DNA of 64,000 nt from Bacteroidales bacterium (GTDB lineage: Bacteria; Bacteroidota; Bacteroidia; Bacteroidales; P3), in assembly GCA_016283175.1 (NCBI GenBank), contig JAEEMK010000078.1, forward strand, positions 1 through 64,000, given 5' to 3'. Under the pieces are notes generated by a model. The model did no database searches. It was not told where the DNA came from and worked only from the letters and a program-made list of their open reading frames with translations. Both the position numbers and the translations under genes were made by a program. This document shows, in pieces, positions 1-64,000 of the stretch (position 1 is the first letter of the stretch; every line of letters begins with the position of its first letter).

Positions 1-1
1 C

Positions 2-175
2 AACGCACCGCACACGATGCAGGTGGTTTGCGCCGAGGAGTGGAACTACCCCTACAGCCGCAAGGTTGCCGCCTTCCCGCTCGAGCACGACGACAAGTAC
101 TGGCCGACCATCAGCAAGATCGACGACGCCTACGGCGACCGCAATCTGCAACCCGTTTGGCCCGCTGAAAACTAA
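2..175 (+). CDS. gcvP: Glycine dehydrogenase (decarboxylating), C-terminal end
   Basis: Partial gene cut by the left window edge; frame begins at base 2 and ends at TAA 173-175. The 57 visible residues contain NAPHT near the start, a YSR motif, [16 protein letters not shown] and a short tail, which is the conserved C-terminus of the PLP-dependent P-protein of the glycine cleavage system. The P-protein decarboxylates glycine and passes the aminomethyl group to the lipoyl H-protein in the cytoplasm. Only the C-terminal tail is visible, so the PLP lysine cannot be checked. A terminator follows about 45 bp downstream, so it ends its transcription unit. Confidence 0.9.
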
Positions 176-189
176 TAACGGTACGTACA

Positions 190-205
190 CAGACGTCGAC
201 GTCTG
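190..205. repeat. 16-bp perfect palindrome
   Basis: CAGACGTCGACGTCTG reads the same on both strands and lies between the gcvP stop and its terminator; it is directly preceded by GTACGTAC, another palindrome. It could be a protein-binding site or chance. No function can be assigned. Confidence 0.4.
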
Positions 206-221
206 CAAAACAATAGGAGAG

Positions 222-252
222 GGGAGAGCCCAAACTGGCTCTCCCTTTTTTA
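222..252 (+). terminator. Rho-independent terminator after gcvP
   Basis: The stem GGAGAGCC / GGCTCTCC with a six-base loop is followed by a run of T. It lies 46 bp after the gcvP stop and just before the start of the next gene. Confidence 0.85.
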
Positions 253-265
253 AACCTTAAATGAT

Positions 266-853
266 ATGAAAAGAAAGACAGCTATTTATTTATTGTTCGT
301 TGCCATTGCCAGTTTCGGCTATGCACAAAATGTTGACCTTATCCCGGGCACATACAACTACGAGCACTCGTGGGACTATAAAGCCCCCGACGGCAACGGC
401 ACCATCCACTGCGACGAGGAAGGAACGTTGCGCTTCTACCCTGACGGGACATACAAGGATGATGCCATTCAATATCACAGTCTTACATTGAAAGACTCCG
501 TTCGTATCAAGACAATGAAAGGCGAGTGGAATACAATTGGCAATTGGAGATTCGACTTCGGCTACCATTGCGAAGGCCGCTGGCGCGTCGAAGAGGGCAA
601 GTTCCTATTCAACGAGATGTCGGAAGGATTCTCGATGGGTTTATTGTCAAGCGTCATCTGGAGCAACTGGTGCCTTGAATATGAAAATAAAATACGCACC
701 CACTCCACACCCAACAGCAACCGCTGGTTCACCTTCGACATCGAGCGTCTCGACGACGAGTGGTTCATTTGGTCATACACCTATCCCAACGGCCGCAAAG
801 ACACTTGGGAGATGCACCGCGTCAAACCCAACGAAGCAAGGTTTGGAGAATAA
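266..853 (+). CDS. Secreted protein of unknown function
   Basis: 195 residues. A signal peptide is clear (MKRKTAIYLLFVAIASFGYA, cleaved before Q21), with no lipobox cysteine, so the product is probably periplasmic or exported. The mature part is rich in aromatic residues and in alternating polar/hydrophobic stretches (EEGTLRFYPDGTY, WRVEEGKFLF, WFTFDIERLDDEWFIW), suggesting a small beta-barrel or lipocalin-like fold. That is only an impression; no family is recognised. It stands alone between two terminators. ATG at 266 is chosen because it begins the signal peptide; the ATG at 261 is closed at once by TGA. Confidence 0.7.
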   Translation: MKRKTAIYLLFVAIASFGYAQNVDLIPGTYNYEHSWDYKAPDGNGTIHCDEEGTLRFYPDGTYKDDAIQYHSLTLKDSVRIKTMKGEWNTIGNWRFDFGYHCEGRWRVEEGKFLFNEMSEGFSMGLLSSVIWSNWCLEYENKIRTHSTPNSNRWFTFDIERLDDEWFIWSYTYPNGRKDTWEMHRVKPNEARFGE

Positions 854-859
854 CAAAAA

Positions 860-887
860 CGCCGAAGTTGAACTTCGGCGTTTTTTG
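860..887. terminator. Bidirectional terminator between converging genes
   Basis: The stem CGCCGAAGTT / AACTTCGGCG is flanked by A-rich sequence on the left and a T run on the right. It can therefore end both the rightward secreted-protein gene and the leftward clpC gene. Confidence 0.85.
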
Positions 888-908
888 TTAATGCATTTTT
901 TTTCAATC

Positions 909-3548
909 TCAAACCGTCACGGGTTCTTCCTCGATACTTTCGGAAATGGCTTCGCTCAGTTGCCTGGAGGCTTCGCCTTTCTCGATTTCAAAGAAAATCT
1001 TTTCCTTGTCGAGGGCAGGGGGTTCGCTGTCGCCGTCAGCCGATTTGGTGGTGATATGGATTGTGTTGCCAGCCAGAATGTCGGCCTTGATGATCTCCTC
1101 TGCCAAATCATCTTCGATGTAACGCTGAATGGCACGCTTGAGCGGACGGGCGCCAAACTGGGCGTCCCAGCCTTTCTTGACAAGGTAATCTTTGGCGGCA
1201 TCGTCGATAGTTATCTCGTACCCCATAGTGCGAATGCGCTTAAACAAACCCTTCAACTCAATATCTATAATCTTATGTATGTCATCTCGTTGAAGACTAT
1301 TGAAGTATATGATATCATCTATGCGGTTGAGGAACTCGGGGGCAAAAGATTTCTTCAGAGCCTTCTCAATAACATCACGTTCCATCTCGGCCTTTTCAGC
1401 CTCGCGAGCCGAGGTACTGAAGCCCACGCCAGTGCCAAAGTCCTTGAGCTGACGGCTGCCGATATTGGAGGTCATAATAATAATAGTATTCTTGAAGTCC
1501 ACCTTACGTCCTAGACCGTCGGTCAGCTGACCATCGTCGAGTACCTGCAGCAGCACGTTGAACACATCTGGATGCGCCTTCTCTATTTCATCCAAAAGAA
1601 TGATAGAGTAGGGCTTGCGGCGCACCTTCTCGGTCAACTGGCCGCCCTCTTCGTAACCCACATATCCCGGAGGCGCTCCGATAAGGCGCGATACAGCGAA
1701 TTTCTCCATATACTCACTCATATCGATGCGGATCATCGACTGCTCGCTGTCGAACAGATATTTGGCCAGAACCTTTGTGAGATAAGTTTTTCCGACACCC
1801 GTGGGTCCGAGGAAAATGAATGTGCCTATAGGCTTGTTGGGGTCTTTAAGACCCGCACGATTGCGACGTATAGCTTTGGCAATCTTACGGATAGCCTCAT
1901 CTTGGCCGACCACAGAACCTTGTAACTCATCTTCCATTCGAAGCAGACGCGTACCCTCATTCTGCGCAATACGCTGCACTGGCACTCCGGTCATCATTGC
2001 CACAACCTCTGCCACATCATTTTCAGTCACTTGTACACGGTTGTCACGTTCTTCGCTTTCATATTCACGGCGCATTTCTTCAAGTTGGGAAGTCATTTCA
2101 CGTTCCTTGTCACGCAATGCAGCCGCCTCATTATAGCTTTTCTGAGCAAGAACAGCCTTTTTCTGTTTCACGACTTCAGATATTTGCTGTTCCAAATCAA
2201 GGATTTCCTGCGGCACACGCACATTTGCAATGCGTACGCGGGCACCTGCTTCATCCATAGCGTCGATGGCTTTGTCGGGCAAAAGACGGTCACTCACATA
2301 ACGTTCTGTAAGTGAAATGCAAGCCTTCAAAGCATCGTCTGTATAACGGACTAAATGATGATCTTCGTACTTGTCGCGGATATTATTAAGTATTTCAAGA
2401 GTTTCTTCGGGTGTTGTCGCTTCGACCAAAACCTTCTGGAAACGACGTTCAAGTGCACCGTCTTTCTCAATATACTGGCGATATTCATCAAGTGTTGTAG
2501 CACCGATGCATTGGATTTCACCACGCGCCAAAGCCGGCTTGAACATATTCGAGGCATCGAGCGATCCCGATGCACTTCCTGCACCGACAATGGTATGTAT
2601 TTCGTCGATAAAAAGAATAATGTCCGGATTATGTTCCAATTCGTTGAGGATGGCTTTCATTCGCTCCTCAAACTGACCACGATATTTAGTGCCTGCAACT
2701 AATGAAGCCAAATCCAACGACACTACACGTTTGTGATATAATGTCCTAGGAACCCTACCTTCGACTATACGTTGTGCAAGTCCTTCTGCTAAAGCCGACT
2801 TGCCCACACCCGGTTCGCCAATAAGAACAGGATTGTTTTTCTTGCGACGACTGAGAATCTGAGCAATACGTTCCAACTCTTTAGCACGTCCTACAATAGG
2901 ATCAAGGCGTCCCTCTTCTGCGGCCTTGGTTAAGTCGCGTCCAAAATTCTCAAGAGCCGGTGTCTTGCTGTTTTTGCCAGAAGAGTTGCTGTCGTTGCGT
3001 TGCATATCGTCAGGATTGGCATAGGGAAAATCCTCATCATCGTCCTCGCTCATTTCAAAATGAGGATCGAAGGCATCACTGCTGCGATGTTCGCCATTTT
3101 CGATGTCGGAACGGTCGGATTTAAGCAAGTTGAAAAATTTGTTGTAACTGATTTCAGAACGATCCAGCAGCCGTGCCGCAACATTTTCACCTTCCATAAG
3201 AATGGCTAAAACGAGATGTTCGGTTTTGATTTCCGGTTCTTTAAGCTTTGTTGATTCCAGAAATGCCAAACGCAGAACCTTTTCTGTTTGTTTTAGCATT
3301 GGCAATTCGCTTTCTTCACTGTATGTAATATTGGCTTGCTGACGTCCGATAGCAGACTCTATGCGATTTTTTATTTCCTGCATATCAACGCCCATTTGTG
3401 TGAGCATTTTATATGCCGAACATTCCGGTTCACGGATTATCCCAAGAAATAGATGTTCAACACCAATGTGTCCGTTTTTTAGTCTTATTGCTTCATCGCG
3501 ACTGTTTGCGATGACCTTTTTGCTGTTTTTGCTTAACTTAGCTTCCAT
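909..3548 (-). CDS. clpC: ATP-dependent Clp protease ATP-binding subunit ClpC
   Basis: 879 residues, a Clp/Hsp100 class I unfoldase that feeds substrates to ClpP in the cytoplasm. Order: two Clp-N repeats (about 1-145), an acidic Asn/Ser-rich linker (about 150-195), AAA+ domain 1 with Walker A GEPGVGKS (244-251) and Walker B ILFIDE, a middle domain with a UVR-like stretch (about 450-500), and AAA+ domain 2 with Walker A GPTGVGKT (581-588) and [14 protein letters not shown]. Length and short middle domain fit ClpC rather than ClpB. ATG at 3548 gives a full Clp-N start. It diverges from gyrA; a good promoter lies about 70 bp upstream. Confidence 0.97.
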
Positions 3549-3617
3549 TTAAAACTTTATATGTCAGTATATTTACGGCATAACGCACAGTTGCGTTTTC
3601 ATTTTTCAAAATTACTA

Positions 3618-3648
3618 CAAATATAGCACCTGCAAAAAGAGTGCCAAA
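3618..3648 (-). promoter_or_regulatory. clpC promoter (Bacteroidota type)
   Basis: On the minus strand TTTG (3648-3645), a 19-nt gap, then TATATTTG (3625-3618) match the Bacteroidota -33/-7 pattern TTTG-N19/20-TAnnTTTG. It sits 70 bp upstream of the clpC start. Confidence 0.7.
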
Positions 3649-3821
3649 CATTATTTTCAACAACGAAGTGTGAATAGCGACTGACAAAATGTCAGTTAAT
3701 GTTTTGATGTTTTATTAATGTTAATAATGATAAAAACAAAGCGGAAAGTATCAACCACCTTATGTGGAAAAGTTTTTACTTAATTATATATAAAATTCAC
3801 TTCTGTTCGGCGGAAAAATCG

Positions 3822-3829
3822 TATTTTTG
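3822..3829 (+). promoter_or_regulatory. gyrA promoter -7 box
   Basis: TATTTTTG fits the -7 element TAnnTTTG and stands 65 bp before the gyrA ATG. No clear TTTG is found at the expected -33 distance. The rest of the 346-bp clpC-gyrA intergenic space is AT-rich and shows no gene. Confidence 0.5.
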
Positions 3830-3894
3830 CGTTCTAAATAATATTGTACAAAATAATATATTTGTTTGAAAACTATAGAATAAAATAGAACTGA

Positions 3895-6459
3895 ATGGTA
3901 TCTGAAAACGAAAAAATCACACAGGTCGACATCGAGACCGAAATGAAATCGGCCTATATTGACTACGCTATGTCAGTTATCGTGTCGCGTGCGTTGCCTG
4001 ATGTACGCGACGGTTTGAAGCCAGTTCATCGCCGTATTCTCTATGCAATGAACGATATGGGGCTTTATTATAACACTGCCTACAAAAAATCGGCTACCGT
4101 TGTCGGCGAGGTGCTGGGTAAATATCACCCTCACGGCGATTCATCGGTTTACGGAGCAATGGTACGTCTAGCCCAGTCGTGGGCAATGCGATATATGCTT
4201 GTCGACGGACAGGGTAACTTTGGTTCAATTGACGGAGATGGTGCTGCTGCAATGCGTTATACAGAAGCCCGTATGAAGCAAATAACCAACGAAATGCTTG
4301 CCGATATCGACAAAGATACTGTCGATATGATGCCAACCTACGACAACGATCGCGAGGAACCCACCGTTCTGCCGGCCAAGATTCCAAACCTTCTCATCAA
4401 CGGTTCGAACGGTATTGCCGTTGGTATGGCCACCAATATGCCCACACACAATTTGCGTGAAGTATTGAATGGATGCATTGCCTATATAGACAATCCAGAC
4501 ATTACTATTGAAGATTTGATGCAGCATATTATCGCCCCAGACTTTCCCGGTGGTGGCATTATCTACGGATATGACGGTGTTAAAGAGGCTTTTACCACTG
4601 GACGTGGTTCAGTGATACTTCGCGCCGAGACATCATTCGAGACCGACAGCAAAGGCCGTGAAATGATTGTGGCCCATTCGATTCCATACAATGTTAACAA
4701 GTCTGAAATGATCAAGAAACAGGCTCAGCTTGTTAAAGACGGTAAGATTGTAGGAATTACTGACATCCGTGACGAGTCGGACAAAGACGGCATTCGTGTG
4801 GTATACTATCTTCGCCACGATGTTGTACCCAACATTATTCTCAACAAACTCTTTCAATTGTCCGACCTCCAAACCTCATTCGCTGTCAACAATATTGCTC
4901 TTGTAAAAGGACGTCCACAGCTTTTAAACCTAAAAGACCTGATTAAGTGCTTTGTGGAGCATCGCGAGGATGTCGTTACTCGCCGCACACGTTTTGAAAT
5001 GGCCGAGGCCGAGAAACGCGCTCACATTTTACAAGGCTTGATCAAGATGCTGGATGTCCTGGACGAAGTCATAGCTCTTATACGCAGGTCGGAGACTCAG
5101 GACGAGGCTCGTATCGCGATGATGAACACTTGGGGCTTTAGCGACGTACAGGCTCGCGCCATCATTGCAATGCGACTGGGTCAATTGACCCGTCAGAACC
5201 GCATTGAACTGCAGGCTGAATATGACGAAAAGATGAAATTCATTGAGCACTGCAAAGAAATACTTGCAAACCACGATATTTTGATGAATGTCATCAAAGG
5301 CGAACTTGTAGAAATACGCGACAAATACGGCGACGACCGTCGTACCCGCATCGAATATGCAGCTTCAAATTTCAGCATCGAGGATATGATTGCTGACGAC
5401 AAGGTTGTCATCACCATTTCGCATATGGGCTATATCAAACGTACACTGTTGGGCGAATACCGCGCACAGAGTAGGGGAGGCGTTGGTTCGCGTGGCAGCT
5501 CAGTACGAAATGAGGACTTTGTGGAGCATATATTTATGGCCACAAACCACAATTACATTCTTTTCTTCACTGAAAAAGGTCGCTGCTACTGGAAACGTGC
5601 ATTTGAGATTCCAGAAGGTGGAAAAGATTCAAAGGGCAGAGCCATATTGAACCTTATTAATATAGAATCGGATGACAAGGTTAAAGCATATGTCAACGTT
5701 CTGAACCTCAGGGATGAAGAATATCTCAATAACCATTATATCGTCCTCTGTACCAAGAATGGTATAGTGAAAAAAACAACTCTTGAAGCCTACTCGCGTC
5801 CGCGCGCAAACGGTATCATTGCTGTCGGAATTCGCGAAGGCGATGAATTGCTCACCGCACGTCTGACTGATGGCAACAGCCAGTTGCTCATAGCATCACG
5901 TCAGGGCAAAGTTGTCCGTTGTCCCGAGGACGAATTCCGTGAAATGGGTCGCGGAGCATCAGGAGTGAAAGGCATAACACTGGAACCACAGGACGACTAT
6001 GTTATTGGTATGCTTTGTGTTCAGAATACCGAAGAGGACATTATGGTGGTCTCCGAAAACGGTTTCGGCAAACGCTCATCAATTGAAGAATACCGAACCA
6101 CACACCGTGGCGGAAAGGGTGTCAAAACACTGCAAATAACTGACAAGACAGGAATGCTTGTGGCTATCGAAAACGTGACAGACGACAACGACTTGATGAT
6201 TATTAATCGTTCCGGCGTAACAATTCGTATGCACATTGCCGACCTGCGTGTTTTGGGCAGAGCAACACAAGGCGTGAAACTTATCAACCTGCGTGGCAAA
6301 GATGCCATTGCATCAATAACTAAAGTTGATTCAGAACCAGAAGAAATAGAAAACGGAACAACTGAGACTGAAAATGCTACGGAGAACGCAATAGGAGAGA
6401 ACCTTACCCCCACTGAAACAGAAGGGGAGACCCCTCAGGATAATAACACCGAGAACTAA
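3895..6459 (+). CDS. gyrA: DNA gyrase subunit A
   Basis: 854 residues; the breakage-reunion subunit of gyrase, which introduces negative supercoils together with GyrB. The winged-helix/tower part holds the active Tyr122 in [11 protein letters not shown], and numbering runs in step with E. coli GyrA. The quinolone-determining region reads [14 protein letters not shown], so Ser83 is kept but position 87 is Gly instead of the Asp of E. coli. The C-terminal beta-pinwheel carries the GyrA box-like SRGGVGSRG (about 525) and repeated IxNR/GxxV blades. The last about 40 residues are an acidic, low-complexity tail. It stands alone downstream of a divergent promoter region. Confidence 0.97.
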
Positions 6460-6543
6460 AACTTAATATTTCTTAATAATTGCAATAAAGATTTAAGATA
6501 AAAGACATAATAACGAATAAAACCATTAAAAACATCAATTGAA

Positions 6544-7806
6544 ATGAAAAAAATCGCATTGTTTACAGCGCTCTTTTTGGTAGGCTTAGCCGCCAGCGCG
6601 CAGAGACTCAACGTTCAGAGTGCAATGTCGGACCTGAAAAGAGGTTACTTGAACAAGGCCAAAGGTTATATCGACAAAGCCTGTGTCCACGAGGACACCA
6701 AGGACGACGCACAGACGTGGTACTATGCTGGTCTTATATATAGTATGATTGGCGATGCTGCTACTAATCCGCAGTCTAAATACAAAAAGTATAAAGACCT
6801 GGATCCTGACTGGTGCCAGAAAACTTACGATGCTGCTTTGCGTTGCAAAGAATTGGACAAAGCAGGCGACTACAACCTTAAGGATATATTTGCCGCTGTA
6901 GGAACAAATTTTTATAGCACCAGCATTGATTTGTTCAACGCACAGAAATATAAAGAAGCCCTTGAATACAGCGACAAAGCGGTCAAGGTCCTCAACAATT
7001 CTGGCGACCCCGATCTTGCCAACGAGTCGATGTATATTGCGGGCTATTGCTGTCTGATGCTTAAAGACAATGAAGGCGTGAAGAAATATTATGCTCCTCT
7101 GGTTCGCAAGAACAAAATCAATGACGAATTCAAACCACGTATGCAGCACATTTACAAAACTATGTACGACATCTACAAAGAACAGAAAGACACTTCTAAC
7201 GTAATCAAGACTTGCGAACGCTATGCAAAAGTCCTTCCTGAGGATCCATCTGCAAATCTGCTTCTTGCAAATGCCTACATCTGGACTGGTAATAAAACTA
7301 AAGCAGTAGAATTGGCTGCAAAAGCAATCGAAGAAAGCAAAAACACTCCTGGTTATCCCAAAATGTTGTGTGCTGCAGCTGGTATTTATGAGATGACTGG
7401 CGACTATGAAACAGCTGAAAGCAAGTACAGTGAGTCATATCAAATAGAGCCCAACCAGTTTGAAGCAAACTATGGTATGGCCAGTATGATGAACAACCGC
7501 GCATTTGAAAAGAATGAAGCTATCAACAAACTTATAGAAGCTGGTGATTTTTCAGATGAAACAGAAGCTGCCACAGCAAAACTTACCGAAGAGCGTAACA
7601 GTTTTCTTAACAAGGCCATTCCTTATCTTAAAGCTGCCATCAACTATATAGATGGTTTGAGTGTAGAAGAACAAGGACAATATCGTCCACAGCTTCACAG
7701 CTGCCTGCGTACTTTGAATACTTGCTACATTACCCTCGAAATGTATGAAGAGTCAAAACCGATACGCACACGTATTGACAGTCTTGAATCCGGTGCCAAC
7801 AAATAA
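6544..7806 (+). CDS. Secreted tetratricopeptide repeat protein
   Basis: 420 residues with a signal peptide (MKKIALFTALFLVGLAASA, cleaved near Q20). The body is a series of helix pairs of TPR type, e.g. AKGYIDKACVHEDTKDDAQTWYYAGLIY, YKEALEYSDKAVKVL, PSANLLLANAYIWTGNKTKAVELAAKAI and YPKMLCAAAGIYEMTGDYETAESKY, typical of periplasmic scaffold proteins in Bacteroidota. Its partner is unknown. It follows gyrA by 84 bp without a visible terminator between them, so some read-through is possible, and it is closed by a strong hairpin. Confidence 0.85.
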   Translation: MKKIALFTALFLVGLAASAQRLNVQSAMSDLKRGYLNKAKGYIDKACVHEDTKDDAQTWYYAGLIYSMIGDAATNPQSKYKKYKDLDPDWCQKTYDAALRCKELDKAGDYNLKDIFAAVGTNFYSTSIDLFNAQKYKEALEYSDKAVKVLNNSGDPDLANESMYIAGYCCLMLKDNEGVKKYYAPLVRKNKINDEFKPRMQHIYKTMYDIYKEQKDTSNVIKTCERYAKVLPEDPSANLLLANAYIWTGNKTKAVELAAKAIEESKNTPGYPKMLCAAAGIYEMTGDYETAESKYSESYQIEPNQFEANYGMASMMNNRAFEKNEAINKLIEAGDFSDETEAATAKLTEERNSFLNKAIPYLKAAINYIDGLSVEEQGQYRPQLHSCLRTLNTCYITLEMYEESKPIRTRIDSLESGANK

Positions 7807-7826
7807 GTTTGTATAGATATTTTTTA

Positions 7827-7866
7827 AAAAATATAGGGTGCTAATAGATGCATCCTATATTTTTTT
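7827..7866. terminator. Terminator after TPR protein gene (probably bidirectional)
   Basis: The 16-bp stem AAAAAATATAGGGTGC / GCATCCTATATTTTTT (one G-T pair) is A-rich on the left and T-rich on the right. It can serve the rightward TPR gene and, about 125 bp past its stop, the leftward thioesterase operon. The remaining sequence to 7991 is AT-rich with no gene visible. Confidence 0.8.
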
Positions 7867-7991
7867 ATCGTTATTTTTAACTTAACATAATGGGAATTGA
7901 TTTCTCAACAAAACAAATAAAAAATTTGTGTTATGAATAAAAATCTATAACGCAAAAAATATACTAAAGAAAAACAAATTTAATAAGTAAG

Positions 7992-8729
7992 TTAATGCGT
8001 AAGATTAACTTTAGAATTTACAGAAATTCCGGAACTGTTGCAAATCTGAAAATAAAAATCTTCGCCAATTTTTGAAAAATTTAAAACCGTATTTTTATCT
8101 CCATATTTAGTTTCTTTCAAATAATTAATTTCAAGTTCTCTAATCTCCGGACGGCCAGTGCTGCGCGGTTTGCAAATTTCAGGAATTGAGTCGCAAATCC
8201 ATTTCATATATTCAGCATTGTTAACGTGGCGAGTATGATCGAGCGAAGAATATGGTATGTCAATTTTTTTAAGAAAATCCAAATTATTAGGCATCAAGAT
8301 TTTATCGAGTTTTGTATATTTTGTAGAATGAATATCTTCCATAGAAAAAACTTTGATTATATCTCGAAGACGACATACACGACGTGTTTCCATATCAAGA
8401 ATAACCCAATTAGATGCACTTGTAGCACATATATTTCCATCAGCATCTATAAGTTGATAATCTCTTGGGGCTATTAATCCATTGTCAGGCTTAGGCCAGG
8501 TTTTAAGGGTCAGCCTCTCTCCTGCCGATGGAAACCTTAAAACATTGTAATACACGTGAGTTAGAACCCACGCTTTATTTAATGGTTTAAGTCCGTTAAA
8601 ACCAACACCAAGACTGTCTGAATGATCGCCAGCAACATCTTGGAACAATCGAGCAAGTCCCCATATTGTTAGTTTATCGTCCTCATCGCAAATAAGCGTT
8701 GAAAGTGTAAAATCCTCTTTATATATCAT
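7992..8729 (-). CDS. Acyl-ACP thioesterase
   Basis: 245 residues, FatA/FatB-like acyl-acyl carrier protein thioesterase, which releases fatty acids from ACP in the cytoplasm. Two hotdog domains: the first holds RLFQDVAGDHSDSLGVG and the second the typical SSLDHTRHVNNAEYMKW (catalytic His/Asn region). Length agrees with bacterial members. The frame is open further upstream, but MIYKEDFTLSTL at 8729 is the family N-terminus and lies 2 bp after the argS stop, with GGAAAGGATG in the end of argS as a possible ribosome site. It is the last gene of the leftward operon from 13110. Confidence 0.88.
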   Translation of the reverse strand: MIYKEDFTLSTLICDEDDKLTIWGLARLFQDVAGDHSDSLGVGFNGLKPLNKAWVLTHVYYNVLRFPSAGERLTLKTWPKPDNGLIAPRDYQLIDADGNICATSASNWVILDMETRRVCRLRDIIKVFSMEDIHSTKYTKLDKILMPNNLDFLKKIDIPYSSLDHTRHVNNAEYMKWICDSIPEICKPRSTGRPEIRELEINYLKETKYGDKNTVLNFSKIGEDFYFQICNSSGISVNSKVNLTH

Positions 8730-8731
8730 AT

Positions 8732-10522
8732 TCACATCCTTTCCGGAACTTCTATACCAAGTATCCACATCATATTCTTTATAGCAACCGAAACTGCATT
8801 GCATAATTGCACAAGGAAAAGCATACGATTAGTGTCTGGCTCGCGCAGAATCGGAGTATCTTGATAGAAACTGTTGAAAGTCTTGGCTAATTCATAAGTA
8901 TAGTTCGCAATCATTGCCGGACTATATGCAGCGGCTGCCTGCTCTACAACACTTGGCATTTCGTGCAACATTTTAATAACATCTCTCTCTTTGTCATTTA
9001 TCTGTATAGAGCCAAACGACATAGACAAATCCAAACCTTTTTCTCCAAGTGCTTTACGTACAATGGAGCGGATACGTGCGTGGGTATATTGTATAAATGG
9101 ACCCGTATTGCCATTGAAGTCAATACTTTCAGCCGGATTGAAGAGCATTGTTTTTGTCGGATCAACCTTCAATATGAAGTATTTAAGTGCTCCAAGCGCA
9201 AGGATGTGATACAATTCTTTGAGTTCATCGGATGTCATATCATCGTTCTTGCCTCTGTCGCGACACATTTCCTCGGCAGTTTTCTCCATCTCTTCAATCA
9301 AATCGTCTGCATCAACAACAGTTCCCTCACGCGATTTCATTTTGCCGTTTGGCAGTTCCACCATTCCATAAGAAAGATGGTATACTTTGTCTGCCCAGTC
9401 AAAACCGAGTCGTCCTAGAATGATTTTAAGCACTTGAAAATGGTAGTCTTGTTCGTTTCCTACGACATAAATAAGTTGATCTGCACCAAAGTCATTATGT
9501 CTTAATAGTGCCGTGCCTAAATCTTGTGTCATATAAACCGATGTTCCATCCTTGCGAAGAAGGAGCTTTTGATCAAGTCCTGCATCGGTAAGATCGCACC
9601 ATACAGAACCATCTTCTTTACGGAACAAAACACCTAGGTCTAAACCCTTTTGTACTAGTTCTTTTCCAAGCAAATAGGTATTCGACTCATAGTAAATTTT
9701 GTCGAAGCCAACTCCCATTTTACGATATGTTTCGTCAAAACCGGCATAAACCCAGCCGTTCATTTTTTGCCATAAATCACGTATTTCTTTATCTCCTTCT
9801 TCCCATCGTTTCAACATTTGTTGTGCTTCAACCATCAACGGAGCCTCTTTTTTTGCTTGCTCCTCTTCCACCCCTTTGTCTATAAGTTCCTTGACTTCAG
9901 CTTTATAATGCTTATCGAACTCAACATAATACTTACCCACTAGATGGTCGCCCTTCATTCCCGACGATTCGGGTGTTTCTCCGTTGCCAAAACGCATCCA
10001 GGCGAGCATCGATTTGCAAATATGTATTCCCCTGTCGTTAACCAAATTGACTTTCTTTACATTGCGTCCATTGGCAGTTAGAAGTTGCGACACCGACCAT
10101 CCCAGAAGGTTGTTGCGTATATGACCAAGATGTAATGGTTTGTTCGTATTTGGCGAAGAATATTCAACCACAACAGGAGCATCGGAACTATTGACAGGTT
10201 TAAGTCCGTAGCGGCTGTCGCCACATATCTGGGCTGTAAAAGACAGATAGTAACTGTCGCTGACAGAAAAATTAAGAAAACCTTTAATAACGTTATATCC
10301 GGTCAATTCCGGCAATGCCGAGCAAACAGCACTGCCTAATTCGTTGGCAACCATTTCCGGAGATTTGCGTGCCTGTTTGACGTATGGAAACACGACGACC
10401 GTATAGTCTCCGTTGAATTCTTTTTTTGTCTTCTGCAGAACAATGCTGTCCGGAGCAACCTGAATATTATATAGTTTATTTAAAGACTCTGAGACAGTCG
10501 CTTGTATTTTTTCAATAATCAT
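8732..10522 (-). CDS. argS: Arginyl-tRNA synthetase
   Basis: 596 residues, class Ia aminoacyl-tRNA synthetase charging tRNA-Arg. The N-terminal additional domain (about 1-110) is followed by the catalytic core with SSPNTNKPLHLGHIRNN (HIGH motif) and SYGMVELPNGKMKSREGTVV (the KMSK-equivalent loop). The C-terminal anticodon-binding helices carry FNSFYQDTPIL, and the protein ends in ERM. It lies 24 bp downstream of the thioredoxin-fold gene and 2 bp upstream of the thioesterase gene, so it is the third gene of four in one operon. Confidence 0.97.
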   Translation of the reverse strand: MIIEKIQATVSESLNKLYNIQVAPDSIVLQKTKKEFNGDYTVVVFPYVKQARKSPEMVANELGSAVCSALPELTGYNVIKGFLNFSVSDSYYLSFTAQICGDSRYGLKPVNSSDAPVVVEYSSPNTNKPLHLGHIRNNLLGWSVSQLLTANGRNVKKVNLVNDRGIHICKSMLAWMRFGNGETPESSGMKGDHLVGKYYVEFDKHYKAEVKELIDKGVEEEQAKKEAPLMVEAQQMLKRWEEGDKEIRDLWQKMNGWVYAGFDETYRKMGVGFDKIYYESNTYLLGKELVQKGLDLGVLFRKEDGSVWCDLTDAGLDQKLLLRKDGTSVYMTQDLGTALLRHNDFGADQLIYVVGNEQDYHFQVLKIILGRLGFDWADKVYHLSYGMVELPNGKMKSREGTVVDADDLIEEMEKTAEEMCRDRGKNDDMTSDELKELYHILALGALKYFILKVDPTKTMLFNPAESIDFNGNTGPFIQYTHARIRSIVRKALGEKGLDLSMSFGSIQINDKERDVIKMLHEMPSVVEQAAAAYSPAMIANYTYELAKTFNSFYQDTPILREPDTNRMLFLVQLCNAVSVAIKNMMWILGIEVPERM

Positions 10523-10546
10523 ATTGCCTATGTTTTGTTTGTAATT

Positions 10547-12061
10547 TTAGTTTCTGAAAAGAGGATTTGTGATTGTTTCTTCCTTTTGCTGTTTTCGCCA
10601 AGGTGCATTGAGCAAAAAGCCTGTACTTGGTGCAGGAGTAATATCATATTGAAGCTTCCCGTCGGGATTGACAAGAACAAACCAAGGGTATGCTGTGATC
10701 TGAAAACGTCGCAGCAAATCATAGTCGCCGTCAAAATGCAGCCACGTCCAATTGTAACGGTCACCGTGTTTTGTATTTTTCAGGAAATGAAACATTTTCT
10801 GAAACTCACGGTTGCAGTCGACTGTGACAAAAACAACATCATCATTCTCGGCATAGACCTTGTCCTTGAAATGAGCCATCGTCTCAACTTCCGAAATGCA
10901 TTCAGGCTCCCCGACACGCACAAAGGCGATGTATATCCATTTTCCTTTCCACTGATCCAGCGAAACAATTTCCTTATTTACGTCAGGCAATTTGAAATAG
11001 TAATTTTGTTGTCTTTCTTCGTCAATATGTCGACTGTTCAAGCCTTCAATAATATTGCGGGCTATCGTCTTGTGTTCAGGAAACTTGGTTCGTTCAGCCA
11101 GCTTTTCTATCATTTTGACAACCATTTCAGCATCGTAATAATGGAAATTATAATACGATTCCTGCAGAGCCTGCAAAGCCGCCAACTCACGCACCTGCTC
11201 GTGTCTGAGCAAAGGATCAGTGCCTATTGAGTCAATATAAGTATCAAGATCGAGGTTTTCTACCCAATGAGCAAGACGATATACCGGAACGGCTTTGGTG
11301 CCTTTTGAAATGCTGTTGGCATAAAACGTCGCAAAAAACGACATATAGTTCTCGTCTTGATACAGTATTGGCTGGTTTTTGATATATCGTTCAAAAAGTT
11401 TTTTCCGCGAGTCGAACTTCATTGCATAACGCAATTCAGCAAGGCGATACAGTTTGTAACGATCAACAAAATCATTCTTTCCGTCAGGAAACATTTTGTT
11501 TAGCAAAAAAACAAGACTGTCGAAATAAAATGCCGTCGGTCGAAACTTCTGGTCAAGATAAAAACGGTTGTCGTCGACAAAACTGGCAATAGCACGGTCT
11601 ATACTGTCAATTTGCAGATTAATATTGTCGGACTTAATATTCTGGAACAGCAATGGTAACGGCTCCGGGTCTAGGAAAATATTACGTTTCTCATCCAAAT
11701 TCCAGTCAAACTCGGGAACAACAACCTTGTATTCCATCGCCGGTTCAACATAAAACGACTGCGAATAGTTGTCAATACGTATTGACACAAGCATCGGATA
11801 GTTGGCATAAAGCCGCAGGCGGAAGTCACCATTGCTGTCTATTGTTGTTGAATCTACCAACAACTCACGTTGAGAAATCTGGTCTGCAAGTTTCAGCACT
11901 TCAATTTTTTTTCCATATCCACCTGCAACATTGCCTGTTATGGCTATGTTGCGCTGCGCTGCAACCGAAAAGACCATTGAAAGAAAAACGGCAAATACTA
12001 TTTTCGACTTAAACATTAATTCTAGCTTTAATTTTGACATTATCATTAAATGATGAATCAT
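10547..12061 (-). CDS. Exported thioredoxin-fold (TlpA-like) protein lacking the CXXC pair
   Basis: 504 residues if started at 12061, where ATGA overlaps the stop of the upstream gene. A later ATG at 12016 (MFKSKIVFAVFLSMVFSVAA) gives a cleaner signal peptide and may be the real start. An N-terminal DUF4369-like beta domain (about 40-120), a helical middle part, and a C-terminal thioredoxin-like domain (about 355-480) follow. The redox site reads VGEPEC: Cys388 is kept, but the nucleophilic Cys is Glu385, while the cis-Pro loop AYPWF (Pro459) is intact. It therefore probably binds rather than reduces or oxidises disulfides. Location would be periplasmic. Confidence 0.75.
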   Translation of the reverse strand: MIHHLMIMSKLKLELMFKSKIVFAVFLSMVFSVAAQRNIAITGNVAGGYGKKIEVLKLADQISQRELLVDSTTIDSNGDFRLRLYANYPMLVSIRIDNYSQSFYVEPAMEYKVVVPEFDWNLDEKRNIFLDPEPLPLLFQNIKSDNINLQIDSIDRAIASFVDDNRFYLDQKFRPTAFYFDSLVFLLNKMFPDGKNDFVDRYKLYRLAELRYAMKFDSRKKLFERYIKNQPILYQDENYMSFFATFYANSISKGTKAVPVYRLAHWVENLDLDTYIDSIGTDPLLRHEQVRELAALQALQESYYNFHYYDAEMVVKMIEKLAERTKFPEHKTIARNIIEGLNSRHIDEERQQNYYFKLPDVNKEIVSLDQWKGKWIYIAFVRVGEPECISEVETMAHFKDKVYAENDDVVFVTVDCNREFQKMFHFLKNTKHGDRYNWTWLHFDGDYDLLRRFQITAYPWFVLVNPDGKLQYDITPAPSTGFLLNAPWRKQQKEETITNPLFRN

Positions 12062-13110
12062 CCCAACTCACTTTTCAATATTTCTATTTTTGTTTTGAAC
12101 GCCTCAATTGCAGCCACTTCCTGTTCTGTGATACCTTTCACATTCAGGTTGCATATTGCTCCACTGCCTTCCAACTGGCAGGTACAATGTCCTCCCAGTT
12201 CCACTGCCGAAGTGTGGCCACGTTCGCATACCAGCAGCGTGCCGCTTTTGGCGAACAAACCATCACGACCCTCTATGTAGCGACCGGTATCAGGCAGATT
12301 GTCAAGGTATTCGGCAATGGATATCATATATTTCAAATCCTCTTTGGTATATAACGGCTTGTCGCTGTCAAGCAAAGCTATTACAGTATGCTTGTTTTCG
12401 GATGTCATTATCGATGCAACCTTTTGCGGATAAAACAAATTGCATTCCTTCACCACTTTGCAAAACACGAATGGCGCCGTCTCGGTGTCGCCATATACCA
12501 CTTCAGCTGCGCTTTCATAGTCCATACCTCTCAAAAAAGGAACAAAATTATCAAGAAACAGTTTTTTTTCGACAAGGGAAACACTGCTGATCGTCTCCGA
12601 TGCAAGAACCAAATAGCGTTTATAAAGCATCGAAGCCAAATCGTAAAGTGCATAGCGGATAATGTTCTCCCAGTCTTTGGCATCAGGATTGAACGACTCG
12701 TTTTCCAACTTGCGTCTCAACACCACCTGCAGCTGGCTTCGACGCAAACGATACTGCGTCACAATGTTGTCCGTCAACTCCTCTCCTTTTTCCGGTTTCC
12801 TTTCCAGCCTTACGGCAGTACCAACTACCGAAACCAAAAAACGAGCCTTACCCTTACTGAATATTTCTTGGAAATCAGTATGTACGCCAACAACAGCATC
12901 GGCACCGACAGCAAGAGCCTTCTGGCGGATTTCCTGCAAAGCACCGTCATATATCGTGTCAAGCTTTCTACGGTATTTGCGTGTAGGGTCTGCAAAAAGA
13001 TCGGTCAAAGCCAGCTCTGTGCCGACAAACGACGACGAACGCAGTATGTCAATATACTCGGCAATACGATGGTTTTCAATACAGTCTGTTGTTGTAACAA
13101 TAATGTTCAT
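12058..13110 (-). CDS. YbjQ/UPF0145-like N-domain protein with long C-terminal extension
   Basis: 350 residues, cytoplasmic (no signal). Residues 1-103 match the small YbjQ/UPF0145 family: VTTTDCIENHRIAEYIDI, LRQKALAVGADAVVGV-type stretch and a final strand LVSVVGTAVRL; normal family members are only about 105 residues and form pentamers. The further about 245 residues have no family I recognise. They end in a possible metal site (C295, H299, H308, C309, C311, C320) followed by a helix. It is first in the operon with the thioredoxin-like gene (4-bp overlap), argS and thioesterase. Function unknown. Confidence 0.65.
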   Translation of the reverse strand: MNIIVTTTDCIENHRIAEYIDILRSSSFVGTELALTDLFADPTRKYRRKLDTIYDGALQEIRQKALAVGADAVVGVHTDFQEIFSKGKARFLVSVVGTAVRLERKPEKGEELTDNIVTQYRLRRSQLQVVLRRKLENESFNPDAKDWENIIRYALYDLASMLYKRYLVLASETISSVSLVEKKLFLDNFVPFLRGMDYESAAEVVYGDTETAPFVFCKVVKECNLFYPQKVASIMTSENKHTVIALLDSDKPLYTKEDLKYMISIAEYLDNLPDTGRYIEGRDGLFAKSGTLLVCERGHTSAVELGGHCTCQLEGSGAICNLNVKGITEQEVAAIEAFKTKIEILKSELG

Positions 13111-13194
13111 AGTGCGATGTATAGCTTCTTTCAGCGAAAAACAATATTTTTTAACGCACCAAAAACAAAATTATTGTATCCAATAATAAAAATA

Positions 13195-15096
13195 TTAAAA
13201 ACTAAAATAGATGAACGGTTGCATATCGGCACTAACAAATTGATAAACTGCAAACACTGCCATCACAACAGCCACAGCAAGCACCCACATTGGAGCAAGT
13301 GCAAACCACAGCCGGAAACGGCGTTTCAAACGCGACGGCAACCAGTGAATAACCATACCGACAATGAAAACAAGAAACACCGAACTGTAGTTTGAAACAA
13401 TGTCAGGAATGACCGAAGTGTTCCAACAACTGCCTATACGATCAATCATACATCCAGCCGTTCTCCAGGCCGTCTCGTTGGCCTCGGCTGGATTGAGGTT
13501 TGACCCGCTACGGAAAAACAGACGCGTGAAGGTGATGAAAATGAATGTAATCATTACATTCCACACCTTCTCAATACCTTTGGCCAGCCCCACGCGGTTG
13601 CTTTTGCTGCACAAAGGATTGACCACCAGATAGCGAATCGCAGTACCGAAACATATAATTCCGCTCCATACAGCAGCAATGTTCATAGCTGGCGTCTGCC
13701 ATATGATGTCGGCAAGCAGAATCAAAGCAAACAAAGCCATCGTTGCATTGACCCGCACACGTGTCCCACAACGTTTCCACCATTTGTACACAAGTATGCC
13801 TGCGCCGTTCAAACCGCCCCACATTATGAAATTGAAACTGGCACCGTGCCACAACCCGCCAAGCAGCATTGTGTCCATATTGTTGACATCGGTGGCAAAA
13901 TCCTTGCGGCAGCGTGGAAAAACAAAATATATTGCCACCAGCGCGCCGCCCACCCAGCATACAGCAATTGTGACCCATACCGACTGTGCCATAATGGCCA
14001 CAACGGCAAGCATACCGCCCAAAATAACATACGACGGCCATCCGGCACCACGATTGCCGCCCAAAGGGATGTACAAGTAGTCTTTCAACCAGTTGCTAAG
14101 CGATATGTGCCAGCGCTTCCAAAATCCGGCAGCATTAGTGGCTTTATAAGGGGAATTGAAATTCTGAGGCAGATAGAAGCCCATAAGCATCGCCACGCCG
14201 GTGGCAATATCTGTGTAGCCCGAAAAATCGGCATAGACTTGCAGCGAATAGGCAAACAGGGCTGCAAGGTTCTCAAAACCACTGTATAGCAACGGATTGT
14301 CGAAAACGCGATCAACAAAATTGACCGCAATGTAGTCGCTCAAGACTATTTTTTTTGTCAATCCATTGATAATCCAGAACACCGCTATGCCAAACTGTCT
14401 GCGTCCCAGGAAATAAGGCTTGTAGAGCTGTGGCACAAACTTGTCGGCACGCACAATGGGCCCTGCCACAAGTTGCGGAAAAAAGGTCGTGTAGAATCCG
14501 AAATCCCAAATGTTTTCAACACACGCAATCTTGCCACGACACACGTCAACAAGGTAGCTGATGTTCTGGAACGTGAAAAACGATATGCCCACAGGCAGCA
14601 GTATCAGCGACGCATCGAAACGCGGCGTTCTGGTGAAATGGTTGGCAAACAAAGCCAAATGGTTGACAACCTGAAGGTTGGTATTAAAGAGCGCATTGTG
14701 TATGTCGGTAAAGAAATAGGCATATTTGAAATAGCAAAGAACAGCCAGATTGACTGTTACACAAAAAACCATAATACCCCTGCGGCACCGGCAGCCCACA
14801 GGATGCCGTTCCATAGCGACGCCAGCACGATATCCCATAAACGTGGAAAGCAAAAGAAGCAGTACAAACAGCCCCGATGTCTTAAAATAAAACAAAAGAC
14901 TGACAATGAACAGATAGCCGTTGCGCCAAAGACGACGCGCTGCTTTGCCGCGGCCAAAACGACGGCTTTCGACAATGAACCAAAAACCTGCGAAAACGAC
15001 AAGAAAGAAAGCCCAGAAATTGAACTGCGTAAAAAGTAGCGGGTGTTCCTTGTCGAACGAAAACAGCGACCAGATGAAATAAAAGAAGTCGGACAT
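13195..15096 (-). CDS. MBOAT-family O-acyltransferase (AlgI/DltB-like)
   Basis: 633 residues, a polytopic inner-membrane acyltransferase that carries acyl groups (usually acetyl) across the membrane to a polysaccharide. Typical motifs: LPVGISFFTFQNISYLVDVCRGK, FFPQLVAGPIVRA, DFSGYTDIATGVAMLMGF, FNSPYKATNAAGFWKRWHISLSNWLKDYLYIPLGGNRG (partly) and the catalytic His in GGLWHGASFNF. It is longer than AlgI (about 520) through C-terminal membrane segments. The SGNH-hydrolase gene upstream is the usual periplasmic partner, but here a 111-bp palindrome lies between them. Confidence 0.93.
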   Translation of the reverse strand: MSDFFYFIWSLFSFDKEHPLLFTQFNFWAFFLVVFAGFWFIVESRRFGRGKAARRLWRNGYLFIVSLLFYFKTSGLFVLLLLLSTFMGYRAGVAMERHPVGCRCRRGIMVFCVTVNLAVLCYFKYAYFFTDIHNALFNTNLQVVNHLALFANHFTRTPRFDASLILLPVGISFFTFQNISYLVDVCRGKIACVENIWDFGFYTTFFPQLVAGPIVRADKFVPQLYKPYFLGRRQFGIAVFWIINGLTKKIVLSDYIAVNFVDRVFDNPLLYSGFENLAALFAYSLQVYADFSGYTDIATGVAMLMGFYLPQNFNSPYKATNAAGFWKRWHISLSNWLKDYLYIPLGGNRGAGWPSYVILGGMLAVVAIMAQSVWVTIAVCWVGGALVAIYFVFPRCRKDFATDVNNMDTMLLGGLWHGASFNFIMWGGLNGAGILVYKWWKRCGTRVRVNATMALFALILLADIIWQTPAMNIAAVWSGIICFGTAIRYLVVNPLCSKSNRVGLAKGIEKVWNVMITFIFITFTRLFFRSGSNLNPAEANETAWRTAGCMIDRIGSCWNTSVIPDIVSNYSSVFLVFIVGMVIHWLPSRLKRRFRLWFALAPMWVLAVAVVMAVFAVYQFVSADMQPFIYFSF

Positions 15097-15174
15097 TGAT
15101 GAATTGAGGATTAAAAAATGATACTTGTTTTTGATGTATTTTTTTAATTATTTTGTGCAATTTTAGGCACTATT

Positions 15175-15285
15175 TTCCCTGGCATATGTACAGTATATGT
15201 ACAGTATATGTACAGTATTTGTACGCTTTAGAAGCGTACAAATACTGTACATATACTGTACATATACTGTACATATGCCAGGGAA
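15175..15285. repeat. 111-bp perfect palindrome, copy 1 of 3
   Basis: Two exactly complementary 54-base arms surround the loop TAG (15229-15231). Each arm begins with TTCCCTGGCA, then runs through 11-base units of TATATGTACAG and ends in TTTGTACGCTT; the variant unit with TTTG is the innermost one. No T run follows, so it is not a simple terminator. It lies between the SGNH-hydrolase stop (15403) and the MBOAT start (15096), both leftward. The rest of the 306-bp gap is AT-rich with no gene. Confidence 0.95.
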
Positions 15286-15402
15286 GGTGTTTTATTGGTT
15301 TGGTTTTCAATATGTTGAAAATGCATATTTTGGGCGGTTTTTGAGGGTTGAATACATAAAATTATCATAAAATATTAGTAATGAAATACCTGCACGAAAA
15401 AG

Positions 15403-16830
15403 CTATCTTTTCGTGCCCTTACGAAGAGTGTATAGTTCGTTCAGCTGCTGGAAAATATCGGCAAGACGGTCACCCATAACGGCAGCGCCTTTGACATTGA
15501 AATGCAGGTAGTCGTGTTCGGCCAGGCCACCACTCACCCACTCCACCATCGAACCGTTGCCGCCCATAGCGTCGTACAGGCTCCAGAAGGCGGCACCGTG
15601 TGCAAGCGCTGTTTCGCGCAGACGATCAACCACCTCAGGCAGAATCGGATAGGTTGCCAGCTGACCGTTGATCTTGGTACTCATATCCGAAGGGCCGATG
15701 AAAAGTATCGGTGTGTGCAGACTAAGGTTGTGAAGGAAATCAATTTGGCGACCTATCTTGCTACAATAGATATCGATAGCCTTTCTGTCGGTGAGGTATG
15801 GAACACTGTTGCCACCAAACTGCATAATTATCATTCCAACGTCCATAAGACGATAGGCTTCGGCCAACTGTGCCGAATCGACCATTGTGAACTGCTGACC
15901 CGACACACCACGCATCGAAATATTGTCGACAGCGACACCACAATCATCGTCTAGCATTACGCCATAGATGTCGGCTGTGCCATCAAGACTAAGTGTCAGA
16001 GAGTTGGTGATTGAGTCAAGTTTAAAGTCGAGGGTTTGCACACCGCCGCCGATTTGCCGCATCCGGATGATTGAATTTGTGCGGTTGTCTGTAAGAACGA
16101 CGCTGAGCGGCCCTGGACGGTTGTTGAACAGGACGCTGACTTTCGAGAAGTGTTTGACACGCTCGTCAGAAGCACGGTTCTTTGATGCCGTGACGCTTAG
16201 TTGTGCGCTGCCCATCATACGCCAGCTACGAAGCATCGGACCGTAGTTGCCGTTGGCGCGAACAAAATTGCCTCGACCGTAGGTCGACTGACCAACAAGG
16301 CTGCCTTTTGTCTTTTGGTTGACCGAAAAAGATGGAATCGGCTGCATTAGCGGTATCAGGCCGGGACCGCCGCCGCCATAGAGTTCCTGCAGACGGCTGC
16401 GGAGTTGGGCGGTGATGCGGTCGCTCTCGATCTGTGAATCGCCATAATGCAGGACACGTACCGTACGTTTTTCGCTCCTGGCTTTGCAGGCTTTGTCAAA
16501 GAAGCTGTCGAAGAAAGCGTTGTCGTCTTTGGGCAGCCAAATACGTCCCTCGCCGCCAAAAAGTTGTGAGTTGAGCGATGCCAGCTGCGATTTCTCGGCA
16601 TCGGTCATTGACGGCAGGGTCTGTTGTTGCAGTTCTTCGGACCGCTGTACCTTTTGCTTACGGTTTTTGGCCAACACGGAATGCACTGTAGGAAAGCGCA
16701 GTGTTGTTTTTCCGATTTTTATGCCGTTGGAAGGGAAAACAATGGCCAAAAAGGCCAAAACAGCGACGACAATCGCCATAAAACGCAGGCAATCAAATGC
16801 CTGAATGTGATTTGTGCTACTCGATTCCAT
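15403..16830 (-). CDS. SGNH/GDSL-family hydrolase, membrane-anchored
   Basis: 475 residues. One N-terminal membrane segment (about 16-34) anchors a periplasmic domain. Block I is VLHYGDSQIESDRIT with the nucleophile Ser132, the GxN block is MIIMQFGGNS, and the C-terminal DYLHFN supplies Asp440 and His443. Proteins of this kind act beside MBOAT acyltransferases, placing or removing O-acetyl groups on surface glycans, which fits the neighbouring gene. A TAATTTTG box (16842-16835) lies only 5 nt before the ATG at 16830. Confidence 0.85.
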   Translation of the reverse strand: MESSSTNHIQAFDCLRFMAIVVAVLAFLAIVFPSNGIKIGKTTLRFPTVHSVLAKNRKQKVQRSEELQQQTLPSMTDAEKSQLASLNSQLFGGEGRIWLPKDDNAFFDSFFDKACKARSEKRTVRVLHYGDSQIESDRITAQLRSRLQELYGGGGPGLIPLMQPIPSFSVNQKTKGSLVGQSTYGRGNFVRANGNYGPMLRSWRMMGSAQLSVTASKNRASDERVKHFSKVSVLFNNRPGPLSVVLTDNRTNSIIRMRQIGGGVQTLDFKLDSITNSLTLSLDGTADIYGVMLDDDCGVAVDNISMRGVSGQQFTMVDSAQLAEAYRLMDVGMIIMQFGGNSVPYLTDRKAIDIYCSKIGRQIDFLHNLSLHTPILFIGPSDMSTKINGQLATYPILPEVVDRLRETALAHGAAFWSLYDAMGGNGSMVEWVSGGLAEHDYLHFNVKGAAVMGDRLADIFQQLNELYTLRKGTKR

Positions 16831-16834
16831 ACTG

Positions 16835-16842
16835 CAAAATTA
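16835..16842 (-). promoter_or_regulatory. Possible -7 box immediately before the SGNH hydrolase gene
   Basis: TAATTTTG on the minus strand fits TAnnTTTG and ends 4 nt before the ATG at 16830, which would give a nearly leaderless mRNA. No TTTG stands at the expected -33 distance, so support is weak. Confidence 0.3.
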
Positions 16843-16950
16843 GTATGAAACAGTGGCTTAAATCACTGATTTACCAACCAATGTATGAAATGGACGCTGC
16901 TATGTACGAAATGTTTTATGTGATGTCATTTCGTAATAAAAAAAGGAAGA

Positions 16951-17838
16951 CTATTTTTTCTTGAACAGGATGTAGTTTGTGTTTTTGGGTCTGTGTTGCG
17001 AATGTTCAGAGAAAAAGGAGCGTTTTCCATCCCTATCCTCCACCCAGCCGTGGGCATAGCTGCTACCGACAAGGTAGATTGCATCACGAACACGCAGTGT
17101 TTCAAGGGCGTAGCTGAAGTCGTTCATTAATATCCGGTCGTGGCTGACCACAATGCATATGCGGTCGCGCCAAGCACAAAGGGCACGACGCAAAGATTTG
17201 TTTTCCGGGTTGTTGCGCACTGCGCTGCCATTGTCTACCAAGGCATACTGACGGAAAAAGTAGCCCTTGTGTTCGATAGCGTCCTCGAAGAGAGGAGAAT
17301 TGTCCGAAACTCCTACGGTTGTCTTACCGTCGATGATAGCGCAATAGCCACGTTTGGACAACTCCCACGCGAGTGGTTCGCCGCGATAGACGTAAGCGCC
17401 GAGTATTTTACCGTTGTCGCGACGCAGGTCGGCGGCCTGGGTACAGAGTAAAATGGAGGGGTCAGTTTCGTCGACCTCACCGACAAAAAGTTCGGGCAAG
17501 GTGTTGTATGGCGTGTAAATTGTTAGCGACAAACCGTCGACAACGGTGTCTATAATGTCGACGAAGCTGCCTTGTGTCGAGTCGATGTTTTCATACCATT
17601 CGTCGTCAATATCGTAGGCAGTGCCTTCAAAAAGTCCCTCCTCGGTGTCGGTCAGATCGCTGGCAGTCTCCATAGGAGCGCGGTTGCGCATAAGGAGAAT
17701 TGCCAACAAAACAACGGCAGTCAGCGCCAGCAGGACGATTGTGACTATTGTATGTGTGGACATACGCTTGTCGCCATCGTGTGTTTCTTTGCCAATCACA
17801 CGGATTTCGTTTTCGTTTATGTCTGTCTTACCTTTCAT
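16951..17838 (-). CDS. Membrane-anchored phosphodiester-glycosidase-like (NAGPA/DUF2233) protein
   Basis: 295 residues. A cytoplasmic N-terminus (1-28), a membrane segment (about 29-49: TIVTIVLLALTAVVLLAILL) and an extracytoplasmic domain. The second half (VDNGSAVRNNPENKSLRRALCAWRD..ICIVV..L..FSYALETLRVRDAIYLVGSSYAHGW) has the order of the NAGPA/DUF2233 family found in exopolysaccharide loci, including the late strand where other members carry a Gly/Ser-rich catalytic turn; this match is by eye. Its ATG overlaps the stop of the LytTR gene by 4 bp, so the two are translationally coupled. Confidence 0.5.
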   Translation of the reverse strand: MKGKTDINENEIRVIGKETHDGDKRMSTHTIVTIVLLALTAVVLLAILLMRNRAPMETASDLTDTEEGLFEGTAYDIDDEWYENIDSTQGSFVDIIDTVVDGLSLTIYTPYNTLPELFVGEVDETDPSILLCTQAADLRRDNGKILGAYVYRGEPLAWELSKRGYCAIIDGKTTVGVSDNSPLFEDAIEHKGYFFRQYALVDNGSAVRNNPENKSLRRALCAWRDRICIVVSHDRILMNDFSYALETLRVRDAIYLVGSSYAHGWVEDRDGKRSFFSEHSQHRPKNTNYILFKKK

Positions 17839-18197
17839 TTTATTGTCTTGTCTATAAGGTCTTTGAGTTGACGCAATGCTTCTTTTGAAGCTGTTTGCGA
17901 GTAGGAGTTCATTTTGCCGTCGGACAGAATGAGCTGTTGTTTTGGGATGTTGATATATTGTATATAGTCACTATTGATTATAAGGCTTTTGCCAATACGG
18001 ATGTATTTGGCACCCTCATATTCAAGTTGCTGTTTTATAAGTTTCTCGATTTGTCCGAGTTGCATTGTGACGACGTGCGAGTTTCCGTAGGCAAGCATAA
18101 AGGTCGAGTAGTTGCCGTCGGAGGTTATGAAGATAATGTCTTCTGCTCCGAGACGCAACAAGTCGGTTGCTGTTGATATGGTCAGATGTTCTTTCAA
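17835..18197 (-). CDS. LytTR DNA-binding domain protein without receiver
   Basis: 120 residues, one LytTR domain covering nearly the whole protein (EDIIFITSDGNYSTFMLAYG at the start, YIRIGKSLIINSDYIQYIN in the middle, LILSDGK near the end). LytTR domains bind direct repeats and usually follow a response-regulator receiver, absent here. It may act by itself as a transcription factor for the surface-glycan genes. It starts 52 bp after the glf stop and overlaps the following membrane-protein gene by 4 bp, forming one unit. Confidence 0.88.
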   Translation of the reverse strand: MKEHLTISTATDLLRLGAEDIIFITSDGNYSTFMLAYGNSHVVTMQLGQIEKLIKQQLEYEGAKYIRIGKSLIINSDYIQYINIPKQQLILSDGKMNSYSQTASKEALRQLKDLIDKTIK

Positions 18198-18248
18198 ATG
18201 AAAGTATAAGTGTTTCTATAGTTATGTATTAATGATTTGCAATACAAA

Positions 18249-19352
18249 TCATTTTTGAAGCCAGGGATGCTGAAGCACCTGTGCAATAACTTGATCCATA
18301 TCGTAATAGCGATATTCGGCAAGTCGACCGCCAAAGGAAGTCTTGCTTTCCTTTTCGGCAAGCGACTTGTATTGTGCTGCGAGGTCGTTGTTACGATCGT
18401 CATTGACGGGATAGTATGGCTCTGCACCGGGAGTCCAGTCCTGTGGATATTCGTATGAAATGACAGTGTCGGGCTGCTTGCCGAACTCGAAATGTTTGTG
18501 TTCGATAATTCGTGTATATGGTGTTTCGGCGTCGGTGTAGTTGAACACAGCGTTGCCCTGGAAGTTGTCGACACCTTCCAGCAGTTTGTGGTCAAAACGA
18601 AGCGAACGGAAGTCAAGATGCCCAAGACTGTAGTTGAAATAGGCATCGAGCGGTCCGGTGTACAGAACACGTTCGGCAGAGTCCATCCAGCGCTGTTTGT
18701 CGGCAAGGAAGTCTGTGTCCAGCCGAACTTCAACACCTTTCAGCAGCTGTTCAAAAATGGGTGTGTATCCGCCGATGGGGATGCCTTGATGAGGGTCGTT
18801 GAAGTAATTGTTGTCGAAAGTGAATCGGAACGGCAGACGACGTAGCACAAAAGCCGGTATCTGTTCGGCAGGACGCCCCCACTGCTTTTCGGAATAACCC
18901 TTGACAAGTTTGGTAAAGATGTCTCGTCCGGCGAGTTTCATACCCTGTTCGGTGAGGTTTTTCGGCTCTTCGATACCTGCGTATTCGGCCTGCTGCTGGG
19001 CGATGCGAGCACGAGCCTCGTCAGGGGTGTGCACATCTGGCCATAGCTTGGTAAATGTGTTCATATTGAAGGGCAGGTTATATAACTCGCCCTTGTAGTT
19101 GGCTATGGGGCTATTAATATAGTTGTTGAAATGCGCGAACTGGTTGATGTAGTTCCACACTTGCTGATTGGAGGTGTGGAAAATATGGGCACCATACCAA
19201 TGGACATTGATGTCGTTGACAGTTTTTGTGTAGCAATTGCCACCGATGTGGTTGCGTCGTTCGATGAGTAGGCAGCGTTTGCCTTGTGCTGTTGCCTGTT
19301 GGGCAAATACGGAGCCGTAGAGTCCGGCACCGACTATAAGGTAGTCGTACAT
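18249..19352 (-). CDS. glf: UDP-galactopyranose mutase
   Basis: 367 residues, FAD enzyme converting UDP-galactopyranose to UDP-galactofuranose for surface polysaccharide. The FAD-binding start YDYLIVGAGLYGSVFA, the HIGGN motif, WYGAHIFHTSNQQVWNYI, KGYSEKQWG and the late FGGRLAEYRYYDMDQ are all present, and length matches the family. It implies that the strain makes galactofuranose-containing glycans. The next gene (lytTR) begins 51 bp downstream on the same strand. Confidence 0.96.
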   Translation of the reverse strand: MYDYLIVGAGLYGSVFAQQATAQGKRCLLIERRNHIGGNCYTKTVNDINVHWYGAHIFHTSNQQVWNYINQFAHFNNYINSPIANYKGELYNLPFNMNTFTKLWPDVHTPDEARARIAQQQAEYAGIEEPKNLTEQGMKLAGRDIFTKLVKGYSEKQWGRPAEQIPAFVLRRLPFRFTFDNNYFNDPHQGIPIGGYTPIFEQLLKGVEVRLDTDFLADKQRWMDSAERVLYTGPLDAYFNYSLGHLDFRSLRFDHKLLEGVDNFQGNAVFNYTDAETPYTRIIEHKHFEFGKQPDTVISYEYPQDWTPGAEPYYPVNDDRNNDLAAQYKSLAEKESKTSFGGRLAEYRYYDMDQVIAQVLQHPWLQK

Positions 19353-19413
19353 AGTATTCAGTTTAATATTGGGGGTTGTTATTCTTTGATTTGACAGTTG
19401 TTTTTTCTTTTAA

Positions 19414-21756
19414 TTATCTCAACAGGGTCACCGTACCGGTTTTTGTCTGGACATATCGCGGCCGTCCTTCGGTAGTGTATTTTATATGGTATACATAGGC
19501 ATCTTGTTTGCATTTTGTTCCACGGTAAGTACCATCCCAGCCTTCATTAAGTCCGTCGAAGTCGGTGACATAAAGTCCCAGACGGTTGTATATGTAAACG
19601 TGCATATATGTTATTTTATTGCTTTTGATGACAAATCTGTTGTTTGTTTTTTCATCAGGTGTGAAAGCATTGGGCACCCAAAGTGCGAAAGTGTCCAGCA
19701 CGGGAGGTTCGTGGTCGACAACAAGGTTGAGGTGCACTGTACTGTCACATCCATTTACCGAATGCAGCACTACAAAGGTGCTGTCGGACGACTCGGTATA
19801 TGTCAGGCCGTCAATCCACACAAGTGTGTCGTTTGGCGGCAAATGTATGTATATCGTCTGCTCATACGACGGGTAGTGCTTGAAAGCTACATACACCGTG
19901 CTGTCGCATCCGTTGGCAGCCGTGTACGTGGCAACGAGCAGCGTGTCGCCATCGAAGTAATAACTGCCTTCATATTCCACACTGTCGCAGCCAGCCTTGA
20001 CAAGCGTGGTGCTCGTATCGCTCAGCAGAGTGAGTGTGAAAAATTCCGTGGTCGTGCATCCTATATTGTTGGTGTATTCACGCGTGTAAGTGCCAGTGCT
20101 GTCAAGCGTCCGTTCGTACCACATATAGGAATCGCCACAGTGCGCATAGTCGGTCGAAACAGTGTCGTTGGCAATAACCCTCACTGTGGCAAACAGCGTG
20201 TCGTATTCATTCTTGCACAGATTATCCGTCTGGCGGAAAACGGCATAGACATTATAGACTCCCGGTAACACAAAGCTTTTTTGGACAGTATCGTCGGAAT
20301 AACAGACACCCCCGACATTCATTGTCAAACTGTCATAATCATATTCGGCATAGGCAGTGATAGTCACAGTGTCACCCTGGCATACATCCACCGTGTCGTA
20401 TTCCGTCACTCTCTGGCCGTCTAATGCAATGTTGGCCTCGAGATCCAGCATATTGCTGCCCAGAAGGTAGCCGTAGCTCTCGTGGTTCCCCATACCGAAT
20501 GCATAGGCCGTGAAACCACTGCCTCCGGCCGACTCTAAAGTGTGGCTGCCGGCAGTAACATATATCTTTGCATACGAGTATTCCGGATTGTTGGCAGACA
20601 CAGTGAAACTCGAAGCACGGCTCACTCCGTCAAGCAACAGCATACCGACATCCGCCGTCCGCGTCACAACAACCACATAGTGCGACGTCGTGTATTGCGT
20701 GTTGAAACTCGCGAACGTCACCCTTCGGATCATCTGCTCCGTCGGACTTATCGTCACCATCGACGGATCGCCGAAACTGCTGGTGTGGGTACTCGAAAAA
20801 TAGGAATTGACCATTGACGGCTGAGAAGTGTGGATGTATGTCGCCGCCGTACTTCCCCCAGCAGTATACTCATACGTCTCCCCAGCATTCAACAAGGACA
20901 CTACAGTGCCGTTCTTAGTCACCGTGCAACTGTCGCGCAACGAAGTCACTCTCACTCGGTCTGCAAAATTCGTGCCCGTGTTCACCACAATAAAATCCTT
21001 ACCCCAATACGAAACAGGAACTGCCTGCTCCACAACGTGGTCGCACGACTCTCCCGGCGTCCACTGCGGTATGTACGGACACACATCGCCGTGAAACACA
21101 GCCACAGGCTTGCAGTCGCGCGAATGCACCCTTGTACCGCTGAAATTACTGACGGCGGCCCCCATCACCTGGTACGTTTGGCCAGCCTTCGGCAGCAGAA
21201 CCGACAACTGCGACCCCGCAGCATAACCCGTGCTCGTCGGCGACGACAGATAGATGTCCACATACGTGCTGTCCTCGGTTGACAATACCATAAACTCGCT
21301 GCCCCACTTGTCCGACGGATAGCTTTGGACAATATACTCGTTGCGCAGCACACGTGTCGGGAAGACATTCGCCACCTCGTAGTTGTAAGTGCCTTGTATC
21401 GAGCAGTACACCGACACCGAATCGCTCGACGTCAGGTGCAACCCCGTATTACTCACCACACACGACTGGGTATGGTATGCCTCCGAAGAAGGTACGGATA
21501 TCGACACAACGGAATTGGCCGAAATGTTCCGCGTTACTGTGAACGAGGTATTCGGATTCTCAAGCGTCACGGTGCACGCTCGGGGACCCGAAACCAGCAC
21601 CTTCAATATGCGGACATCCGCCCCGTCTCCATTGTGCATATAGCCAAACCAGAAATCCGTACCCATAGTGTTCATATTTTGACCCTGGGCAACACCCCAT
21701 ACCCCAACCAAAAGCAGAACGAAAACACAAAACTTAATGTAAAAACATCTTTTCAT
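19414..21756 (-). CDS. T9SS-exported IgGFc-binding-domain protein with CHU_C sorting domain
   Basis: 780 residues with signal peptide (1-25). Residues about 28-440 form an IgGFc_binding-like domain (GTDFWFGYMHN, SDKWGSEFMVLSTEDSTYVDI, CDHVVEQAVPVSYWGKDFIV). The middle carries the C-D-S-T repeats usual in CHU_C proteins (GCDSVEYEGSYYF, GCDSTVYVAFK, GCDSTVHLNLV). The last 85 residues are the gliding-motility-associated C-terminal domain (LWVPNAFTPDEKTNNRF, YNRLGLYVTDFDGLNEGWDGTYRG), the type B signal for secretion through the type IX system. It is probably a surface adhesin-like protein. It is 61 bp upstream of glf. Confidence 0.9.
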   Translation of the reverse strand: MKRCFYIKFCVFVLLLVGVWGVAQGQNMNTMGTDFWFGYMHNGDGADVRILKVLVSGPRACTVTLENPNTSFTVTRNISANSVVSISVPSSEAYHTQSCVVSNTGLHLTSSDSVSVYCSIQGTYNYEVANVFPTRVLRNEYIVQSYPSDKWGSEFMVLSTEDSTYVDIYLSSPTSTGYAAGSQLSVLLPKAGQTYQVMGAAVSNFSGTRVHSRDCKPVAVFHGDVCPYIPQWTPGESCDHVVEQAVPVSYWGKDFIVVNTGTNFADRVRVTSLRDSCTVTKNGTVVSLLNAGETYEYTAGGSTAATYIHTSQPSMVNSYFSSTHTSSFGDPSMVTISPTEQMIRRVTFASFNTQYTTSHYVVVVTRTADVGMLLLDGVSRASSFTVSANNPEYSYAKIYVTAGSHTLESAGGSGFTAYAFGMGNHESYGYLLGSNMLDLEANIALDGQRVTEYDTVDVCQGDTVTITAYAEYDYDSLTMNVGGVCYSDDTVQKSFVLPGVYNVYAVFRQTDNLCKNEYDTLFATVRVIANDTVSTDYAHCGDSYMWYERTLDSTGTYTREYTNNIGCTTTEFFTLTLLSDTSTTLVKAGCDSVEYEGSYYFDGDTLLVATYTAANGCDSTVYVAFKHYPSYEQTIYIHLPPNDTLVWIDGLTYTESSDSTFVVLHSVNGCDSTVHLNLVVDHEPPVLDTFALWVPNAFTPDEKTNNRFVIKSNKITYMHVYIYNRLGLYVTDFDGLNEGWDGTYRGTKCKQDAYVYHIKYTTEGRPRYVQTKTGTVTLLR

Positions 21757-21827
21757 AGGTTTTTGATTAAAATATTTAGGTTTTTGATTAAAATATTAAA
21801 GATTTACACTGTTATCTCGTAATCATA

Positions 21828-22529
21828 TCAACAATTCAACACAAAATTCTCCAACATTTCCAAATCTTCCTTGTACGTTAGTTTCATATTCCGCACCTCT
21901 CCCTCCACAGTGCATACTCTCACCTCTGGCATATACCTTGCCACTGTACCACAATCGTCAGTGACATTCAAGCTCTCATCACCACTTTCAGCAAGACGCT
22001 TGTAAGCCTTCTCCAACACACTCTTCCTGAACGCTTGCGGTGTCTGTGCCCTACGTAAACGGCTCCTGTCCATAACACCAGCCACACAGCCGTCAGCGTC
22101 TACCTCAAACACCGTGTCTGTCATTGCAACAGCAACACCTACAGCATCATATTTCATCAACGCAGCAACAACATCATCAATGATTCGTTGACTCACCATC
22201 GGACGAGCAGCATCGTGCAATATCACATTACACTCGCCTTCCCCGCGCAATGCCGACAACGCCGACAACGTCGACATATATCTCTCCGTTCCTCCAGCAA
22301 CAATCCCTATCACCTTGCTCCATTGACGCTCTCTTGCGATTTCCTCCATATCACTGATATACCTCTCGTTCATTACAACTACTATGCCATCAATGCCAGC
22401 ATTGCGTTCAAAAGCATCTACACTCCATTCTATTACACGACGCCCCCCAAACAGCAAAAACTGCTTAGGTACTCCATTGCCAAACCGACTGCCGACTCCG
22501 CCAGCCAAAACAACCGCTATATTCTTCAT
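21828..22529 (-). CDS. IspD/TarI-family cytidylyltransferase
   Basis: 233 residues. CTP-binding start NIAVVLAGGVGSRFGNGVPKQF, the HDAARP motif, AQTPQAF and the late NVTDDC are all present. The family includes IspD (MEP isoprenoid pathway) and TarI-like enzymes making CDP-ribitol or related CDP-polyols for surface polymers. NVTDDC and the position among polysaccharide genes (glf) lean to a TarI-like role, but an IspD role cannot be excluded without checking for a second copy in the genome. It has its own promoter. Confidence 0.8.
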   Translation of the reverse strand: MKNIAVVLAGGVGSRFGNGVPKQFLLFGGRRVIEWSVDAFERNAGIDGIVVVMNERYISDMEEIARERQWSKVIGIVAGGTERYMSTLSALSALRGEGECNVILHDAARPMVSQRIIDDVVAALMKYDAVGVAVAMTDTVFEVDADGCVAGVMDRSRLRRAQTPQAFRKSVLEKAYKRLAESGDESLNVTDDCGTVARYMPEVRVCTVEGEVRNMKLTYKEDLEMLENFVLNC

Positions 22530-22614
22530 ATCATACTCATTATTATAAAATATTCACAGATAATATATTAATTACCAAACAATAGCACAAATCATCGACT
22601 TCGTTTTTCTCCTA

Positions 22615-22648
22615 CAAAGATAACATTTTTTTTAAAACCACACACAAA
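22615..22648 (-). promoter_or_regulatory. Promoter of the IspD/TarI-like gene
   Basis: TTTG (22648-22645) and TATCTTTG (22622-22615) on the minus strand are 22 nt apart, slightly longer than usual, about 85 bp before the start at 22529. The 505-bp space from 22530 to 23034 is very AT-rich; apart from this promoter and that of the HU gene I see no gene in it. Confidence 0.55.
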
Positions 22649-22955
22649 TTATATTTCACATATACATATTTATAATTATACGATTTGTTACACCACACAA
22701 TGAAACACCATAACAAGCAGCATTAAATCATCCGCCACATTTTTCTGCCATCCATCAACATCAAGTAAAATTCACTTTTAGTTTTTTTAGTCCCTCTTTT
22801 TCACTCCTTTTCACCCTCGGAAAAAAGGACAGACAAAAAAAAATATTGAGAAACAACTACTTGAACAAATCATTACAAAAAACTATATATCAACACAATA
22901 CACCAAAAACTACTTTTAAAACAAGTCGACAACTATTTTATTTTTGAAAAAAAAA

Positions 22956-22987
22956 TTGCATCAATATTTTTTTTTTACGTATCTTTG
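22956..22987 (+). promoter_or_regulatory. HU gene promoter (Bacteroidota type)
   Basis: TTG (22956-22958), 21 nt, then TATCTTTG (22980-22987) match the -33/-7 pattern, and poly-A/T tracts lie upstream. The start codon of the HU gene is 48 nt further on. Confidence 0.7.
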
Positions 22988-23034
22988 CAATTCCAAAAAC
23001 GTAATAACTAATCATTTAAAAAAATATTCAGAAT

Positions 23035-23319
23035 ATGACTAAAGCAGAAATTGTGGCTTCCATTTCCGAGAAGACCGGTATTGAGAAAGTGGCCGTTCTG
23101 GCCGTTGTTGAAGAGTTTATGACCACCGTAAAGGATGCAATGATCGGCGGCGAAAACGTTTATCTGAGAGGCTTTGGCAGCTTCATCATCAAACGTCGTG
23201 CTGAAAAGACTGGACGCAACATCAGCAAGAACACCTCTGTTATTGTTCCTGCTCATAACATTCCGGCATTCAAGCCCGCCAAAACCTTCCTTAACGAAGT
23301 GAAAGACAACGTAAAATAA
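23035..23319 (+). CDS. HU/IHF-family DNA-binding protein
   Basis: 94 residues, a histone-like dimeric DNA-bending protein of the nucleoid. The start MTKAEIVASISEKTGIEK, the RGFGSF motif at the base of the DNA-binding arm, the basic arm (IIKRRAEKTGRNISKN) and FKPAKTFLNEV at the end are typical, as is the length. It is monocistronic with its own promoter and terminator. Confidence 0.96.
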   Translation: MTKAEIVASISEKTGIEKVAVLAVVEEFMTTVKDAMIGGENVYLRGFGSFIIKRRAEKTGRNISKNTSVIVPAHNIPAFKPAKTFLNEVKDNVK

Positions 23320-23339
23320 TCACGTCTACAGTCTTTAAC

Positions 23340-23372
23340 AAATAGCGTCAGGGTCTCCCCGACGCTATTTTT
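23340..23372 (+). terminator. Terminator after HU gene
   Basis: The stem AAATAGCGTC-A-GGG / CCC-GACGCTATTT has one bulge and is followed by TTG and T-rich bases, 20 bp after the HU stop. Confidence 0.85.
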
Positions 23373-23402
23373 GTATTCGTTTCTCCTCTACAAGCACCTC
23401 TT

Positions 23403-26330
23403 ATGAAAAACACATCTTTGAAAACAACCATTCTTGCACTACTGTTGACTCTGACGTTTTCCACTTCCGCACAAAGCAGATCAACAAATCAACGTCAAAA
23501 AAAAGCCCATCACACTGTAGCTGCCAACGACACTACTGGAATAGCTGCCGCCAACCGATGGGCCGACAAACAGATGCGGCACCTCGATCTGGACGAAAAA
23601 GTTGGACAGCTGATGTTTCTTCGTGTTCCCCTCACGATGACCAAAAAACAGCAAAATGCTTTCGAAAAAAGCATTTCCAAATACAATGTCGGAGGCATCT
23701 GCTTCTTCAAAGGTACTGCCGACATACAGCTTGAACGGACAAGGCGCTACCAACGCATCGCTGACATTCCCCTAATGGTCACCATCGACGGCGAATGGGG
23801 ACTCGGTATGCGACTCACCGACTGCTACAGTTTTCCGCGTCAAATGCTTATGGGTGCTCTCGCACGCAACAACGACTCATTGATTTCGCTCTTCGGAGCC
23901 GAAGTGGGACGTCAATGCCGCAAAATGGGCATCAATGTGAATTTTGCCCCGGTTTGCGACATCAACAACAACCCGCGCAATCCCGTCATTGGGTGTCGCT
24001 CGTTCGGTGAAAACAAAAAACGCGTAGCCCGCAAGTCTGCTCTCTATGCTGAAGCGATGCAACGCGAAGGCGTTGTCGCCGTCGGCAAGCACTTTCCAGG
24101 ACACGGCGACACCGATGTCGACAGTCATCTCGACCTACCGGTAATCAACCATTCCAAAGAGTATATCGACACGGTTGACCTCTTCCCTTTCCGCCATCTT
24201 GTCAATCGTGGTATCAGGGGTATGATGATTGCTCATCTTCAAGTCAATGCTCTTGACAACAGGCCCAATATGCCGTCGTCTCTCTCCGAACGCATAGTAA
24301 AACCGCTGCTGCGCGACAAAATGCACTTTGATGGGCTTGTCTTCACCGACGGTATCGATATGAAGGCAGTCTCCAACAACTACAAGGACGGTGAAGGAGC
24401 CATACGTGCCATTCGCGCCGGAGCCGATGTCATTCTGCTGCCCATCGACTTGGAAAATACTGTCAATGCCGTCGTTAAGGAAGCCAAACACGACCCCGAA
24501 TTTGCCAAGATGATCGACGACCGATGCCACCGCATTCTGCGCGAGAAGTACCTCTGCGGCCTCGACAAACTGAATCTCGACAAGCTTTCGGTGCCTTCCA
24601 AGGAGGACGAAAAACGATGCGAAGAACTCACTCGCACTATGGCCCGAAAGGCGCTCACGCTGGTGCGCAACGAGAACTACACCTTGCCGCTGGATGAAAA
24701 ACAACAGTTTGTAAGCATCGCCGTAGGCAGTTGCGACACGGCTGCAACCAAACTCGACGAGGCTCTGAAGCTACGCATCCGCAAGGCAGGCACGGTGGTT
24801 ATTTCTCTTTATGCCAACCTGGCATCGAGCAACAACTATGGCGTGTCTAAAGCCACCATCGCATTGATCAACGACATCGCCGCCATCGACAGCGTCAACT
24901 CGGTGCTGGTCATCTACGGCTCTCCATACATCCTCGAGTCGTTCCCCACCTATTCCGCCACCCTCGCTCCGTCGGCCATCGTGATGGCCTACCAGAACCT
25001 GCGCGAGGTGGTCGATGTGGTGCCCGACGCCCTGACGGGCAAAACGCCGTTCGAAGGAAAACTGCCGGTGACTACGGGCGGATACCTTGAAGGCACTTCG
25101 CTCAAAGCGGTTCCGCGACCCAAGACGCCGTCGCGCTACGAGGCTCTCAAGAATGCCGGTATGGACATCGACTGCTTCCGCCGTATCGACTCCATAGCCA
25201 ACTACGGCATCGCGCAAAAAGCCTATCCCGGATGCGAAATTCTGGTGGCAAAGGACGGCAAAGTGGTTTACAACCAATGCTATGGACGGCAGACCTACGA
25301 CGTCGCAGCGGCACCCATCGACGTCAACACGGTCTTCGACCTGGCGTCGGTGACCAAAGTGTCGGCTACCAACCTGGCGGTGATGAAACTGGTCGATGCA
25401 GGCAAAATCAAACTCGACGACAAATTGTCGCGCTACCTCCCCTACCTCAAGCATTCCAACAAGAAGAACATCACCATCCGCCAGGCACTGTCGCACTATG
25501 CCCGCCTCAAGGCCTTCGACGCCTACTGGAAAGGGGCTCTCGACGACGACAACCTCTATGTCGGCGACAATCCTCCCGACGATTATACGCCCATTGGCGA
25601 AAACACTTATGTCAAAAACCATTACCGCGCCAACTTGTGCCAGCAGATTGTCGCCAGCAAGCTCGAGAAGCAACAGAAATACCTCTACAGCGACCTCGGT
25701 TTCATTTTGCTTGCCGACCTCGTGCAGCAGGTCAGCGGACAGTCGCTCGACATCTTTATGCAGCAGCATTTCTATGGCCCGATGCAGATGAACAACACTT
25801 GCTTCCAACCCCTCCAGCACGGCATCGACATCAAGCGCATCGCCCCTACGGAATACGACAAATCGTTCCGCAAGCAGCAACTGCGCGGCTACGTCCACGA
25901 CCCCAATGCGGCAGCTATGGGTGGCGTCGCCGGACACGCAGGCCTCTTCTCGACCGCCGGCGACCTCTTCAAGCTCTACCAGATGATGCTCGACTCGGGA
26001 CGCTACGAAGGCCGCCAGTACATCTCTGCCGAGACCTTCAACACCTTCAATTCGCGCCATTATGCCGACAAAGGCAACCGACGCGCGCTCGGATTCGACA
26101 AACCCTTCATCAAAGGCCGCAGCACTCACGTATCGCCGTCGGCTTCGCAGGCCAGCTTCGGCCACACTGGTTTCACTGGCATTATGGTATGGGTCGACCC
26201 ACAGTACAACCTCGTTTACATATTCCTCTCCAACCGCGTCTATCCCTCCTCATCGCCCAACAAACTCTCCTCGCTCAACATCCGGACCGACATTCAGCAG
26301 CTAATCTACAACTCGATTGGGGTCAAATAA
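23403..26330 (+). CDS. GH3 beta-N-acetylhexosaminidase fused to a class C beta-lactamase-type serine hydrolase
   Basis: 975 residues with signal peptide (1-23). Domain 1 (about 50-400) is a NagZ-type GH3 enzyme: KHFPGHGDTDVDSH at 229-242 holds the His/Asp acid-base pair and the nucleophile is Asp316 in FTDGIDMKA. A middle GH3 C-domain-like stretch (about 410-590) follows. Domain 2 (about 610-970) is a beta-lactamase/DD-peptidase fold with SVTK (649-652), YSD and HTG. This two-domain layout is known in Bacteroidota and points to turnover of peptidoglycan or its muropeptides in the periplasm. Codon use becomes more GC-rich in the second half. Confidence 0.93.
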   Translation: MKNTSLKTTILALLLTLTFSTSAQSRSTNQRQKKAHHTVAANDTTGIAAANRWADKQMRHLDLDEKVGQLMFLRVPLTMTKKQQNAFEKSISKYNVGGICFFKGTADIQLERTRRYQRIADIPLMVTIDGEWGLGMRLTDCYSFPRQMLMGALARNNDSLISLFGAEVGRQCRKMGINVNFAPVCDINNNPRNPVIGCRSFGENKKRVARKSALYAEAMQREGVVAVGKHFPGHGDTDVDSHLDLPVINHSKEYIDTVDLFPFRHLVNRGIRGMMIAHLQVNALDNRPNMPSSLSERIVKPLLRDKMHFDGLVFTDGIDMKAVSNNYKDGEGAIRAIRAGADVILLPIDLENTVNAVVKEAKHDPEFAKMIDDRCHRILREKYLCGLDKLNLDKLSVPSKEDEKRCEELTRTMARKALTLVRNENYTLPLDEKQQFVSIAVGSCDTAATKLDEALKLRIRKAGTVVISLYANLASSNNYGVSKATIALINDIAAIDSVNSVLVIYGSPYILESFPTYSATLAPSAIVMAYQNLREVVDVVPDALTGKTPFEGKLPVTTGGYLEGTSLKAVPRPKTPSRYEALKNAGMDIDCFRRIDSIANYGIAQKAYPGCEILVAKDGKVVYNQCYGRQTYDVAAAPIDVNTVFDLASVTKVSATNLAVMKLVDAGKIKLDDKLSRYLPYLKHSNKKNITIRQALSHYARLKAFDAYWKGALDDDNLYVGDNPPDDYTPIGENTYVKNHYRANLCQQIVASKLEKQQKYLYSDLGFILLADLVQQVSGQSLDIFMQQHFYGPMQMNNTCFQPLQHGIDIKRIAPTEYDKSFRKQQLRGYVHDPNAAAMGGVAGHAGLFSTAGDLFKLYQMMLDSGRYEGRQYISAETFNTFNSRHYADKGNRRALGFDKPFIKGRSTHVSPSASQASFGHTGFTGIMVWVDPQYNLVYIFLSNRVYPSSSPNKLSSLNIRTDIQQLIYNSIGVK

Positions 26331-26362
26331 CTAAAACGAAAACCAAAACTATAAAAACAACA

Positions 26363-26392
26363 AAAGGGTGGCCTTGCAGCCACCCTTTCTTA
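26363..26392. terminator. Bidirectional terminator
   Basis: The stem AAAGGGTGGC / GCCACCCTTT with a six-base loop lies 33 bp after the GH3-fusion stop and 40 bp after the stop of the leftward gene at 26432. T-rich sequence follows on both strands. Confidence 0.85.
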
Positions 26393-26431
26393 TAAAAACA
26401 TACTGATAATGAATTCTCTTTTAGTCTAAAC

Positions 26432-29224
26432 TTATCTCTTCACTATTTTTACCACTGTTTCGCCACTGCGCAGCACATAAACGCCTTGTGGCAGACTGCT
26501 GACGTCCACAGTGTTGCTACCATCTTGCAGCTCCATCGTTCTAACAGCCTTGCCGTTGATGTCATACAGTTGCGCTGTCGTTGCTGCTTTACCGTCGACA
26601 ACAACAAAAAACTTGTCAGTAGCTGGGTTTGGATATACTTTCAGCAACGCTTCTTCGGCGACATCCAACGACTCAATGTTGGTATTCAGCACCGCCACTC
26701 CGTCAAGGTCGAATCCCGACGAATTACCAGGTGTCGGCCACGGGTCGTTGATTATGCGGCCCTCACTGTCGCGGGTGCCGTACTGGGGATCTATGCTGCC
26801 AACCACGTCGACAACTCTAACATAGTTGATGTTGTTGATATCTATTCCAGTGCTGTCGCGAAGTTCTTCAAGGTCGAACGGAGTGCCGTAACCCATACGG
26901 AACTTGCCAGCCAAATTGTTAATCATCGTCGGGTCGGTCGAGCCGTTGCCACCAGTCTGAACCTCAGTTTGCGTCAGCGATGTTGCCGGGAAGCGCACAA
27001 AACGTACACCGTCGCTACTGACCTCCACAAAGGCCAGCTCAAGGAAAGCGTCGCCAAACGAATTCTCGTACACTGCAAAGTCATATCCGTTGCCGTTCAC
27101 AATGGGTATGTCGAACGTCAGTGTAGCCGAACCGCCGTCACCGAGGCTCACCACCGTCAGGTTGTCGCTCATATCCACAGGACCTACAGCATACGAGTCC
27201 TGTCCATAGCTGGCATAGGCGGCGGCAGTCGAAATCACTTGATAGCCTCTCTCCACCGTGCATCCCGTAGCCCAGCCTTTTACCGCCGGACTATTGGCGG
27301 CAACAGCGTTGCAACCCTCGCTGCCAACAGCGCCGCAGAAAGGTCCGCTGACCACAGGAGCGCTGACAGGTAGTACAGGCATCGTATAGTTATGTATGTA
27401 ACTCCAGCCCCAACCGTCATAGTACACACTGTCGACCACAACTCCGGCTGCAGGGTCTGCCCATTTCGTGAAATCGCCGTTGTGAAGCTGAGCACTCATA
27501 CCGGCCGACATAACACCGTTCACCTTGTTTTCCCAGTAGTTGTTAGGAGTGATGCTGAAAGTGTCGGCATTGACCACAAACAATATGTCGTTCAGATAGC
27601 CACCGTCCATATTATAGCTGAAGCGGGGGTCTGCAGCCTGTATGTCGTTCATAACAGTCTGCATTCCAACGCTCTCACCGTCGAAACGATAGCCCCAGGC
27701 CAAAGCGCGTTCTGCCCAGTTCACGGCAAACACAATCTCGCTGCTGCCCTCGCCTACCCAGTAAACAATATCGCTGGCAGCTATTGTCGACTCCTCCGGA
27801 AGCGGAGCGCCAACAGGATAGATCGTCATAGGATATACATTGATATACATCCAGTAGGTGACACCGTCCCATTCATAGCTCGAGCTGTCGACAACAACTC
27901 CCGCTGCAGGGTCTGCCCATTTAGTGAAATCGCCGTTGTGAAGCTGAGCACCCATACCGGACGACGAAACACCGTTCACAGTGTTTTCCCAGTAGTTGTA
28001 CATCGTGATGGCCAGCGTGTCACTGCCCGCAACAAAGTTGATGTCATTCAGATAACCTCCATCCATAGTGTAGCTGAAACGAGGGTCGTTCGACGCAATG
28101 TCATCCATAACAGTCTGCATTCCAACGCTCTCGCCATTAAAACGGTAACCCCAGGCCAAAGCAGTGTCGGCCCAGTTGACAGCAAAGACAACCTCGTTGC
28201 TGCCCTCGCCAATCCAATACAGAATATCGCTGGCAGCAATCGTAGCCTCCTCGGGCAATTCAGGAGTCGACGAGGGCTCATCCACAGGCGTAGGAACTTT
28301 GACCCAGGCATATTCCATAAAATATGTGCCCATAGGATCCCAGCCTACACCGACACTCAAGTCGCCATATTTGAACACATCGCCGTCGTGAATCGTTGAC
28401 GCCGATCCGTTGCCGGCACTCTCACCGTTCAGGTTTGTCCACCAGAAATTGTAGCCCATCGATGTCGAAGCAGGATCCGCAAGGCCAAGCGTATCGCCCG
28501 TAGAGGTTACAAAATGGATGTCACCATTGTACGACGGTGTGCCCACCGTCCAAAAGCGCGGGTCGGCAGCGTCTATGGCGTCGACCATAGCCTGCGCCGT
28601 CGTAGTGCCGTCAAAGCGGTAGCCCCACGCAAAAGCCGTGTCGGGATCGCCGAAGTTCACAATAAAAACAGCACGGTTGCTGCCCTCACCCACCCAATAA
28701 TGGATGTCAGCAGTGTCTATAGTAGCATCCACAGGGTCTGTCGAAGCACCTCCGTTCGGATCTGTAGCCGCATTGGCTGTGCTCATCGTAAACGAGCAAC
28801 TGCTGCTCACCTCTATTGCGTCGCCGTTGGCGACAGGCTGGTTGTTGTAGGCATTCATAGCCCAGTCGCCATTCAGGTAGTAGCACCAGCCGTTCATCGA
28901 CGAACCCGAAACCAGAGTGCCGTCGTTATAAGTGATGTAGTTCATCAGCGAACTGCCGAAAGAATAGCTGAAACGGCTGTCGTGAGTGGCAATAGAGTCT
29001 ATCAACCCCAATGCCGTGGTGCTGCCATTCCAATGCACACCCCAGGCAAGGGCGAAATTGCCGTTCGGATTGTCGTCGAAAGCCACGACAACTACCGATG
29101 AATTGCTTCCCGTACCAACCCAATATTGCACACTGCTGGCAGGGAAATTAATACTTTTGGGCTGTGCCGCAACGCCAAAGGTCATCAACAGCCCTACAGA
29201 TAAAGTCAATAGTTTTTTTAGCAT
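26432..29224 (-). CDS. Cobalamin-riboswitch-controlled T9SS surface protein with four transcobalamin-beta-like repeats
   Basis: 930 residues. Signal peptide 1-20. Four repeats (about 27-146, 170-290, 329-465, 478-620) share xIxYWVGEGSN, VxFAVNWAD, LAWGYRFDG, a helix GMQTVMDDI, DPRFSYxMDGGYLNDI, YWENxVNG and LHNGDFTKW. This order (helix, FxY strand, Y-x-x-x-I strand, YW strand, G-D turn) resembles, by my reading, the beta domain of transcobalamin/intrinsic factor and DUF4430. Residues 630-848 form a beta-sandwich known from bacterial surface proteins (GSATLTF..IVNGNGYDFAVYEN, INDPWPTP..SSGFDLDGVAV). Residues 860-930 are a type A T9SS sorting domain (VYPNPATDKFFV). The frame stays open to 29578 but that part is the riboswitch leader. 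Inferred role: surface binding of cobalamin. Confidence 0.8.
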   Translation of the reverse strand: MLKKLLTLSVGLLMTFGVAAQPKSINFPASSVQYWVGTGSNSSVVVVAFDDNPNGNFALAWGVHWNGSTTALGLIDSIATHDSRFSYSFGSSLMNYITYNDGTLVSGSSMNGWCYYLNGDWAMNAYNNQPVANGDAIEVSSSCSFTMSTANAATDPNGGASTDPVDATIDTADIHYWVGEGSNRAVFIVNFGDPDTAFAWGYRFDGTTTAQAMVDAIDAADPRFWTVGTPSYNGDIHFVTSTGDTLGLADPASTSMGYNFWWTNLNGESAGNGSASTIHDGDVFKYGDLSVGVGWDPMGTYFMEYAWVKVPTPVDEPSSTPELPEEATIAASDILYWIGEGSNEVVFAVNWADTALAWGYRFNGESVGMQTVMDDIASNDPRFSYTMDGGYLNDINFVAGSDTLAITMYNYWENTVNGVSSSGMGAQLHNGDFTKWADPAAGVVVDSSSYEWDGVTYWMYINVYPMTIYPVGAPLPEESTIAASDIVYWVGEGSSEIVFAVNWAERALAWGYRFDGESVGMQTVMNDIQAADPRFSYNMDGGYLNDILFVVNADTFSITPNNYWENKVNGVMSAGMSAQLHNGDFTKWADPAAGVVVDSVYYDGWGWSYIHNYTMPVLPVSAPVVSGPFCGAVGSEGCNAVAANSPAVKGWATGCTVERGYQVISTAAAYASYGQDSYAVGPVDMSDNLTVVSLGDGGSATLTFDIPIVNGNGYDFAVYENSFGDAFLELAFVEVSSDGVRFVRFPATSLTQTEVQTGGNGSTDPTMINNLAGKFRMGYGTPFDLEELRDSTGIDINNINYVRVVDVVGSIDPQYGTRDSEGRIINDPWPTPGNSSGFDLDGVAVLNTNIESLDVAEEALLKVYPNPATDKFFVVVDGKAATTAQLYDINGKAVRTMELQDGSNTVDVSSLPQGVYVLRSGETVVKIVKR
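27350..28249 (-). repeat. Recent tandem duplication inside the repeat protein (repeats 3 and 4)
   Basis: Two adjacent about 450-bp segments (about 27350-27799 and 27800-28249) code for repeats 4 and 3. The encoded proteins share long identical runs, such as GYLNDI and LHNGDFTKWADPAAGVV, and the DNA is also nearly identical, for example around 27440-27490 and 27895-27945. Repeats 1 and 2 are far more divergent. Confidence 0.8.
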
Positions 29225-29394
29225 AATCAATACCGTTTTTTTTATGTTAATATTCAATTTCAACCCGGTATCGGTTGCGCCAAAGGGGAAAAAATAAACG
29301 ATAAAATCGGAAAACAACAAGACAACAATACTGCCTCTCCGTTTTACCGGATGCTTTTTCCTCGAAAGCGTACCGATATTTTCAGATTTGGCAG

Positions 29395-29551
29395 GTCTTC
29401 TGACTCGTTCTTTGCCCATCCGCCTTCCCACGCGACTATGGCATCGCGCAGTGGCTATCTTTTTGATTGGCAATCTACTGAACTCACAGCAGCGGGACTG
29501 TCCAGGATTCTCACCTGGTTCCCTTTTCACGCCTCTTTCGGCGACCAAATC
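29395..29551 (-). promoter_or_regulatory. Cobalamin riboswitch (B12 aptamer) before the repeat protein gene
   Basis: Read on the minus strand it has, in order: closing stem P1 GATTTGG (29551-29545) pairing with CCAAATC (29401-29395); GGGAACCAGGTGAGAATCC; CAGTCCCGCTGCTGTGA; GCCACTG; GGAAGGC; and the B12 box GAGTCAGAAGACCTGCC. These are the conserved blocks of the AdoCbl/Cbl aptamer. About 170 nt of leader separate it from the start codon at 29224. I see no clear terminator in the leader, so control may be at translation. Confidence 0.95.
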
Positions 29552-29556
29552 GTTTG

Positions 29557-29587
29557 CAAAATTACTAACAATTTTCATTCCTACAAA
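29557..29587 (-). promoter_or_regulatory. Promoter of the riboswitch transcript
   Basis: TTTG (29587-29584), 19 nt, TAATTTTG (29564-29557) on the minus strand. Transcription would begin within a few bases of the first P1 strand of the aptamer at 29551, which confirms both calls. Confidence 0.8.
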
Positions 29588-29712
29588 AAAAATCTCTCCT
29601 TTCTCATCACACCGAGCGATGTCGTATTGATAGACAGCCTTTTGCGACGCTCCACGTTTCCCTTCTTTTCACAGGTCTTTTCTTGGTGCCTTAATGCTTT
29701 TTTGCTTATACC

Positions 29713-29823
29713 TTCCCTGGCATATGTACAGTATTTGTACAGTATATGTACAGTATATGTACGCTTTAGAAGCGTACATATACTGTACATATACTGTACA
29801 AATACTGTACATATGCCTTACTT
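29713..29823. repeat. Palindrome, copy 2 of 3 (right tip decayed)
   Basis: Left arm 29713-29766, loop TAG (29767-29769), right arm from 29770. The arms pair perfectly for about 47 bases, but the outer end of the right arm reads GCCTTACTT instead of GCCAGGGAA. The TTTG variant unit is the outermost one, unlike copy 1. It lies between the diverging promoters of the riboswitch transcript and of the deaminase gene. The rest of the gap from 29588 to 29972 holds no visible gene. Confidence 0.92.
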
Positions 29824-29972
29824 TGTATTCTTTTTGCAACTCTCTGTGTCAATGCGGAAGCCTTCGAATGGATTTGAAACAAATAGCGATACAACCAACA
29901 AATTATCAGCAAATTAACATTGATACGCAATAATATGCAGTGTTCGGCGTTTTTAGAATAAATGTTTCTACA

Positions 29973-31181
29973 ATGGATTATCGAAACCTTTTTATTGACG
30001 GTGTGCTTTGCGACGTGATCGTTGACAATGGCCGAGTGAAAGATGTAAGAACTATTGCCGAAAGCGAGTGGCACACGCGCCTAGAACAGCACGAGACTAT
30101 GTATGCTGCCTTTCCAGGCCTGTGCAATATGCACACCCACAGTGCAATGACTCTGCTGAGAAGCGCCGGCAGCGGTCTGCCGTTACAACAATGGCTAACG
30201 GAATCCATTTTCCCCCGCGAGGCAACACTTACGGCCGAGATGATTCACAATGGTGCTCTGGATGCCTGCAAGGAAATGCGACATAGTGGTACAACAGCAT
30301 TCAACGATATGTATTTCAGTATTGAAAGCACAGTGAAAGCAGCACTCCAGACTGGAATGTCGGCAAACATAGCCCTTTCGGTGACTGACGCCGACTTCGC
30401 AGACAAAAGGCTTGTACATCGTTTTCTGGAAACAGCAGCCAGACTGCAGGACGACATAAAAGGGCACGGCATAAGCCTCTCCATAGCGCCTCATTCAATA
30501 TATGCCGTCTCAGGACAACACCTCAAATACATTGCCGACTTTGCAGCTGAACAGAATATGCTCTTCCACGTCCACCTGTCGGAAACACAGAAGGAACGCG
30601 AAGACTGTCTGCGCAATGAGGGTCTCCCGCCAGTCCTGTACCTGGAACGTCTCGGTGTACTGCAGAAGACCGCCGGACGATTTATCGGCGCACACGCTTT
30701 ATGGCTGGACGACAAGGAGATAGAGACCCTTGGCAAATACCGTGCGACGGTGGTGCACTGTCCAAATTCGAACTTGAAACTGGGGTCGGGATGCCGATTC
30801 CTCTACACCGAACTGCGCGACGCCGGTGTAAACGTGACACTGGGAACAGACGGATGCGCCTCGAGCGACAACCTGGATATGATCGAGGCTATGAAGGTGA
30901 TGTCGCTCCTGCAGAAAGGCACACGTTGCAACCCCTCGGTGCTGCCTGCCGACGAAGTGATGCAGGTGGCCAGCGCAAACGGACGACGGGCACTGGGTCT
31001 GCCGGAAAACAATATCACCGCCGGAAACATCGCAGACTTCTTTTTGGTAGATATCAACAACCAGTATTTCAAAGGAATAGATATACTGACTTCAACAGCA
31101 GCCCAAAGACACATTGAATTCCTGAACCGACTGATATATGCAGCCAACGCCTCCATTGTCAGCGAAACCATTACACAATGA
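29973..31181 (+). CDS. mtaD: Amidohydrolase, SAH/5'-methylthioadenosine deaminase type
   Basis: 402 residues from ATG 29973; a GTG 33 bp earlier is less likely. Metal-binding H54-x-H56 in GLCNMHTHSAMTLLR, then HVHLSET, and TLGTDGCASSDNLDM with the metal Asp, as in the TrzA/MtaD branch of the amidohydrolases. LPLQQWLTESIFP resembles the MtaD signature. Such enzymes deaminate adenosyl-homocysteine, methylthioadenosine or adenosine in the cytoplasm; the exact substrate is not fixed by sequence. The following transporter-protein gene overlaps it by 4 bp. Confidence 0.85.
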   Translation: MDYRNLFIDGVLCDVIVDNGRVKDVRTIAESEWHTRLEQHETMYAAFPGLCNMHTHSAMTLLRSAGSGLPLQQWLTESIFPREATLTAEMIHNGALDACKEMRHSGTTAFNDMYFSIESTVKAALQTGMSANIALSVTDADFADKRLVHRFLETAARLQDDIKGHGISLSIAPHSIYAVSGQHLKYIADFAAEQNMLFHVHLSETQKEREDCLRNEGLPPVLYLERLGVLQKTAGRFIGAHALWLDDKEIETLGKYRATVVHCPNSNLKLGSGCRFLYTELRDAGVNVTLGTDGCASSDNLDMIEAMKVMSLLQKGTRCNPSVLPADEVMQVASANGRRALGLPENNITAGNIADFFLVDINNQYFKGIDILTSTAAQRHIEFLNRLIYAANASIVSETITQ

Positions 31182-32836
31182 CAATACATTCACAAAAAAT
31201 CATTCTTGCTGCCGCAATTCTTTGTATGACAGCCGTTTCGTGCCGTCGAAACAGCGAGGGCGACGGAAAGATGATATTCAGATACAACGAGTCGGCAGGC
31301 ATCGCGACACTCGACCCCGCCTATGCCAAAGACCAGGCATTGATATGGGCCTGCTCACAGATTTACAACGGCTTGGTTCGTCTGGACACAAATCTCGCCG
31401 TGGAACCCTGCATTGCAAAAAAATGGACCGTCAGCAGCGACGGACTAACCTATACTTTTACTTTAAGAGACGATGTCTTTTTCCATAAGAATCCGTTATT
31501 TAAGACTGCCGATTCAACACGTGTTGTAACCGCCAGCGATTTCGAATATTCATTCGGCCGGATAACAGACGACGAGGTTGCGTCGCCCGGACTGTGGATT
31601 TTCTCGAACGTGGCGGAGAATGGCTTCAAGGCTGTCGACGATACGACATTCGTTGTACGCCTGAAGGAACCCTTTGCTCCGATGTTGGCGCTGTTGTCGA
31701 TGCCTTACTGCAGCGTGGTTCCTCGCGAGGTTGTGGAGCACTATGGCAGCGATTTCCGCAGTCACCCGGTGGGTACTGGCCCTTTTCACTTCCAGTACTG
31801 GAAAGAGGGCGTGAAACTGGTGCTGCGTCGCAACGACAACTACTTCGAGCACGACGAATACGGCAACCGGCTTCCTTATCTTGACGCTGTTGCTGTCACA
31901 TTCATCATTGACAAACAGACGGCATTTTTGGAGTTTGTAAAAGGAAACCTGGATTTTATGAACTCGCTCGACGCTTCGTACAAGGACGAGATACTGACCC
32001 GCACCGGACAACTGAAACCCAAATATGCGGAGAAGATGGATATGTCGTCAATACCTTTTTTGAACACCGAATATCTGGGATTCAACGTAGAACGTTTCGA
32101 CAGGGAACTCTACGAGGCAACCGGCGGCCGATGCGACGCTGCTAAATCGCGGTTGGTGCGAAAGGCAATCAACTACGGTTTCGACCGCGCGAAGATGATG
32201 AAATATATGCGCAACGGCGTAGGCCGTCCGGGTGAAAGGGGAATGATACCCTTCGGACTGTCGGCCTACGCCGTGGAGGGCGAATACGGATACAACTACA
32301 ATCCGCAAAAGAGCCGTGAACTGCTGGCGGCAGCAGGGTTTGCCGACGGCAAAGGCCTGCCGCCATTAAAGCTGACTACGACAAGCAGTTACGCCGACCT
32401 GTGTAAATACATTCAGCAGCAGCTGTCGCTTGTGGGAATAGAAACGAAGCTGGAAGTGACGCCGCCGGCAGCACTGCGGGAACAGATGGCGCAAGGAAAA
32501 GTCTCCTGGTTCCGTGGCTCGTGGATTGCCGACTATCCCGATGCAGAGAATTATATGACACTGTTTTACAGCGCCAACCACTCCCCTGCCGGACCCAACT
32601 ACACTCACTACACATCAAAAACTGTTGACCAGCTTTACCGCAAAGCTGTCAGAGAGACCGATGCCGGGAAGCGCGCAGAACTGTGCCGCAGTATAGACTC
32701 GACGGTAATGCAGGAAGCACCACTGGTTGTGCTTTACTACGACCAGATACTACACTTCACGCACAAAAACATCAGAGGGTTACGCACGAATGCAATGAAT
32801 GCATTGGATCTGCGATATGTAAAACGAACTGATTAA
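31178..32836 (+). CDS. ABC-transporter solute-binding lipoprotein, family 5 (OppA/DppA-like)
   Basis: 552 residues. Lipoprotein signal with lipobox TAVSC (Cys22). The body is a full SBP_bac_5 domain: FRYNESAGIATLDPAYAKD, LVRLDTNLAVEPCIAKKWTVSSDGLTYTFTLRDDVFFH, VVPREVVEHYG and ADYPDAENYMTLFYSAN. These proteins bind peptides or other solutes for an ABC importer, but no permease or ATPase gene is near. ATGA overlap with the deaminase gene shows translational coupling, which hints at a shared nucleoside- or peptide-related role. It converges with the gene at 32858. Confidence 0.9.
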   Translation: MTIHSQKIILAAAILCMTAVSCRRNSEGDGKMIFRYNESAGIATLDPAYAKDQALIWACSQIYNGLVRLDTNLAVEPCIAKKWTVSSDGLTYTFTLRDDVFFHKNPLFKTADSTRVVTASDFEYSFGRITDDEVASPGLWIFSNVAENGFKAVDDTTFVVRLKEPFAPMLALLSMPYCSVVPREVVEHYGSDFRSHPVGTGPFHFQYWKEGVKLVLRRNDNYFEHDEYGNRLPYLDAVAVTFIIDKQTAFLEFVKGNLDFMNSLDASYKDEILTRTGQLKPKYAEKMDMSSIPFLNTEYLGFNVERFDRELYEATGGRCDAAKSRLVRKAINYGFDRAKMMKYMRNGVGRPGERGMIPFGLSAYAVEGEYGYNYNPQKSRELLAAAGFADGKGLPPLKLTTTSSYADLCKYIQQQLSLVGIETKLEVTPPAALREQMAQGKVSWFRGSWIADYPDAENYMTLFYSANHSPAGPNYTHYTSKTVDQLYRKAVRETDAGKRAELCRSIDSTVMQEAPLVVLYYDQILHFTHKNIRGLRTNAMNALDLRYVKRTD

Positions 32837-32857
32837 GCCAAGAACACTTCAGACTGT

Positions 32858-33793
32858 TCAGCAGCCAGGTCGGAGCAGTAACTTGCCGACAATTTTACGG
32901 ACTTGGCAGGGTACACCATCAAAAGCCATCGAGCGATGGGCGTCACCGGGAAGAATCACCAGAACAGCTCCCGCACAAAGTATCGTTTCCGAGCAGATAC
33001 CAACAGGCTTGAAGAGAGCAGCATCACCGAGTGGATCGTACTGCACAGCCAGAGCCAGCCTTTGGGCATCGATAGTCTGCATTATTTCCTCTCCAGATAT
33101 GAGCATCTGAATATCAATATATTTTCGATGGCATTCAAATGGTTTCCGCTCATCTGAATCTGTTTGATACTGCAGGACGTTGAAGAAGAAGTTGTCGTCC
33201 ACATCGTGCCGACCGAGTGCAAGCCCGTCGTACGACAGACCTTTAAGATAGCGGACTGCCTCAATACAACGCCGATTAATGTCGTCAGGAATAGCATCAG
33301 AACTGTTGATTCGTATCAAATAGTCGGCATAATCCCTAACAGCGCCCTCGCCGCCCTTGTGAGGAGCGATGAAATCGCTGGCAGCAAGGACTTCGCCAAC
33401 AGCATTGGATGGACATCCGACGCTGCCTCCTGCCTGTTTGATGGGAACCATACACTGTAGGTCGAGAAGATCGTCACCAATATAAGCCACATTTGAAAGG
33501 TTGCAAGGTCTGTCAGTGGATGAATATTTGGACAGAATATCCTCCAAACATTGCATTTTGTTCATCACTCCTTGATATACCTCATTCACACCCAGCTCTT
33601 TGCAACGCAGAGACACCATCGGGCTGGTGCGAGCGGTGATTACGACAGGGATGATGGCGTGTTTGCCGAGAAGCGAATGCAACGCAAAACCATCCTTGAC
33701 GTCAAAGGCTTTCATCATTTCGCCATCAGCACCAAAATAGATCTTGCCATCGGTAAGTGTGCCGTCGACATCCATTACAAGGAATTTGATCAT
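32858..33793 (-). CDS. Fusion of KdsC-like HAD phosphatase and YhcH/YjgK/YiaL (sugar anomerase-like) domain
   Basis: 311 residues. Part 1 (1-160) is a C0-type HAD phosphatase: MDVDGTLTDG with Asp8 and Asp10, ITARTS, and YIGDDLLDL, as in KdsC and Neu5Ac-9-phosphate phosphatases. Part 2 (165-311) is the YhcH family: KPFECHRKYIDIQMLISGEE and FLPGDAHR-like VILPGDAHRSM; a member of this family is an N-acetylneuraminate anomerase. It would remove the phosphate and set the anomeric form of a 2-keto sugar acid. It is last in a seven-gene leftward operon, 7 bp after the TPP-enzyme large subunit. Confidence 0.9.
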   Translation of the reverse strand: MIKFLVMDVDGTLTDGKIYFGADGEMMKAFDVKDGFALHSLLGKHAIIPVVITARTSPMVSLRCKELGVNEVYQGVMNKMQCLEDILSKYSSTDRPCNLSNVAYIGDDLLDLQCMVPIKQAGGSVGCPSNAVGEVLAASDFIAPHKGGEGAVRDYADYLIRINSSDAIPDDINRRCIEAVRYLKGLSYDGLALGRHDVDDNFFFNVLQYQTDSDERKPFECHRKYIDIQMLISGEEIMQTIDAQRLALAVQYDPLGDAALFKPVGICSETILCAGAVLVILPGDAHRSMAFDGVPCQVRKIVGKLLLRPGC

Positions 33794-33800
33794 AAGGCGT

Positions 33801-34910
33801 TCAATAGTTGAGTATAGACAAAACTTTTTTATTCAGCTCTTCGTCGAGCAACGGCATAATAAGACCCGTCTCCCATTTAATTTTGGGAATAAGAAGAGTG
33901 TCGGGATTGAGAGACATATTGATGAGACAGGGCTGGTCGTCGCACAGCCAATCTTTGTAGTTTTTCAATTCGTGATAAGAGGGAATGTTGGCAGCCTTGA
34001 TACCATAAGCCTCTGCAACCTTTTGAAAATCAGGAACAGTATAACCACTTTCTGCCGTAGTTTGCGCATAATGGTCGTGATAGGAGCCGTGCTGGATTTC
34101 GCTGATTTTACCCAATACGTGATTGTTAAAAACAATAATTTTTATGGGCAGATTCTCACGTTTTACCGTCTCGAGTTCCTGAATGTTCATCTGAAGTCCG
34201 CCATCGCCAGTTATGCAATAGACTATGCCATTGTTGATGGAAATTGAAGCGCCAATGGCGTAAGGTAATCCGCAACCCATTGAACCATAGCCACCACCGA
34301 TGAGAATACGTCCATCGTATCCCTTTAAGGCAAGCGACTGCGCACACCAACACTGATGCTGTCCGATATCTATAACACAAATCGGGTTGGGCGGCAGAAG
34401 TTCGGCTACAGCTTCAACGGCATCGTTACCCTCGGTATTGTCGTGTTTTGCAAGCAGTTCTTTGACTGCAAGGCAACGTTTTTTCCATTCAGAGCAATCG
34501 GGGAAATCCTTTGTAGCCAAGTATTTCATAAAGTCGCGAGCATCCATAAGGTGCTTTTCCTCATCATCCTTGACATTGCGGCTCAACTCGGCCTGATCGA
34601 CATCGGCACGAACCAGTTTAGCCTTGGAAGCGAACCATTCCTTTTTGTGACCTATCTGTCTGAGTCCCAAACGAGCTCCAACGGAGATAACCAAGTCGCA
34701 ATGCTCGAGAATCATATTCGACCAGCGGTTTCCATAAGTGCCTATCATACCGATACGCAGGTCATCCTGAGCTATATCGAGAGCATTCATTGTGGAGAGA
34801 ACCGGAATGTTCGTTTTGTGAGCGAAATCAATAACCAACTGTGTAGCACCAGCAGCACGCACACCACCACCGACAAGTAGTACCGGTTTCTTAAAATTGA
34901 GATAGTTCAT
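33801..34910 (-). CDS. Acetolactate-synthase-like TPP enzyme, C-terminal subunit
   Basis: 369 residues containing only the second two of the usual three domains: the central Rossmann-like domain (about 8-130: KPVLLVGGGVRAAGATQLV) and the TPP-diphosphate domain (about 170-350) with the GDG...NN signature (GDG 235-237, NN 262-263). The PYR domain with the catalytic Glu is encoded by the gene just upstream, whose stop overlaps this ATG (ATGA, 34907-34910). Together they equal one full enzyme less the normal interdomain linker. Probable role: carboligation or decarboxylation of a 2-keto acid in sugar synthesis; substrate unknown. Confidence 0.88.
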   Translation of the reverse strand: MNYLNFKKPVLLVGGGVRAAGATQLVIDFAHKTNIPVLSTMNALDIAQDDLRIGMIGTYGNRWSNMILEHCDLVISVGARLGLRQIGHKKEWFASKAKLVRADVDQAELSRNVKDDEEKHLMDARDFMKYLATKDFPDCSEWKKRCLAVKELLAKHDNTEGNDAVEAVAELLPPNPICVIDIGQHQCWCAQSLALKGYDGRILIGGGYGSMGCGLPYAIGASISINNGIVYCITGDGGLQMNIQELETVKRENLPIKIIVFNNHVLGKISEIQHGSYHDHYAQTTAESGYTVPDFQKVAEAYGIKAANIPSYHELKNYKDWLCDDQPCLINMSLNPDTLLIPKIKWETGLIMPLLDEELNKKVLSILNY

Positions 34911-35434
34911 AGCTCGACCTCCATTTTTTGAATGTTGAAAGGAAAATCAATGATTACACCGCCTTTTCTACCTATCAGAGCCATATTGTAAGCACGTGAA
35001 ACGATTTCGGGAAAGTCAATGGCACTTAAAGGGGTGACGGATAGTTTTGTAATATGTCTGGTCATAGAAACGATATCCATTTCCTGAAAACCATTCTGGC
35101 GGATACCTGAAAATCCCTTCCTTTCATTGGTAGGCACATTACCGCAGATGCCCATAACAGGAATACTGTCGAACCAAGCATCGGCCAACCCTCCAAAGGC
35201 GTTAATGGCACCAGGTCCAGAGGTTGTAAAGAAAACGCCCAGTTTGCCGCTTGTGCGTGCATATCCGTTTGCTGCAAAAGAGCACCCCTGCTCGTTATAG
35301 CATACGTGAACATTTATTTCGGGTCTGCTGCGCAATGCATCCTGGAATGGAACTATATATCCTCCGGCATATCCAAAAACATCGGTAACACCGTGTTGGA
35401 TAAGAAAATCCACCAAATACTCAGAACAGTTCAT
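34907..35434 (-). CDS. Acetolactate-synthase-like TPP enzyme, N-terminal (PYR) subunit
   Basis: 175 residues. PYR domain only: SEYLVDFLIQHGVTDVFGYAGG, the catalytic Glu48 in CYNEQGCSFAANGYAR, TTSGPGAINAFGGLADAW and GGVIIDFPFNIQ. It ends where a usual one-piece enzyme would enter the linker to its central domain. A 4-bp overlap with the next gene implies coupled translation and a 1:1 complex. The upstream aldolase gene ends 2 bp before this ATG. Confidence 0.88.
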   Translation of the reverse strand: MNCSEYLVDFLIQHGVTDVFGYAGGYIVPFQDALRSRPEINVHVCYNEQGCSFAANGYARTSGKLGVFFTTSGPGAINAFGGLADAWFDSIPVMGICGNVPTNERKGFSGIRQNGFQEMDIVSMTRHITKLSVTPLSAIDFPEIVSRAYNMALIGRKGGVIIDFPFNIQKMEVEL

Positions 35435-35436
35435 AT

Positions 35437-36477
35437 CTATTTGTTTTTTAACCTATAATCATTATATTTTTCGTCCAACTGAGAGAAATCCGTCTTCGAA
35501 TAGCCAGCACCGTAACGGGTTCGCTGCTGAGGAGTCAAAAGATCTATGACATTGAAGATGTCGGTGATAGAACTATCTGTGGTTTTCTTCAGATGGTTGA
35601 CATTGTCAATATGAGAATGCTTTGTGCCGCAAATGAACATCGGCAAATCATAGCCCCAATGTATGTGGTCGAGAACAGGAACGATGTATTTATCGATTGT
35701 TTGCAAAAGGACCTGAATATTGTAGTCGGTTCCGCAGTGTTTGTTCAGATAGTCGGCAAGCAATTCCGTTCTTGCATTGCCGGCACCACGCCCCATACCA
35801 AACAACGAACCGTCAATACATATCTCACGGCCGCTCTTTTCGGCCAATTCTACCATACGTTCGGCTAAAGCACAAGAAAGTCCTAGATTGTCGTGCGAAT
35901 GAAGTCCAATCATTATCTCCTTGTCGAGCAGTTCGTCGAACTGCCTGAAAATCTTTTCCAGGTCAGTCATATACATAGCACCAAATGTGTCGACAATGGA
36001 AAACACAGCTGGTTTTACTATATTAACTTTCTCAATCAACGCAGCACGTTCTTCCGGCGAATAGCTAATGCTGTCCATAGGGTTGAACTGTACGCGGTAG
36101 CCTTTCCCCTGAGCCTTTTTGCAGAATTGCAACGAAGCATCAATCTCGTATTTTGCGAACGAAATACGGAGCCATTTGAATGACTTTCCATCACAACAAT
36201 CCAATTCCTCCGGTGTGTAACGGCTATTGTCGCAAAAGCCAAGATATGTAGATGATTTAGGATTCTTTGGAAGATATTTGATAACATCCTTTGAGTTGTG
36301 ATAAACTATTGTCTCGCCATTAACCTTGCTTTGCAGAAAACCAGTTTCCATATAGTCAATTCCAGCATCCACAAGGCCTTGCAATATTCCTTTAACAAAT
36401 TCAGGATTAGAGTTTTTATCAAACAGATAGCCTCCATCCCTGATTGTACAATCCACAATATGTACTTTCGTTCCCAT
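35437..36477 (-). CDS. DRE-TIM (HMGL-like) aldolase
   Basis: 346 residues. A TIM barrel with D-C-T-I-R-D (9-14), metal-binding H192-x-H194 in GLHSHDNLGLS, and SLFGMGRGAGNARTELL, the layout of DmpG-type 4-hydroxy-2-oxovalerate aldolases and related pyruvate-dependent enzymes. The C-terminal about 80 residues lie outside the barrel. In this operon it stands where a Kdo-8-P or sialic acid synthase would be expected, so it may join pyruvate (or a related keto acid) to a sugar aldehyde. Reaction not proven. Confidence 0.85.
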   Translation of the reverse strand: MGTKVHIVDCTIRDGGYLFDKNSNPEFVKGILQGLVDAGIDYMETGFLQSKVNGETIVYHNSKDVIKYLPKNPKSSTYLGFCDNSRYTPEELDCCDGKSFKWLRISFAKYEIDASLQFCKKAQGKGYRVQFNPMDSISYSPEERAALIEKVNIVKPAVFSIVDTFGAMYMTDLEKIFRQFDELLDKEIMIGLHSHDNLGLSCALAERMVELAEKSGREICIDGSLFGMGRGAGNARTELLADYLNKHCGTDYNIQVLLQTIDKYIVPVLDHIHWGYDLPMFICGTKHSHIDNVNHLKKTTDSSITDIFNVIDLLTPQQRTRYGAGYSKTDFSQLDEKYNDYRLKNK

Positions 36478-36488
36478 CAGCTATTATC

Positions 36489-37148
36489 TTATTTTTCAGA
36501 TTCCTTTCTAATTCTATAAATAGCATCGCAAATAGCGAAGTCTTCGGGATAGTCAATGTCCATCGCCTCGATTTTACCCACTTCGCAGATGTATGGTTTT
36601 GCCCCCAAACGCCTGTTGTACTTTAAAAAGGATTCTTTTGTAAACACATAGGCTATAGATGTCTCTGCAAAAACATCAGGCAGGTCTTGAGTGCGTGGAA
36701 AATGGTCTGGGTCAAAATTTATGGGCTTCCCGTCTTTCCACAGGAATTGCTTTATGTTTTCAGCACAGAATGCACTGTCGTATTCTCCAGAAGCGACTTT
36801 CTCTACGCATTTATCAATTGTGGACACCTCGGCAAACGGTGACGTTGTATGCGCATTAACATATATATCGGCATCAACCTCTTTCATAAAACTTCTGATG
36901 ATGTCGTTGGCATTCTTATCATCTCCGTCCAACTCCACCGGACGCTTTATAAATTTAACTCCATCAAGGACATATGGCACCACAGCTTCGTCAGAACAAT
37001 AAATATAGACTTCATCTATCTTCCTTGATTCCAAGCAGGTACGCTGGATGAACGACATCAGCGGAGTACCGTCAAAAAAAGGTTTAATATTTTTCTGCGG
37101 AACGCGCTTGCTTCCCAGTTTTATAGGTATCAACGCAACTGTTTTCAT
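36489..37148 (-). CDS. Acylneuraminate cytidylyltransferase family (CMP-sugar acid synthase)
   Basis: 219 residues from ATG 37148 (MKTVALIPIKLGSKRVPQKN). The frame extends 4 codons to a TTG, less likely. The CTP loop GSKRVPQKNI, the VNAHTTSPF stretch, FAETSIAYVFTKESF and a late MDIDYPEDF match NeuA/PseF-like enzymes that make CMP-nonulosonates from CTP. It is fourth from the 3' side of the operon, between the isomerase and the aldolase genes, and supports a CMP-activated product. Confidence 0.92.
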   Translation of the reverse strand: MKTVALIPIKLGSKRVPQKNIKPFFDGTPLMSFIQRTCLESRKIDEVYIYCSDEAVVPYVLDGVKFIKRPVELDGDDKNANDIIRSFMKEVDADIYVNAHTTSPFAEVSTIDKCVEKVASGEYDSAFCAENIKQFLWKDGKPINFDPDHFPRTQDLPDVFAETSIAYVFTKESFLKYNRRLGAKPYICEVGKIEAMDIDYPEDFAICDAIYRIRKESEK

Positions 37149-37169
37149 ACTATAATCCAATGTTATATT

Positions 37170-38123
37170 CTACAAGCAACTGAACGAATCAATAAGGCCT
37201 ATCACCTGCCCTTTTTCCCCGGTTACGACCAATGTATGTATACTGTTGTGACGCATCATTTCCGACGCTTTTGACAGGCTGGCTTGTGAATCAATTGTTT
37301 TTGGTTTGGCACTCATTATTTCCCTGACCGTCAACGAAAAGAAACTTTCTTTATAGTTCTGCATAGCCCGACGGACATCACCGTCAGTGACCACACCCAA
37401 CAATCGACCAGAATCCATCACTATTGCTATGCCCTGTTTGGCTCGGCTGATTTCAATAATTGTGTCGCTGACTTTGTCATTGGGACTCACAATTGGCAAA
37501 TCGTTGGTAAACATATAGTCTTCAACGCGGGAAAGAAGCCTTTTGCCCAAGCTACCTCCAGGATGGTATTTTGCGAAATCGCTTTCCTTGAAATTACGTC
37601 GTTTAATCAATGCACAAGCAAGAGCATCACCCATTGCCAATGTGGCTGTTGTAGACGACGTCGGTGCCAGGTTAAGAGGATCTGCTTCACGCTCCACTGA
37701 TATGTCCAGATGGCACACACAAAGACGGGCCAACGGAGAACGGGGATTGCTACTGACTCCGATTATAGATATACCACGACGACGCAGCAAAGGCAAGAAG
37801 CGCAATAATTCTTCGGTCATTCCGCTGTAACTGATGGCCATCACCAAATCGTTTCCATCAATCATTCCCAAATCGCCGTGATAGGCATCGAGCGGATTGA
37901 CAAAAAAAGAAGGGGTTCCTGTGCTAGCCAGCGTAGCAGCTATTTTGTGTCCTATATGTCCTGATTTTCCAACTCCAGTGATGATAAACTTGCCCTTGCA
38001 GTGGTATATCATTTCAACGGCATCTACAAAATTGTTGTCAAGTCGCGGCACCAATTTTTGTATTGCCTCAGCCTCATCAAGCAAGCACTGTCGTCCAACA
38101 TCTATTATATTTTGATCAGTCAT
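37170..38123 (-). CDS. KpsF/GutQ/KdsD-like sugar-phosphate isomerase (SIS + CBS)
   Basis: 317 residues. SIS domain (about 30-170: GKFIITGVGKSGHIGHKIAATLASTGTPSFF, PTSSTTATLAMGDALACAL) followed by two CBS domains (about 195-317), the architecture of D-arabinose-5-phosphate isomerase. It converts ribulose-5-P and arabinose-5-P, the Kdo precursor. A house-keeping copy for Kdo may exist elsewhere; this one lies in a special sugar operon and may supply or modify a pentose- or aldose-phosphate for it. Confidence 0.93.
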   Translation of the reverse strand: MTDQNIIDVGRQCLLDEAEAIQKLVPRLDNNFVDAVEMIYHCKGKFIITGVGKSGHIGHKIAATLASTGTPSFFVNPLDAYHGDLGMIDGNDLVMAISYSGMTEELLRFLPLLRRRGISIIGVSSNPRSPLARLCVCHLDISVEREADPLNLAPTSSTTATLAMGDALACALIKRRNFKESDFAKYHPGGSLGKRLLSRVEDYMFTNDLPIVSPNDKVSDTIIEISRAKQGIAIVMDSGRLLGVVTDGDVRRAMQNYKESFFSLTVREIMSAKPKTIDSQASLSKASEMMRHNSIHTLVVTGEKGQVIGLIDSFSCL

Positions 38124-38150
38124 TTTCTTTCGGAAATCAATATTAAAGAC

Positions 38151-39224
38151 TTAGATTTGATTGAATTTCCTGTTTGGTACAGGTTTACCAAAAAAACTTT
38201 TAAGTTTTGGATTTCCCTCGACTCCATACCAGTCAGCCTCGACGCTTTCGGGGAAAGAGTTAATTGAGGTAGAACATATTGTTACTGCCCGCTCCACATT
38301 TGTTCCCATAAGCACCAGTAATTGCATATTGACAGTCTTGTCATAAATTGCCACTTGAGGGAAATAACGTTTATAGTCAAAAGTATCGCGCGGGTGTAAT
38401 TTCAACAAAACCTGCGACAAATCATAGTGGGAGAAAATATCTTTAAGAACAGACACATACTCATTTTCAGTAAGAATACGGTCGTCAATCATAGGTTGTG
38501 TGAGAAATATAATCTTTCGGCTACTAAGCAGTTCTATGTCGCTGTCAGAAACATCGAAAACATATCGAATGAAATCCCGTTTGCTTGGAGTAGACTCATC
38601 CCACATCTGCTGCAAAGATTTGATATGCACAGGTTTGTCCTTGAACGCCACACTCTTGTTAACCTCAGTCATATAAAACTCTTTACACTGGTCGTTGTTG
38701 CCCCACGTTCTGATGGCAACATCACCATAAAGTAGCCCTTCAAGATGCCCCCAAAAAGTCGTTTGTTTCTTCACCTGCTTTAAATATTCAGGACTATCGG
38801 CCTGCATATTCTGCGACATACAAAGAGGACCATCCGAAAGAAGAGAATAGTCTTGTTTGCCAATAAGAGGGCCTATGAATCCGAGATCAAGACCGTATAT
38901 CTTCGCACTTTTTAAGAACGGGAAACGGTTGTCTCTGATCATTCTCAAATATAGTTTATAAAACCATCTACTTGGAGTCCAAATGGTTCCAGTCTGTTTC
39001 CCCTTAAAATGCACTGCGGGAAGCCTAGAACTGATATCTTCAGTGACGGCATTACCAACCATATAGCAGGTGCGATGCTTAACTGTATCTTCGTCCATAA
39101 GCAGAATATACTGCAACAACGCATATATGGAACCCGTCATACAAACATTTGCAATGTCTTCATAACGGATACTTATTTTACCGTCAAGCGATTCTATGGC
39201 TTTACCCTTCATTGACTTTAACAT
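38151..39224 (-). CDS. Sialyltransferase-like glycosyltransferase (GT52/polysialyltransferase type)
   Basis: 357 residues from ATG 39224, no signal. The short motifs of bacterial sialyltransferases of the GT52/POLYST kind are in order: D/E-D-G as SDG (130-132), K-x-HP as KLHPRD (275-280), and the S/T-rich CSTS (317-320) followed by NSFPES. Overall similarity is otherwise weak, so the family assignment is moderate. As first gene of the operon it would transfer the CMP-activated sugar acid made by the others to a surface glycan. Confidence 0.65.
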   Translation of the reverse strand: MLKSMKGKAIESLDGKISIRYEDIANVCMTGSIYALLQYILLMDEDTVKHRTCYMVGNAVTEDISSRLPAVHFKGKQTGTIWTPSRWFYKLYLRMIRDNRFPFLKSAKIYGLDLGFIGPLIGKQDYSLLSDGPLCMSQNMQADSPEYLKQVKKQTTFWGHLEGLLYGDVAIRTWGNNDQCKEFYMTEVNKSVAFKDKPVHIKSLQQMWDESTPSKRDFIRYVFDVSDSDIELLSSRKIIFLTQPMIDDRILTENEYVSVLKDIFSHYDLSQVLLKLHPRDTFDYKRYFPQVAIYDKTVNMQLLVLMGTNVERAVTICSTSINSFPESVEADWYGVEGNPKLKSFFGKPVPNRKFNQI

Positions 39225-39348
39225 TATCAAACGAATTGACTATCAATCATCATTTTAGTCATACCATACAATTGTGATACGACAATGCAAATTTACACAT
39301 TTTTTTTGAATTACTTGCACGCTAGGGAAATAATAACAAAATGAAAGT

Positions 39349-39825
39349 TTATTTCATCCAGAAACGCGATGTGATATCCTGCATCTTGCCATCAGATACT
39401 TTGTACATACGCTGATTGGTACGACGGCTGCGCAAAGGACCAAGATGCGCCAGATACGGACCAAGCTTTATATAATCAAAATTCTTAAGATTCAAAGCCG
39501 GCGACAATAGCGAACGGCCACTATACCAGGCTGTATGCAGACTACCGTGATTTGTGCGCAGATGCTGCATCAGCCTGTTCACCTCGGCAGGTATGGCATC
39601 GCCACCCATAAGGGCGACACAAGTGATGTGCGAATGGCACTGCTCTATAAGTTTATCAATTGCCTCGTCTGTCAGAGGTTCACCAATGTCATTCCAAAGA
39701 TATGGAGAGTGGCATCCCGGACACCTGCAGGGACATCCTGTAATATTGATGGCCAAAGCCACCTCGTCGGGAATCTCTTGAAAAACAATATCGCTATTAA
39801 GATACTTCAGCACAGCAGCAACCAC
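39349..39825 (-). CDS. nrdG: Anaerobic ribonucleotide reductase activating protein
   Basis: 158 residues, radical-SAM activase that puts the glycyl radical on NrdD. The CxxxCxxC iron-sulfur motif is in INITGCPCRCPGCHSPYLW, and VALMGGDA follows as in other NrdG proteins. It begins 9 bp after the nrdD stop and is surely co-transcribed. The 124 bp between its stop and the glycosyltransferase gene start hold no further gene. Confidence 0.95.
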   Translation of the reverse strand: MVAAVLKYLNSDIVFQEIPDEVALAINITGCPCRCPGCHSPYLWNDIGEPLTDEAIDKLIEQCHSHITCVALMGGDAIPAEVNRLMQHLRTNHGSLHTAWYSGRSLLSPALNLKNFDYIKLGPYLAHLGPLRSRRTNQRMYKVSDGKMQDITSRFWMK

Positions 39826-39834
39826 CTTCTGCTA

Positions 39835-41946
39835 TCAAGATTCGACCATCTGTTTAGGTGTAGCATAATGACGTCGTGCCGCTTCTTCTTGACGTGGCAT
39901 CGAGAAATTGCTGACACGCTTCAGGTAGCCAATGATGCGGGTCATATAGTCCACATTCTTCGAGTGGCAATGAGGACATTCCTTCAAATAGCGTTTGTCA
40001 ATATATCCACAATCATTGCAAATAGTATTGGGAATATTGAAAGTAAAGTAGTTGCATCCTTCTTTTGCTGCCACGTGCAAAAGCTGCATATACTGTTCTT
40101 GCGACAAATGTTCCTCAAGATTGCAGTGCAGTGCACTGCCGCCAGTTAAATGTTCGATGTATGGAGTTCCGTGCAGACGGAATTTTTCAAGAATAGAAAT
40201 TGACGGATCTTCTACAATGTAGAAATAGCTGTTATAACAGTCACGAGGAACAAAATATCCATCTTCACGATCCCATTTAGCGTGCTTAACACCTACATTT
40301 TCAGCAGGAATCATTTCGCAATTGAACATCACATCCTTTGTACGATACTCTTTGTTCTTCTTTTCAACTAATCCAAGAATAGTTTGCACAAAATTTCTAT
40401 AGTTTGGATTATCATTGATTGTCAACCCCATAAATTCAGCTGCTTCAACCAATCCATTAACACCAATAGTGAGATATTGACGTCCGATATTGATATAACC
40501 TGCATCGAACAATGGCAACATACCGTGGGCGGCAAGATCCTTCAAGTTCTCGTTGTAGGCAAGCTGGACTTTATGACACAAGTCGATTATATCTGTCAAA
40601 AACTCACAATAGTCCATCTTGTTGTTAACTGCATACTGAACACAACGGTTCAGATTGATTGTCAACACGCTCTTCGAGCCAGTCGACACACCACCAGCAC
40701 CAAGGGTATAACTAAATCCATTGTCAGTAATCTCATTGCGCAGGCGGCAGCAACTACTCAGCGAGTCAGCGTTGTCACTCATATATGTGAAGAAACTGTG
40801 TCCCTCGGCATACATTTCAGCAGTGAACTCGGCCATATCAGGATCTACCATCTCGCCGTCCTTGCTTAGTAGAGCCATTGTTTCGACGGGGAATGTCAGC
40901 ACAGCCTTGGTACGTTCTTTGTTAAACCAGCGCATAAAACGCTTCTGCAACCATTTCAAACCTTCCCAGTCGGGTGCCGAGCCGTCGGGGAAACGAAACT
41001 CCCCGAAGAGACTCTCAAAATACGGCTTGTCATAATATGCTATGTTCCAGAATACCGCCTGATAGTTACGTGCGCCCGTAGGTTGGTTCAAAGTATATAC
41101 AATCTGCTCGAAACAATCTGTAATGACCTTGTCGAGTGTGCGGTGTTTCAAACTCAAGTCAACAACTTCGTCGGCACGCGTGTAATAATCCTGACCATAG
41201 TCCTTGCCAATGAAGTAGTTGAGATACATCAAAAATTCGGGAGTAGCACAGGCACCGCTTAGCATACTGCTAACCATAAACACCATATTGACAAAACCAC
41301 CACAGAATGATTTGAGGTTGGTCGGAGCTGTCGAGTTGCCACCGATGGAGGCTGTGCCGCTTAACAGCCACGGATACATCGTAATACTTGCACAGTAGTT
41401 TGCCAATGAAGTCTCGTCATTTTTATAAATAAAATGATGTGTCAGCAAGTCAATATATCTGTCAGCCAACTCTTTTCCATACATTGACTTTATTCGGTCG
41501 GTAAGCAAACGGCGATTCAGACGTATAAAGTTGGATTTCGGCAACTCTCCTATAAGTGTTGCAATATTCTTGTGCTCCACATTGGCGTTAGCATCATATT
41601 TGGAGCCAGTAGCAGCATTGGCAGCCTCGCAGTATTCGGACAGGAATTTCATCTTTTCCATTGTTTCACGGTCCTCAGTGTGACGCTGACGGTAGAGCAT
41701 AAAACTCTTGGCGACATCATAGAATTCTTCTTTCATCAGAGCCACTTCCACCTGGTTCTGTATTTCCTCCACTGTGATGCCATTGTGGATATCGAGATGT
41801 GCAAGAATTTTGGACAGATTTCCAAGGTCAACAGGACGATCCAATGAATTAAAAGCCTTAATGATGGCATTCATAATCTTGTCCAATGAAAAGCGATCCG
41901 CGCTGCCGTCTCGCTTGGTGATTGTCAGAATATTGCTACTTTCCAT
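39835..41946 (-). CDS. nrdD: Anaerobic (class III) ribonucleoside-triphosphate reductase
   Basis: 703 residues. ATP-cone (about 5-95: ILTITKRDGSADRFSLDKIMNAI), the catalytic ten-stranded barrel, the four-cysteine zinc site CNDCGYIDKRYLKECPHC and the glycyl radical Gly673 in RIIGYLKRVSNFS. It reduces NTPs to dNTPs with formate or a thiol system under anoxia and does not use B12. A cobalamin riboswitch in its leader suggests it is turned down when B12 is present. Confidence 0.97.
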   Translation of the reverse strand: MESSNILTITKRDGSADRFSLDKIMNAIIKAFNSLDRPVDLGNLSKILAHLDIHNGITVEEIQNQVEVALMKEEFYDVAKSFMLYRQRHTEDRETMEKMKFLSEYCEAANAATGSKYDANANVEHKNIATLIGELPKSNFIRLNRRLLTDRIKSMYGKELADRYIDLLTHHFIYKNDETSLANYCASITMYPWLLSGTASIGGNSTAPTNLKSFCGGFVNMVFMVSSMLSGACATPEFLMYLNYFIGKDYGQDYYTRADEVVDLSLKHRTLDKVITDCFEQIVYTLNQPTGARNYQAVFWNIAYYDKPYFESLFGEFRFPDGSAPDWEGLKWLQKRFMRWFNKERTKAVLTFPVETMALLSKDGEMVDPDMAEFTAEMYAEGHSFFTYMSDNADSLSSCCRLRNEITDNGFSYTLGAGGVSTGSKSVLTINLNRCVQYAVNNKMDYCEFLTDIIDLCHKVQLAYNENLKDLAAHGMLPLFDAGYINIGRQYLTIGVNGLVEAAEFMGLTINDNPNYRNFVQTILGLVEKKNKEYRTKDVMFNCEMIPAENVGVKHAKWDREDGYFVPRDCYNSYFYIVEDPSISILEKFRLHGTPYIEHLTGGSALHCNLEEHLSQEQYMQLLHVAAKEGCNYFTFNIPNTICNDCGYIDKRYLKECPHCHSKNVDYMTRIIGYLKRVSNFSMPRQEEAARRHYATPKQMVES

Positions 41947-42100
41947 TATTTTGATATATTATCTATCTTACTAATGCATAACTATTTGTGAGGGCTTTCG
42001 ACACCTCAGGATAGCGCAGTGCGCAAAATGTTATTGAATGGACGTACAGACGAAGCTGCGGCGCAGACAATGGGCTTTTGACGCGAAAGCGTTGTCCTCT

Positions 42101-42269
42101 GACCGAGGCCGGTCTCCTGGCTTGTCCGGCAGGGGCGACACCTTCTCGGACATTACGTCCAATGGTTTTTGGTTCCCTTTGCGCTTGCGCGTCGTCGGAT
42201 TTCACAGTTGCGCGACAGCTCGCGATTCTCACGCGATTCCCTCCCGACGGGTATCGGGATTCCTCAGTC
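42101..42269 (-). promoter_or_regulatory. Cobalamin riboswitch before nrdD-nrdG
   Basis: On the minus strand: P1 GACTGAGG (42269-42262) with CCTCGGTC (42108-42101, one G-T-type mismatch); GGGAATCGCGTGAGAATCGC; GCGCAACTGTGA; and the B12 box AAGCCAGGAGACCGGCC. The usual GCCACTG block is degenerate (CCATTG). The aptamer ends about 155 nt before the nrdD ATG. A GC-rich self-complementary piece near 42016-42026 (GCGCAGTGCGC) could be part of the switch. Confidence 0.9.
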
Positions 42270-42346
42270 TGAAAAACTATCAAAGTGCTCACATCGAATG
42301 CCCCACATCGTTACGAGACGGTGTTGGACACCTTTGTTTGACGATG

Positions 42347-42378
42347 CAAAAATACTACAATTCATACGACACAACAAA
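42347..42378 (-). promoter_or_regulatory. Promoter of the nrdD riboswitch transcript
   Basis: TTTG (42378-42375), 20 nt, TATTTTTG (42354-42347) on the minus strand, about 80 bp upstream of the aptamer. The 503-bp space between nrdD and the ClC gene thus holds promoter, riboswitch and leader, and no coding gene. Confidence 0.8.
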
Positions 42379-42449
42379 TAAAGTTCTCAACGTTGGATGT
42401 TGATAAACGCCAAACGTAAGATAGTGTCAAGCGTTTGAGAGACTGAATA

Positions 42450-44198
42450 TTATTCTTCACTGATTTCGGAGACAAAACGTCGATAGGCAGAGAAAGTGTT
42501 GGCCCGCGACAGGAAGCCGAGGTAGTAGCCGTCATCATCGATGACAATAAGATTGTAACGATTGCCAACCTTAAACTTGTTAACCACATCGGCCGGTGGG
42601 TCGCTGATGCGGACAATGTCGCCTTCCGACAGTGGATGCATCAAATCCAAAACAGCAGTGTCATCGTAATGTTCCGGCTGAAACATAATGTGACGCACAT
42701 CGTCAAGCAATATGACTCCAAGAAATTTGTCGTCATCCGTCAGCACTGGAAAGACATTGCGTTTAGAATATTTGATAGCCTCTACCAAATCACGCAACCT
42801 ATCTTCCTCACGGACAACCACAAAATTGGTCTCAATCAGTTTGCGCATATCCATCAGCTGCCAGGCCGAACGGTCTTTGTCGTGCGTCATCAAGTCACCT
42901 TGCTCAGCCAACTTGCGAGCATAAATAGAATGCTTTTCAAACGGCGACACACAAAGATATGTCACCGACGCTGCCACCAGCAGAGGTACCATAAGAGCAT
43001 AACCTCCAGTGATTTCAGCAATGAGAAATATAGCCATAAAAGGAGCGTGCATCACACCAGTCATAACAGCCGCCATACCGACAAGTGCAAAATTGGCAGT
43101 TGACTGTTCCGGCAAACCCAACTGATTGATGATCAAACAGACAAAATATCCAGCCATTCCTCCTATGATTAGCGACGGTCCAAAGGTACCGCCAACACCC
43201 CCGCAGCCAATGGTTGTGGCTGTAGCAACAGCCTTGGTGAGAATGAGAACAAGAATGTATGAAATAACAATCCATCTGTTATCGTGCAATGGCGAAAAAA
43301 CACTGTGTTCAAAAAGAAGTTCGTCGCTTCCGTTCAGCAACTCTGTCAAAAAAGCATAGCCTTCACCGAAGAGCGGCGGAAAAAGGAATATAAGCAAACC
43401 TAAAGCAACAGCGCCAATGATAGCTCGCGACGACTGGCTGCGACGACGTGCGAACCACTCCTCCACCCTGTCTGTGACGCGAAGAAAATAGAGTGACACA
43501 GCAGCGCAAAATATGCCAAGAACAATATAATAAGGTATTTGCGACAGTCCAACCTCGCCAACAACATTGAAAGCAAACTGCAACTCGTTGCCCATCAAGA
43601 AATACGCCACTGTCGACGCACTTACTGCCGACAGCATAAGCGGCAAGATTGCCGTGGCTGTCATATCGAACATAAACACTTCAATCACAAAAAGCACACC
43701 AGCAATAGGCGCCTTGAAAATTCCTGCAATAGCACCGGCGGCGCCACACCCTAGCAACATTTTGACATCGTGGGCACTAAGACGGAAAAAGCGACCTATA
43801 TTCGATCCAATAGCACTTCCAGTCGACGCTATTGGTGCTTCCAGTCCAACGCTACCTCCAAAGGCAACAGTTAGTGTCGAAGCCACCAACGACGAATACA
43901 TATTGCGCGCTGGCAGGACACCACCCTTGCGCGAAAGTGAAAACAACACTGACGGCAATCCGTGTCCAATATTACCTTTGACAACATACTTTACAAAGAG
44001 TATAGTAAGCAAAATACCTATGGCTGGATAGACAAGAATCAGCATATTGCCACCAACAAACGTGGGTATATTAAACTGAAGTAACCAACGATTTGTAACG
44101 TGCACAAGAGTTTTGAGAAGCACAGCAGCCAAGCCCGACAACAGTCCTACCAATACACTGAGCATCAGTAGAAAAACCCTGTCGCTAACGTAATGCAT
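42450..44198 (-). CDS. ClC-family chloride channel/transporter with CBS domains
   Basis: 582 residues. About ten to twelve membrane helices with the selectivity motifs GGSVGLEAPIASTGSAIGS (equivalent of GREGP; the gating Glu is present), GCGGVGGTFGPSLIIGG and ATANFALVGMAAVM-like helix. Two CBS domains follow (about 445-580). ClC proteins move chloride across the inner membrane, often in exchange with protons, and the CBS pair may sense adenine nucleotides. It is monocistronic with a clear promoter. Confidence 0.93.
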   Translation of the reverse strand: MHYVSDRVFLLMLSVLVGLLSGLAAVLLKTLVHVTNRWLLQFNIPTFVGGNMLILVYPAIGILLTILFVKYVVKGNIGHGLPSVLFSLSRKGGVLPARNMYSSLVASTLTVAFGGSVGLEAPIASTGSAIGSNIGRFFRLSAHDVKMLLGCGAAGAIAGIFKAPIAGVLFVIEVFMFDMTATAILPLMLSAVSASTVAYFLMGNELQFAFNVVGEVGLSQIPYYIVLGIFCAAVSLYFLRVTDRVEEWFARRRSQSSRAIIGAVALGLLIFLFPPLFGEGYAFLTELLNGSDELLFEHSVFSPLHDNRWIVISYILVLILTKAVATATTIGCGGVGGTFGPSLIIGGMAGYFVCLIINQLGLPEQSTANFALVGMAAVMTGVMHAPFMAIFLIAEITGGYALMVPLLVAASVTYLCVSPFEKHSIYARKLAEQGDLMTHDKDRSAWQLMDMRKLIETNFVVVREEDRLRDLVEAIKYSKRNVFPVLTDDDKFLGVILLDDVRHIMFQPEHYDDTAVLDLMHPLSEGDIVRISDPPADVVNKFKVGNRYNLIVIDDDGYYLGFLSRANTFSAYRRFVSEISEE

Positions 44199-44284
44199 AC
44201 GCCATACGATAAATCGCTTGTATGTCTCTTTTAAAGTCTTGATAGCACTAAAAATTTACTCATTGCTGCTGAAAAAATGAACTG

Positions 44285-44315
44285 CAAAAATACAAAACTT
44301 TCAAATACTGACAAA
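44285..44315 (-). promoter_or_regulatory. Promoter of the ClC gene
   Basis: TTTG (44315-44312), 19 nt, TATTTTTG (44292-44285) on the minus strand, 87 bp before the start. The remainder of the 437-bp space to the OmpA gene is AT-rich; I see no gene in it. Confidence 0.75.
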
Positions 44316-44635
44316 ATTTAATTTAATTGCCTCCTTGCTACCACACATCCTATACCCATTTCTCTTCGAACTATTCCCATACCAACATTTTCATTTATTA
44401 AATATTCTTTTATTAACCACATACAATTCATATTTCTAGGACGCAAATAACGCTATAAGAACAACATAATAGACTTTTCAATATAAGTTTCTGCCTTTGC
44501 ACAATTATATATGTCAAAAAAAACTGTTATTTTTTTCAGCCGACAAACTATTTTTACTATATCTGCGTTATATAACTGTTTTCTACTATTTTTAATAACG
44601 CAATCAATTAAATACCCAAAGTAAAAATACATCAA

Positions 44636-45628
44636 ATGAAAAAGCAATTCATTTTTATCGGTATTACGGCGTTGCTGTTCGGTTCGTGTGTGACGCTGGG
44701 CAAATATGAGGCTCTAGAGTCGAAGAACGCTCAACTACGCCGCGATTTCAATACTTCGCAGAGCGAACTCGGCGACTTGCGCGAAGAAAATGCAAACCTG
44801 CAGCGACAAAACCAGTCACTGAATGCAGAAATAACCGGTCTCACCGACATTCGCAATAGCCAGAACGACAGCATAGCAGCCCTGCGACGCGCATTGGAAA
44901 ACCAGCGTATGGGCTTCGACACTGTCATTGAGAACTACAACCAGCGCATCACTGGACAAAACCAGGATCTCACGCGCGCCAACAATCTACTGGCGGCTCG
45001 TACCAAAGAGCTCAACGATAAAGAAGAGGCTTTCCGCGCCAAAGAGGAAACCTTCAAGTCTAAAGAGAATGAACTGCGCATAAAACAGGCTGAACTCGAA
45101 AAGAAAGAATCGGAAGCCCGCAATGCACTTGCCGCCAAAGAGCGTGAACTGGAGCAATTGCGCACATCTATCAACAACGCACTTGTTGGCTTTGCCGACA
45201 AAGGTTTGAACGTTGAAACACGCGACGGGAAAGTATACGTCTCAATGGAAAGTAAACTCCTTTTCCCATCGGCCAGCTGGACGGTATCTAAAGAGGGTGT
45301 CGAAGCCATCAAGACCCTTGCAAAAATCCTTGAGCAGAACACCGACCTCAACATCCTTGTGGAGGGACATACCGATAACGCCGCCTATAAAGGCAGCACA
45401 GCCGTCAAGGACAACTGGGATCTCAGCGTAATGCGTGCCACCTCAATTGTAAAGCTACTGCTGCAGAATGGTCCTGGAATCGACCCTGCCCGTATCGAGG
45501 CTTGTGGCCACGGCGAGTTTGCCCCCAAAGTACCCAATGACACACCTGCCAACAAGGCTCTCAACCGTCGCACCGAAATAATCCTCACGCCTAAAATGAG
45601 TGATATTTTGAAGATAATAAAAGATTGA
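44636..45628 (+). CDS. OmpA-family lipoprotein with long coiled coil
   Basis: 330 residues. Lipobox LLFGSC (Cys18) anchors it in a membrane. Residues about 25-185 are a charged heptad-rich coiled coil (LRRDFNTSQSELGDLREENANLQRQNQSL and KEEAFRAKEETFKSKENEL regions). The C-terminal OmpA domain (about 200-320) with NILVEGHTDN and the Arg of NRRTEIILTP binds peptidoglycan diaminopimelate. It probably links the outer membrane to the wall. Monocistronic with its own terminator. Confidence 0.92.
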   Translation: MKKQFIFIGITALLFGSCVTLGKYEALESKNAQLRRDFNTSQSELGDLREENANLQRQNQSLNAEITGLTDIRNSQNDSIAALRRALENQRMGFDTVIENYNQRITGQNQDLTRANNLLAARTKELNDKEEAFRAKEETFKSKENELRIKQAELEKKESEARNALAAKERELEQLRTSINNALVGFADKGLNVETRDGKVYVSMESKLLFPSASWTVSKEGVEAIKTLAKILEQNTDLNILVEGHTDNAAYKGSTAVKDNWDLSVMRATSIVKLLLQNGPGIDPARIEACGHGEFAPKVPNDTPANKALNRRTEIILTPKMSDILKIIKD

Positions 45629-45656
45629 AAAAGGCAGGGCTATTCCCTGCCTTTTA
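45629..45656. terminator. Terminator between OmpA lipoprotein and NlpC/P60 genes
   Basis: The stem AAAAGGCAGGG / CCCTGCCTTTT with a five-base loop lies directly after the OmpA-gene stop. It is nearly symmetrical, so it may also end the leftward peptidase gene that stops at 45683. Confidence 0.85.
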
Positions 45657-45682
45657 AAATATAAAACACTACAAAAAACTGT

Positions 45683-46300
45683 TTACATTATCCTTTGTGC
45701 CAAAGGTATGGGGTTTTTAAAGTTCGTAGAGTTAGGAAAAATCATTTGACGATAAATTGGCACATTGTTCTTTTCAGTAACAGCGTTATTGGCAGGAAGA
45801 TTCGAAACCACTTTGTCAACCACACGGCAAGCACCCTTGTAACGAGACTTGTAGTATGGTTCGCTGGAATGCGATATAGTGATGCCGGTTGAGGTAGCAC
45901 TGTGAATGAAGTAAAATCCATTTTCATTAACTTCCGTAACAATACCTACGTGGCCTATCGATTTGCTGCCTCCACGACCACCATAGAATACCAAGTCGCC
46001 TTTGTTTATTTCATTGTTTTTTAACGTAGGGCCTGCTTTGTACTGTGGAGCTGCCGACGGTGCCAATGCCACACCGAATTTACCATATATAAATCGTGTA
46101 AAGCCAGCGCAGTCGAAGCCATTGGGGGTCTTGCCTCCCCAACGGTAAGGTGTTCCAAGATATTTCATTGCCTCGTCAATGACCAAATCGGCCACACTTG
46201 TAGAGGAAGGACGCAGCAATATGTTCTGTGCCTGCGACGGACGTGCAACAAAACTCAAAAAAAATACTAATATAATGCTTTTCAACAATATAGACTTCAT
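45683..46300 (-). CDS. NlpC/P60-family cysteine peptidase (cell-wall hydrolase)
   Basis: 205 residues with signal peptide (1-24). The catalytic Cys lies in GGKTPNGFDCAGFTRFIYG and the His in SIGHVGIVTEV, followed by FYFIHSAT, as in the C40 family that cleaves D-Glu-diaminopimelate bonds in peptidoglycan stem peptides. Only the catalytic domain is present, followed by a basic tail. It has its own promoter. Confidence 0.94.
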   Translation of the reverse strand: MKSILLKSIILVFFLSFVARPSQAQNILLRPSSTSVADLVIDEAMKYLGTPYRWGGKTPNGFDCAGFTRFIYGKFGVALAPSAAPQYKAGPTLKNNEINKGDLVFYGGRGGSKSIGHVGIVTEVNENGFYFIHSATSTGITISHSSEPYYKSRYKGACRVVDKVVSNLPANNAVTEKNNVPIYRQMIFPNSTNFKNPIPLAQRIM

Positions 46301-46330
46301 AATCTCTATTCTTTATTGAAAAATAGATTG

Positions 46331-46360
46331 CAAAATTACTTAAAAAAAATGAATCGGCAA
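46331..46360 (-). promoter_or_regulatory. Promoter of the NlpC/P60 gene
   Basis: TTG (46360-46358), 19 nt, TAATTTTG (46338-46331) on the minus strand, 31 bp before the start codon. Confidence 0.65.
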
Positions 46361-46398
46361 TGACGATATTCTTCTTTTAGTTTTTTTTAAGAATCCTA

Positions 46399-47871
46399 TT
46401 ATTTGTCTGAAATTTGATTTTCAGAATGTTTTTGTTTCTTTTCGGAAAAGACGTCAAGAGAAACAACTGCGGCCGTAAAAGTCCAGAAAGGCACCGACAG
46501 TTTGTCGGTATCCAAAAAATTGTTGAAGATGCCGTGGATATAATAAGTCAATAAACTAAGCGTAAGAGCCAACGCGAGCCGGGCAATCCTTGGATCGGCG
46601 GCAGAGCGATAAAGGTGTACGCCAGTGACAAAGGTGGCAAGGAAGATGCAAAGTATCAGCGCAGCTCCAGGAACACCCTGCTCAGTTAACGGTCCAATAT
46701 ATTCGCTGTGGGCATTGCCACGGTTGCCTGAATTTGTACTGATAACCGACAGCTGGTAGCTGCGTTGGTATCCGGCGTATAAAAACTGATATGTTCCGGG
46801 GCCGCATCCGAGCAGCGGACGTTCTTTGAACATTCGCATTGCCGACGCCCAACGGTTGAGGCGTTCAAGGTTGGAGGCATCGGTCGAAATATTGGATATC
46901 GACTTGACCTGCCCCGAAAGGTCATAGGACGAATCCTGCTTGTTTTTGCCAAGCTTGTAAAGCACATCCGACTGATAGAAAAAAAATAACGACGCACCAA
47001 AAGCAAACAACAGTACAAGCCAACGCACCTTCATCCCCATTCGGATAGCGAAATAGACTCCAATGGCACCAATGACACTAATCCACGCAGCACGCGAGTA
47101 GGAAAAGAAAAGTCCCACTAGCAGTAATGCAAAAGCTGCCATCAATAAAGGGCGCAAAACTGTGGACGAGGCTCGTTTACCCTCTCCGTCAGGTACTATC
47201 ATATAGTGGAAGGCGATGGGGACAAACAATGCTATTACGCATCCGTATGCAGTATGGTCGTTATAGAAAGGTTGCATCACACGGTGAAGGGTTTGCAAGT
47301 CGTGAAAGTTTCCCAACGTTTTTGCCGTTGAAATCAGTATCACAACAATTAGCGATATGGCGTAGCAGTAGAAAAATTGCTTGACACGCTTGCTGTTGCG
47401 GAATATCTGCGAAGACGCAAAAAAGAAAGGAATGACAAACCATAGTCGTGCTGCGAAGTATTTGAACGAAACGTCAGGCATCTGCGACGTTGCAGATGTG
47501 ACCAGCATCCATACAAGCATCGCAAGAACTGCAATAGTCACAGGATGCTGCAATATACGGCGGTCGAAACTACGTTCGACAAGCACACGGAAAAGGAACA
47601 TCACCGTGAAAAGTATCATCATCGGCTCAACAGGCATTGAAAGTTCCATTCCTGGCAACAGTGCAAAATCAACCGCAAACGGTGTCAGCAGCGCTATTAC
47701 AAGCAGTCCTGTTTCAAACCTCATTATGAATAGAGCGAGTACAAGTCCTGCCAAAGGCAAAAGAAATAGCCAATAAATATCGCGTGAGAGCATAAAGAAA
47801 TTCAACACAAGATATGCCGCTGTAACCACAACGGCAGCAACGAGTGCGCTGTTTTTCTTAAACCAAGCCAT
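46399..47871 (-). CDS. O-antigen ligase/polymerase (Wzy/WaaL-type) membrane protein
   Basis: 490 residues with about eleven hydrophobic helices. A large loop (about 330-400) with RPLLGCGPGTYQFLYAGYQ and NAHSEYIGPLTEQGVPGA is the Wzy_C signature region of O-antigen ligases and polymerases. The gene follows a Wzz-like chain-length gene by 50 bp, which favours a polysaccharide polymerase, but ligase function is also possible. Confidence 0.88.
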   Translation of the reverse strand: MAWFKKNSALVAAVVVTAAYLVLNFFMLSRDIYWLFLLPLAGLVLALFIMRFETGLLVIALLTPFAVDFALLPGMELSMPVEPMMILFTVMFLFRVLVERSFDRRILQHPVTIAVLAMLVWMLVTSATSQMPDVSFKYFAARLWFVIPFFFASSQIFRNSKRVKQFFYCYAISLIVVILISTAKTLGNFHDLQTLHRVMQPFYNDHTAYGCVIALFVPIAFHYMIVPDGEGKRASSTVLRPLLMAAFALLLVGLFFSYSRAAWISVIGAIGVYFAIRMGMKVRWLVLLFAFGASLFFFYQSDVLYKLGKNKQDSSYDLSGQVKSISNISTDASNLERLNRWASAMRMFKERPLLGCGPGTYQFLYAGYQRSYQLSVISTNSGNRGNAHSEYIGPLTEQGVPGAALILCIFLATFVTGVHLYRSAADPRIARLALALTLSLLTYYIHGIFNNFLDTDKLSVPFWTFTAAVVSLDVFSEKKQKHSENQISDK

Positions 47872-47921
47872 ATTTTTATTGACTTTGGATTGTTGCGTTT
47901 TGAAGTCTTACTTTCAAAACA

Positions 47922-48797
47922 TCATTTTTCTTCTTCTTTTTTTTCGCTTTTAATGCGGTCGGCAATAAGCAGCATAAGTATACAGATTGCCAGAGCCCCA
48001 ATGGTGCCAAGCAAAACAATGACAGCACGTTTGGGATATGCCTTTTTGTCAGCCGGTGTTGCCTTGTCAAGCCAGAATTTATAACTAACTGGACGTGCCA
48101 TATCGACCTTTGTCTGCGACATACGTGTCTGTATTTCTGCCAGTTCTTTAGTCTTGTCGCTTATAAGTTCTGCAACACCGAAACGACTCTTGTCTTTGCG
48201 AAGCGTGTCTTCAAGCGAGCGTATGTCAGCCTCAATCTCAGCACATACATCCTGCATAATCAAATATGCGTCACGCGAACGGTCCTGTTGTATACGGCTT
48301 GTGAGAGTATCATAGTTGGAAGCCATAAAGTTGGCTATGTCGGCAGCCCACTGTGGATCGACGTCAAGAACAGATATTTCAACACCGAGAAACTCCGTAC
48401 GACGAACACTGACATTGCTGCGATAGGCCTCGTGGAGTTTAAAAAGCTTCTGTGGGTCGTCGCTGCCAATTCCATAATGTTCCATCATATTGAAGCGACG
48501 ACATACATCGTCCTCCATCGATTGCGAAGAAAGTATTTGTATGGCATACTCACAGTCGCGCTCTATTCCGTAGTCCATATAGTCCAAGCTGTAGCGTTCA
48601 GCAAGTATGGCTTTCGACAGGCGATTGGAACTTGTCGGGAACAATATAGCAGACGACTTGAAACGCGGTGTCACCATCAGCGAAGCCACAACAGAAACAA
48701 CTGCCGCAATGACGAAAACACACGTAAGCAGTTTCCAATGTCTTTTGAAGAAATTCAACGAGTTCTTAAACTCGTAGTTGTTGCCAAAATCGTTCAT
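47922..48797 (-). CDS. Wzz-type polysaccharide chain-length determinant
   Basis: 291 residues. Two membrane segments (about 20-40 and 262-281) enclose a periplasmic coiled-coil domain (LEDTLRKDKSRFGVAELISDKTKELAEIQTRMSQTK region, about 195-235). The N-terminal Wzz fold has FKSSAILFPTSSN, and the usual Pro-rich stretch before the second helix is short (ATPADKKAYPKRA). No kinase domain. It regulates the chain length made by the Wzy protein encoded downstream. Ends in a Lys/Glu tail. Confidence 0.85.
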   Translation of the reverse strand: MNDFGNNYEFKNSLNFFKRHWKLLTCVFVIAAVVSVVASLMVTPRFKSSAILFPTSSNRLSKAILAERYSLDYMDYGIERDCEYAIQILSSQSMEDDVCRRFNMMEHYGIGSDDPQKLFKLHEAYRSNVSVRRTEFLGVEISVLDVDPQWAADIANFMASNYDTLTSRIQQDRSRDAYLIMQDVCAEIEADIRSLEDTLRKDKSRFGVAELISDKTKELAEIQTRMSQTKVDMARPVSYKFWLDKATPADKKAYPKRAVIVLLGTIGALAICILMLLIADRIKSEKKEEEK

Positions 48798-48895
48798 ATT
48801 GAGGATTTAAATGTTTATTGATTAATGGGTTTTAGTGTTAAACGGACATCTGTAATTATAAGTAACACATCTGATTATTAGGGTTCAGTCGCTTT

Positions 48896-50137
48896 TCACC
48901 AGCTCATCGGCTCCGATTCTGTTTTATATTCCAAACCTTTCTCCGGACGACTACAGTTGCTCATATTGCGCTGTATGCTGTCTATTTGCGCCTGGGTCAT
49001 AGGGATGCCGTCATCTTCGATAAAACGTTTTTTCCAATAAGGGAATGCCGAAGCCAAGTCGCCGGAATAGTAAAAATCGAAACCTATGGCACCAAAGGTG
49101 TAAAGATGCCCGTCAACACTGATATGTGAGCCGCCACAGCGAGGAGCACCGTGAGGATGAGACTGTGAAAAACCAACATTGAAAAGTGTACACAGTATGT
49201 CAGGACGGTCTGAAATGTCGAAACCGGCCCGACGCCACTGCAGCATTGTCTGATGAAGAATGCAGCCCGTATAAATATATGAATAAAGGTGATTGCGATA
49301 GTCCACCAAACGGTTGTAGCGTTCCATCTCGTGGTTGTCGGTGGCAAAATCAAGTATGTTCTCGTAGTGCTTGCCCATATAGAATTCAGAAGTACTGTCC
49401 TTCAAATGAGCCTCCACAGCTTTGGCCGTGTGCTCCTTGATGCCGTTGACACCATATGAGAACTGCGACTGGACAGAAAGCATCTTGACCGGACCAAGGT
49501 ATTTCTTTACCATCTCGCGGTTGCTGTTGAACAAGCGGATTTGTTCACCAACGAGACAGGCAACTATCAAACGTGGTTCAACACCCGTTATCCGGCCAGC
49601 CTCGATCAATAGCGCACTGTCTTTCATAATGGAAGGCTTGAGCATCTCCCATTCTGTTGTCGCCATCCAAGGTATCACCGTGGGCGATTGCATCGCTTTG
49701 CGACTGTCATATACCTTTTTCAATTGCTGCAAAAGCTGATTGTAGGCATCGCTGCTGTCGGTGTATAGTGAAGCGGCCGAAATCATACGGTCTACAACAA
49801 GGGGATTGTCGCTTTGTTCGGCGGCTTCCAATATCAGATGGGCATTTTCTGGATAGAACTTGCCAAATGCAGCCAACTTCAGATACTGTTCCAGCCACAC
49901 TGCATTGCGTTGCTGCGGTGTCAGTTCTGCATCTTCGAGTTCTTCCCGTTCGGAGACACTCATCAAGTAGCGGTAGTTTTCATCCACCCCACCCTTGTTG
50001 TTGGTCAATCCCAGTTTAAAGATAGCCCACGCAGCTATGATACCAAATCCAGCCAGGGCAAACGCATAGACAACAATGTTGAAAATGCGTCTGCCTAGTG
50101 GCGGTTTGATTGTCTGTTTTGATTTAGGGTTCTGCAT
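48896..50137 (-). CDS. Membrane-anchored protein with lysozyme-like fold region, function unknown
   Basis: 413 residues. One N-terminal membrane helix (about 19-41). The central part AGRITGVEPRLIVACLVGEQIRL (about 180-202) followed by a long helix, QSQFSYGVNGIKEHTA and a late GGSHISVDGHLYTFG resembles transglycosylase domains, with Glu198 as possible acid; this is a reading by eye and moderate at best. The C-terminal half has many aromatic residues. It lies 98 bp upstream of the wzz-like gene on the same strand, within the envelope gene row. Confidence 0.5.
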   Translation of the reverse strand: MQNPKSKQTIKPPLGRRIFNIVVYAFALAGFGIIAAWAIFKLGLTNNKGGVDENYRYLMSVSEREELEDAELTPQQRNAVWLEQYLKLAAFGKFYPENAHLILEAAEQSDNPLVVDRMISAASLYTDSSDAYNQLLQQLKKVYDSRKAMQSPTVIPWMATTEWEMLKPSIMKDSALLIEAGRITGVEPRLIVACLVGEQIRLFNSNREMVKKYLGPVKMLSVQSQFSYGVNGIKEHTAKAVEAHLKDSTSEFYMGKHYENILDFATDNHEMERYNRLVDYRNHLYSYIYTGCILHQTMLQWRRAGFDISDRPDILCTLFNVGFSQSHPHGAPRCGGSHISVDGHLYTFGAIGFDFYYSGDLASAFPYWKKRFIEDDGIPMTQAQIDSIQRNMSNCSRPEKGLEYKTESEPMSW

Positions 50138-50179
50138 TTCAGTAATTCAGCAGATTATTATTCTCCTTACTCGATAACG

Positions 50180-51580
50180 TCAGCAAAGCATCGGTTGGAC
50201 AGAAGGAATATAAGCCAGTTCACGTAAAAATTCAACTTTCTCGAAGAGAGTGACATCCATTATCACAAAGACTATGGCACCAGCAATGTAGCCAGCGAAA
50301 GCCAAAAGGGTGATTTTCTTGAGATACCAAATGAAATCGATTTTCTCCATTCCCATAACGGCGACGCCGGCAGCCGAACCAATAATGAGGAGGCTTCCGC
50401 CAGTACCGGCACAGTAGGCCAAGAACTCCCAGAAGGGATGGTTGACAGCAAAGATGACATCACCGCCGGAGATGGGATACATACCCTGGACAGCAGCTAC
50501 CAGCGGCACATTGTCGACGATAGACGAAAGAATACCGATAATCAGGTCAATGACAAAGAAACCTACGGGTTCGTCACCAATGTTCATACCGAGGAAAGTA
50601 TCGTTAAGTCCCTGGGCAAGGCCGCCAAGGATGCCGGCCACCTTCAGGCAGGATACTGCCATCAGAATACCAAGGAAGAAGAGAATTGTCGGCACGTCGA
50701 CGTGCTCAAGGGTACTGACAGCGGTGGGCAGTTTGTGTTCCTTGGAATACTTGCGGCTCAAAATTTCGGTGGTTACCCAAAGAATTGAAAGGCCGAACAG
50801 CATACCAAGATAAGGAGGCAGATGAGTGATAGTCTTGAAAACAGGTACAAAGACCAGGGCACAGACACCCATTACAAGTACAAGAATGCGGAAGTTGCGT
50901 GGAACCTGCATACCTTCACTTTGTTCCGTGGGACGTTCGATGTCGCCTTTCAGCGTGAAGCCTATCAGCCACACGGGAACAGCCATACACGCAAGGCTGG
51001 CAAACAGCGTTTTGACTATAATGTTGACTGTCGTCACCTCGCCTTTGATCCAGAGCATAATGGTCGTAACGTCACCAATCGGGCTCCAAGCGCCTCCTGC
51101 ATTGGCGGCAAGAATGACCATTCCGGCAAACAGCCAACGCTCTTTCTTGTCGGCAATAAGTTTGCGCAGCAGAGCAACCATCACGATAGCAGTGGTCATA
51201 TTATCCAGCAGTGCCGACAGGAAAAAAGTCAGTATGGATATAATCCACAGCAGTCTCTTCTTGTTTGTGGTCTTAATCTTGTCGGTAATAATTGTAAAAC
51301 CCTGATAGTCCTCAATCAGGGTAACAATCGTCATTGCACCAAGCAAGAAGAAGACAATTTCTGCCGTCTCACCAAGGTTCTCAATAAGGTTGCCTGTCAT
51401 AAAGGCGCGCCATTCCTCGATGTCGAGTGTGGGATCGAATGCAACGTGGCAAAATGAAAATATTGCCCACGTCAGCACACCAAGCAACAATGCTGTTGCA
51501 GTTTTGTTTATTTTCAGCGGATGTTCGAGCGCAATGCAGGCATATCCGATGATAAATACAGTTACTAGTGTTACAACCAT
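50180..51580 (-). CDS. nhaD: Na+/H+ antiporter, NhaD family
   Basis: 466 residues, about twelve membrane helices. Motifs typical of NhaD in the IT superfamily: FFLLGAMTIVTLIEDYQGF, LLDNMTTAIVMVALLRKLI, ANAGGAWSPIGDVTTIMLWI and IDLIIGILSSIVDNVPLVAAV with paired Asp/Asn. It exports Na+ in exchange for protons, which goes with the Na+-coupled pyrophosphatase further right. It follows yidC by 39 bp on the same strand. Confidence 0.93.
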   Translation of the reverse strand: MVVTLVTVFIIGYACIALEHPLKINKTATALLLGVLTWAIFSFCHVAFDPTLDIEEWRAFMTGNLIENLGETAEIVFFLLGAMTIVTLIEDYQGFTIITDKIKTTNKKRLLWIISILTFFLSALLDNMTTAIVMVALLRKLIADKKERWLFAGMVILAANAGGAWSPIGDVTTIMLWIKGEVTTVNIIVKTLFASLACMAVPVWLIGFTLKGDIERPTEQSEGMQVPRNFRILVLVMGVCALVFVPVFKTITHLPPYLGMLFGLSILWVTTEILSRKYSKEHKLPTAVSTLEHVDVPTILFFLGILMAVSCLKVAGILGGLAQGLNDTFLGMNIGDEPVGFFVIDLIIGILSSIVDNVPLVAAVQGMYPISGGDVIFAVNHPFWEFLAYCAGTGGSLLIIGSAAGVAVMGMEKIDFIWYLKKITLLAFAGYIAGAIVFVIMDVTLFEKVEFLRELAYIPSVQPMLC

Positions 51581-51619
51581 CTTATCAGTATTTTTTTATT
51601 GTTAGTTTTCTATTTGTTG

Positions 51620-53629
51620 TTATTTGCGTCTCTGCTGTTGTTTCTGCATCTCCTCACTCATACGCTGCATCTCCTCGAGACGCTGCTGGAACTTCGATTT
51701 CTTCTGCGGCTTGCCTTTGCCGGCAGCCTCGGCTTTAGCCATTCTGGCACGCACCTTGTCTTCGGTCAAAATGGCTCTGATGCCGAACATCTGGGCCATC
51801 GAAAGCAGAAGGTTGAAGAAATAGTAGATATTCAACGCCGCCGATTGGCTGTTGAAGATGAACAGCATCATAAACGGCATAAAGTACATCATAAACTTCA
51901 TTCCCGGCATCGAAGCCTGACCCTGCTGCTGCTTCATCGTGTATACAGTGTAAAGGAACTGCATAGCGAACATCAGCAGGCAGAACAGACTGATGTGGTC
52001 GCCGTAGAGCGGTATGTTGAACGGCAGGTTCAATATTGAGTCGTAGCTCGACAAGTCGTCGCACCACAGGAAAGGCTGCTGGCGCAACTCGATAGATGCA
52101 GGATAGAAACGGAACATAGCGTAGATGATAGGCAACTGCAGTAACATCGGCAGACAGCCGGCCATCGGGTTGATGCCCGCCTTCTTCTGCAAGGCCGACA
52201 TAGCCTGCTGCTTCTGCATAGCCTGTTCCTGCTTGGGGAACTTCTTGTTGATGGCCTCCATCTCAGGTTTCAGGTGGCGCATAACGGCTCCGGTCTTGTA
52301 GCTGTTCCAAGTCAATGGCGAAATAACCACCTTCAGCAAAATCGTCAGCACAATGATGATTAGGCCGTAGTTCCAGCCAAAGCCTTCGAGGAAGTTGAAC
52401 ACCGGAATGATGGCAAAACGGCTTACCCACTGCGTCAGGAAAAAGCCCCAGCCCAACGGCAGTATGCGCTCAAAGCCACGATCCATATCCTTCAAAAGGC
52501 GATACTTGTTGGGACCGTAGTACATACGCATATCCATCGTGAAATCGTCGGCCGTGGCATCGTAGTCGCAACCCAGCGTGCTGCTCATATCGCACAGATA
52601 GCTGTCGTCGTCCTTGCCACGGTTGGTGCTCACCTTCAACTGCTGCGCATTGCGGAAACCATTCTCCGACATCAGTATTGCGCAGAAAAACTGCTGTTTG
52701 TATGCCACCCAGTCGAGGGGCGTGGTAATCTGCTTTTCGTCGTCGCGACCATCCTTCAAACAATCGGGGTTGTCGCCGCTGTTCTTATAATAGAGTGTGG
52801 TGTAGAAACGCTCGCTGTCCTTGTTGCGGTTGGCGTTCTTGCCCTTCTGGCTGCGGTCGAACTGCTCCTGACGGTTCAAACTGTTCTGCCAGTTCAGCGT
52901 CAGGTTGGGCGAAACACTCATATAGTCCTTGATATTGTGGAAATTGACATCAAAGTCAACCTCATAGCTGTCGTGATAGAAGACATAGCGGAACTCGAGA
53001 TAGGCATCGCTGTTCGCTGCAGTGGAATCATTGCCTCCTACAAAAGCCCTGAAACTCAACATCAGTGAATCACCCTCACCGACTTCCAGTTCGGTGTTTT
53101 CCGACACTCTTTCGCCATTGCAGTACAGGGCAAAAGGTATCATCTTGGTGTTGACCACATCGTTGCGCGAGTCGACAAACACAAGATCCATATTGTTGGG
53201 ATTGGGAGTGATGATCTCCAAATCGCCGTTTTCGAAAGTATTGTAGTCGTTCAACACCACCTTCTGCACCGAAGCGCCAAGGCTCTGCAACTCAGTGCGC
53301 ATCAACTTGTTCTTGACGGTAACGTTGATGCGGCTATTGCCGCTGTTGGAGGCAAACTGACCGAGGTTGCCCTTTATAACGTCGTTCAGTACGCCTGTGC
53401 TGTCTTTGAACGAAGTGTCGTAGACAGCAAGCTGGAGCAGCGAGTCTTGCAACTGTTTCTGTTCAGCCTCAACACGGGCCAGCGAGTCGGCACGCATCCG
53501 TTCCACATAAATCAGCGAATCCTGCTTGCGACGAGCGGCAATCTCTTCATCACTCGGCTTAATCCAAAACATATAACCCAGAAAAATCAGGAAAATAAGC
53601 ACCAAGCCGACAATAGATTTTTTATCCAT
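51620..53629 (-). CDS. yidC: Membrane protein insertase YidC
   Basis: 669 residues. An N-terminal membrane anchor (6-21), a large periplasmic beta domain (about 60-390) and a C-terminal 60KD_IMP domain with five helices (LIIIVLTILLKVVISPLTWNSYKTGAVMRHLKPEMEAINKKF and GCLPMLLQLPIIYAMFRFYPASIELR). The tail is Lys/Gln/Arg-rich, as in ribosome-binding YidC C-termini. It inserts membrane proteins alone or with SecYEG. A TAAATTTG box (53699-53692) stands 63 bp before the start. Confidence 0.97.
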   Translation of the reverse strand: MDKKSIVGLVLIFLIFLGYMFWIKPSDEEIAARRKQDSLIYVERMRADSLARVEAEQKQLQDSLLQLAVYDTSFKDSTGVLNDVIKGNLGQFASNSGNSRINVTVKNKLMRTELQSLGASVQKVVLNDYNTFENGDLEIITPNPNNMDLVFVDSRNDVVNTKMIPFALYCNGERVSENTELEVGEGDSLMLSFRAFVGGNDSTAANSDAYLEFRYVFYHDSYEVDFDVNFHNIKDYMSVSPNLTLNWQNSLNRQEQFDRSQKGKNANRNKDSERFYTTLYYKNSGDNPDCLKDGRDDEKQITTPLDWVAYKQQFFCAILMSENGFRNAQQLKVSTNRGKDDDSYLCDMSSTLGCDYDATADDFTMDMRMYYGPNKYRLLKDMDRGFERILPLGWGFFLTQWVSRFAIIPVFNFLEGFGWNYGLIIIVLTILLKVVISPLTWNSYKTGAVMRHLKPEMEAINKKFPKQEQAMQKQQAMSALQKKAGINPMAGCLPMLLQLPIIYAMFRFYPASIELRQQPFLWCDDLSSYDSILNLPFNIPLYGDHISLFCLLMFAMQFLYTVYTMKQQQGQASMPGMKFMMYFMPFMMLFIFNSQSAALNIYYFFNLLLSMAQMFGIRAILTEDKVRARMAKAEAAGKGKPQKKSKFQQRLEEMQRMSEEMQKQQQRRK

Positions 53630-53691
53630 ATACGATTAAAATATTGTTATTCTGTTTATTAAATAAATCACGCGTTTTTATTATGAAATTG

Positions 53692-53699
53692 CAAATTTA
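53692..53699 (-). promoter_or_regulatory. yidC promoter -7 box
   Basis: TAAATTTG on the minus strand fits TAnnTTTG; a TTTG at the -33 distance is not clear. The surrounding 272 bp up to the palindrome are AT-rich and contain no gene. Confidence 0.45.
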
Positions 53700-53901
53700 C
53701 ACAAAATAATTGAATATCGAATATAAAAACTGTTTCTTGAATAAAAATACATAAATTGCAGTTTGCAAATGACAGCAACATCTTGGCAAAACCGGTTGTT
53801 TTATTTCATTCACATCTCACTTTCAATCGCTTACAAGTGTAATTGTATCAATATGTTTCACAAGTTTCATTTACTGTTGAAAACGATTTTTCCGATATAC
53901 A

Positions 53902-54012
53902 TTCCCTGGCATATGTACAGTATTTGTACAGTATATGTACAGTATATGTACGCTTCTAAAGCGTACATATACTGTACATATACTGTACAAATACTGTACA
54001 TATGCCAGGGAA
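53902..54012. repeat. 111-bp perfect palindrome, copy 3 of 3 (opposite loop orientation)
   Basis: Arms 53902-53955 and 53959-54012 are exactly complementary over 54 bases. The arm sequence equals that of copy 2, including the outermost TTTG variant, but the loop is CTA, the complement of TAG, so the element lies in the opposite orientation. It sits between the stop-side of the SRPBCC gene and the start of yidC. Confidence 0.95.
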
Positions 54013-54077
54013 AAACCAAAAAAAAGACACTTGAACCTGACAGCAAGGCAACCCGAATTGACAGCGTAGCAACAGGC

Positions 54078-54107
54078 AAAAAAAAGCCCCGAAAGTGATT
54101 CGGGGCT
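54078..54107 (-). terminator. Terminator after the SRPBCC gene
   Basis: Minus strand: AGCCCCGAA, five-base loop, TTCGGGGCT, then eight T. It is about 30 bp after the stop at 54138. Confidence 0.85.
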
Positions 54108-54137
54108 GATGTTTTGAGATGAATGCCTTTCTGAAGA

Positions 54138-54551
54138 TTACAATCCTGCCGAATAATACTGGATTTGTTCGGCAATTTTGTCGAGAGCAGGGCGCAGCTT
54201 GGGTTTGAGCATCATCGTCATCATCGGGTTGCCACCTTCTATTTCGGCACGCACGACGACTTCGCATTCATTCTCGCTTACGGACAAAATGCCCATAACA
54301 AAACGGAATGGCAGCGGCGACGCCGAACCCGAAGCGGGCGATATGGCCACCGTAGTGTAAGGTGTGCGCTCGGCATACTGCAACGTAAGCTGCATAAATC
54401 CAGCGACTTTGAAGGAACAGGTGTTGCCATCGGTTTGGAATCCCTCTACCTGCGGCGGGAGCATCTTTTCAAAATTGCGGAAATCGCAAGCAAAGCTATA
54501 CAGTTTTTCTGCACTGCACTGTGCGATGACTTTTTTTGATTCTGCAGTCAT
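54138..54551 (-). CDS. SRPBCC-superfamily protein (polyketide cyclase/START-like)
   Basis: 137 residues, cytoplasmic. The helix-grip fold can be traced: KKVIAQCSAEKLYSFACDFRNFEKMLPP at the start, beta strands in the middle, and a C-terminal helix LRPALDKIAEQIQYY. Such domains bind hydrophobic ligands; the ligand is unknown. It follows pyrE by 29 bp, so it is probably co-transcribed. Confidence 0.8.
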   Translation of the reverse strand: MTAESKKVIAQCSAEKLYSFACDFRNFEKMLPPQVEGFQTDGNTCSFKVAGFMQLTLQYAERTPYTTVAISPASGSASPLPFRFVMGILSVSENECEVVVRAEIEGGNPMMTMMLKPKLRPALDKIAEQIQYYSAGL

Positions 54552-54580
54552 TTCTGTTTAATTGTATTTGGTTATCAGCA

Positions 54581-55225
54581 CTATTCGCCGTGTTCTTTTG
54601 ACCAGAGTTCCGGGTTTTCGCGCCAAGTCTTGAGCGATTCGAGGTCTTTTTCGAGGATGTATTCCTGTTCGCAGGCCACTTTTACAAGGGCATCGTAGTT
54701 GGTGAGGGTGTGCAGTTCGACGTTGGCGTCTTCGAAATTCTTGGCGGCGACAGCCAGACCGTAGGTGAAGATGGCAACCATACCCTTGACGATGCAACCT
54801 TTTTCGCGCAGGGCTTTAACGGCTATGAGCGAACTTTTGCCGGTAGAGACAAGGTCTTCGATAACGACTACCGTCTGTCCGCTGTGGATTTCGCCTTCGA
54901 TTTGGTTGGTGAGACCGTGTTTTTTCTCTTCGGAACGCACATAGACAAAGGGTTTGCCAAGTTCCTGTGCGACAAGTGCACCTTGGGCAATGCCGCCTGT
55001 GGCCACTCCGGCAATAACGTCGACGTCGCCAAAGGATTCATTTATAATTTCGACAAAATGCTGTCGTATATATGTACGTATTTCGGGATACGAGAGGGTC
55101 ACGCGGTTGTCGCAGTAGATTGGCGACTTGCGTCCCGAAGCCCAGGTGAAGGGATTGTCATTGTTCAATTTCACTGCTTTGACTTGAAGCAGGAAAGCAC
55201 TTGTTTGTTCGGCAGTTGCATTCAT
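54581..55225 (-). CDS. pyrE: Orotate phosphoribosyltransferase
   Basis: 214 residues. PRPP-binding motif VVVIEDLVSTGKSS, the substrate loop VRSEEKKHGLTNQIEG and the start FTWASGRKSPIYCDNR are typical. It converts orotate and PRPP to OMP in pyrimidine synthesis. A TATCTTTG box lies about 35 bp upstream on the minus strand (55266-55259). Confidence 0.96.
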   Translation of the reverse strand: MNATAEQTSAFLLQVKAVKLNNDNPFTWASGRKSPIYCDNRVTLSYPEIRTYIRQHFVEIINESFGDVDVIAGVATGGIAQGALVAQELGKPFVYVRSEEKKHGLTNQIEGEIHSGQTVVVIEDLVSTGKSSLIAVKALREKGCIVKGMVAIFTYGLAVAAKNFEDANVELHTLTNYDALVKVACEQEYILEKDLESLKTWRENPELWSKEHGE

Positions 55226-55258
55226 ATTTCTCTCTTAGGGAATTAATTTTTGAGAAGG

Positions 55259-55266
55259 CAAAGATA
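55259..55266 (-). promoter_or_regulatory. pyrE promoter -7 box
   Basis: TATCTTTG on the minus strand, matching TAnnTTTG, 34 bp before the pyrE start; no -33 TTTG recognised. Confidence 0.4.
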
Positions 55267-55302
55267 CAATTATTATTGAAAACGAAGAGCGAATATGTTG
55301 AA

Positions 55303-55923
55303 TTATTTATCAACAATTTTGATAAATGGCAATTGGTCAGCAATTTGGCTTACAATGTTGCGCATTGTTGCATAACTTGTCATCAGCCGTTGGCTCCACT
55401 CGTCGGCGTCGAGCCACTGCAGATCGGTGATGCCTTCTTCGGTTTGGGGTACAAGGCTATGGTTATGAGTCAGATGCATTGCATACCAGGAGGTCTGTTT
55501 GAAATGCCATCCCCCATAGAGGTTGTAAATGTGATAGGTTTTGAGCAGAAGCGGGCCGAGCGTGAGGCCGGAAAGCCCTGTTTCCTCTTCGGTTTCGCGG
55601 ATTGCAGCCTGGGCAAGTGTTTCGCCGGCTTCGACCTTGCCTTTAGGCAAATCGTAACGGTCGTTGCGCACCATCAGAAGCCGTCGGCCGTCGCTGTTGA
55701 CAACGATGCCGCCAGCGGCTTTGACAAAGATATAGTTGTCGTGCAGGTAATGCAGCAAAGAACGAAGGCTGGAACACCGCACAGCGATGTCGCGGTTGCC
55801 TTCGGTAAGTTGTTTGAAGCAGAGCGGCCAGTCGTTCTCGTCCATAGGCAGAATGTTGCCGCCGGGAATGTCAGCGTCAGTTGAAAGAAGATGAAGGGTG
55901 CGGTATTGAAAATGTATGTCCAT
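55303..55923 (-). CDS. NUDIX hydrolase
   Basis: 206 residues. The Nudix box GKVEAGETLAQAAIRETEEETG (within 22 residues, with the REx2EE core) is intact in the middle of the protein, and an N-terminal about 65-residue part precedes it. The substrate of NUDIX proteins cannot be told from the box. It lies head-to-head with dprA and 77 bp upstream of pyrE. Confidence 0.92.
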   Translation of the reverse strand: MDIHFQYRTLHLLSTDADIPGGNILPMDENDWPLCFKQLTEGNRDIAVRCSSLRSLLHYLHDNYIFVKAAGGIVVNSDGRRLLMVRNDRYDLPKGKVEAGETLAQAAIRETEEETGLSGLTLGPLLLKTYHIYNLYGGWHFKQTSWYAMHLTHNHSLVPQTEEGITDLQWLDADEWSQRLMTSYATMRNIVSQIADQLPFIKIVDK

Positions 55924-55992
55924 ACGAGTATTGATTTAGTGGTGCAAAATTAGTGTTTTTTTTTCAAACAGACGTTTTTAAAGTTTTTTTTG

Positions 55993-56000
55993 TAAATTTG
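55993..56000 (+). promoter_or_regulatory. dprA promoter -7 box
   Basis: TAAATTTG, 45 bp before the dprA start; -33 element not clear. A matching box of the NUDIX gene, TAATTTTG, lies on the other strand at 55952-55945. Confidence 0.4.
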
Positions 56001-56044
56001 CAGTCCAAAACATATTTAACACAAATTGGCAAACAATTTTTCAA

Positions 56045-57148
56045 ATGCACGATTATTACTATGAAATAGCGATGACAATGCTGCCAGGGCTAGGCTGTCG
56101 TTCGGCACGTCAGTTGCTTGAAATAGTCGATTCGGCAGAGGCAGTTTTCAAAATGCCTGTCTCCGAGTTGCGTCATATTTTCGGCAATCGCATCGATATA
56201 ATCAACGCCATTCGCAACCAGACGGTTTTTGCCGCCGTCGACAAAGAAATGGAATTCATAGAGAAAAACAACATCCGAGTGCTTTTCTGCAAAGACAGCG
56301 TTTTTCCGCAACGGCTTAACTTGCCGGGATGTGTGGATGCCCCGGTTGTGCTTTATGCTTTAGGCAATGCCGACCTTAACCCGCAACGTTCGGTGAGCAT
56401 TGTTGGCACACGCAAGGCAACGCCGCAAGGTCTTGAGTTGACGCGACAGCTGGTGGACGGACTTAACGGCGAGGGTATCAACGTTGTTAGCGGACTGGCA
56501 CTGGGAATCGATGCCGCCTCGCACGAAGCAGCTCTTGCCAACGGGTTGCCGACCGTTGGTGTGCTGGCACACGGACTGAACCGCATTTATCCGCCGCAAA
56601 ACCGCAATCTGGCCAAACGCATAATAGCCGCCGGCGGCAGTCTGCTGACCGAAATAAGGACCGACGTGCCCATCACGCCCAATATGTTTCCCGCCCGCAA
56701 CCGCATAATAGCAGCTATGTCGGACGCGACAATCGTTGTTGAGGCATCCAAAACCGGTGGCGCGCTCATCACGGCCAACATCGCCAACAGCTACAACCGC
56801 GACCTGTTTGCCTTCCCTGGACGTATAGGCGACAAATACTCGGAAGGGTGCAACGCCATAATCGCTGCCTGCAAAGCGATGTTGATACGCAACGCCGACG
56901 ACCTGATGGCCAATATGGGATGGGAGCGTACAACAAGCGTCGCAGGGAAACAAACGACTATGTTTCCGAAACTTAATGGCGACGAGCAGACGGTGTACGA
57001 TATTCTTGTAAAGCAACAAGAAATATCTGTCGACGAAATCCATAATTTTTGCGACCTAACGTTGCCGAAAATTGCTGCCGCATTGCTAGCACTGGAGCTC
57101 AAGAACCTATGCCGATGCCTTCCTGGGAAAAGATACAAAATACTATAA
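56045..57148 (+). CDS. dprA: DNA-processing protein DprA
   Basis: 367 residues. The Rossmann-type core holds VSIVGTRKATPQG, VVSGLALGIDAASHEAAL, LAHGLNRIYPPQNRNLA, FPARNRIIAAMSD and SKTGGALITANIA, the full DprA/Smf set. A winged-helix domain ends the protein. It loads RecA on incoming single-stranded DNA during transformation; whether this organism is competent cannot be seen here. Confidence 0.96.
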   Translation: MHDYYYEIAMTMLPGLGCRSARQLLEIVDSAEAVFKMPVSELRHIFGNRIDIINAIRNQTVFAAVDKEMEFIEKNNIRVLFCKDSVFPQRLNLPGCVDAPVVLYALGNADLNPQRSVSIVGTRKATPQGLELTRQLVDGLNGEGINVVSGLALGIDAASHEAALANGLPTVGVLAHGLNRIYPPQNRNLAKRIIAAGGSLLTEIRTDVPITPNMFPARNRIIAAMSDATIVVEASKTGGALITANIANSYNRDLFAFPGRIGDKYSEGCNAIIAACKAMLIRNADDLMANMGWERTTSVAGKQTTMFPKLNGDEQTVYDILVKQQEISVDEIHNFCDLTLPKIAAALLALELKNLCRCLPGKRYKIL

Positions 57149-57215
57149 ATCAATAATTATCATTTTTTGTTGATATTTTTTTTTAGAAAGAATGCTATAT
57201 TTTTTCATTTTTATG

Positions 57216-57223
57216 TAAATTTG
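57216..57223 (+). promoter_or_regulatory. atpD promoter -7 box
   Basis: TAAATTTG, 87 bp before the atpD start, in the 162-bp AT-rich space after dprA; no -33 TTTG recognised. Confidence 0.4.
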
Positions 57224-57259
57224 CAAATGTTTTTGCCGACAACAACCATCAACGCATAA

Positions 57260-58819
<1,560 letters not shown>

Positions 58820-58826
58820 ATGAGCT

Positions 58827-59063
58827 ATGAACGTTAAAATTATCAAACCCGACACGACCCTTTACGAAGGCCAAGCGACACTCGTTCAACTGCCAGGAAC
58901 CGGCGGACTGTTCGAGATAATGGAAAACCACGCCCCGATCATCTCAAGTCTGACAGAGGGCAGTATCAGACTGCTGTCGGAAGGCGAGGCGGAAAAAGTG
59001 TATGAAATCAAGGCTGGAGTCGTTAAGGGACAGAGAAACGACATTCTTATATTGGTACAATAG
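58827..59063 (+). CDS. atpC: ATP synthase F1 subunit epsilon (short form)
   Basis: 78 residues. The N-terminal beta-sandwich only: MNVKIIKPDTTLYEGQATLVQLPGTGGLFEI and ENHAPIISSLTEG. The C-terminal helical hairpin of longer epsilon subunits is missing, as usual in Bacteroidota. It connects the central stalk to the c ring. Confidence 0.92.
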   Translation: MNVKIIKPDTTLYEGQATLVQLPGTGGLFEIMENHAPIISSLTEGSIRLLSEGEAEKVYEIKAGVVKGQRNDILILVQ

Positions 59064-59073
59064 AATAAAAGGC

Positions 59074-59106
59074 GAAGAAGGCTCCGAAGACATCGGAGCC
59101 TTCTTC
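59074..59106 (+). terminator. Terminator after atpC
   Basis: The 14-bp stem GAAGAAGGCTCCGA / TCGGAGCCTTCTTC with a five-base loop follows the atpC stop by 10 bp. The downstream T run is weak. Confidence 0.75.
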
Positions 59107-59163
59107 AAACAACAAAATACAAAAGAAAAAATCAATAACATAATAAATTAAACAACACTATCT

Positions 59164-61572
59164 ATGAAGAAATTTTTCGCAACTTTGGCTGCACTCGCCT
59201 TGCCGGCACTGACATTTGCCAGCGAGGCCGATTTGCAAATGCCAGCAGGCTTTAGTTCTAATCCCGACACGAAAATTCTATATTGGGGATTTCTTATTGT
59301 AGCTATCGGTTTATTGTTCGGATTCTGGCAGTTCAGCAAAGTGAACAAACTTAAAGCTCACAAGTCGATGCTTGAAATCGGCAATGTCATCTTCAAGACC
59401 TGCTCAACCTACCTCAAACAGCAGGGCAAATTCTTGGTCATTCTCTTCCTCTTTATCGGTGCTGCCATTGCACTCTATTTCGGTGTTCTTAGCGATATGA
59501 AGATTGGTGGCGTATGCCTTGTGCTGGCTTGGACCATCATCGGTATCCTGGGCAGCTACGGGGTTGCCTGGTTTGGTGTCCGTATGAACACCCTGGCCAA
59601 TGCCCGTATGGCTTTTGCCTCGCTGCGCCGTCGTCCGCTCGACCTGCTCAACATTCCTTTGCGTGCAGGTATGAGCATAGGTATCGTGTTGATTTGCGTC
59701 GAACTTGTTCTTATGCTTGTCATCCTGCTTTGTATGCCTGAAAATCTGGCAGGCAGCTGCTTTATGGGCTTCGCCATCGGTGAGTCACTTGGTGCTTCCG
59801 CACTGCGTATTGCTGGTGGTATCTTCACCAAGATTGCCGACATCGGAAGCGACCTGATGAAGGTTGTATTCAAGATTGGTGAGGACGACCCGCGCAACCC
59901 CGGTGTCATTGCTGACTGCACTGGTGACAACGCCGGCGACAGCATCGGACCCACCGCCGACGGTTTCGAGACCTACGGTGTAACCGGTGTCGCTCTCGTT
60001 TCGTTCATCCTCCTTGCTGTCCCCGACCCTGCCATCCAGGTCAAACTGCTTGTCTGGATCTTCGTTATGCGTATCCTTGGTATCATTGCTTCTGTTCTGG
60101 CTTACTACATCAACGGTGCCATTGCAAAGGCTCGCTACAGCAAGGCTGACGACATCAACTTTGAGAAACCGCTGACTTCGCTGGTTTGGATCACCTCCAT
60201 ACTCTCAATCTGCGGCACTTTCCTGGCCAGCTACTTCATCCTGCGCGACGTTACCATCGTCAACAACCTCTGGCTTGCACTCTCCATCATCATCAGCTGC
60301 GGCACACTTGGTGCAGCTCTTATCCCCGAGTTCACAAAACTCTTCACCTCTCCTACTTCCGGCCACGTCGGCGAAGTTGTCGAAGCTTCCAAACAAGGTG
60401 GTGCTTCGCTCAACATCCTCAGCGGTATCGTTGCCGGTAACTTCGGTGCTTTCTGGACAGGTGTTGTCTTCTTCGTACTGATGCTCATCGCCTATATGGC
60501 TGCCACCGGCTTCGGCATCGGACCCATCTTCGGACCTTACTTCACCATTTTTGCCTTCGGTCTTGTTGCTTTCGGTATGCTGGGTATGGGTCCTGTAACC
60601 ATTGCCGTCGACAGCTATGGTCCTGTAACCGACAATGCACAGTCTGTCTATGAGCTCTCGCTTATCGAGGACGACATCGAGAGAACAACCAAGGAGGTTG
60701 AAAGCGAGTTCGGTTTCACCCCCGACTTTGAAAAAGCGAAATACTATCTCGAGGCTAACGACGGCGCCGGCAACACTTTCAAAGCCACTGCCAAGCCCGT
60801 TCTCATAGGTACTGCCGTTGTGGGTGCAACAACGATGATCTTCTCGCTTATTCTTATGATTCAGAAGGCTCTTGGCATTGAACCCGCCAGCATCCTCAAC
60901 CTGCTGAACCCCTACAGCATCCTCGGATTCATCCTTGGCGGCTGCGTCATCTTCTGGTTCACGGGTGCTTCTATGCAGGCTGTCACCACCGGTGCCAACC
61001 GTGCTGTTGAATTCATCAAGAACAACATCAAGCTTGACCCCAACGCTCCCAAGAAGGCCGACACCGAGAAGAGCCAGGAAGTTGTGAAAATCTGCACCAA
61101 CTACGCTCAGAAAGGTATGATCAACATCTTCATAGCCATCTTCTGCTTCGCCCTTGGTTTCGCCTGCATCAGCTCGCCTGCCAGCATCGGTGGCGAGAAC
61201 GCCGTCTGCCTCTTCGTAAGCTACCTGATCTCCATCGCCGTCTTCGGCCTATTCCAGGCTGTCTATATGGCCAATGCCGGTGGCGCTTGGGACAATGCCA
61301 AGAAGGTTGTCGAGGTTGACCTTAAAGCCAAAGGCACCGACCTCCACGATGCCAGCGTTGTCGGCGACACTGTCGGCGACCCCTTCAAAGACACCAGTTC
61401 GGTGGCTCTGAACCCTATCATCAAGTTCACCACCCTCTTTGGCGTACTTGCTATGGAAATAGCCATCGCTCCCAAATTCCAGGTCGCTGCTCCGTGGCTG
61501 GGCGTGGTATTCATCCTCATCGCACTCTTCTTCGTCTTCCGCTCGTTCTACAAAATGCGTATCAAGAGCTGA
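59164..61572 (+). CDS. hppA: Membrane-bound ion-translocating pyrophosphatase
   Basis: 802 residues, about sixteen membrane helices. The substrate loop EDDPRNPGVIADCTGDNAGDSIGPTADGFETYG and the second acidic set AWDNAKKVVEVD with GDTVGDPFKDTSS bind Mg-pyrophosphate. IAVDSYGPVTDNAQSVYEL is the third conserved block. It hydrolyses PPi to pump Na+ or H+; a neighbouring NhaD and the Bacteroidota context favour Na+, but the ion is not fixed by what I can read. An N-terminal signal-like helix (1-20) precedes the first core helix. It has its own terminator. Confidence 0.95.
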   Translation: MKKFFATLAALALPALTFASEADLQMPAGFSSNPDTKILYWGFLIVAIGLLFGFWQFSKVNKLKAHKSMLEIGNVIFKTCSTYLKQQGKFLVILFLFIGAAIALYFGVLSDMKIGGVCLVLAWTIIGILGSYGVAWFGVRMNTLANARMAFASLRRRPLDLLNIPLRAGMSIGIVLICVELVLMLVILLCMPENLAGSCFMGFAIGESLGASALRIAGGIFTKIADIGSDLMKVVFKIGEDDPRNPGVIADCTGDNAGDSIGPTADGFETYGVTGVALVSFILLAVPDPAIQVKLLVWIFVMRILGIIASVLAYYINGAIAKARYSKADDINFEKPLTSLVWITSILSICGTFLASYFILRDVTIVNNLWLALSIIISCGTLGAALIPEFTKLFTSPTSGHVGEVVEASKQGGASLNILSGIVAGNFGAFWTGVVFFVLMLIAYMAATGFGIGPIFGPYFTIFAFGLVAFGMLGMGPVTIAVDSYGPVTDNAQSVYELSLIEDDIERTTKEVESEFGFTPDFEKAKYYLEANDGAGNTFKATAKPVLIGTAVVGATTMIFSLILMIQKALGIEPASILNLLNPYSILGFILGGCVIFWFTGASMQAVTTGANRAVEFIKNNIKLDPNAPKKADTEKSQEVVKICTNYAQKGMINIFIAIFCFALGFACISSPASIGGENAVCLFVSYLISIAVFGLFQAVYMANAGGAWDNAKKVVEVDLKAKGTDLHDASVVGDTVGDPFKDTSSVALNPIIKFTTLFGVLAMEIAIAPKFQVAAPWLGVVFILIALFFVFRSFYKMRIKS

Positions 61573-61592
61573 ACGAAAAAGATATAACAAAC

Positions 61593-61625
61593 AAAAAAGC
61601 TGCTCGAATTTCGGGCAGCTTTTTT
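61593..61625. terminator. Terminator after hppA
   Basis: AAAAAAGCTGC / GCAGCTTTTTT with a short CGAATTTCG-type tip, 20 bp after the hppA stop; symmetrical A/T flanks mean it can also end the leftward gene stopping at 61645. Confidence 0.85.
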
Positions 61626-61644
61626 ATTTTAAGTAGTAGAAATA

Positions 61645-62100
61645 CTATTCCATTTCAAACTGTTCTGTTTCTGCAACAGGCTCGTTGTTTGCAACCGTGT
61701 TGTCCGACGGTGACTGGAAAAAACGAACTATCATAAGGATGAATATCAGTGCCGCAAGTATCAGCATAAGATAGCCGTGGTTCTGCAATGCTGCCCAGCG
61801 TTTGTTAGGCTCGCGAGGAGGAATACCTTTGGCCATAACGACAAAATGTCGTCCATCCTGTTCAAAGCGTTCATCTTCGAAAACATCATAAGGCATTGCC
61901 ATTGCAGAAGCAGCCAAGGCAGCATCGAAATCAGACACCGACGCGATAGCATTACGTTCAAAAACAGCATAATAGCGTCGTTTGATTTTCTGTCCAGAGC
62001 GATGACGCGAGAATGCTCTGTAAACATTCCCAAGATCATTGCTTTCAACAAGAGAGTCAATATGATATCGGCGTTTGTTGCCTTTCAAGATGTCTTCCAT
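61645..62100 (-). CDS. Small membrane protein with kinase-N-lobe-like domain
   Basis: 151 residues. Residues 10-92 follow the course of a protein-kinase N-lobe: a start RYHIDSLVES, a loop NDLGNVYRA in the place of the Gly-rich loop, YYAVFE where the VAVK strand would be (Lys replaced by Phe47), a helix, and FVVMAKG like the hinge. The C-lobe is missing; a membrane helix (108-127) and an acidic tail end the protein. If the reading is right it is a truncated pseudokinase-like sensor. It follows alaS by 5 bp on the same strand, so it is co-expressed. Confidence 0.55.
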   Translation of the reverse strand: MEDILKGNKRRYHIDSLVESNDLGNVYRAFSRHRSGQKIKRRYYAVFERNAIASVSDFDAALAASAMAMPYDVFEDERFEQDGRHFVVMAKGIPPREPNKRWAALQNHGYLMLILAALIFILMIVRFFQSPSDNTVANNEPVAETEQFEME

Positions 62101-62105
62101 AGTGT

Positions 62106-64000
62106 TCAGTTTTCAATTTCCTTTACTGCAACTTCAATGGCTTGGTCCAAGCCACTGGCGTTCTTGCCGCCTGCAGTAGCGTATGCGGGCTGTCCGCCAC
62201 CGCCACCCTGGATCTCCTTGCCGGCAGTACGGATGATGGTGCCAGCGTTCTTACCAGCGTCAACACGATTCTGGCCCAGACATATCATCAGCTGAGGCTT
62301 GTCGGCGACAACAGCACCGAGCACCAACGCCATATCGGGATGCTCTGTACGCAATTGAAGGACACCATCCTTCAGCTGCATAATGTCAATGTCCATACGT
62401 TTTGCCAGGACAGGGTTGTTCTTCAGTTCTTCGCCAAGAGAACGGCACACACCAGCCACCTTCTCCTTCTGGAAAGCGGCGATCTGGCTGCGCAGTTCAG
62501 CATTCTCATCCTGCAACTTCTGGATGGCTGAAGAAAGGTCCTTGGGATTCTTCATTAGCATCTTGGCATCCTCCAACTGGTCCTGTAAAGCGTCGACATA
62601 GCGCTCGGCAGCACCGCCAGTGACAGCCTCAATACGGCGCATACCGGCAGCGACAGCACCTTCACTGACAATGCGGAACGAGCCGATATGACCTGTATTG
62701 TCAGTATGTGTACCTCCGCAGAACTCCACACTGTCGCCAAATTTCACAACACGGACTGTCTCGCCATACTTTTCTCCAAAAAGGGCCATAGCACCCAGCT
62801 TCTGTGCTTCGGCAATGGGCATAGCACGATGTTCCTCAAGCGGCATAGCGTGCCAAATATCGATATTGACCTGCTTCTCGACCTCGCGGATTTCCTCTTT
62901 TGTAAGCTTGGCAAAATGAGAGAAGTCGAAACGCAGACGCTGATCGTCAACACTCGAACCCTTCTGCTCGACGTGGGTACCAAGCACATTGCGCAATGCC
63001 TTGTGAAGCAAGTGCGTAGCCGAATGGTTGCATTGTATTGCAAAACGACGGCAACGGTCAACCTCAGCTTTGAACGTAGCGTTGACATCCGATGGCAACT
63101 TAGTGACAATATGAACAATAAGATTGTTTTCCTTCTTGGTGTCGACAATGGGTATAACCTCGTCGCCACAGCCGATAGTACCGTTGTCGCCCACCTGACC
63201 ACCGCCTTCGCCATAGAACGGAGTACGGTCGAACACCAGCTGGTAGAACTCGCGGTCTTTGGCGCGCACGTGACGATAACGGACAATGTGTACTTCGCTT
63301 ACAAGTTCATCATAACCTACAAACTGCTCTTCCACACCGGGTTGCAGTTCAACCCAGTCGTCACTTTCAGTCTTTGCAGCGGCGCGCGAACGATCCTTCT
63401 GCTCGGCCAAGCCTTTGGAGAAACCTTCCATATCAACTGTCCAACCCTTTTCGGCAGCCATCAGCTGCGTAAGATCGATGGGGAAGCCGTAAGTGTCGAA
63501 AAGCTCGAAAGCAAAGGCACCGTCAATGACCTTTTCAACCTTGACCTTCTGTTCGCAGGCCTCGCAGTTTGTCTCGCACTCGAGGGCTTTGGCTATATAG
63601 TTTTCAAACTTCAAAATTCCGTTCGAAAGGGTCTTGAGGAACGACTGTTCCTCTTCCTTGATGATGCGGCACACAAGCTCCTGCTGTGCTTTCAGTTCAG
63701 GGTACTGGTCTCCCATTTGCCCCACCAACGTCGGTACAAGCGTGTGCATAAATGGTTCCTTGAAACCAAGGAATGTGTATCCGTAGCGCACAGCACGGCG
63801 CAGGATGCGGCGTATGACGTAGCCGGCCTTGGCATTCGACGGCAGCTGACCGTCGGCAATAGAGAAACTCACGGCTCTAAGATGGTCGGCGCAGACACGC
63901 ATAGCGATGTCGGCATCCTCGTTTTTGCCATAGGTCAAGCCTGCCCTTTTCGCAATTTCCTGAATCAGAGGCTGGAAAACATCGGTGTCGTAATTCGACT
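62106..64000 (-). CDS. alaS: Alanyl-tRNA synthetase, C-terminal part
   Basis: Partial: the frame runs past the right edge (codons continue through 64000), so about the first 240 residues are missing. Visible are the end of the aminoacylation domain (SNYDTDVFQPLI, SIADGQLPSNAKAGYVIRRILRRAVRYG), the editing domain with zinc-binding HSATH and CGGTH, and the C-Ala oligomerisation domain ending GGKNASGLDQAIEVAVKEIEN. It charges tRNA-Ala and clears mischarged Ser/Gly. Confidence 0.96.
   Translation of the reverse strand, partial: SNYDTDVFQPLIQEIAKRAGLTYGKNEDADIAMRVCADHLRAVSFSIADGQLPSNAKAGYVIRRILRRAVRYGYTFLGFKEPFMHTLVPTLVGQMGDQYPELKAQQELVCRIIKEEEQSFLKTLSNGILKFENYIAKALECETNCEACEQKVKVEKVIDGAFAFELFDTYGFPIDLTQLMAAEKGWTVDMEGFSKGLAEQKDRSRAAAKTESDDWVELQPGVEEQFVGYDELVSEVHIVRYRHVRAKDREFYQLVFDRTPFYGEGGGQVGDNGTIGCGDEVIPIVDTKKENNLIVHIVTKLPSDVNATFKAEVDRCRRFAIQCNHSATHLLHKALRNVLGTHVEQKGSSVDDQRLRFDFSHFAKLTKEEIREVEKQVNIDIWHAMPLEEHRAMPIAEAQKLGAMALFGEKYGETVRVVKFGDSVEFCGGTHTDNTGHIGSFRIVSEGAVAAGMRRIEAVTGGAAERYVDALQDQLEDAKMLMKNPKDLSSAIQKLQDENAELRSQIAAFQKEKVAGVCRSLGEELKNNPVLAKRMDIDIMQLKDGVLQLRTEHPDMALVLGAVVADKPQLMICLGQNRVDAGKNAGTIIRTAGKEIQGGGGGQPAYATAGGKNASGLDQAIEVAVKEIEN

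Follow-up and report, generated by a model that had tools for sequence, protein, structure and literature searches.

How could an operon that carries no PEP-dependent synthase produce a CMP-activated sugar acid? The question is raised by seven genes in the window, which is the whole stretch of 64,000 nucleotides analysed here. Kdo is made by the KdsD-KdsA-KdsC-KdsB pathway and sialic acids are made via NeuB and NeuA. To our knowledge, the known CMP-ulosonic acid pathways (Kdo, Neu, Pse, Leg and Kdn) form the key carbon-carbon bond with a PEP-dependent synthase. On balance, the operon appears to encode a PEP-independent route to a CMP-activated ulosonic acid. Its product probably differs from both Kdo and the NeuB-type sialic acids and is possibly branched.

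The operon is a run of seven open reading frames on the minus strand, between positions 32858 and 39230 (Table 1). The open reading frame list and the profile searches confirm the description in the first-pass annotation of seven leftward genes with short gaps or overlaps, all of the named domains being present with scores over the cut-offs. Read 5' to 3' along the operon, the intergenic distances are 27, 9, 11, 2, -4 (an ATGA overlap) and 7 nt. The GT52 frame begins with a TTG at 39230; the ATG at 39224, taken as the border in the first-pass annotation, is equally possible. Upstream, the operon is bordered by nrdG/nrdD-like genes (the nrdG-like frame matches Fer4_12, the nrdD-like one was assigned by eye) and downstream by a convergent gene that ends at 32836. 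As had been claimed, neither KdsA nor NeuB was found among the seven genes by profile searches.

Table 1. Positions of the operon's genes and of the overlap between the two TPP chains, with the profile matches (score and cut-off in bits) on which the assignments are based.
Feature	Position	Strand	Basis
GT52 / polysialyltransferase-like glycosyltransferase	38151..39230	-	PF07922 Glyco_transf_52, 61.8 (cut-off 26.1)
KdsD/KpsF arabinose-5-phosphate isomerase	37170..38123	-	kpsF TIGR00393, 333 (cut-off 203.7)
CMP-ulosonate synthetase (predicted)	36489..37160	-	PF02348 CTP_transf_3, 66.9 (cut-off 22.6)
HMGL-like / DmpG-like class II pyruvate aldolase (predicted)	35437..36477	-	PF00682, 84.6 (cut-off 29)
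TPP carboligase PYR (N) chain (predicted)	34907..35434	-	only TPP_enzyme_N PF02776, 127.6 (cut-off 26.8)
TPP carboligase central + PP (M+C) chain (predicted)	33801..34910	-	only PF00205, 99.4 (cut-off 30.4), and PF02775, 125.3 (cut-off 21.9)
YrbI (KdsC-like) phosphatase fused to YhcH (NanQ-like anomerase) domain	32858..33793	-	TIGR01670, 136.3 (cut-off 106.95), and PF04074 YhcH/DUF386, 91.8 (cut-off 26.5)
ATGA stop/start overlap dividing the two TPP chains	34907..34910	-	sequence

The CMP synthetase, the aldolase and both TPP chains are located together in 15 of the 15 loci read, which come from 14 genomes of two phyla (the truncated locus L028, which retains just part of the aldolase at the edge of its contig, was left out before counting). 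Their grouping is therefore not due to chance, and the earlier proposal that the aldolase and the TPP enzyme belong with the CMP synthetase holds. A YrbI phosphatase is found near 13 of these core loci and is missing near two; in locus L137 it sits between the aldolase and the TPP N chain. Its fusion to YhcH is present in five of the 15 loci. GT52 is near four loci (the window and three of the 14 others) and KdsD near three (the window and two others). Such counts of nearby genes are lower bounds, since in some cases the sequence runs out soon on one side of the locus; for instance, L017 ends just past the phosphatase and L021 begins about 3 kb ahead of the aldolase. Homologues of the GT52 protein also occur in L120 and L186, which have other types of aldolase. 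The conserved unit consists of four or five genes and not of seven, so that the idea of a single seven-gene pathway has to be abandoned. The carriers include gut and rumen bacteria. Among their records, one is named to strain level (Lachnoclostridium sp. Marseille-P6806, L026), which may offer a strain for direct testing.

The TPP enzyme is encoded as two chains. In alignments, the N chain retains the catalytic Glu (YNEQG) and contains an RQxGFQE insert. The M+C chain has the GDG...NN motif and an ATG of its own within the ATGA overlap, preceded by GGAGG. The enzyme is divided in all 15 core loci and in two further loci that lack the aldolase. The junctions have at least three layouts, which differ in the relation of the reading frames, and the interdomain linker, 51-84 residues long in unsplit enzymes, is 28-35 residues in split ones (both chains summed). 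Judged from these sequences, the split is genuine; its recurrence in all loci, the varied junctions and the shortened linker rule out a sequencing error or a pseudogene. The C chain is in the +1 frame in nine loci, and in eight of these TTG is the only type of start codon ahead of a conserved K/R-K-P. In the nine loci, +1 frameshifting between the chains may occur.

The TPP enzyme was described at first as acetolactate-synthase-like; on this point the PDB searches are mixed. When the joined chains were searched against the PDB, all 15 sequences with E <= 1e-60 were annotated as acetolactate synthase or acetohydroxy acid synthase; JanthE was not one of them. In sequence identity, however, the enzyme is closer to four proteins from YerE-type loci (38-40%) than to six acetolactate synthases (32-34%), and JanthE (8rph) is the second-best match of the M+C chain alone. 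The RQxGFQE insert is shared with the YerE-type-locus enzymes, the catalytic motifs being intact in the alignment; it is also found in 5ahk, annotated as acetolactate synthase II. In a tree of TPP enzymes, which has no characterised YerE, the YerE-context protein L144 is on the acetolactate synthase side and the deep forks are open. A firm assignment to YerE was therefore withheld, the joined-chain matches being weighed against the identities, the insert and the JanthE match. The nearest unsplit relatives of the enzyme are located in branched-sugar loci, which fits the earlier suggestion of a possibly branched 2-keto sugar acid. The operon differs from the yersiniose and erwiniose systems (YerE, ErwE and JanthE) in that its enzyme has two chains instead of one and is coupled to an aldolase and to CMP activation. 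The CDP-glucose genes RfbF/G/H, present beside the unsplit relative L140, are absent from it.

The aldolase has the features of the HMGL-like metal aldolase superfamily, namely the PF00682 domain, a TIM-barrel fold and an Asp/His metal motif. In 15 aligned sequences, 148 of 346 residues are invariant, and the DCT.RDGGY and H.H motifs are retained. Structure comparison using an AlphaFold model (mean pLDDT 67.5, used for fold assignment only) shows a fold like those of DmpG 4-hydroxy-2-oxovalerate aldolase and of 3dxi, a putative aldolase of Bacteroides vulgatus, with which the metal motif is also shared. The protein is nevertheless far under the DmpG equivalog cut-offs (84.3 versus 286 for TIGR03217; 90.2 versus 229 for NF006049), has RDGGY in place of the RDGSH of DmpG, and is not accompanied by an aldehyde dehydrogenase in the operon. 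Other loci of the same bacterial family (L117-L120, L122 and L123) likewise have an aldolase adjoining a CMP synthetase. That aldolase has an additional C-terminal domain, and some of these loci have an HAD phosphatase or a KDG-kinase-like gene. In six of seven loci with the extended aldolase, a CMP synthetase is beside it, and no TPP enzyme accompanies these pairs. Their recurrence speaks for the aldolase as the enzyme that forms the acid to be activated. No description of this module was found in the literature, in searches that were not aimed at it by name.

Of the 223 residues of the CMP synthetase, 68 are the same in all 15 aligned sequences. The enzyme groups apart from KdsB in the tree, KdsB models scoring 26-36 bits on it (cut-offs 193-281). 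Its best model is PseF (77 bits, under the cut-off of 205.7) and its best PDB match is PpNeuA (E 5e-15); it is about 24% identical to the single NeuA in the tree. Both best matches are of types that belong to the sialic and nonulosonic acid pathways of NeuB-YrbI-NeuA type (Kdn, Pse, Leg). Relatives of YrbI, YhcH and GT52 also act on sialic acids. The operon differs from these pathways in that NeuB (PF03102) has no match in the genome of the window and in that the skeleton would be built by the aldolase and the TPP enzyme. The YrbI domain belongs to subfamily TIGR01670 and is under the cut-off of the KdsC equivalog NF007019 (126.7 bits versus 208); the YhcH domain, over the cut-off of PF04074, is under that of the acetylneuraminate anomerase equivalog NF040884 (73.9 versus 160).

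With the Kdo pathway the operon has in common KdsD, a KdsC-like phosphatase and a CTP_transf_3 enzyme. The genome of the window, however, has a KdsA-sized PF00793 protein on contig C23 (assigned as KdsA by the size and score of this match), KdsB on C79 and a second KdsC-like gene on C20, so that the CMP synthetase and YrbI of the operon are second copies. The KdsD of the operon is the only TIGR00393 match over the cut-off in this genome, which is about 94% complete, and for this reason it probably serves Kdo synthesis; Ara5P may still be shared. Its presence in only three of the 15 loci and its sole copy here rule out KdsD as a core gene of the conserved pathway. Furthermore, no KdsD over the cut-off was found in Lachnoclostridium, the one Lachnospirales carrier tested, suggesting that Ara5P may not be the substrate. 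KdsD can hence not be regarded as the dedicated supplier of the pathway.

Nor does a neuB or kdsA gene regularly adjoin the cluster, an observation that the first-pass annotation had named as refuting its proposal, in the 12 distinct genomes searched (14 handles with two pairs of identical genomes, those of L137 and L138 being left out). NeuB was found in one of them, Lachnoclostridium, on contig C4, with the cluster on C2, and no KdsA-sized PF00793 match was closer to a cluster than about 68 kb (G118). Lachnoclostridium has a PF00793 match of 377 residues, the size of a DAHP synthase, about 40 kb from its cluster. In G122, which has no close match to the aldolase, the only KdsA-sized PF00793 match belongs to an operon (L174) that also encodes YrbI and a related CMP synthetase. 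This suggests that modules akin to the present one may depend on a PEP synthase; as the only such match in that genome, the gene may simply be the Kdo gene, which weakens the idea that modules with a PEP synthase and modules with an aldolase replace one another at a single locus.

From the genes, their motifs and conserved linkage, the family placement of the enzymes and the absence of KdsA and NeuB from the operon, we infer a set of reactions, their order, substrates and product. By decarboxylation of pyruvate or of a related 2-oxo acid, the two-chain TPP carboligase would obtain a two-carbon unit and attach it to an aldose phosphate, forming a ketose phosphate. The class II aldolase would then add pyruvate to give a phosphorylated, possibly C-methyl-branched, ulosonic acid. 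Its phosphate would be removed by YrbI, anomerisation would be sped up by YhcH, and the acid would be activated by the CMP synthetase and transferred by the GT52 enzyme onto a surface glycan. That the TPP enzyme acts first is a tentative choice. Five genomes of the same bacterial family have the split TPP enzyme; in two of them its locus lacks the aldolase and has an SDR and an IspD-like cytidylyltransferase. Presuming that these genes act on its product, that product is apparently usable without the aldolase, which hints that the TPP step precedes the aldolase step. A difficulty is that the aldolase would require a ketone acceptor; DmpG-type aldolases normally accept aldehydes. In its most specific and, as it stands, unlikely form, a two-chain YerE-type carboligase would convert pyruvate and an aldose phosphate into a 1-deoxyketose phosphate, and the pyruvate aldolase acting on its ketone would yield a 4-C-methyl ulosonic acid; with Ara5P as the aldose, this would be a 4-C-methyl nonulosonic acid. 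The acid would then be CMP-activated and transferred.

The order of the two steps might be reversed, although this is rather unlikely. Pyruvate and an aldehyde would first give a 4-hydroxy-2-oxo acid, which the TPP enzyme would use as a donor, as ErwE does, or whose keto carbon it would acetylate in the manner of acetolactate synthase, and the CMP synthetase would activate the branched acid. In acetolactate synthases, an Arg in the GAR...R motif binds the acceptor carboxylate; its retention in the operon's enzyme favours this order, but the YerE-context enzymes retain it too. Known CMP-ulosonate synthetases require the carboxylate of the substrate, and this group would be lost if the aldolase product were the donor. 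On the other hand, according to a review (PMC12247030), the preferred donors of ErwE include 4-hydroxy-2-oxo acids. These are compounds of the sort expected from a pyruvate aldolase. The existence of split TPP enzymes without the aldolase, and of aldolase-CMP synthetase pairs without the TPP enzyme, argues against this order. It is improbable that the TPP enzyme merely decarboxylates a 2-oxo acid and feeds the aldehyde to the aldolase, much as phosphonopyruvate decarboxylase supplies an aldehyde in phosphonate pathways, so that the ulosonic acid formed would be unbranched and unusual in length. A ketone acceptor would then no longer be needed, and the structural relatives of the aldolase include the aldehyde-using DmpG enzymes; yet the closest sequence relatives of the TPP enzyme are carboligases (acetolactate synthases and YerE-type enzymes), and its central domain is retained.

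It is very improbable that the product is plain Kdo or an already known sialic acid, formed by a different route in place of KdsA. The KdsD, KdsC-like and CMP synthetase homologues agree with it, and aldol addition of pyruvate to Ara5P would yield the Kdo-8-P skeleton. However, KdsA-, KdsB- and KdsC-like genes are located at other places in the genome of the window, the CMP synthetase is outside the KdsB clade, and the TPP enzyme would be left without a role. The Lachnoclostridium carrier, moreover, has no KdsA-sized PF00793 match, no KdsD over the cut-off and no CTP_transf_3 match beyond that of the cluster and one adjoining NeuB. Hardly any weight is given to the absence of a joint pathway, the TPP enzyme being an acetolactate synthase of branched-chain amino acid synthesis that is in a glycan operon by chance. 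No other acetolactate synthase was found in the genome with TIGR00118, which is consistent with this, as are the top PDB matches of the joined chains. The two chains themselves score 150 and 217 bits with this model (cut-off 538). Against such a role are the absence of a small subunit gene among the seven genes in profile searches, the linkage to the aldolase and the CMP synthetase in every locus, and the LGMVRQW of four of the six aligned acetolactate synthases, which reads LGKI.EIQ here. Each of the three Lachnospirales carriers has, in addition, an acetolactate synthase over the cut-off.

No published description of an operon with the aldolase, the two-chain TPP enzyme and the CMP synthetase was found in literature searches, and the claim that the pathway is undescribed stands provisionally. 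If the proposed route is correct, an aldolase together with a TPP carboligase would constitute a second chemical logic for CMP-ulosonic surface sugars, a structurally new acidic sugar would be predicted in bacteria of two phyla, and the two-chain enzyme would be a natural carboligase for tertiary-alcohol chemistry. Were the 4-C-methyl product to prove true, the glycan loci of Bacteroidales would contain several pyruvate-aldolase/CMP-sugar modules, this operon among them.

The operon comprises seven genes, which are listed in the table. All seven open reading frames named by the first-pass annotation are present in the order it gave, with each assignment backed by Pfam and NCBIfam, and they include neither a KdsA nor a NeuB. 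The intergenic spacings from the GT52 gene to the YrbI-YhcH gene are, in order, 27, 9, 11, 2, -4 and 7 nt.

Genes of the leftward operon, from most upstream to most downstream
Gene	Position	Strand	Remarks
GT52	38151-39230	minus	Pfam/NCBIfam; most upstream of seven
KdsD/KpsF	37170-38123	minus	Pfam/NCBIfam
CMP synthetase	36489-37160	minus	Pfam/NCBIfam
HMGL-like aldolase	35437-36477	minus	Pfam/NCBIfam
TPP N chain	34907-35434	minus	Pfam/NCBIfam
TPP M+C chain	33801-34910	minus	Pfam/NCBIfam
YrbI-YhcH	32858-33793	minus	Pfam/NCBIfam; most downstream of seven

Other surface-glycan genes in the window encode a UDP-galactopyranose mutase (18249-19352) and an O-antigen-ligase-like Wzy_C protein (46399-47871). 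A family-3 glycoside hydrolase is fused to a beta-lactamase-type serine hydrolase domain at 23403-26330. Two proteins have type IX secretion sorting tails, one with an IgGFc-binding-like domain (19414-21756) and the other with several repeated segments recognized by eye (26432-29578).

An aldolase-based scan of the genome contigs yielded 80 loci. Twelve of these (L016-L027) are complete and closely related (58-87% identical); L028, a fragment at a contig end, was left out of the counts. The remaining 67 are distant (24-30%), and neither TPP chains nor CMP synthetase nor YrbI was found in them at the threshold used. A search with the TPP N chain of 295 genomes from Lachnospirales, the order of Lachnoclostridium sp. 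Marseille-P6806 (locus L026), found the split TPP enzyme in three and added loci L137 and L138, for a total, including the window, of 15 loci in 14 genomes. One assembly contributes both L022 and L020, the latter with a tandem pair of CMP synthetases. The CMP synthetase, the aldolase and both TPP chains occur together in all 15 loci. Within the locus DNA examined, YrbI is nearby in 13 (not in L022 or L025), GT52 in four and KdsD in three; YrbI is fused to YhcH in five and lies between the aldolase and the TPP N chain in L137. The distribution within the window's family is sparse: of 149 genomes, 3 have a close aldolase and 5 have the split TPP chain. In a phylum sample of 395 genomes the split chain was found only in the window's own, a second match being unsplit.

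The Kdo and NeuB genes were sought in the carrier genomes behind 14 handles, which reduce to 12 distinct genomes (two pairs coincide; those of L137 and L138 were left out). NeuB was not found in 11 of the 12; Lachnoclostridium has it on contig C4, with the cluster on C2. KdsA and DAHP synthase were distinguished on size and score alone, and on this basis the closest KdsA-sized match to any cluster in the 12 genomes is ~68 kb away (genome G118). Lachnoclostridium has a 377-aa PF00793 match ~40 kb from its cluster, and the single PF00793 match of genome G155 is of DAHP-synthase size. The window's genome encodes a KdsA-sized PF00793 protein, KdsB and a second KdsC-like protein on contigs C23, C79 and C20, so that its Kdo pathway, KdsD excepted, seems to be separate from the operon. 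The operon KdsD is the sole KpsF match over the cut-off in this genome (~94% complete), and Lachnoclostridium has only weak KpsF matches; on these grounds we interpret KdsD as belonging to the Kdo pathway and merely located within the operon, outside its core. The two CTP_transf_3 matches of Lachnoclostridium are the cluster's own and one adjoining its NeuB. The main inference of the first-pass annotation, a CMP-activated keto-sugar acid made without a PEP-dependent synthase, is probably right, but its assignment of all seven genes to a single dedicated pathway was wrong. A description of this gene set was not found among the papers listed in searches of the open-licence PMC literature, judged on titles and abstract openings, and the set is provisionally regarded as undescribed.

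The split of the TPP enzyme is genuine. The linker between its N and M domains has 28-35 residues, summed over both chains with the starts of the second chain assumed, compared with 51-84 in unsplit enzymes. In the six loci of the window clade the chains are joined by a short stop/start overlap, preceded in the window by GGAGG. In eight loci (L016, L017, L018, L020, L022, L026, L137 and L138) the second chain is in the +1 frame, and its conserved beginning is preceded by no start codon other than TTG, within the first gene; the second chain seems to start at this nested TTG. Two glycine codons ahead of it read GGA GGA in six of the eight and look like a candidate ribosome-binding site. L025 has a second-chain ATG inside the first gene, and in the two loci without the aldolase the second chain begins after the stop of the first. 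Such varied junctions argue against a mistake in assembly, or a single frameshift common to all, as the cause.

Trees built first from 28 and later from 32 proteins place the split enzymes in one clade (100/100); some of the deep branchings in these trees are open or connect long branches. Four unsplit enzymes, encoded in loci that also contain genes resembling RfbF, RfbG and RfbH, share 38-40% identity with the window enzyme; of these Rfb-like genes, the ones beside L140 score above their curated cut-offs and the others were assigned by clustering with them. For six acetolactate synthases, taken from carrier genomes and their relatives, the identity is 32-34%. The window enzyme shares with the four unsplit, YerE-context enzymes an RQxGFQE insert that is absent from these six synthases. 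Against the PDB, the M+C chain matches first 5ahk, called acetolactate synthase II, which also carries the insert, and second 8rph, which PMC12188165 presents as JanthE, a YerE-like enzyme. Several points speak against a YerE-like assignment. With the chains joined, each of the 15 PDB sequences matched at E up to 1e-60 is named as an acetolactate or acetohydroxy acid synthase, and the set does not include 8rph; L144, a YerE-context protein, is placed by the drawn trees on the same side as the acetolactate synthases; and the insert in 5ahk and the open deep branchings count in the same direction. No ordinary acetolactate synthase was found in the window's genome (G000, ~94% complete), where the TIGR00118 matches are the operon's two TPP chains only. 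The catalytic glutamate and the GDG...NN motif are kept. The site reading LGMVRQW in four of the six acetolactate synthases and LGMIR(H/Q)F in YerE-context enzymes is LGKI(S/T/V)EIQ in all 15 core loci and LGKISETQ in the two loci without the aldolase. On balance the enzyme is likely to be YerE-like and, YerE-like or not, its sequence is that of a carboligase-type enzyme. In the order of Lachnoclostridium, locus L142 (5086-11677) encodes a YerE-like TPP enzyme and, close to it, a protein of extra length that resembles glycerol-3-phosphate cytidylyltransferase (114 bits, below the cut-off of 165).

The CMP synthetases of the core loci are of two subtypes. L023 and L024 (82-84% identical to the window's) share the window's subtype, as do the Lachnospirales loci L137 and L138 (74-77%). 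L019 and L021, whose aldolases are 83-84% identical, carry the other subtype (52-55%), which points to an apparent exchange of this gene among clusters. Six other loci (L117-L120, L122 and L123) have an aldolase with a C-terminal extension adjoining a CMP synthetase and no TPP enzyme, some with a HAD phosphatase or KDG-kinase-like gene (below cut-offs).

A yfhO-like gene, found in 71 of 79 genomes of the window's genus, borders a variable glycan region that often starts with an ispD-like gene; 20 such regions and three others were read. This place is occupied by the core in G118 and at L027, by the extended-aldolase cassette in G125 and G101, by the split TPP enzyme with an SDR in G121, and by a KdsA/YrbI/CMP synthetase operon in G122, whose KdsA is that genome's sole KdsA-sized match. 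In G065 it holds a CMP synthetase that carries a fused RraA-like aldolase domain (L186 3395-4693; PF03737, 83.7 bits), beside GT52, KdsD and KdsA; coupling to a CMP synthetase thus extends to another aldolase family, unrelated to the first. The window's copy lies elsewhere, the yfhO match being on C74 and the operon on C98. In G110 the yfhO side (L168 9680-13902) carries what appears to be a phosphonate-type module, its parts named by eye as a cytidylyltransferase fusion, a short TPP decarboxylase, an alcohol dehydrogenase and LicD.

According to a review (PMC12247030), YerE moves the pyruvate-derived unit onto a CDP-keto sugar, and the donors preferred by ErwE are longer ones, for example 4-hydroxy-2-oxo acids; for the order of the two carbon-carbon bond-forming steps, the ErwE precedent would favour the aldolase acting first. 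Of the five genomes in the window's family that have the split TPP enzyme, G121 and G088 are without a close aldolase, the search giving no match in G121 and only a weak one on another contig in G088. Their TPP genes lie beside an SDR and an IspD-family cytidylyltransferase (L176 9982-14076 and L197 8649-11639, respectively), accompanied in G121 by a CDP-glycerol-phosphotransferase-like gene. This is most simply explained if the TPP enzyme forms a ketone phosphate open to reduction and CDP-activation, and does so without requiring the aldolase product; these two loci perhaps turn the TPP product into a CDP-activated alditol. Because the split enzyme occurs in this company without the aldolase, the order with the TPP step first and the aldolase second is favoured, with modest confidence.
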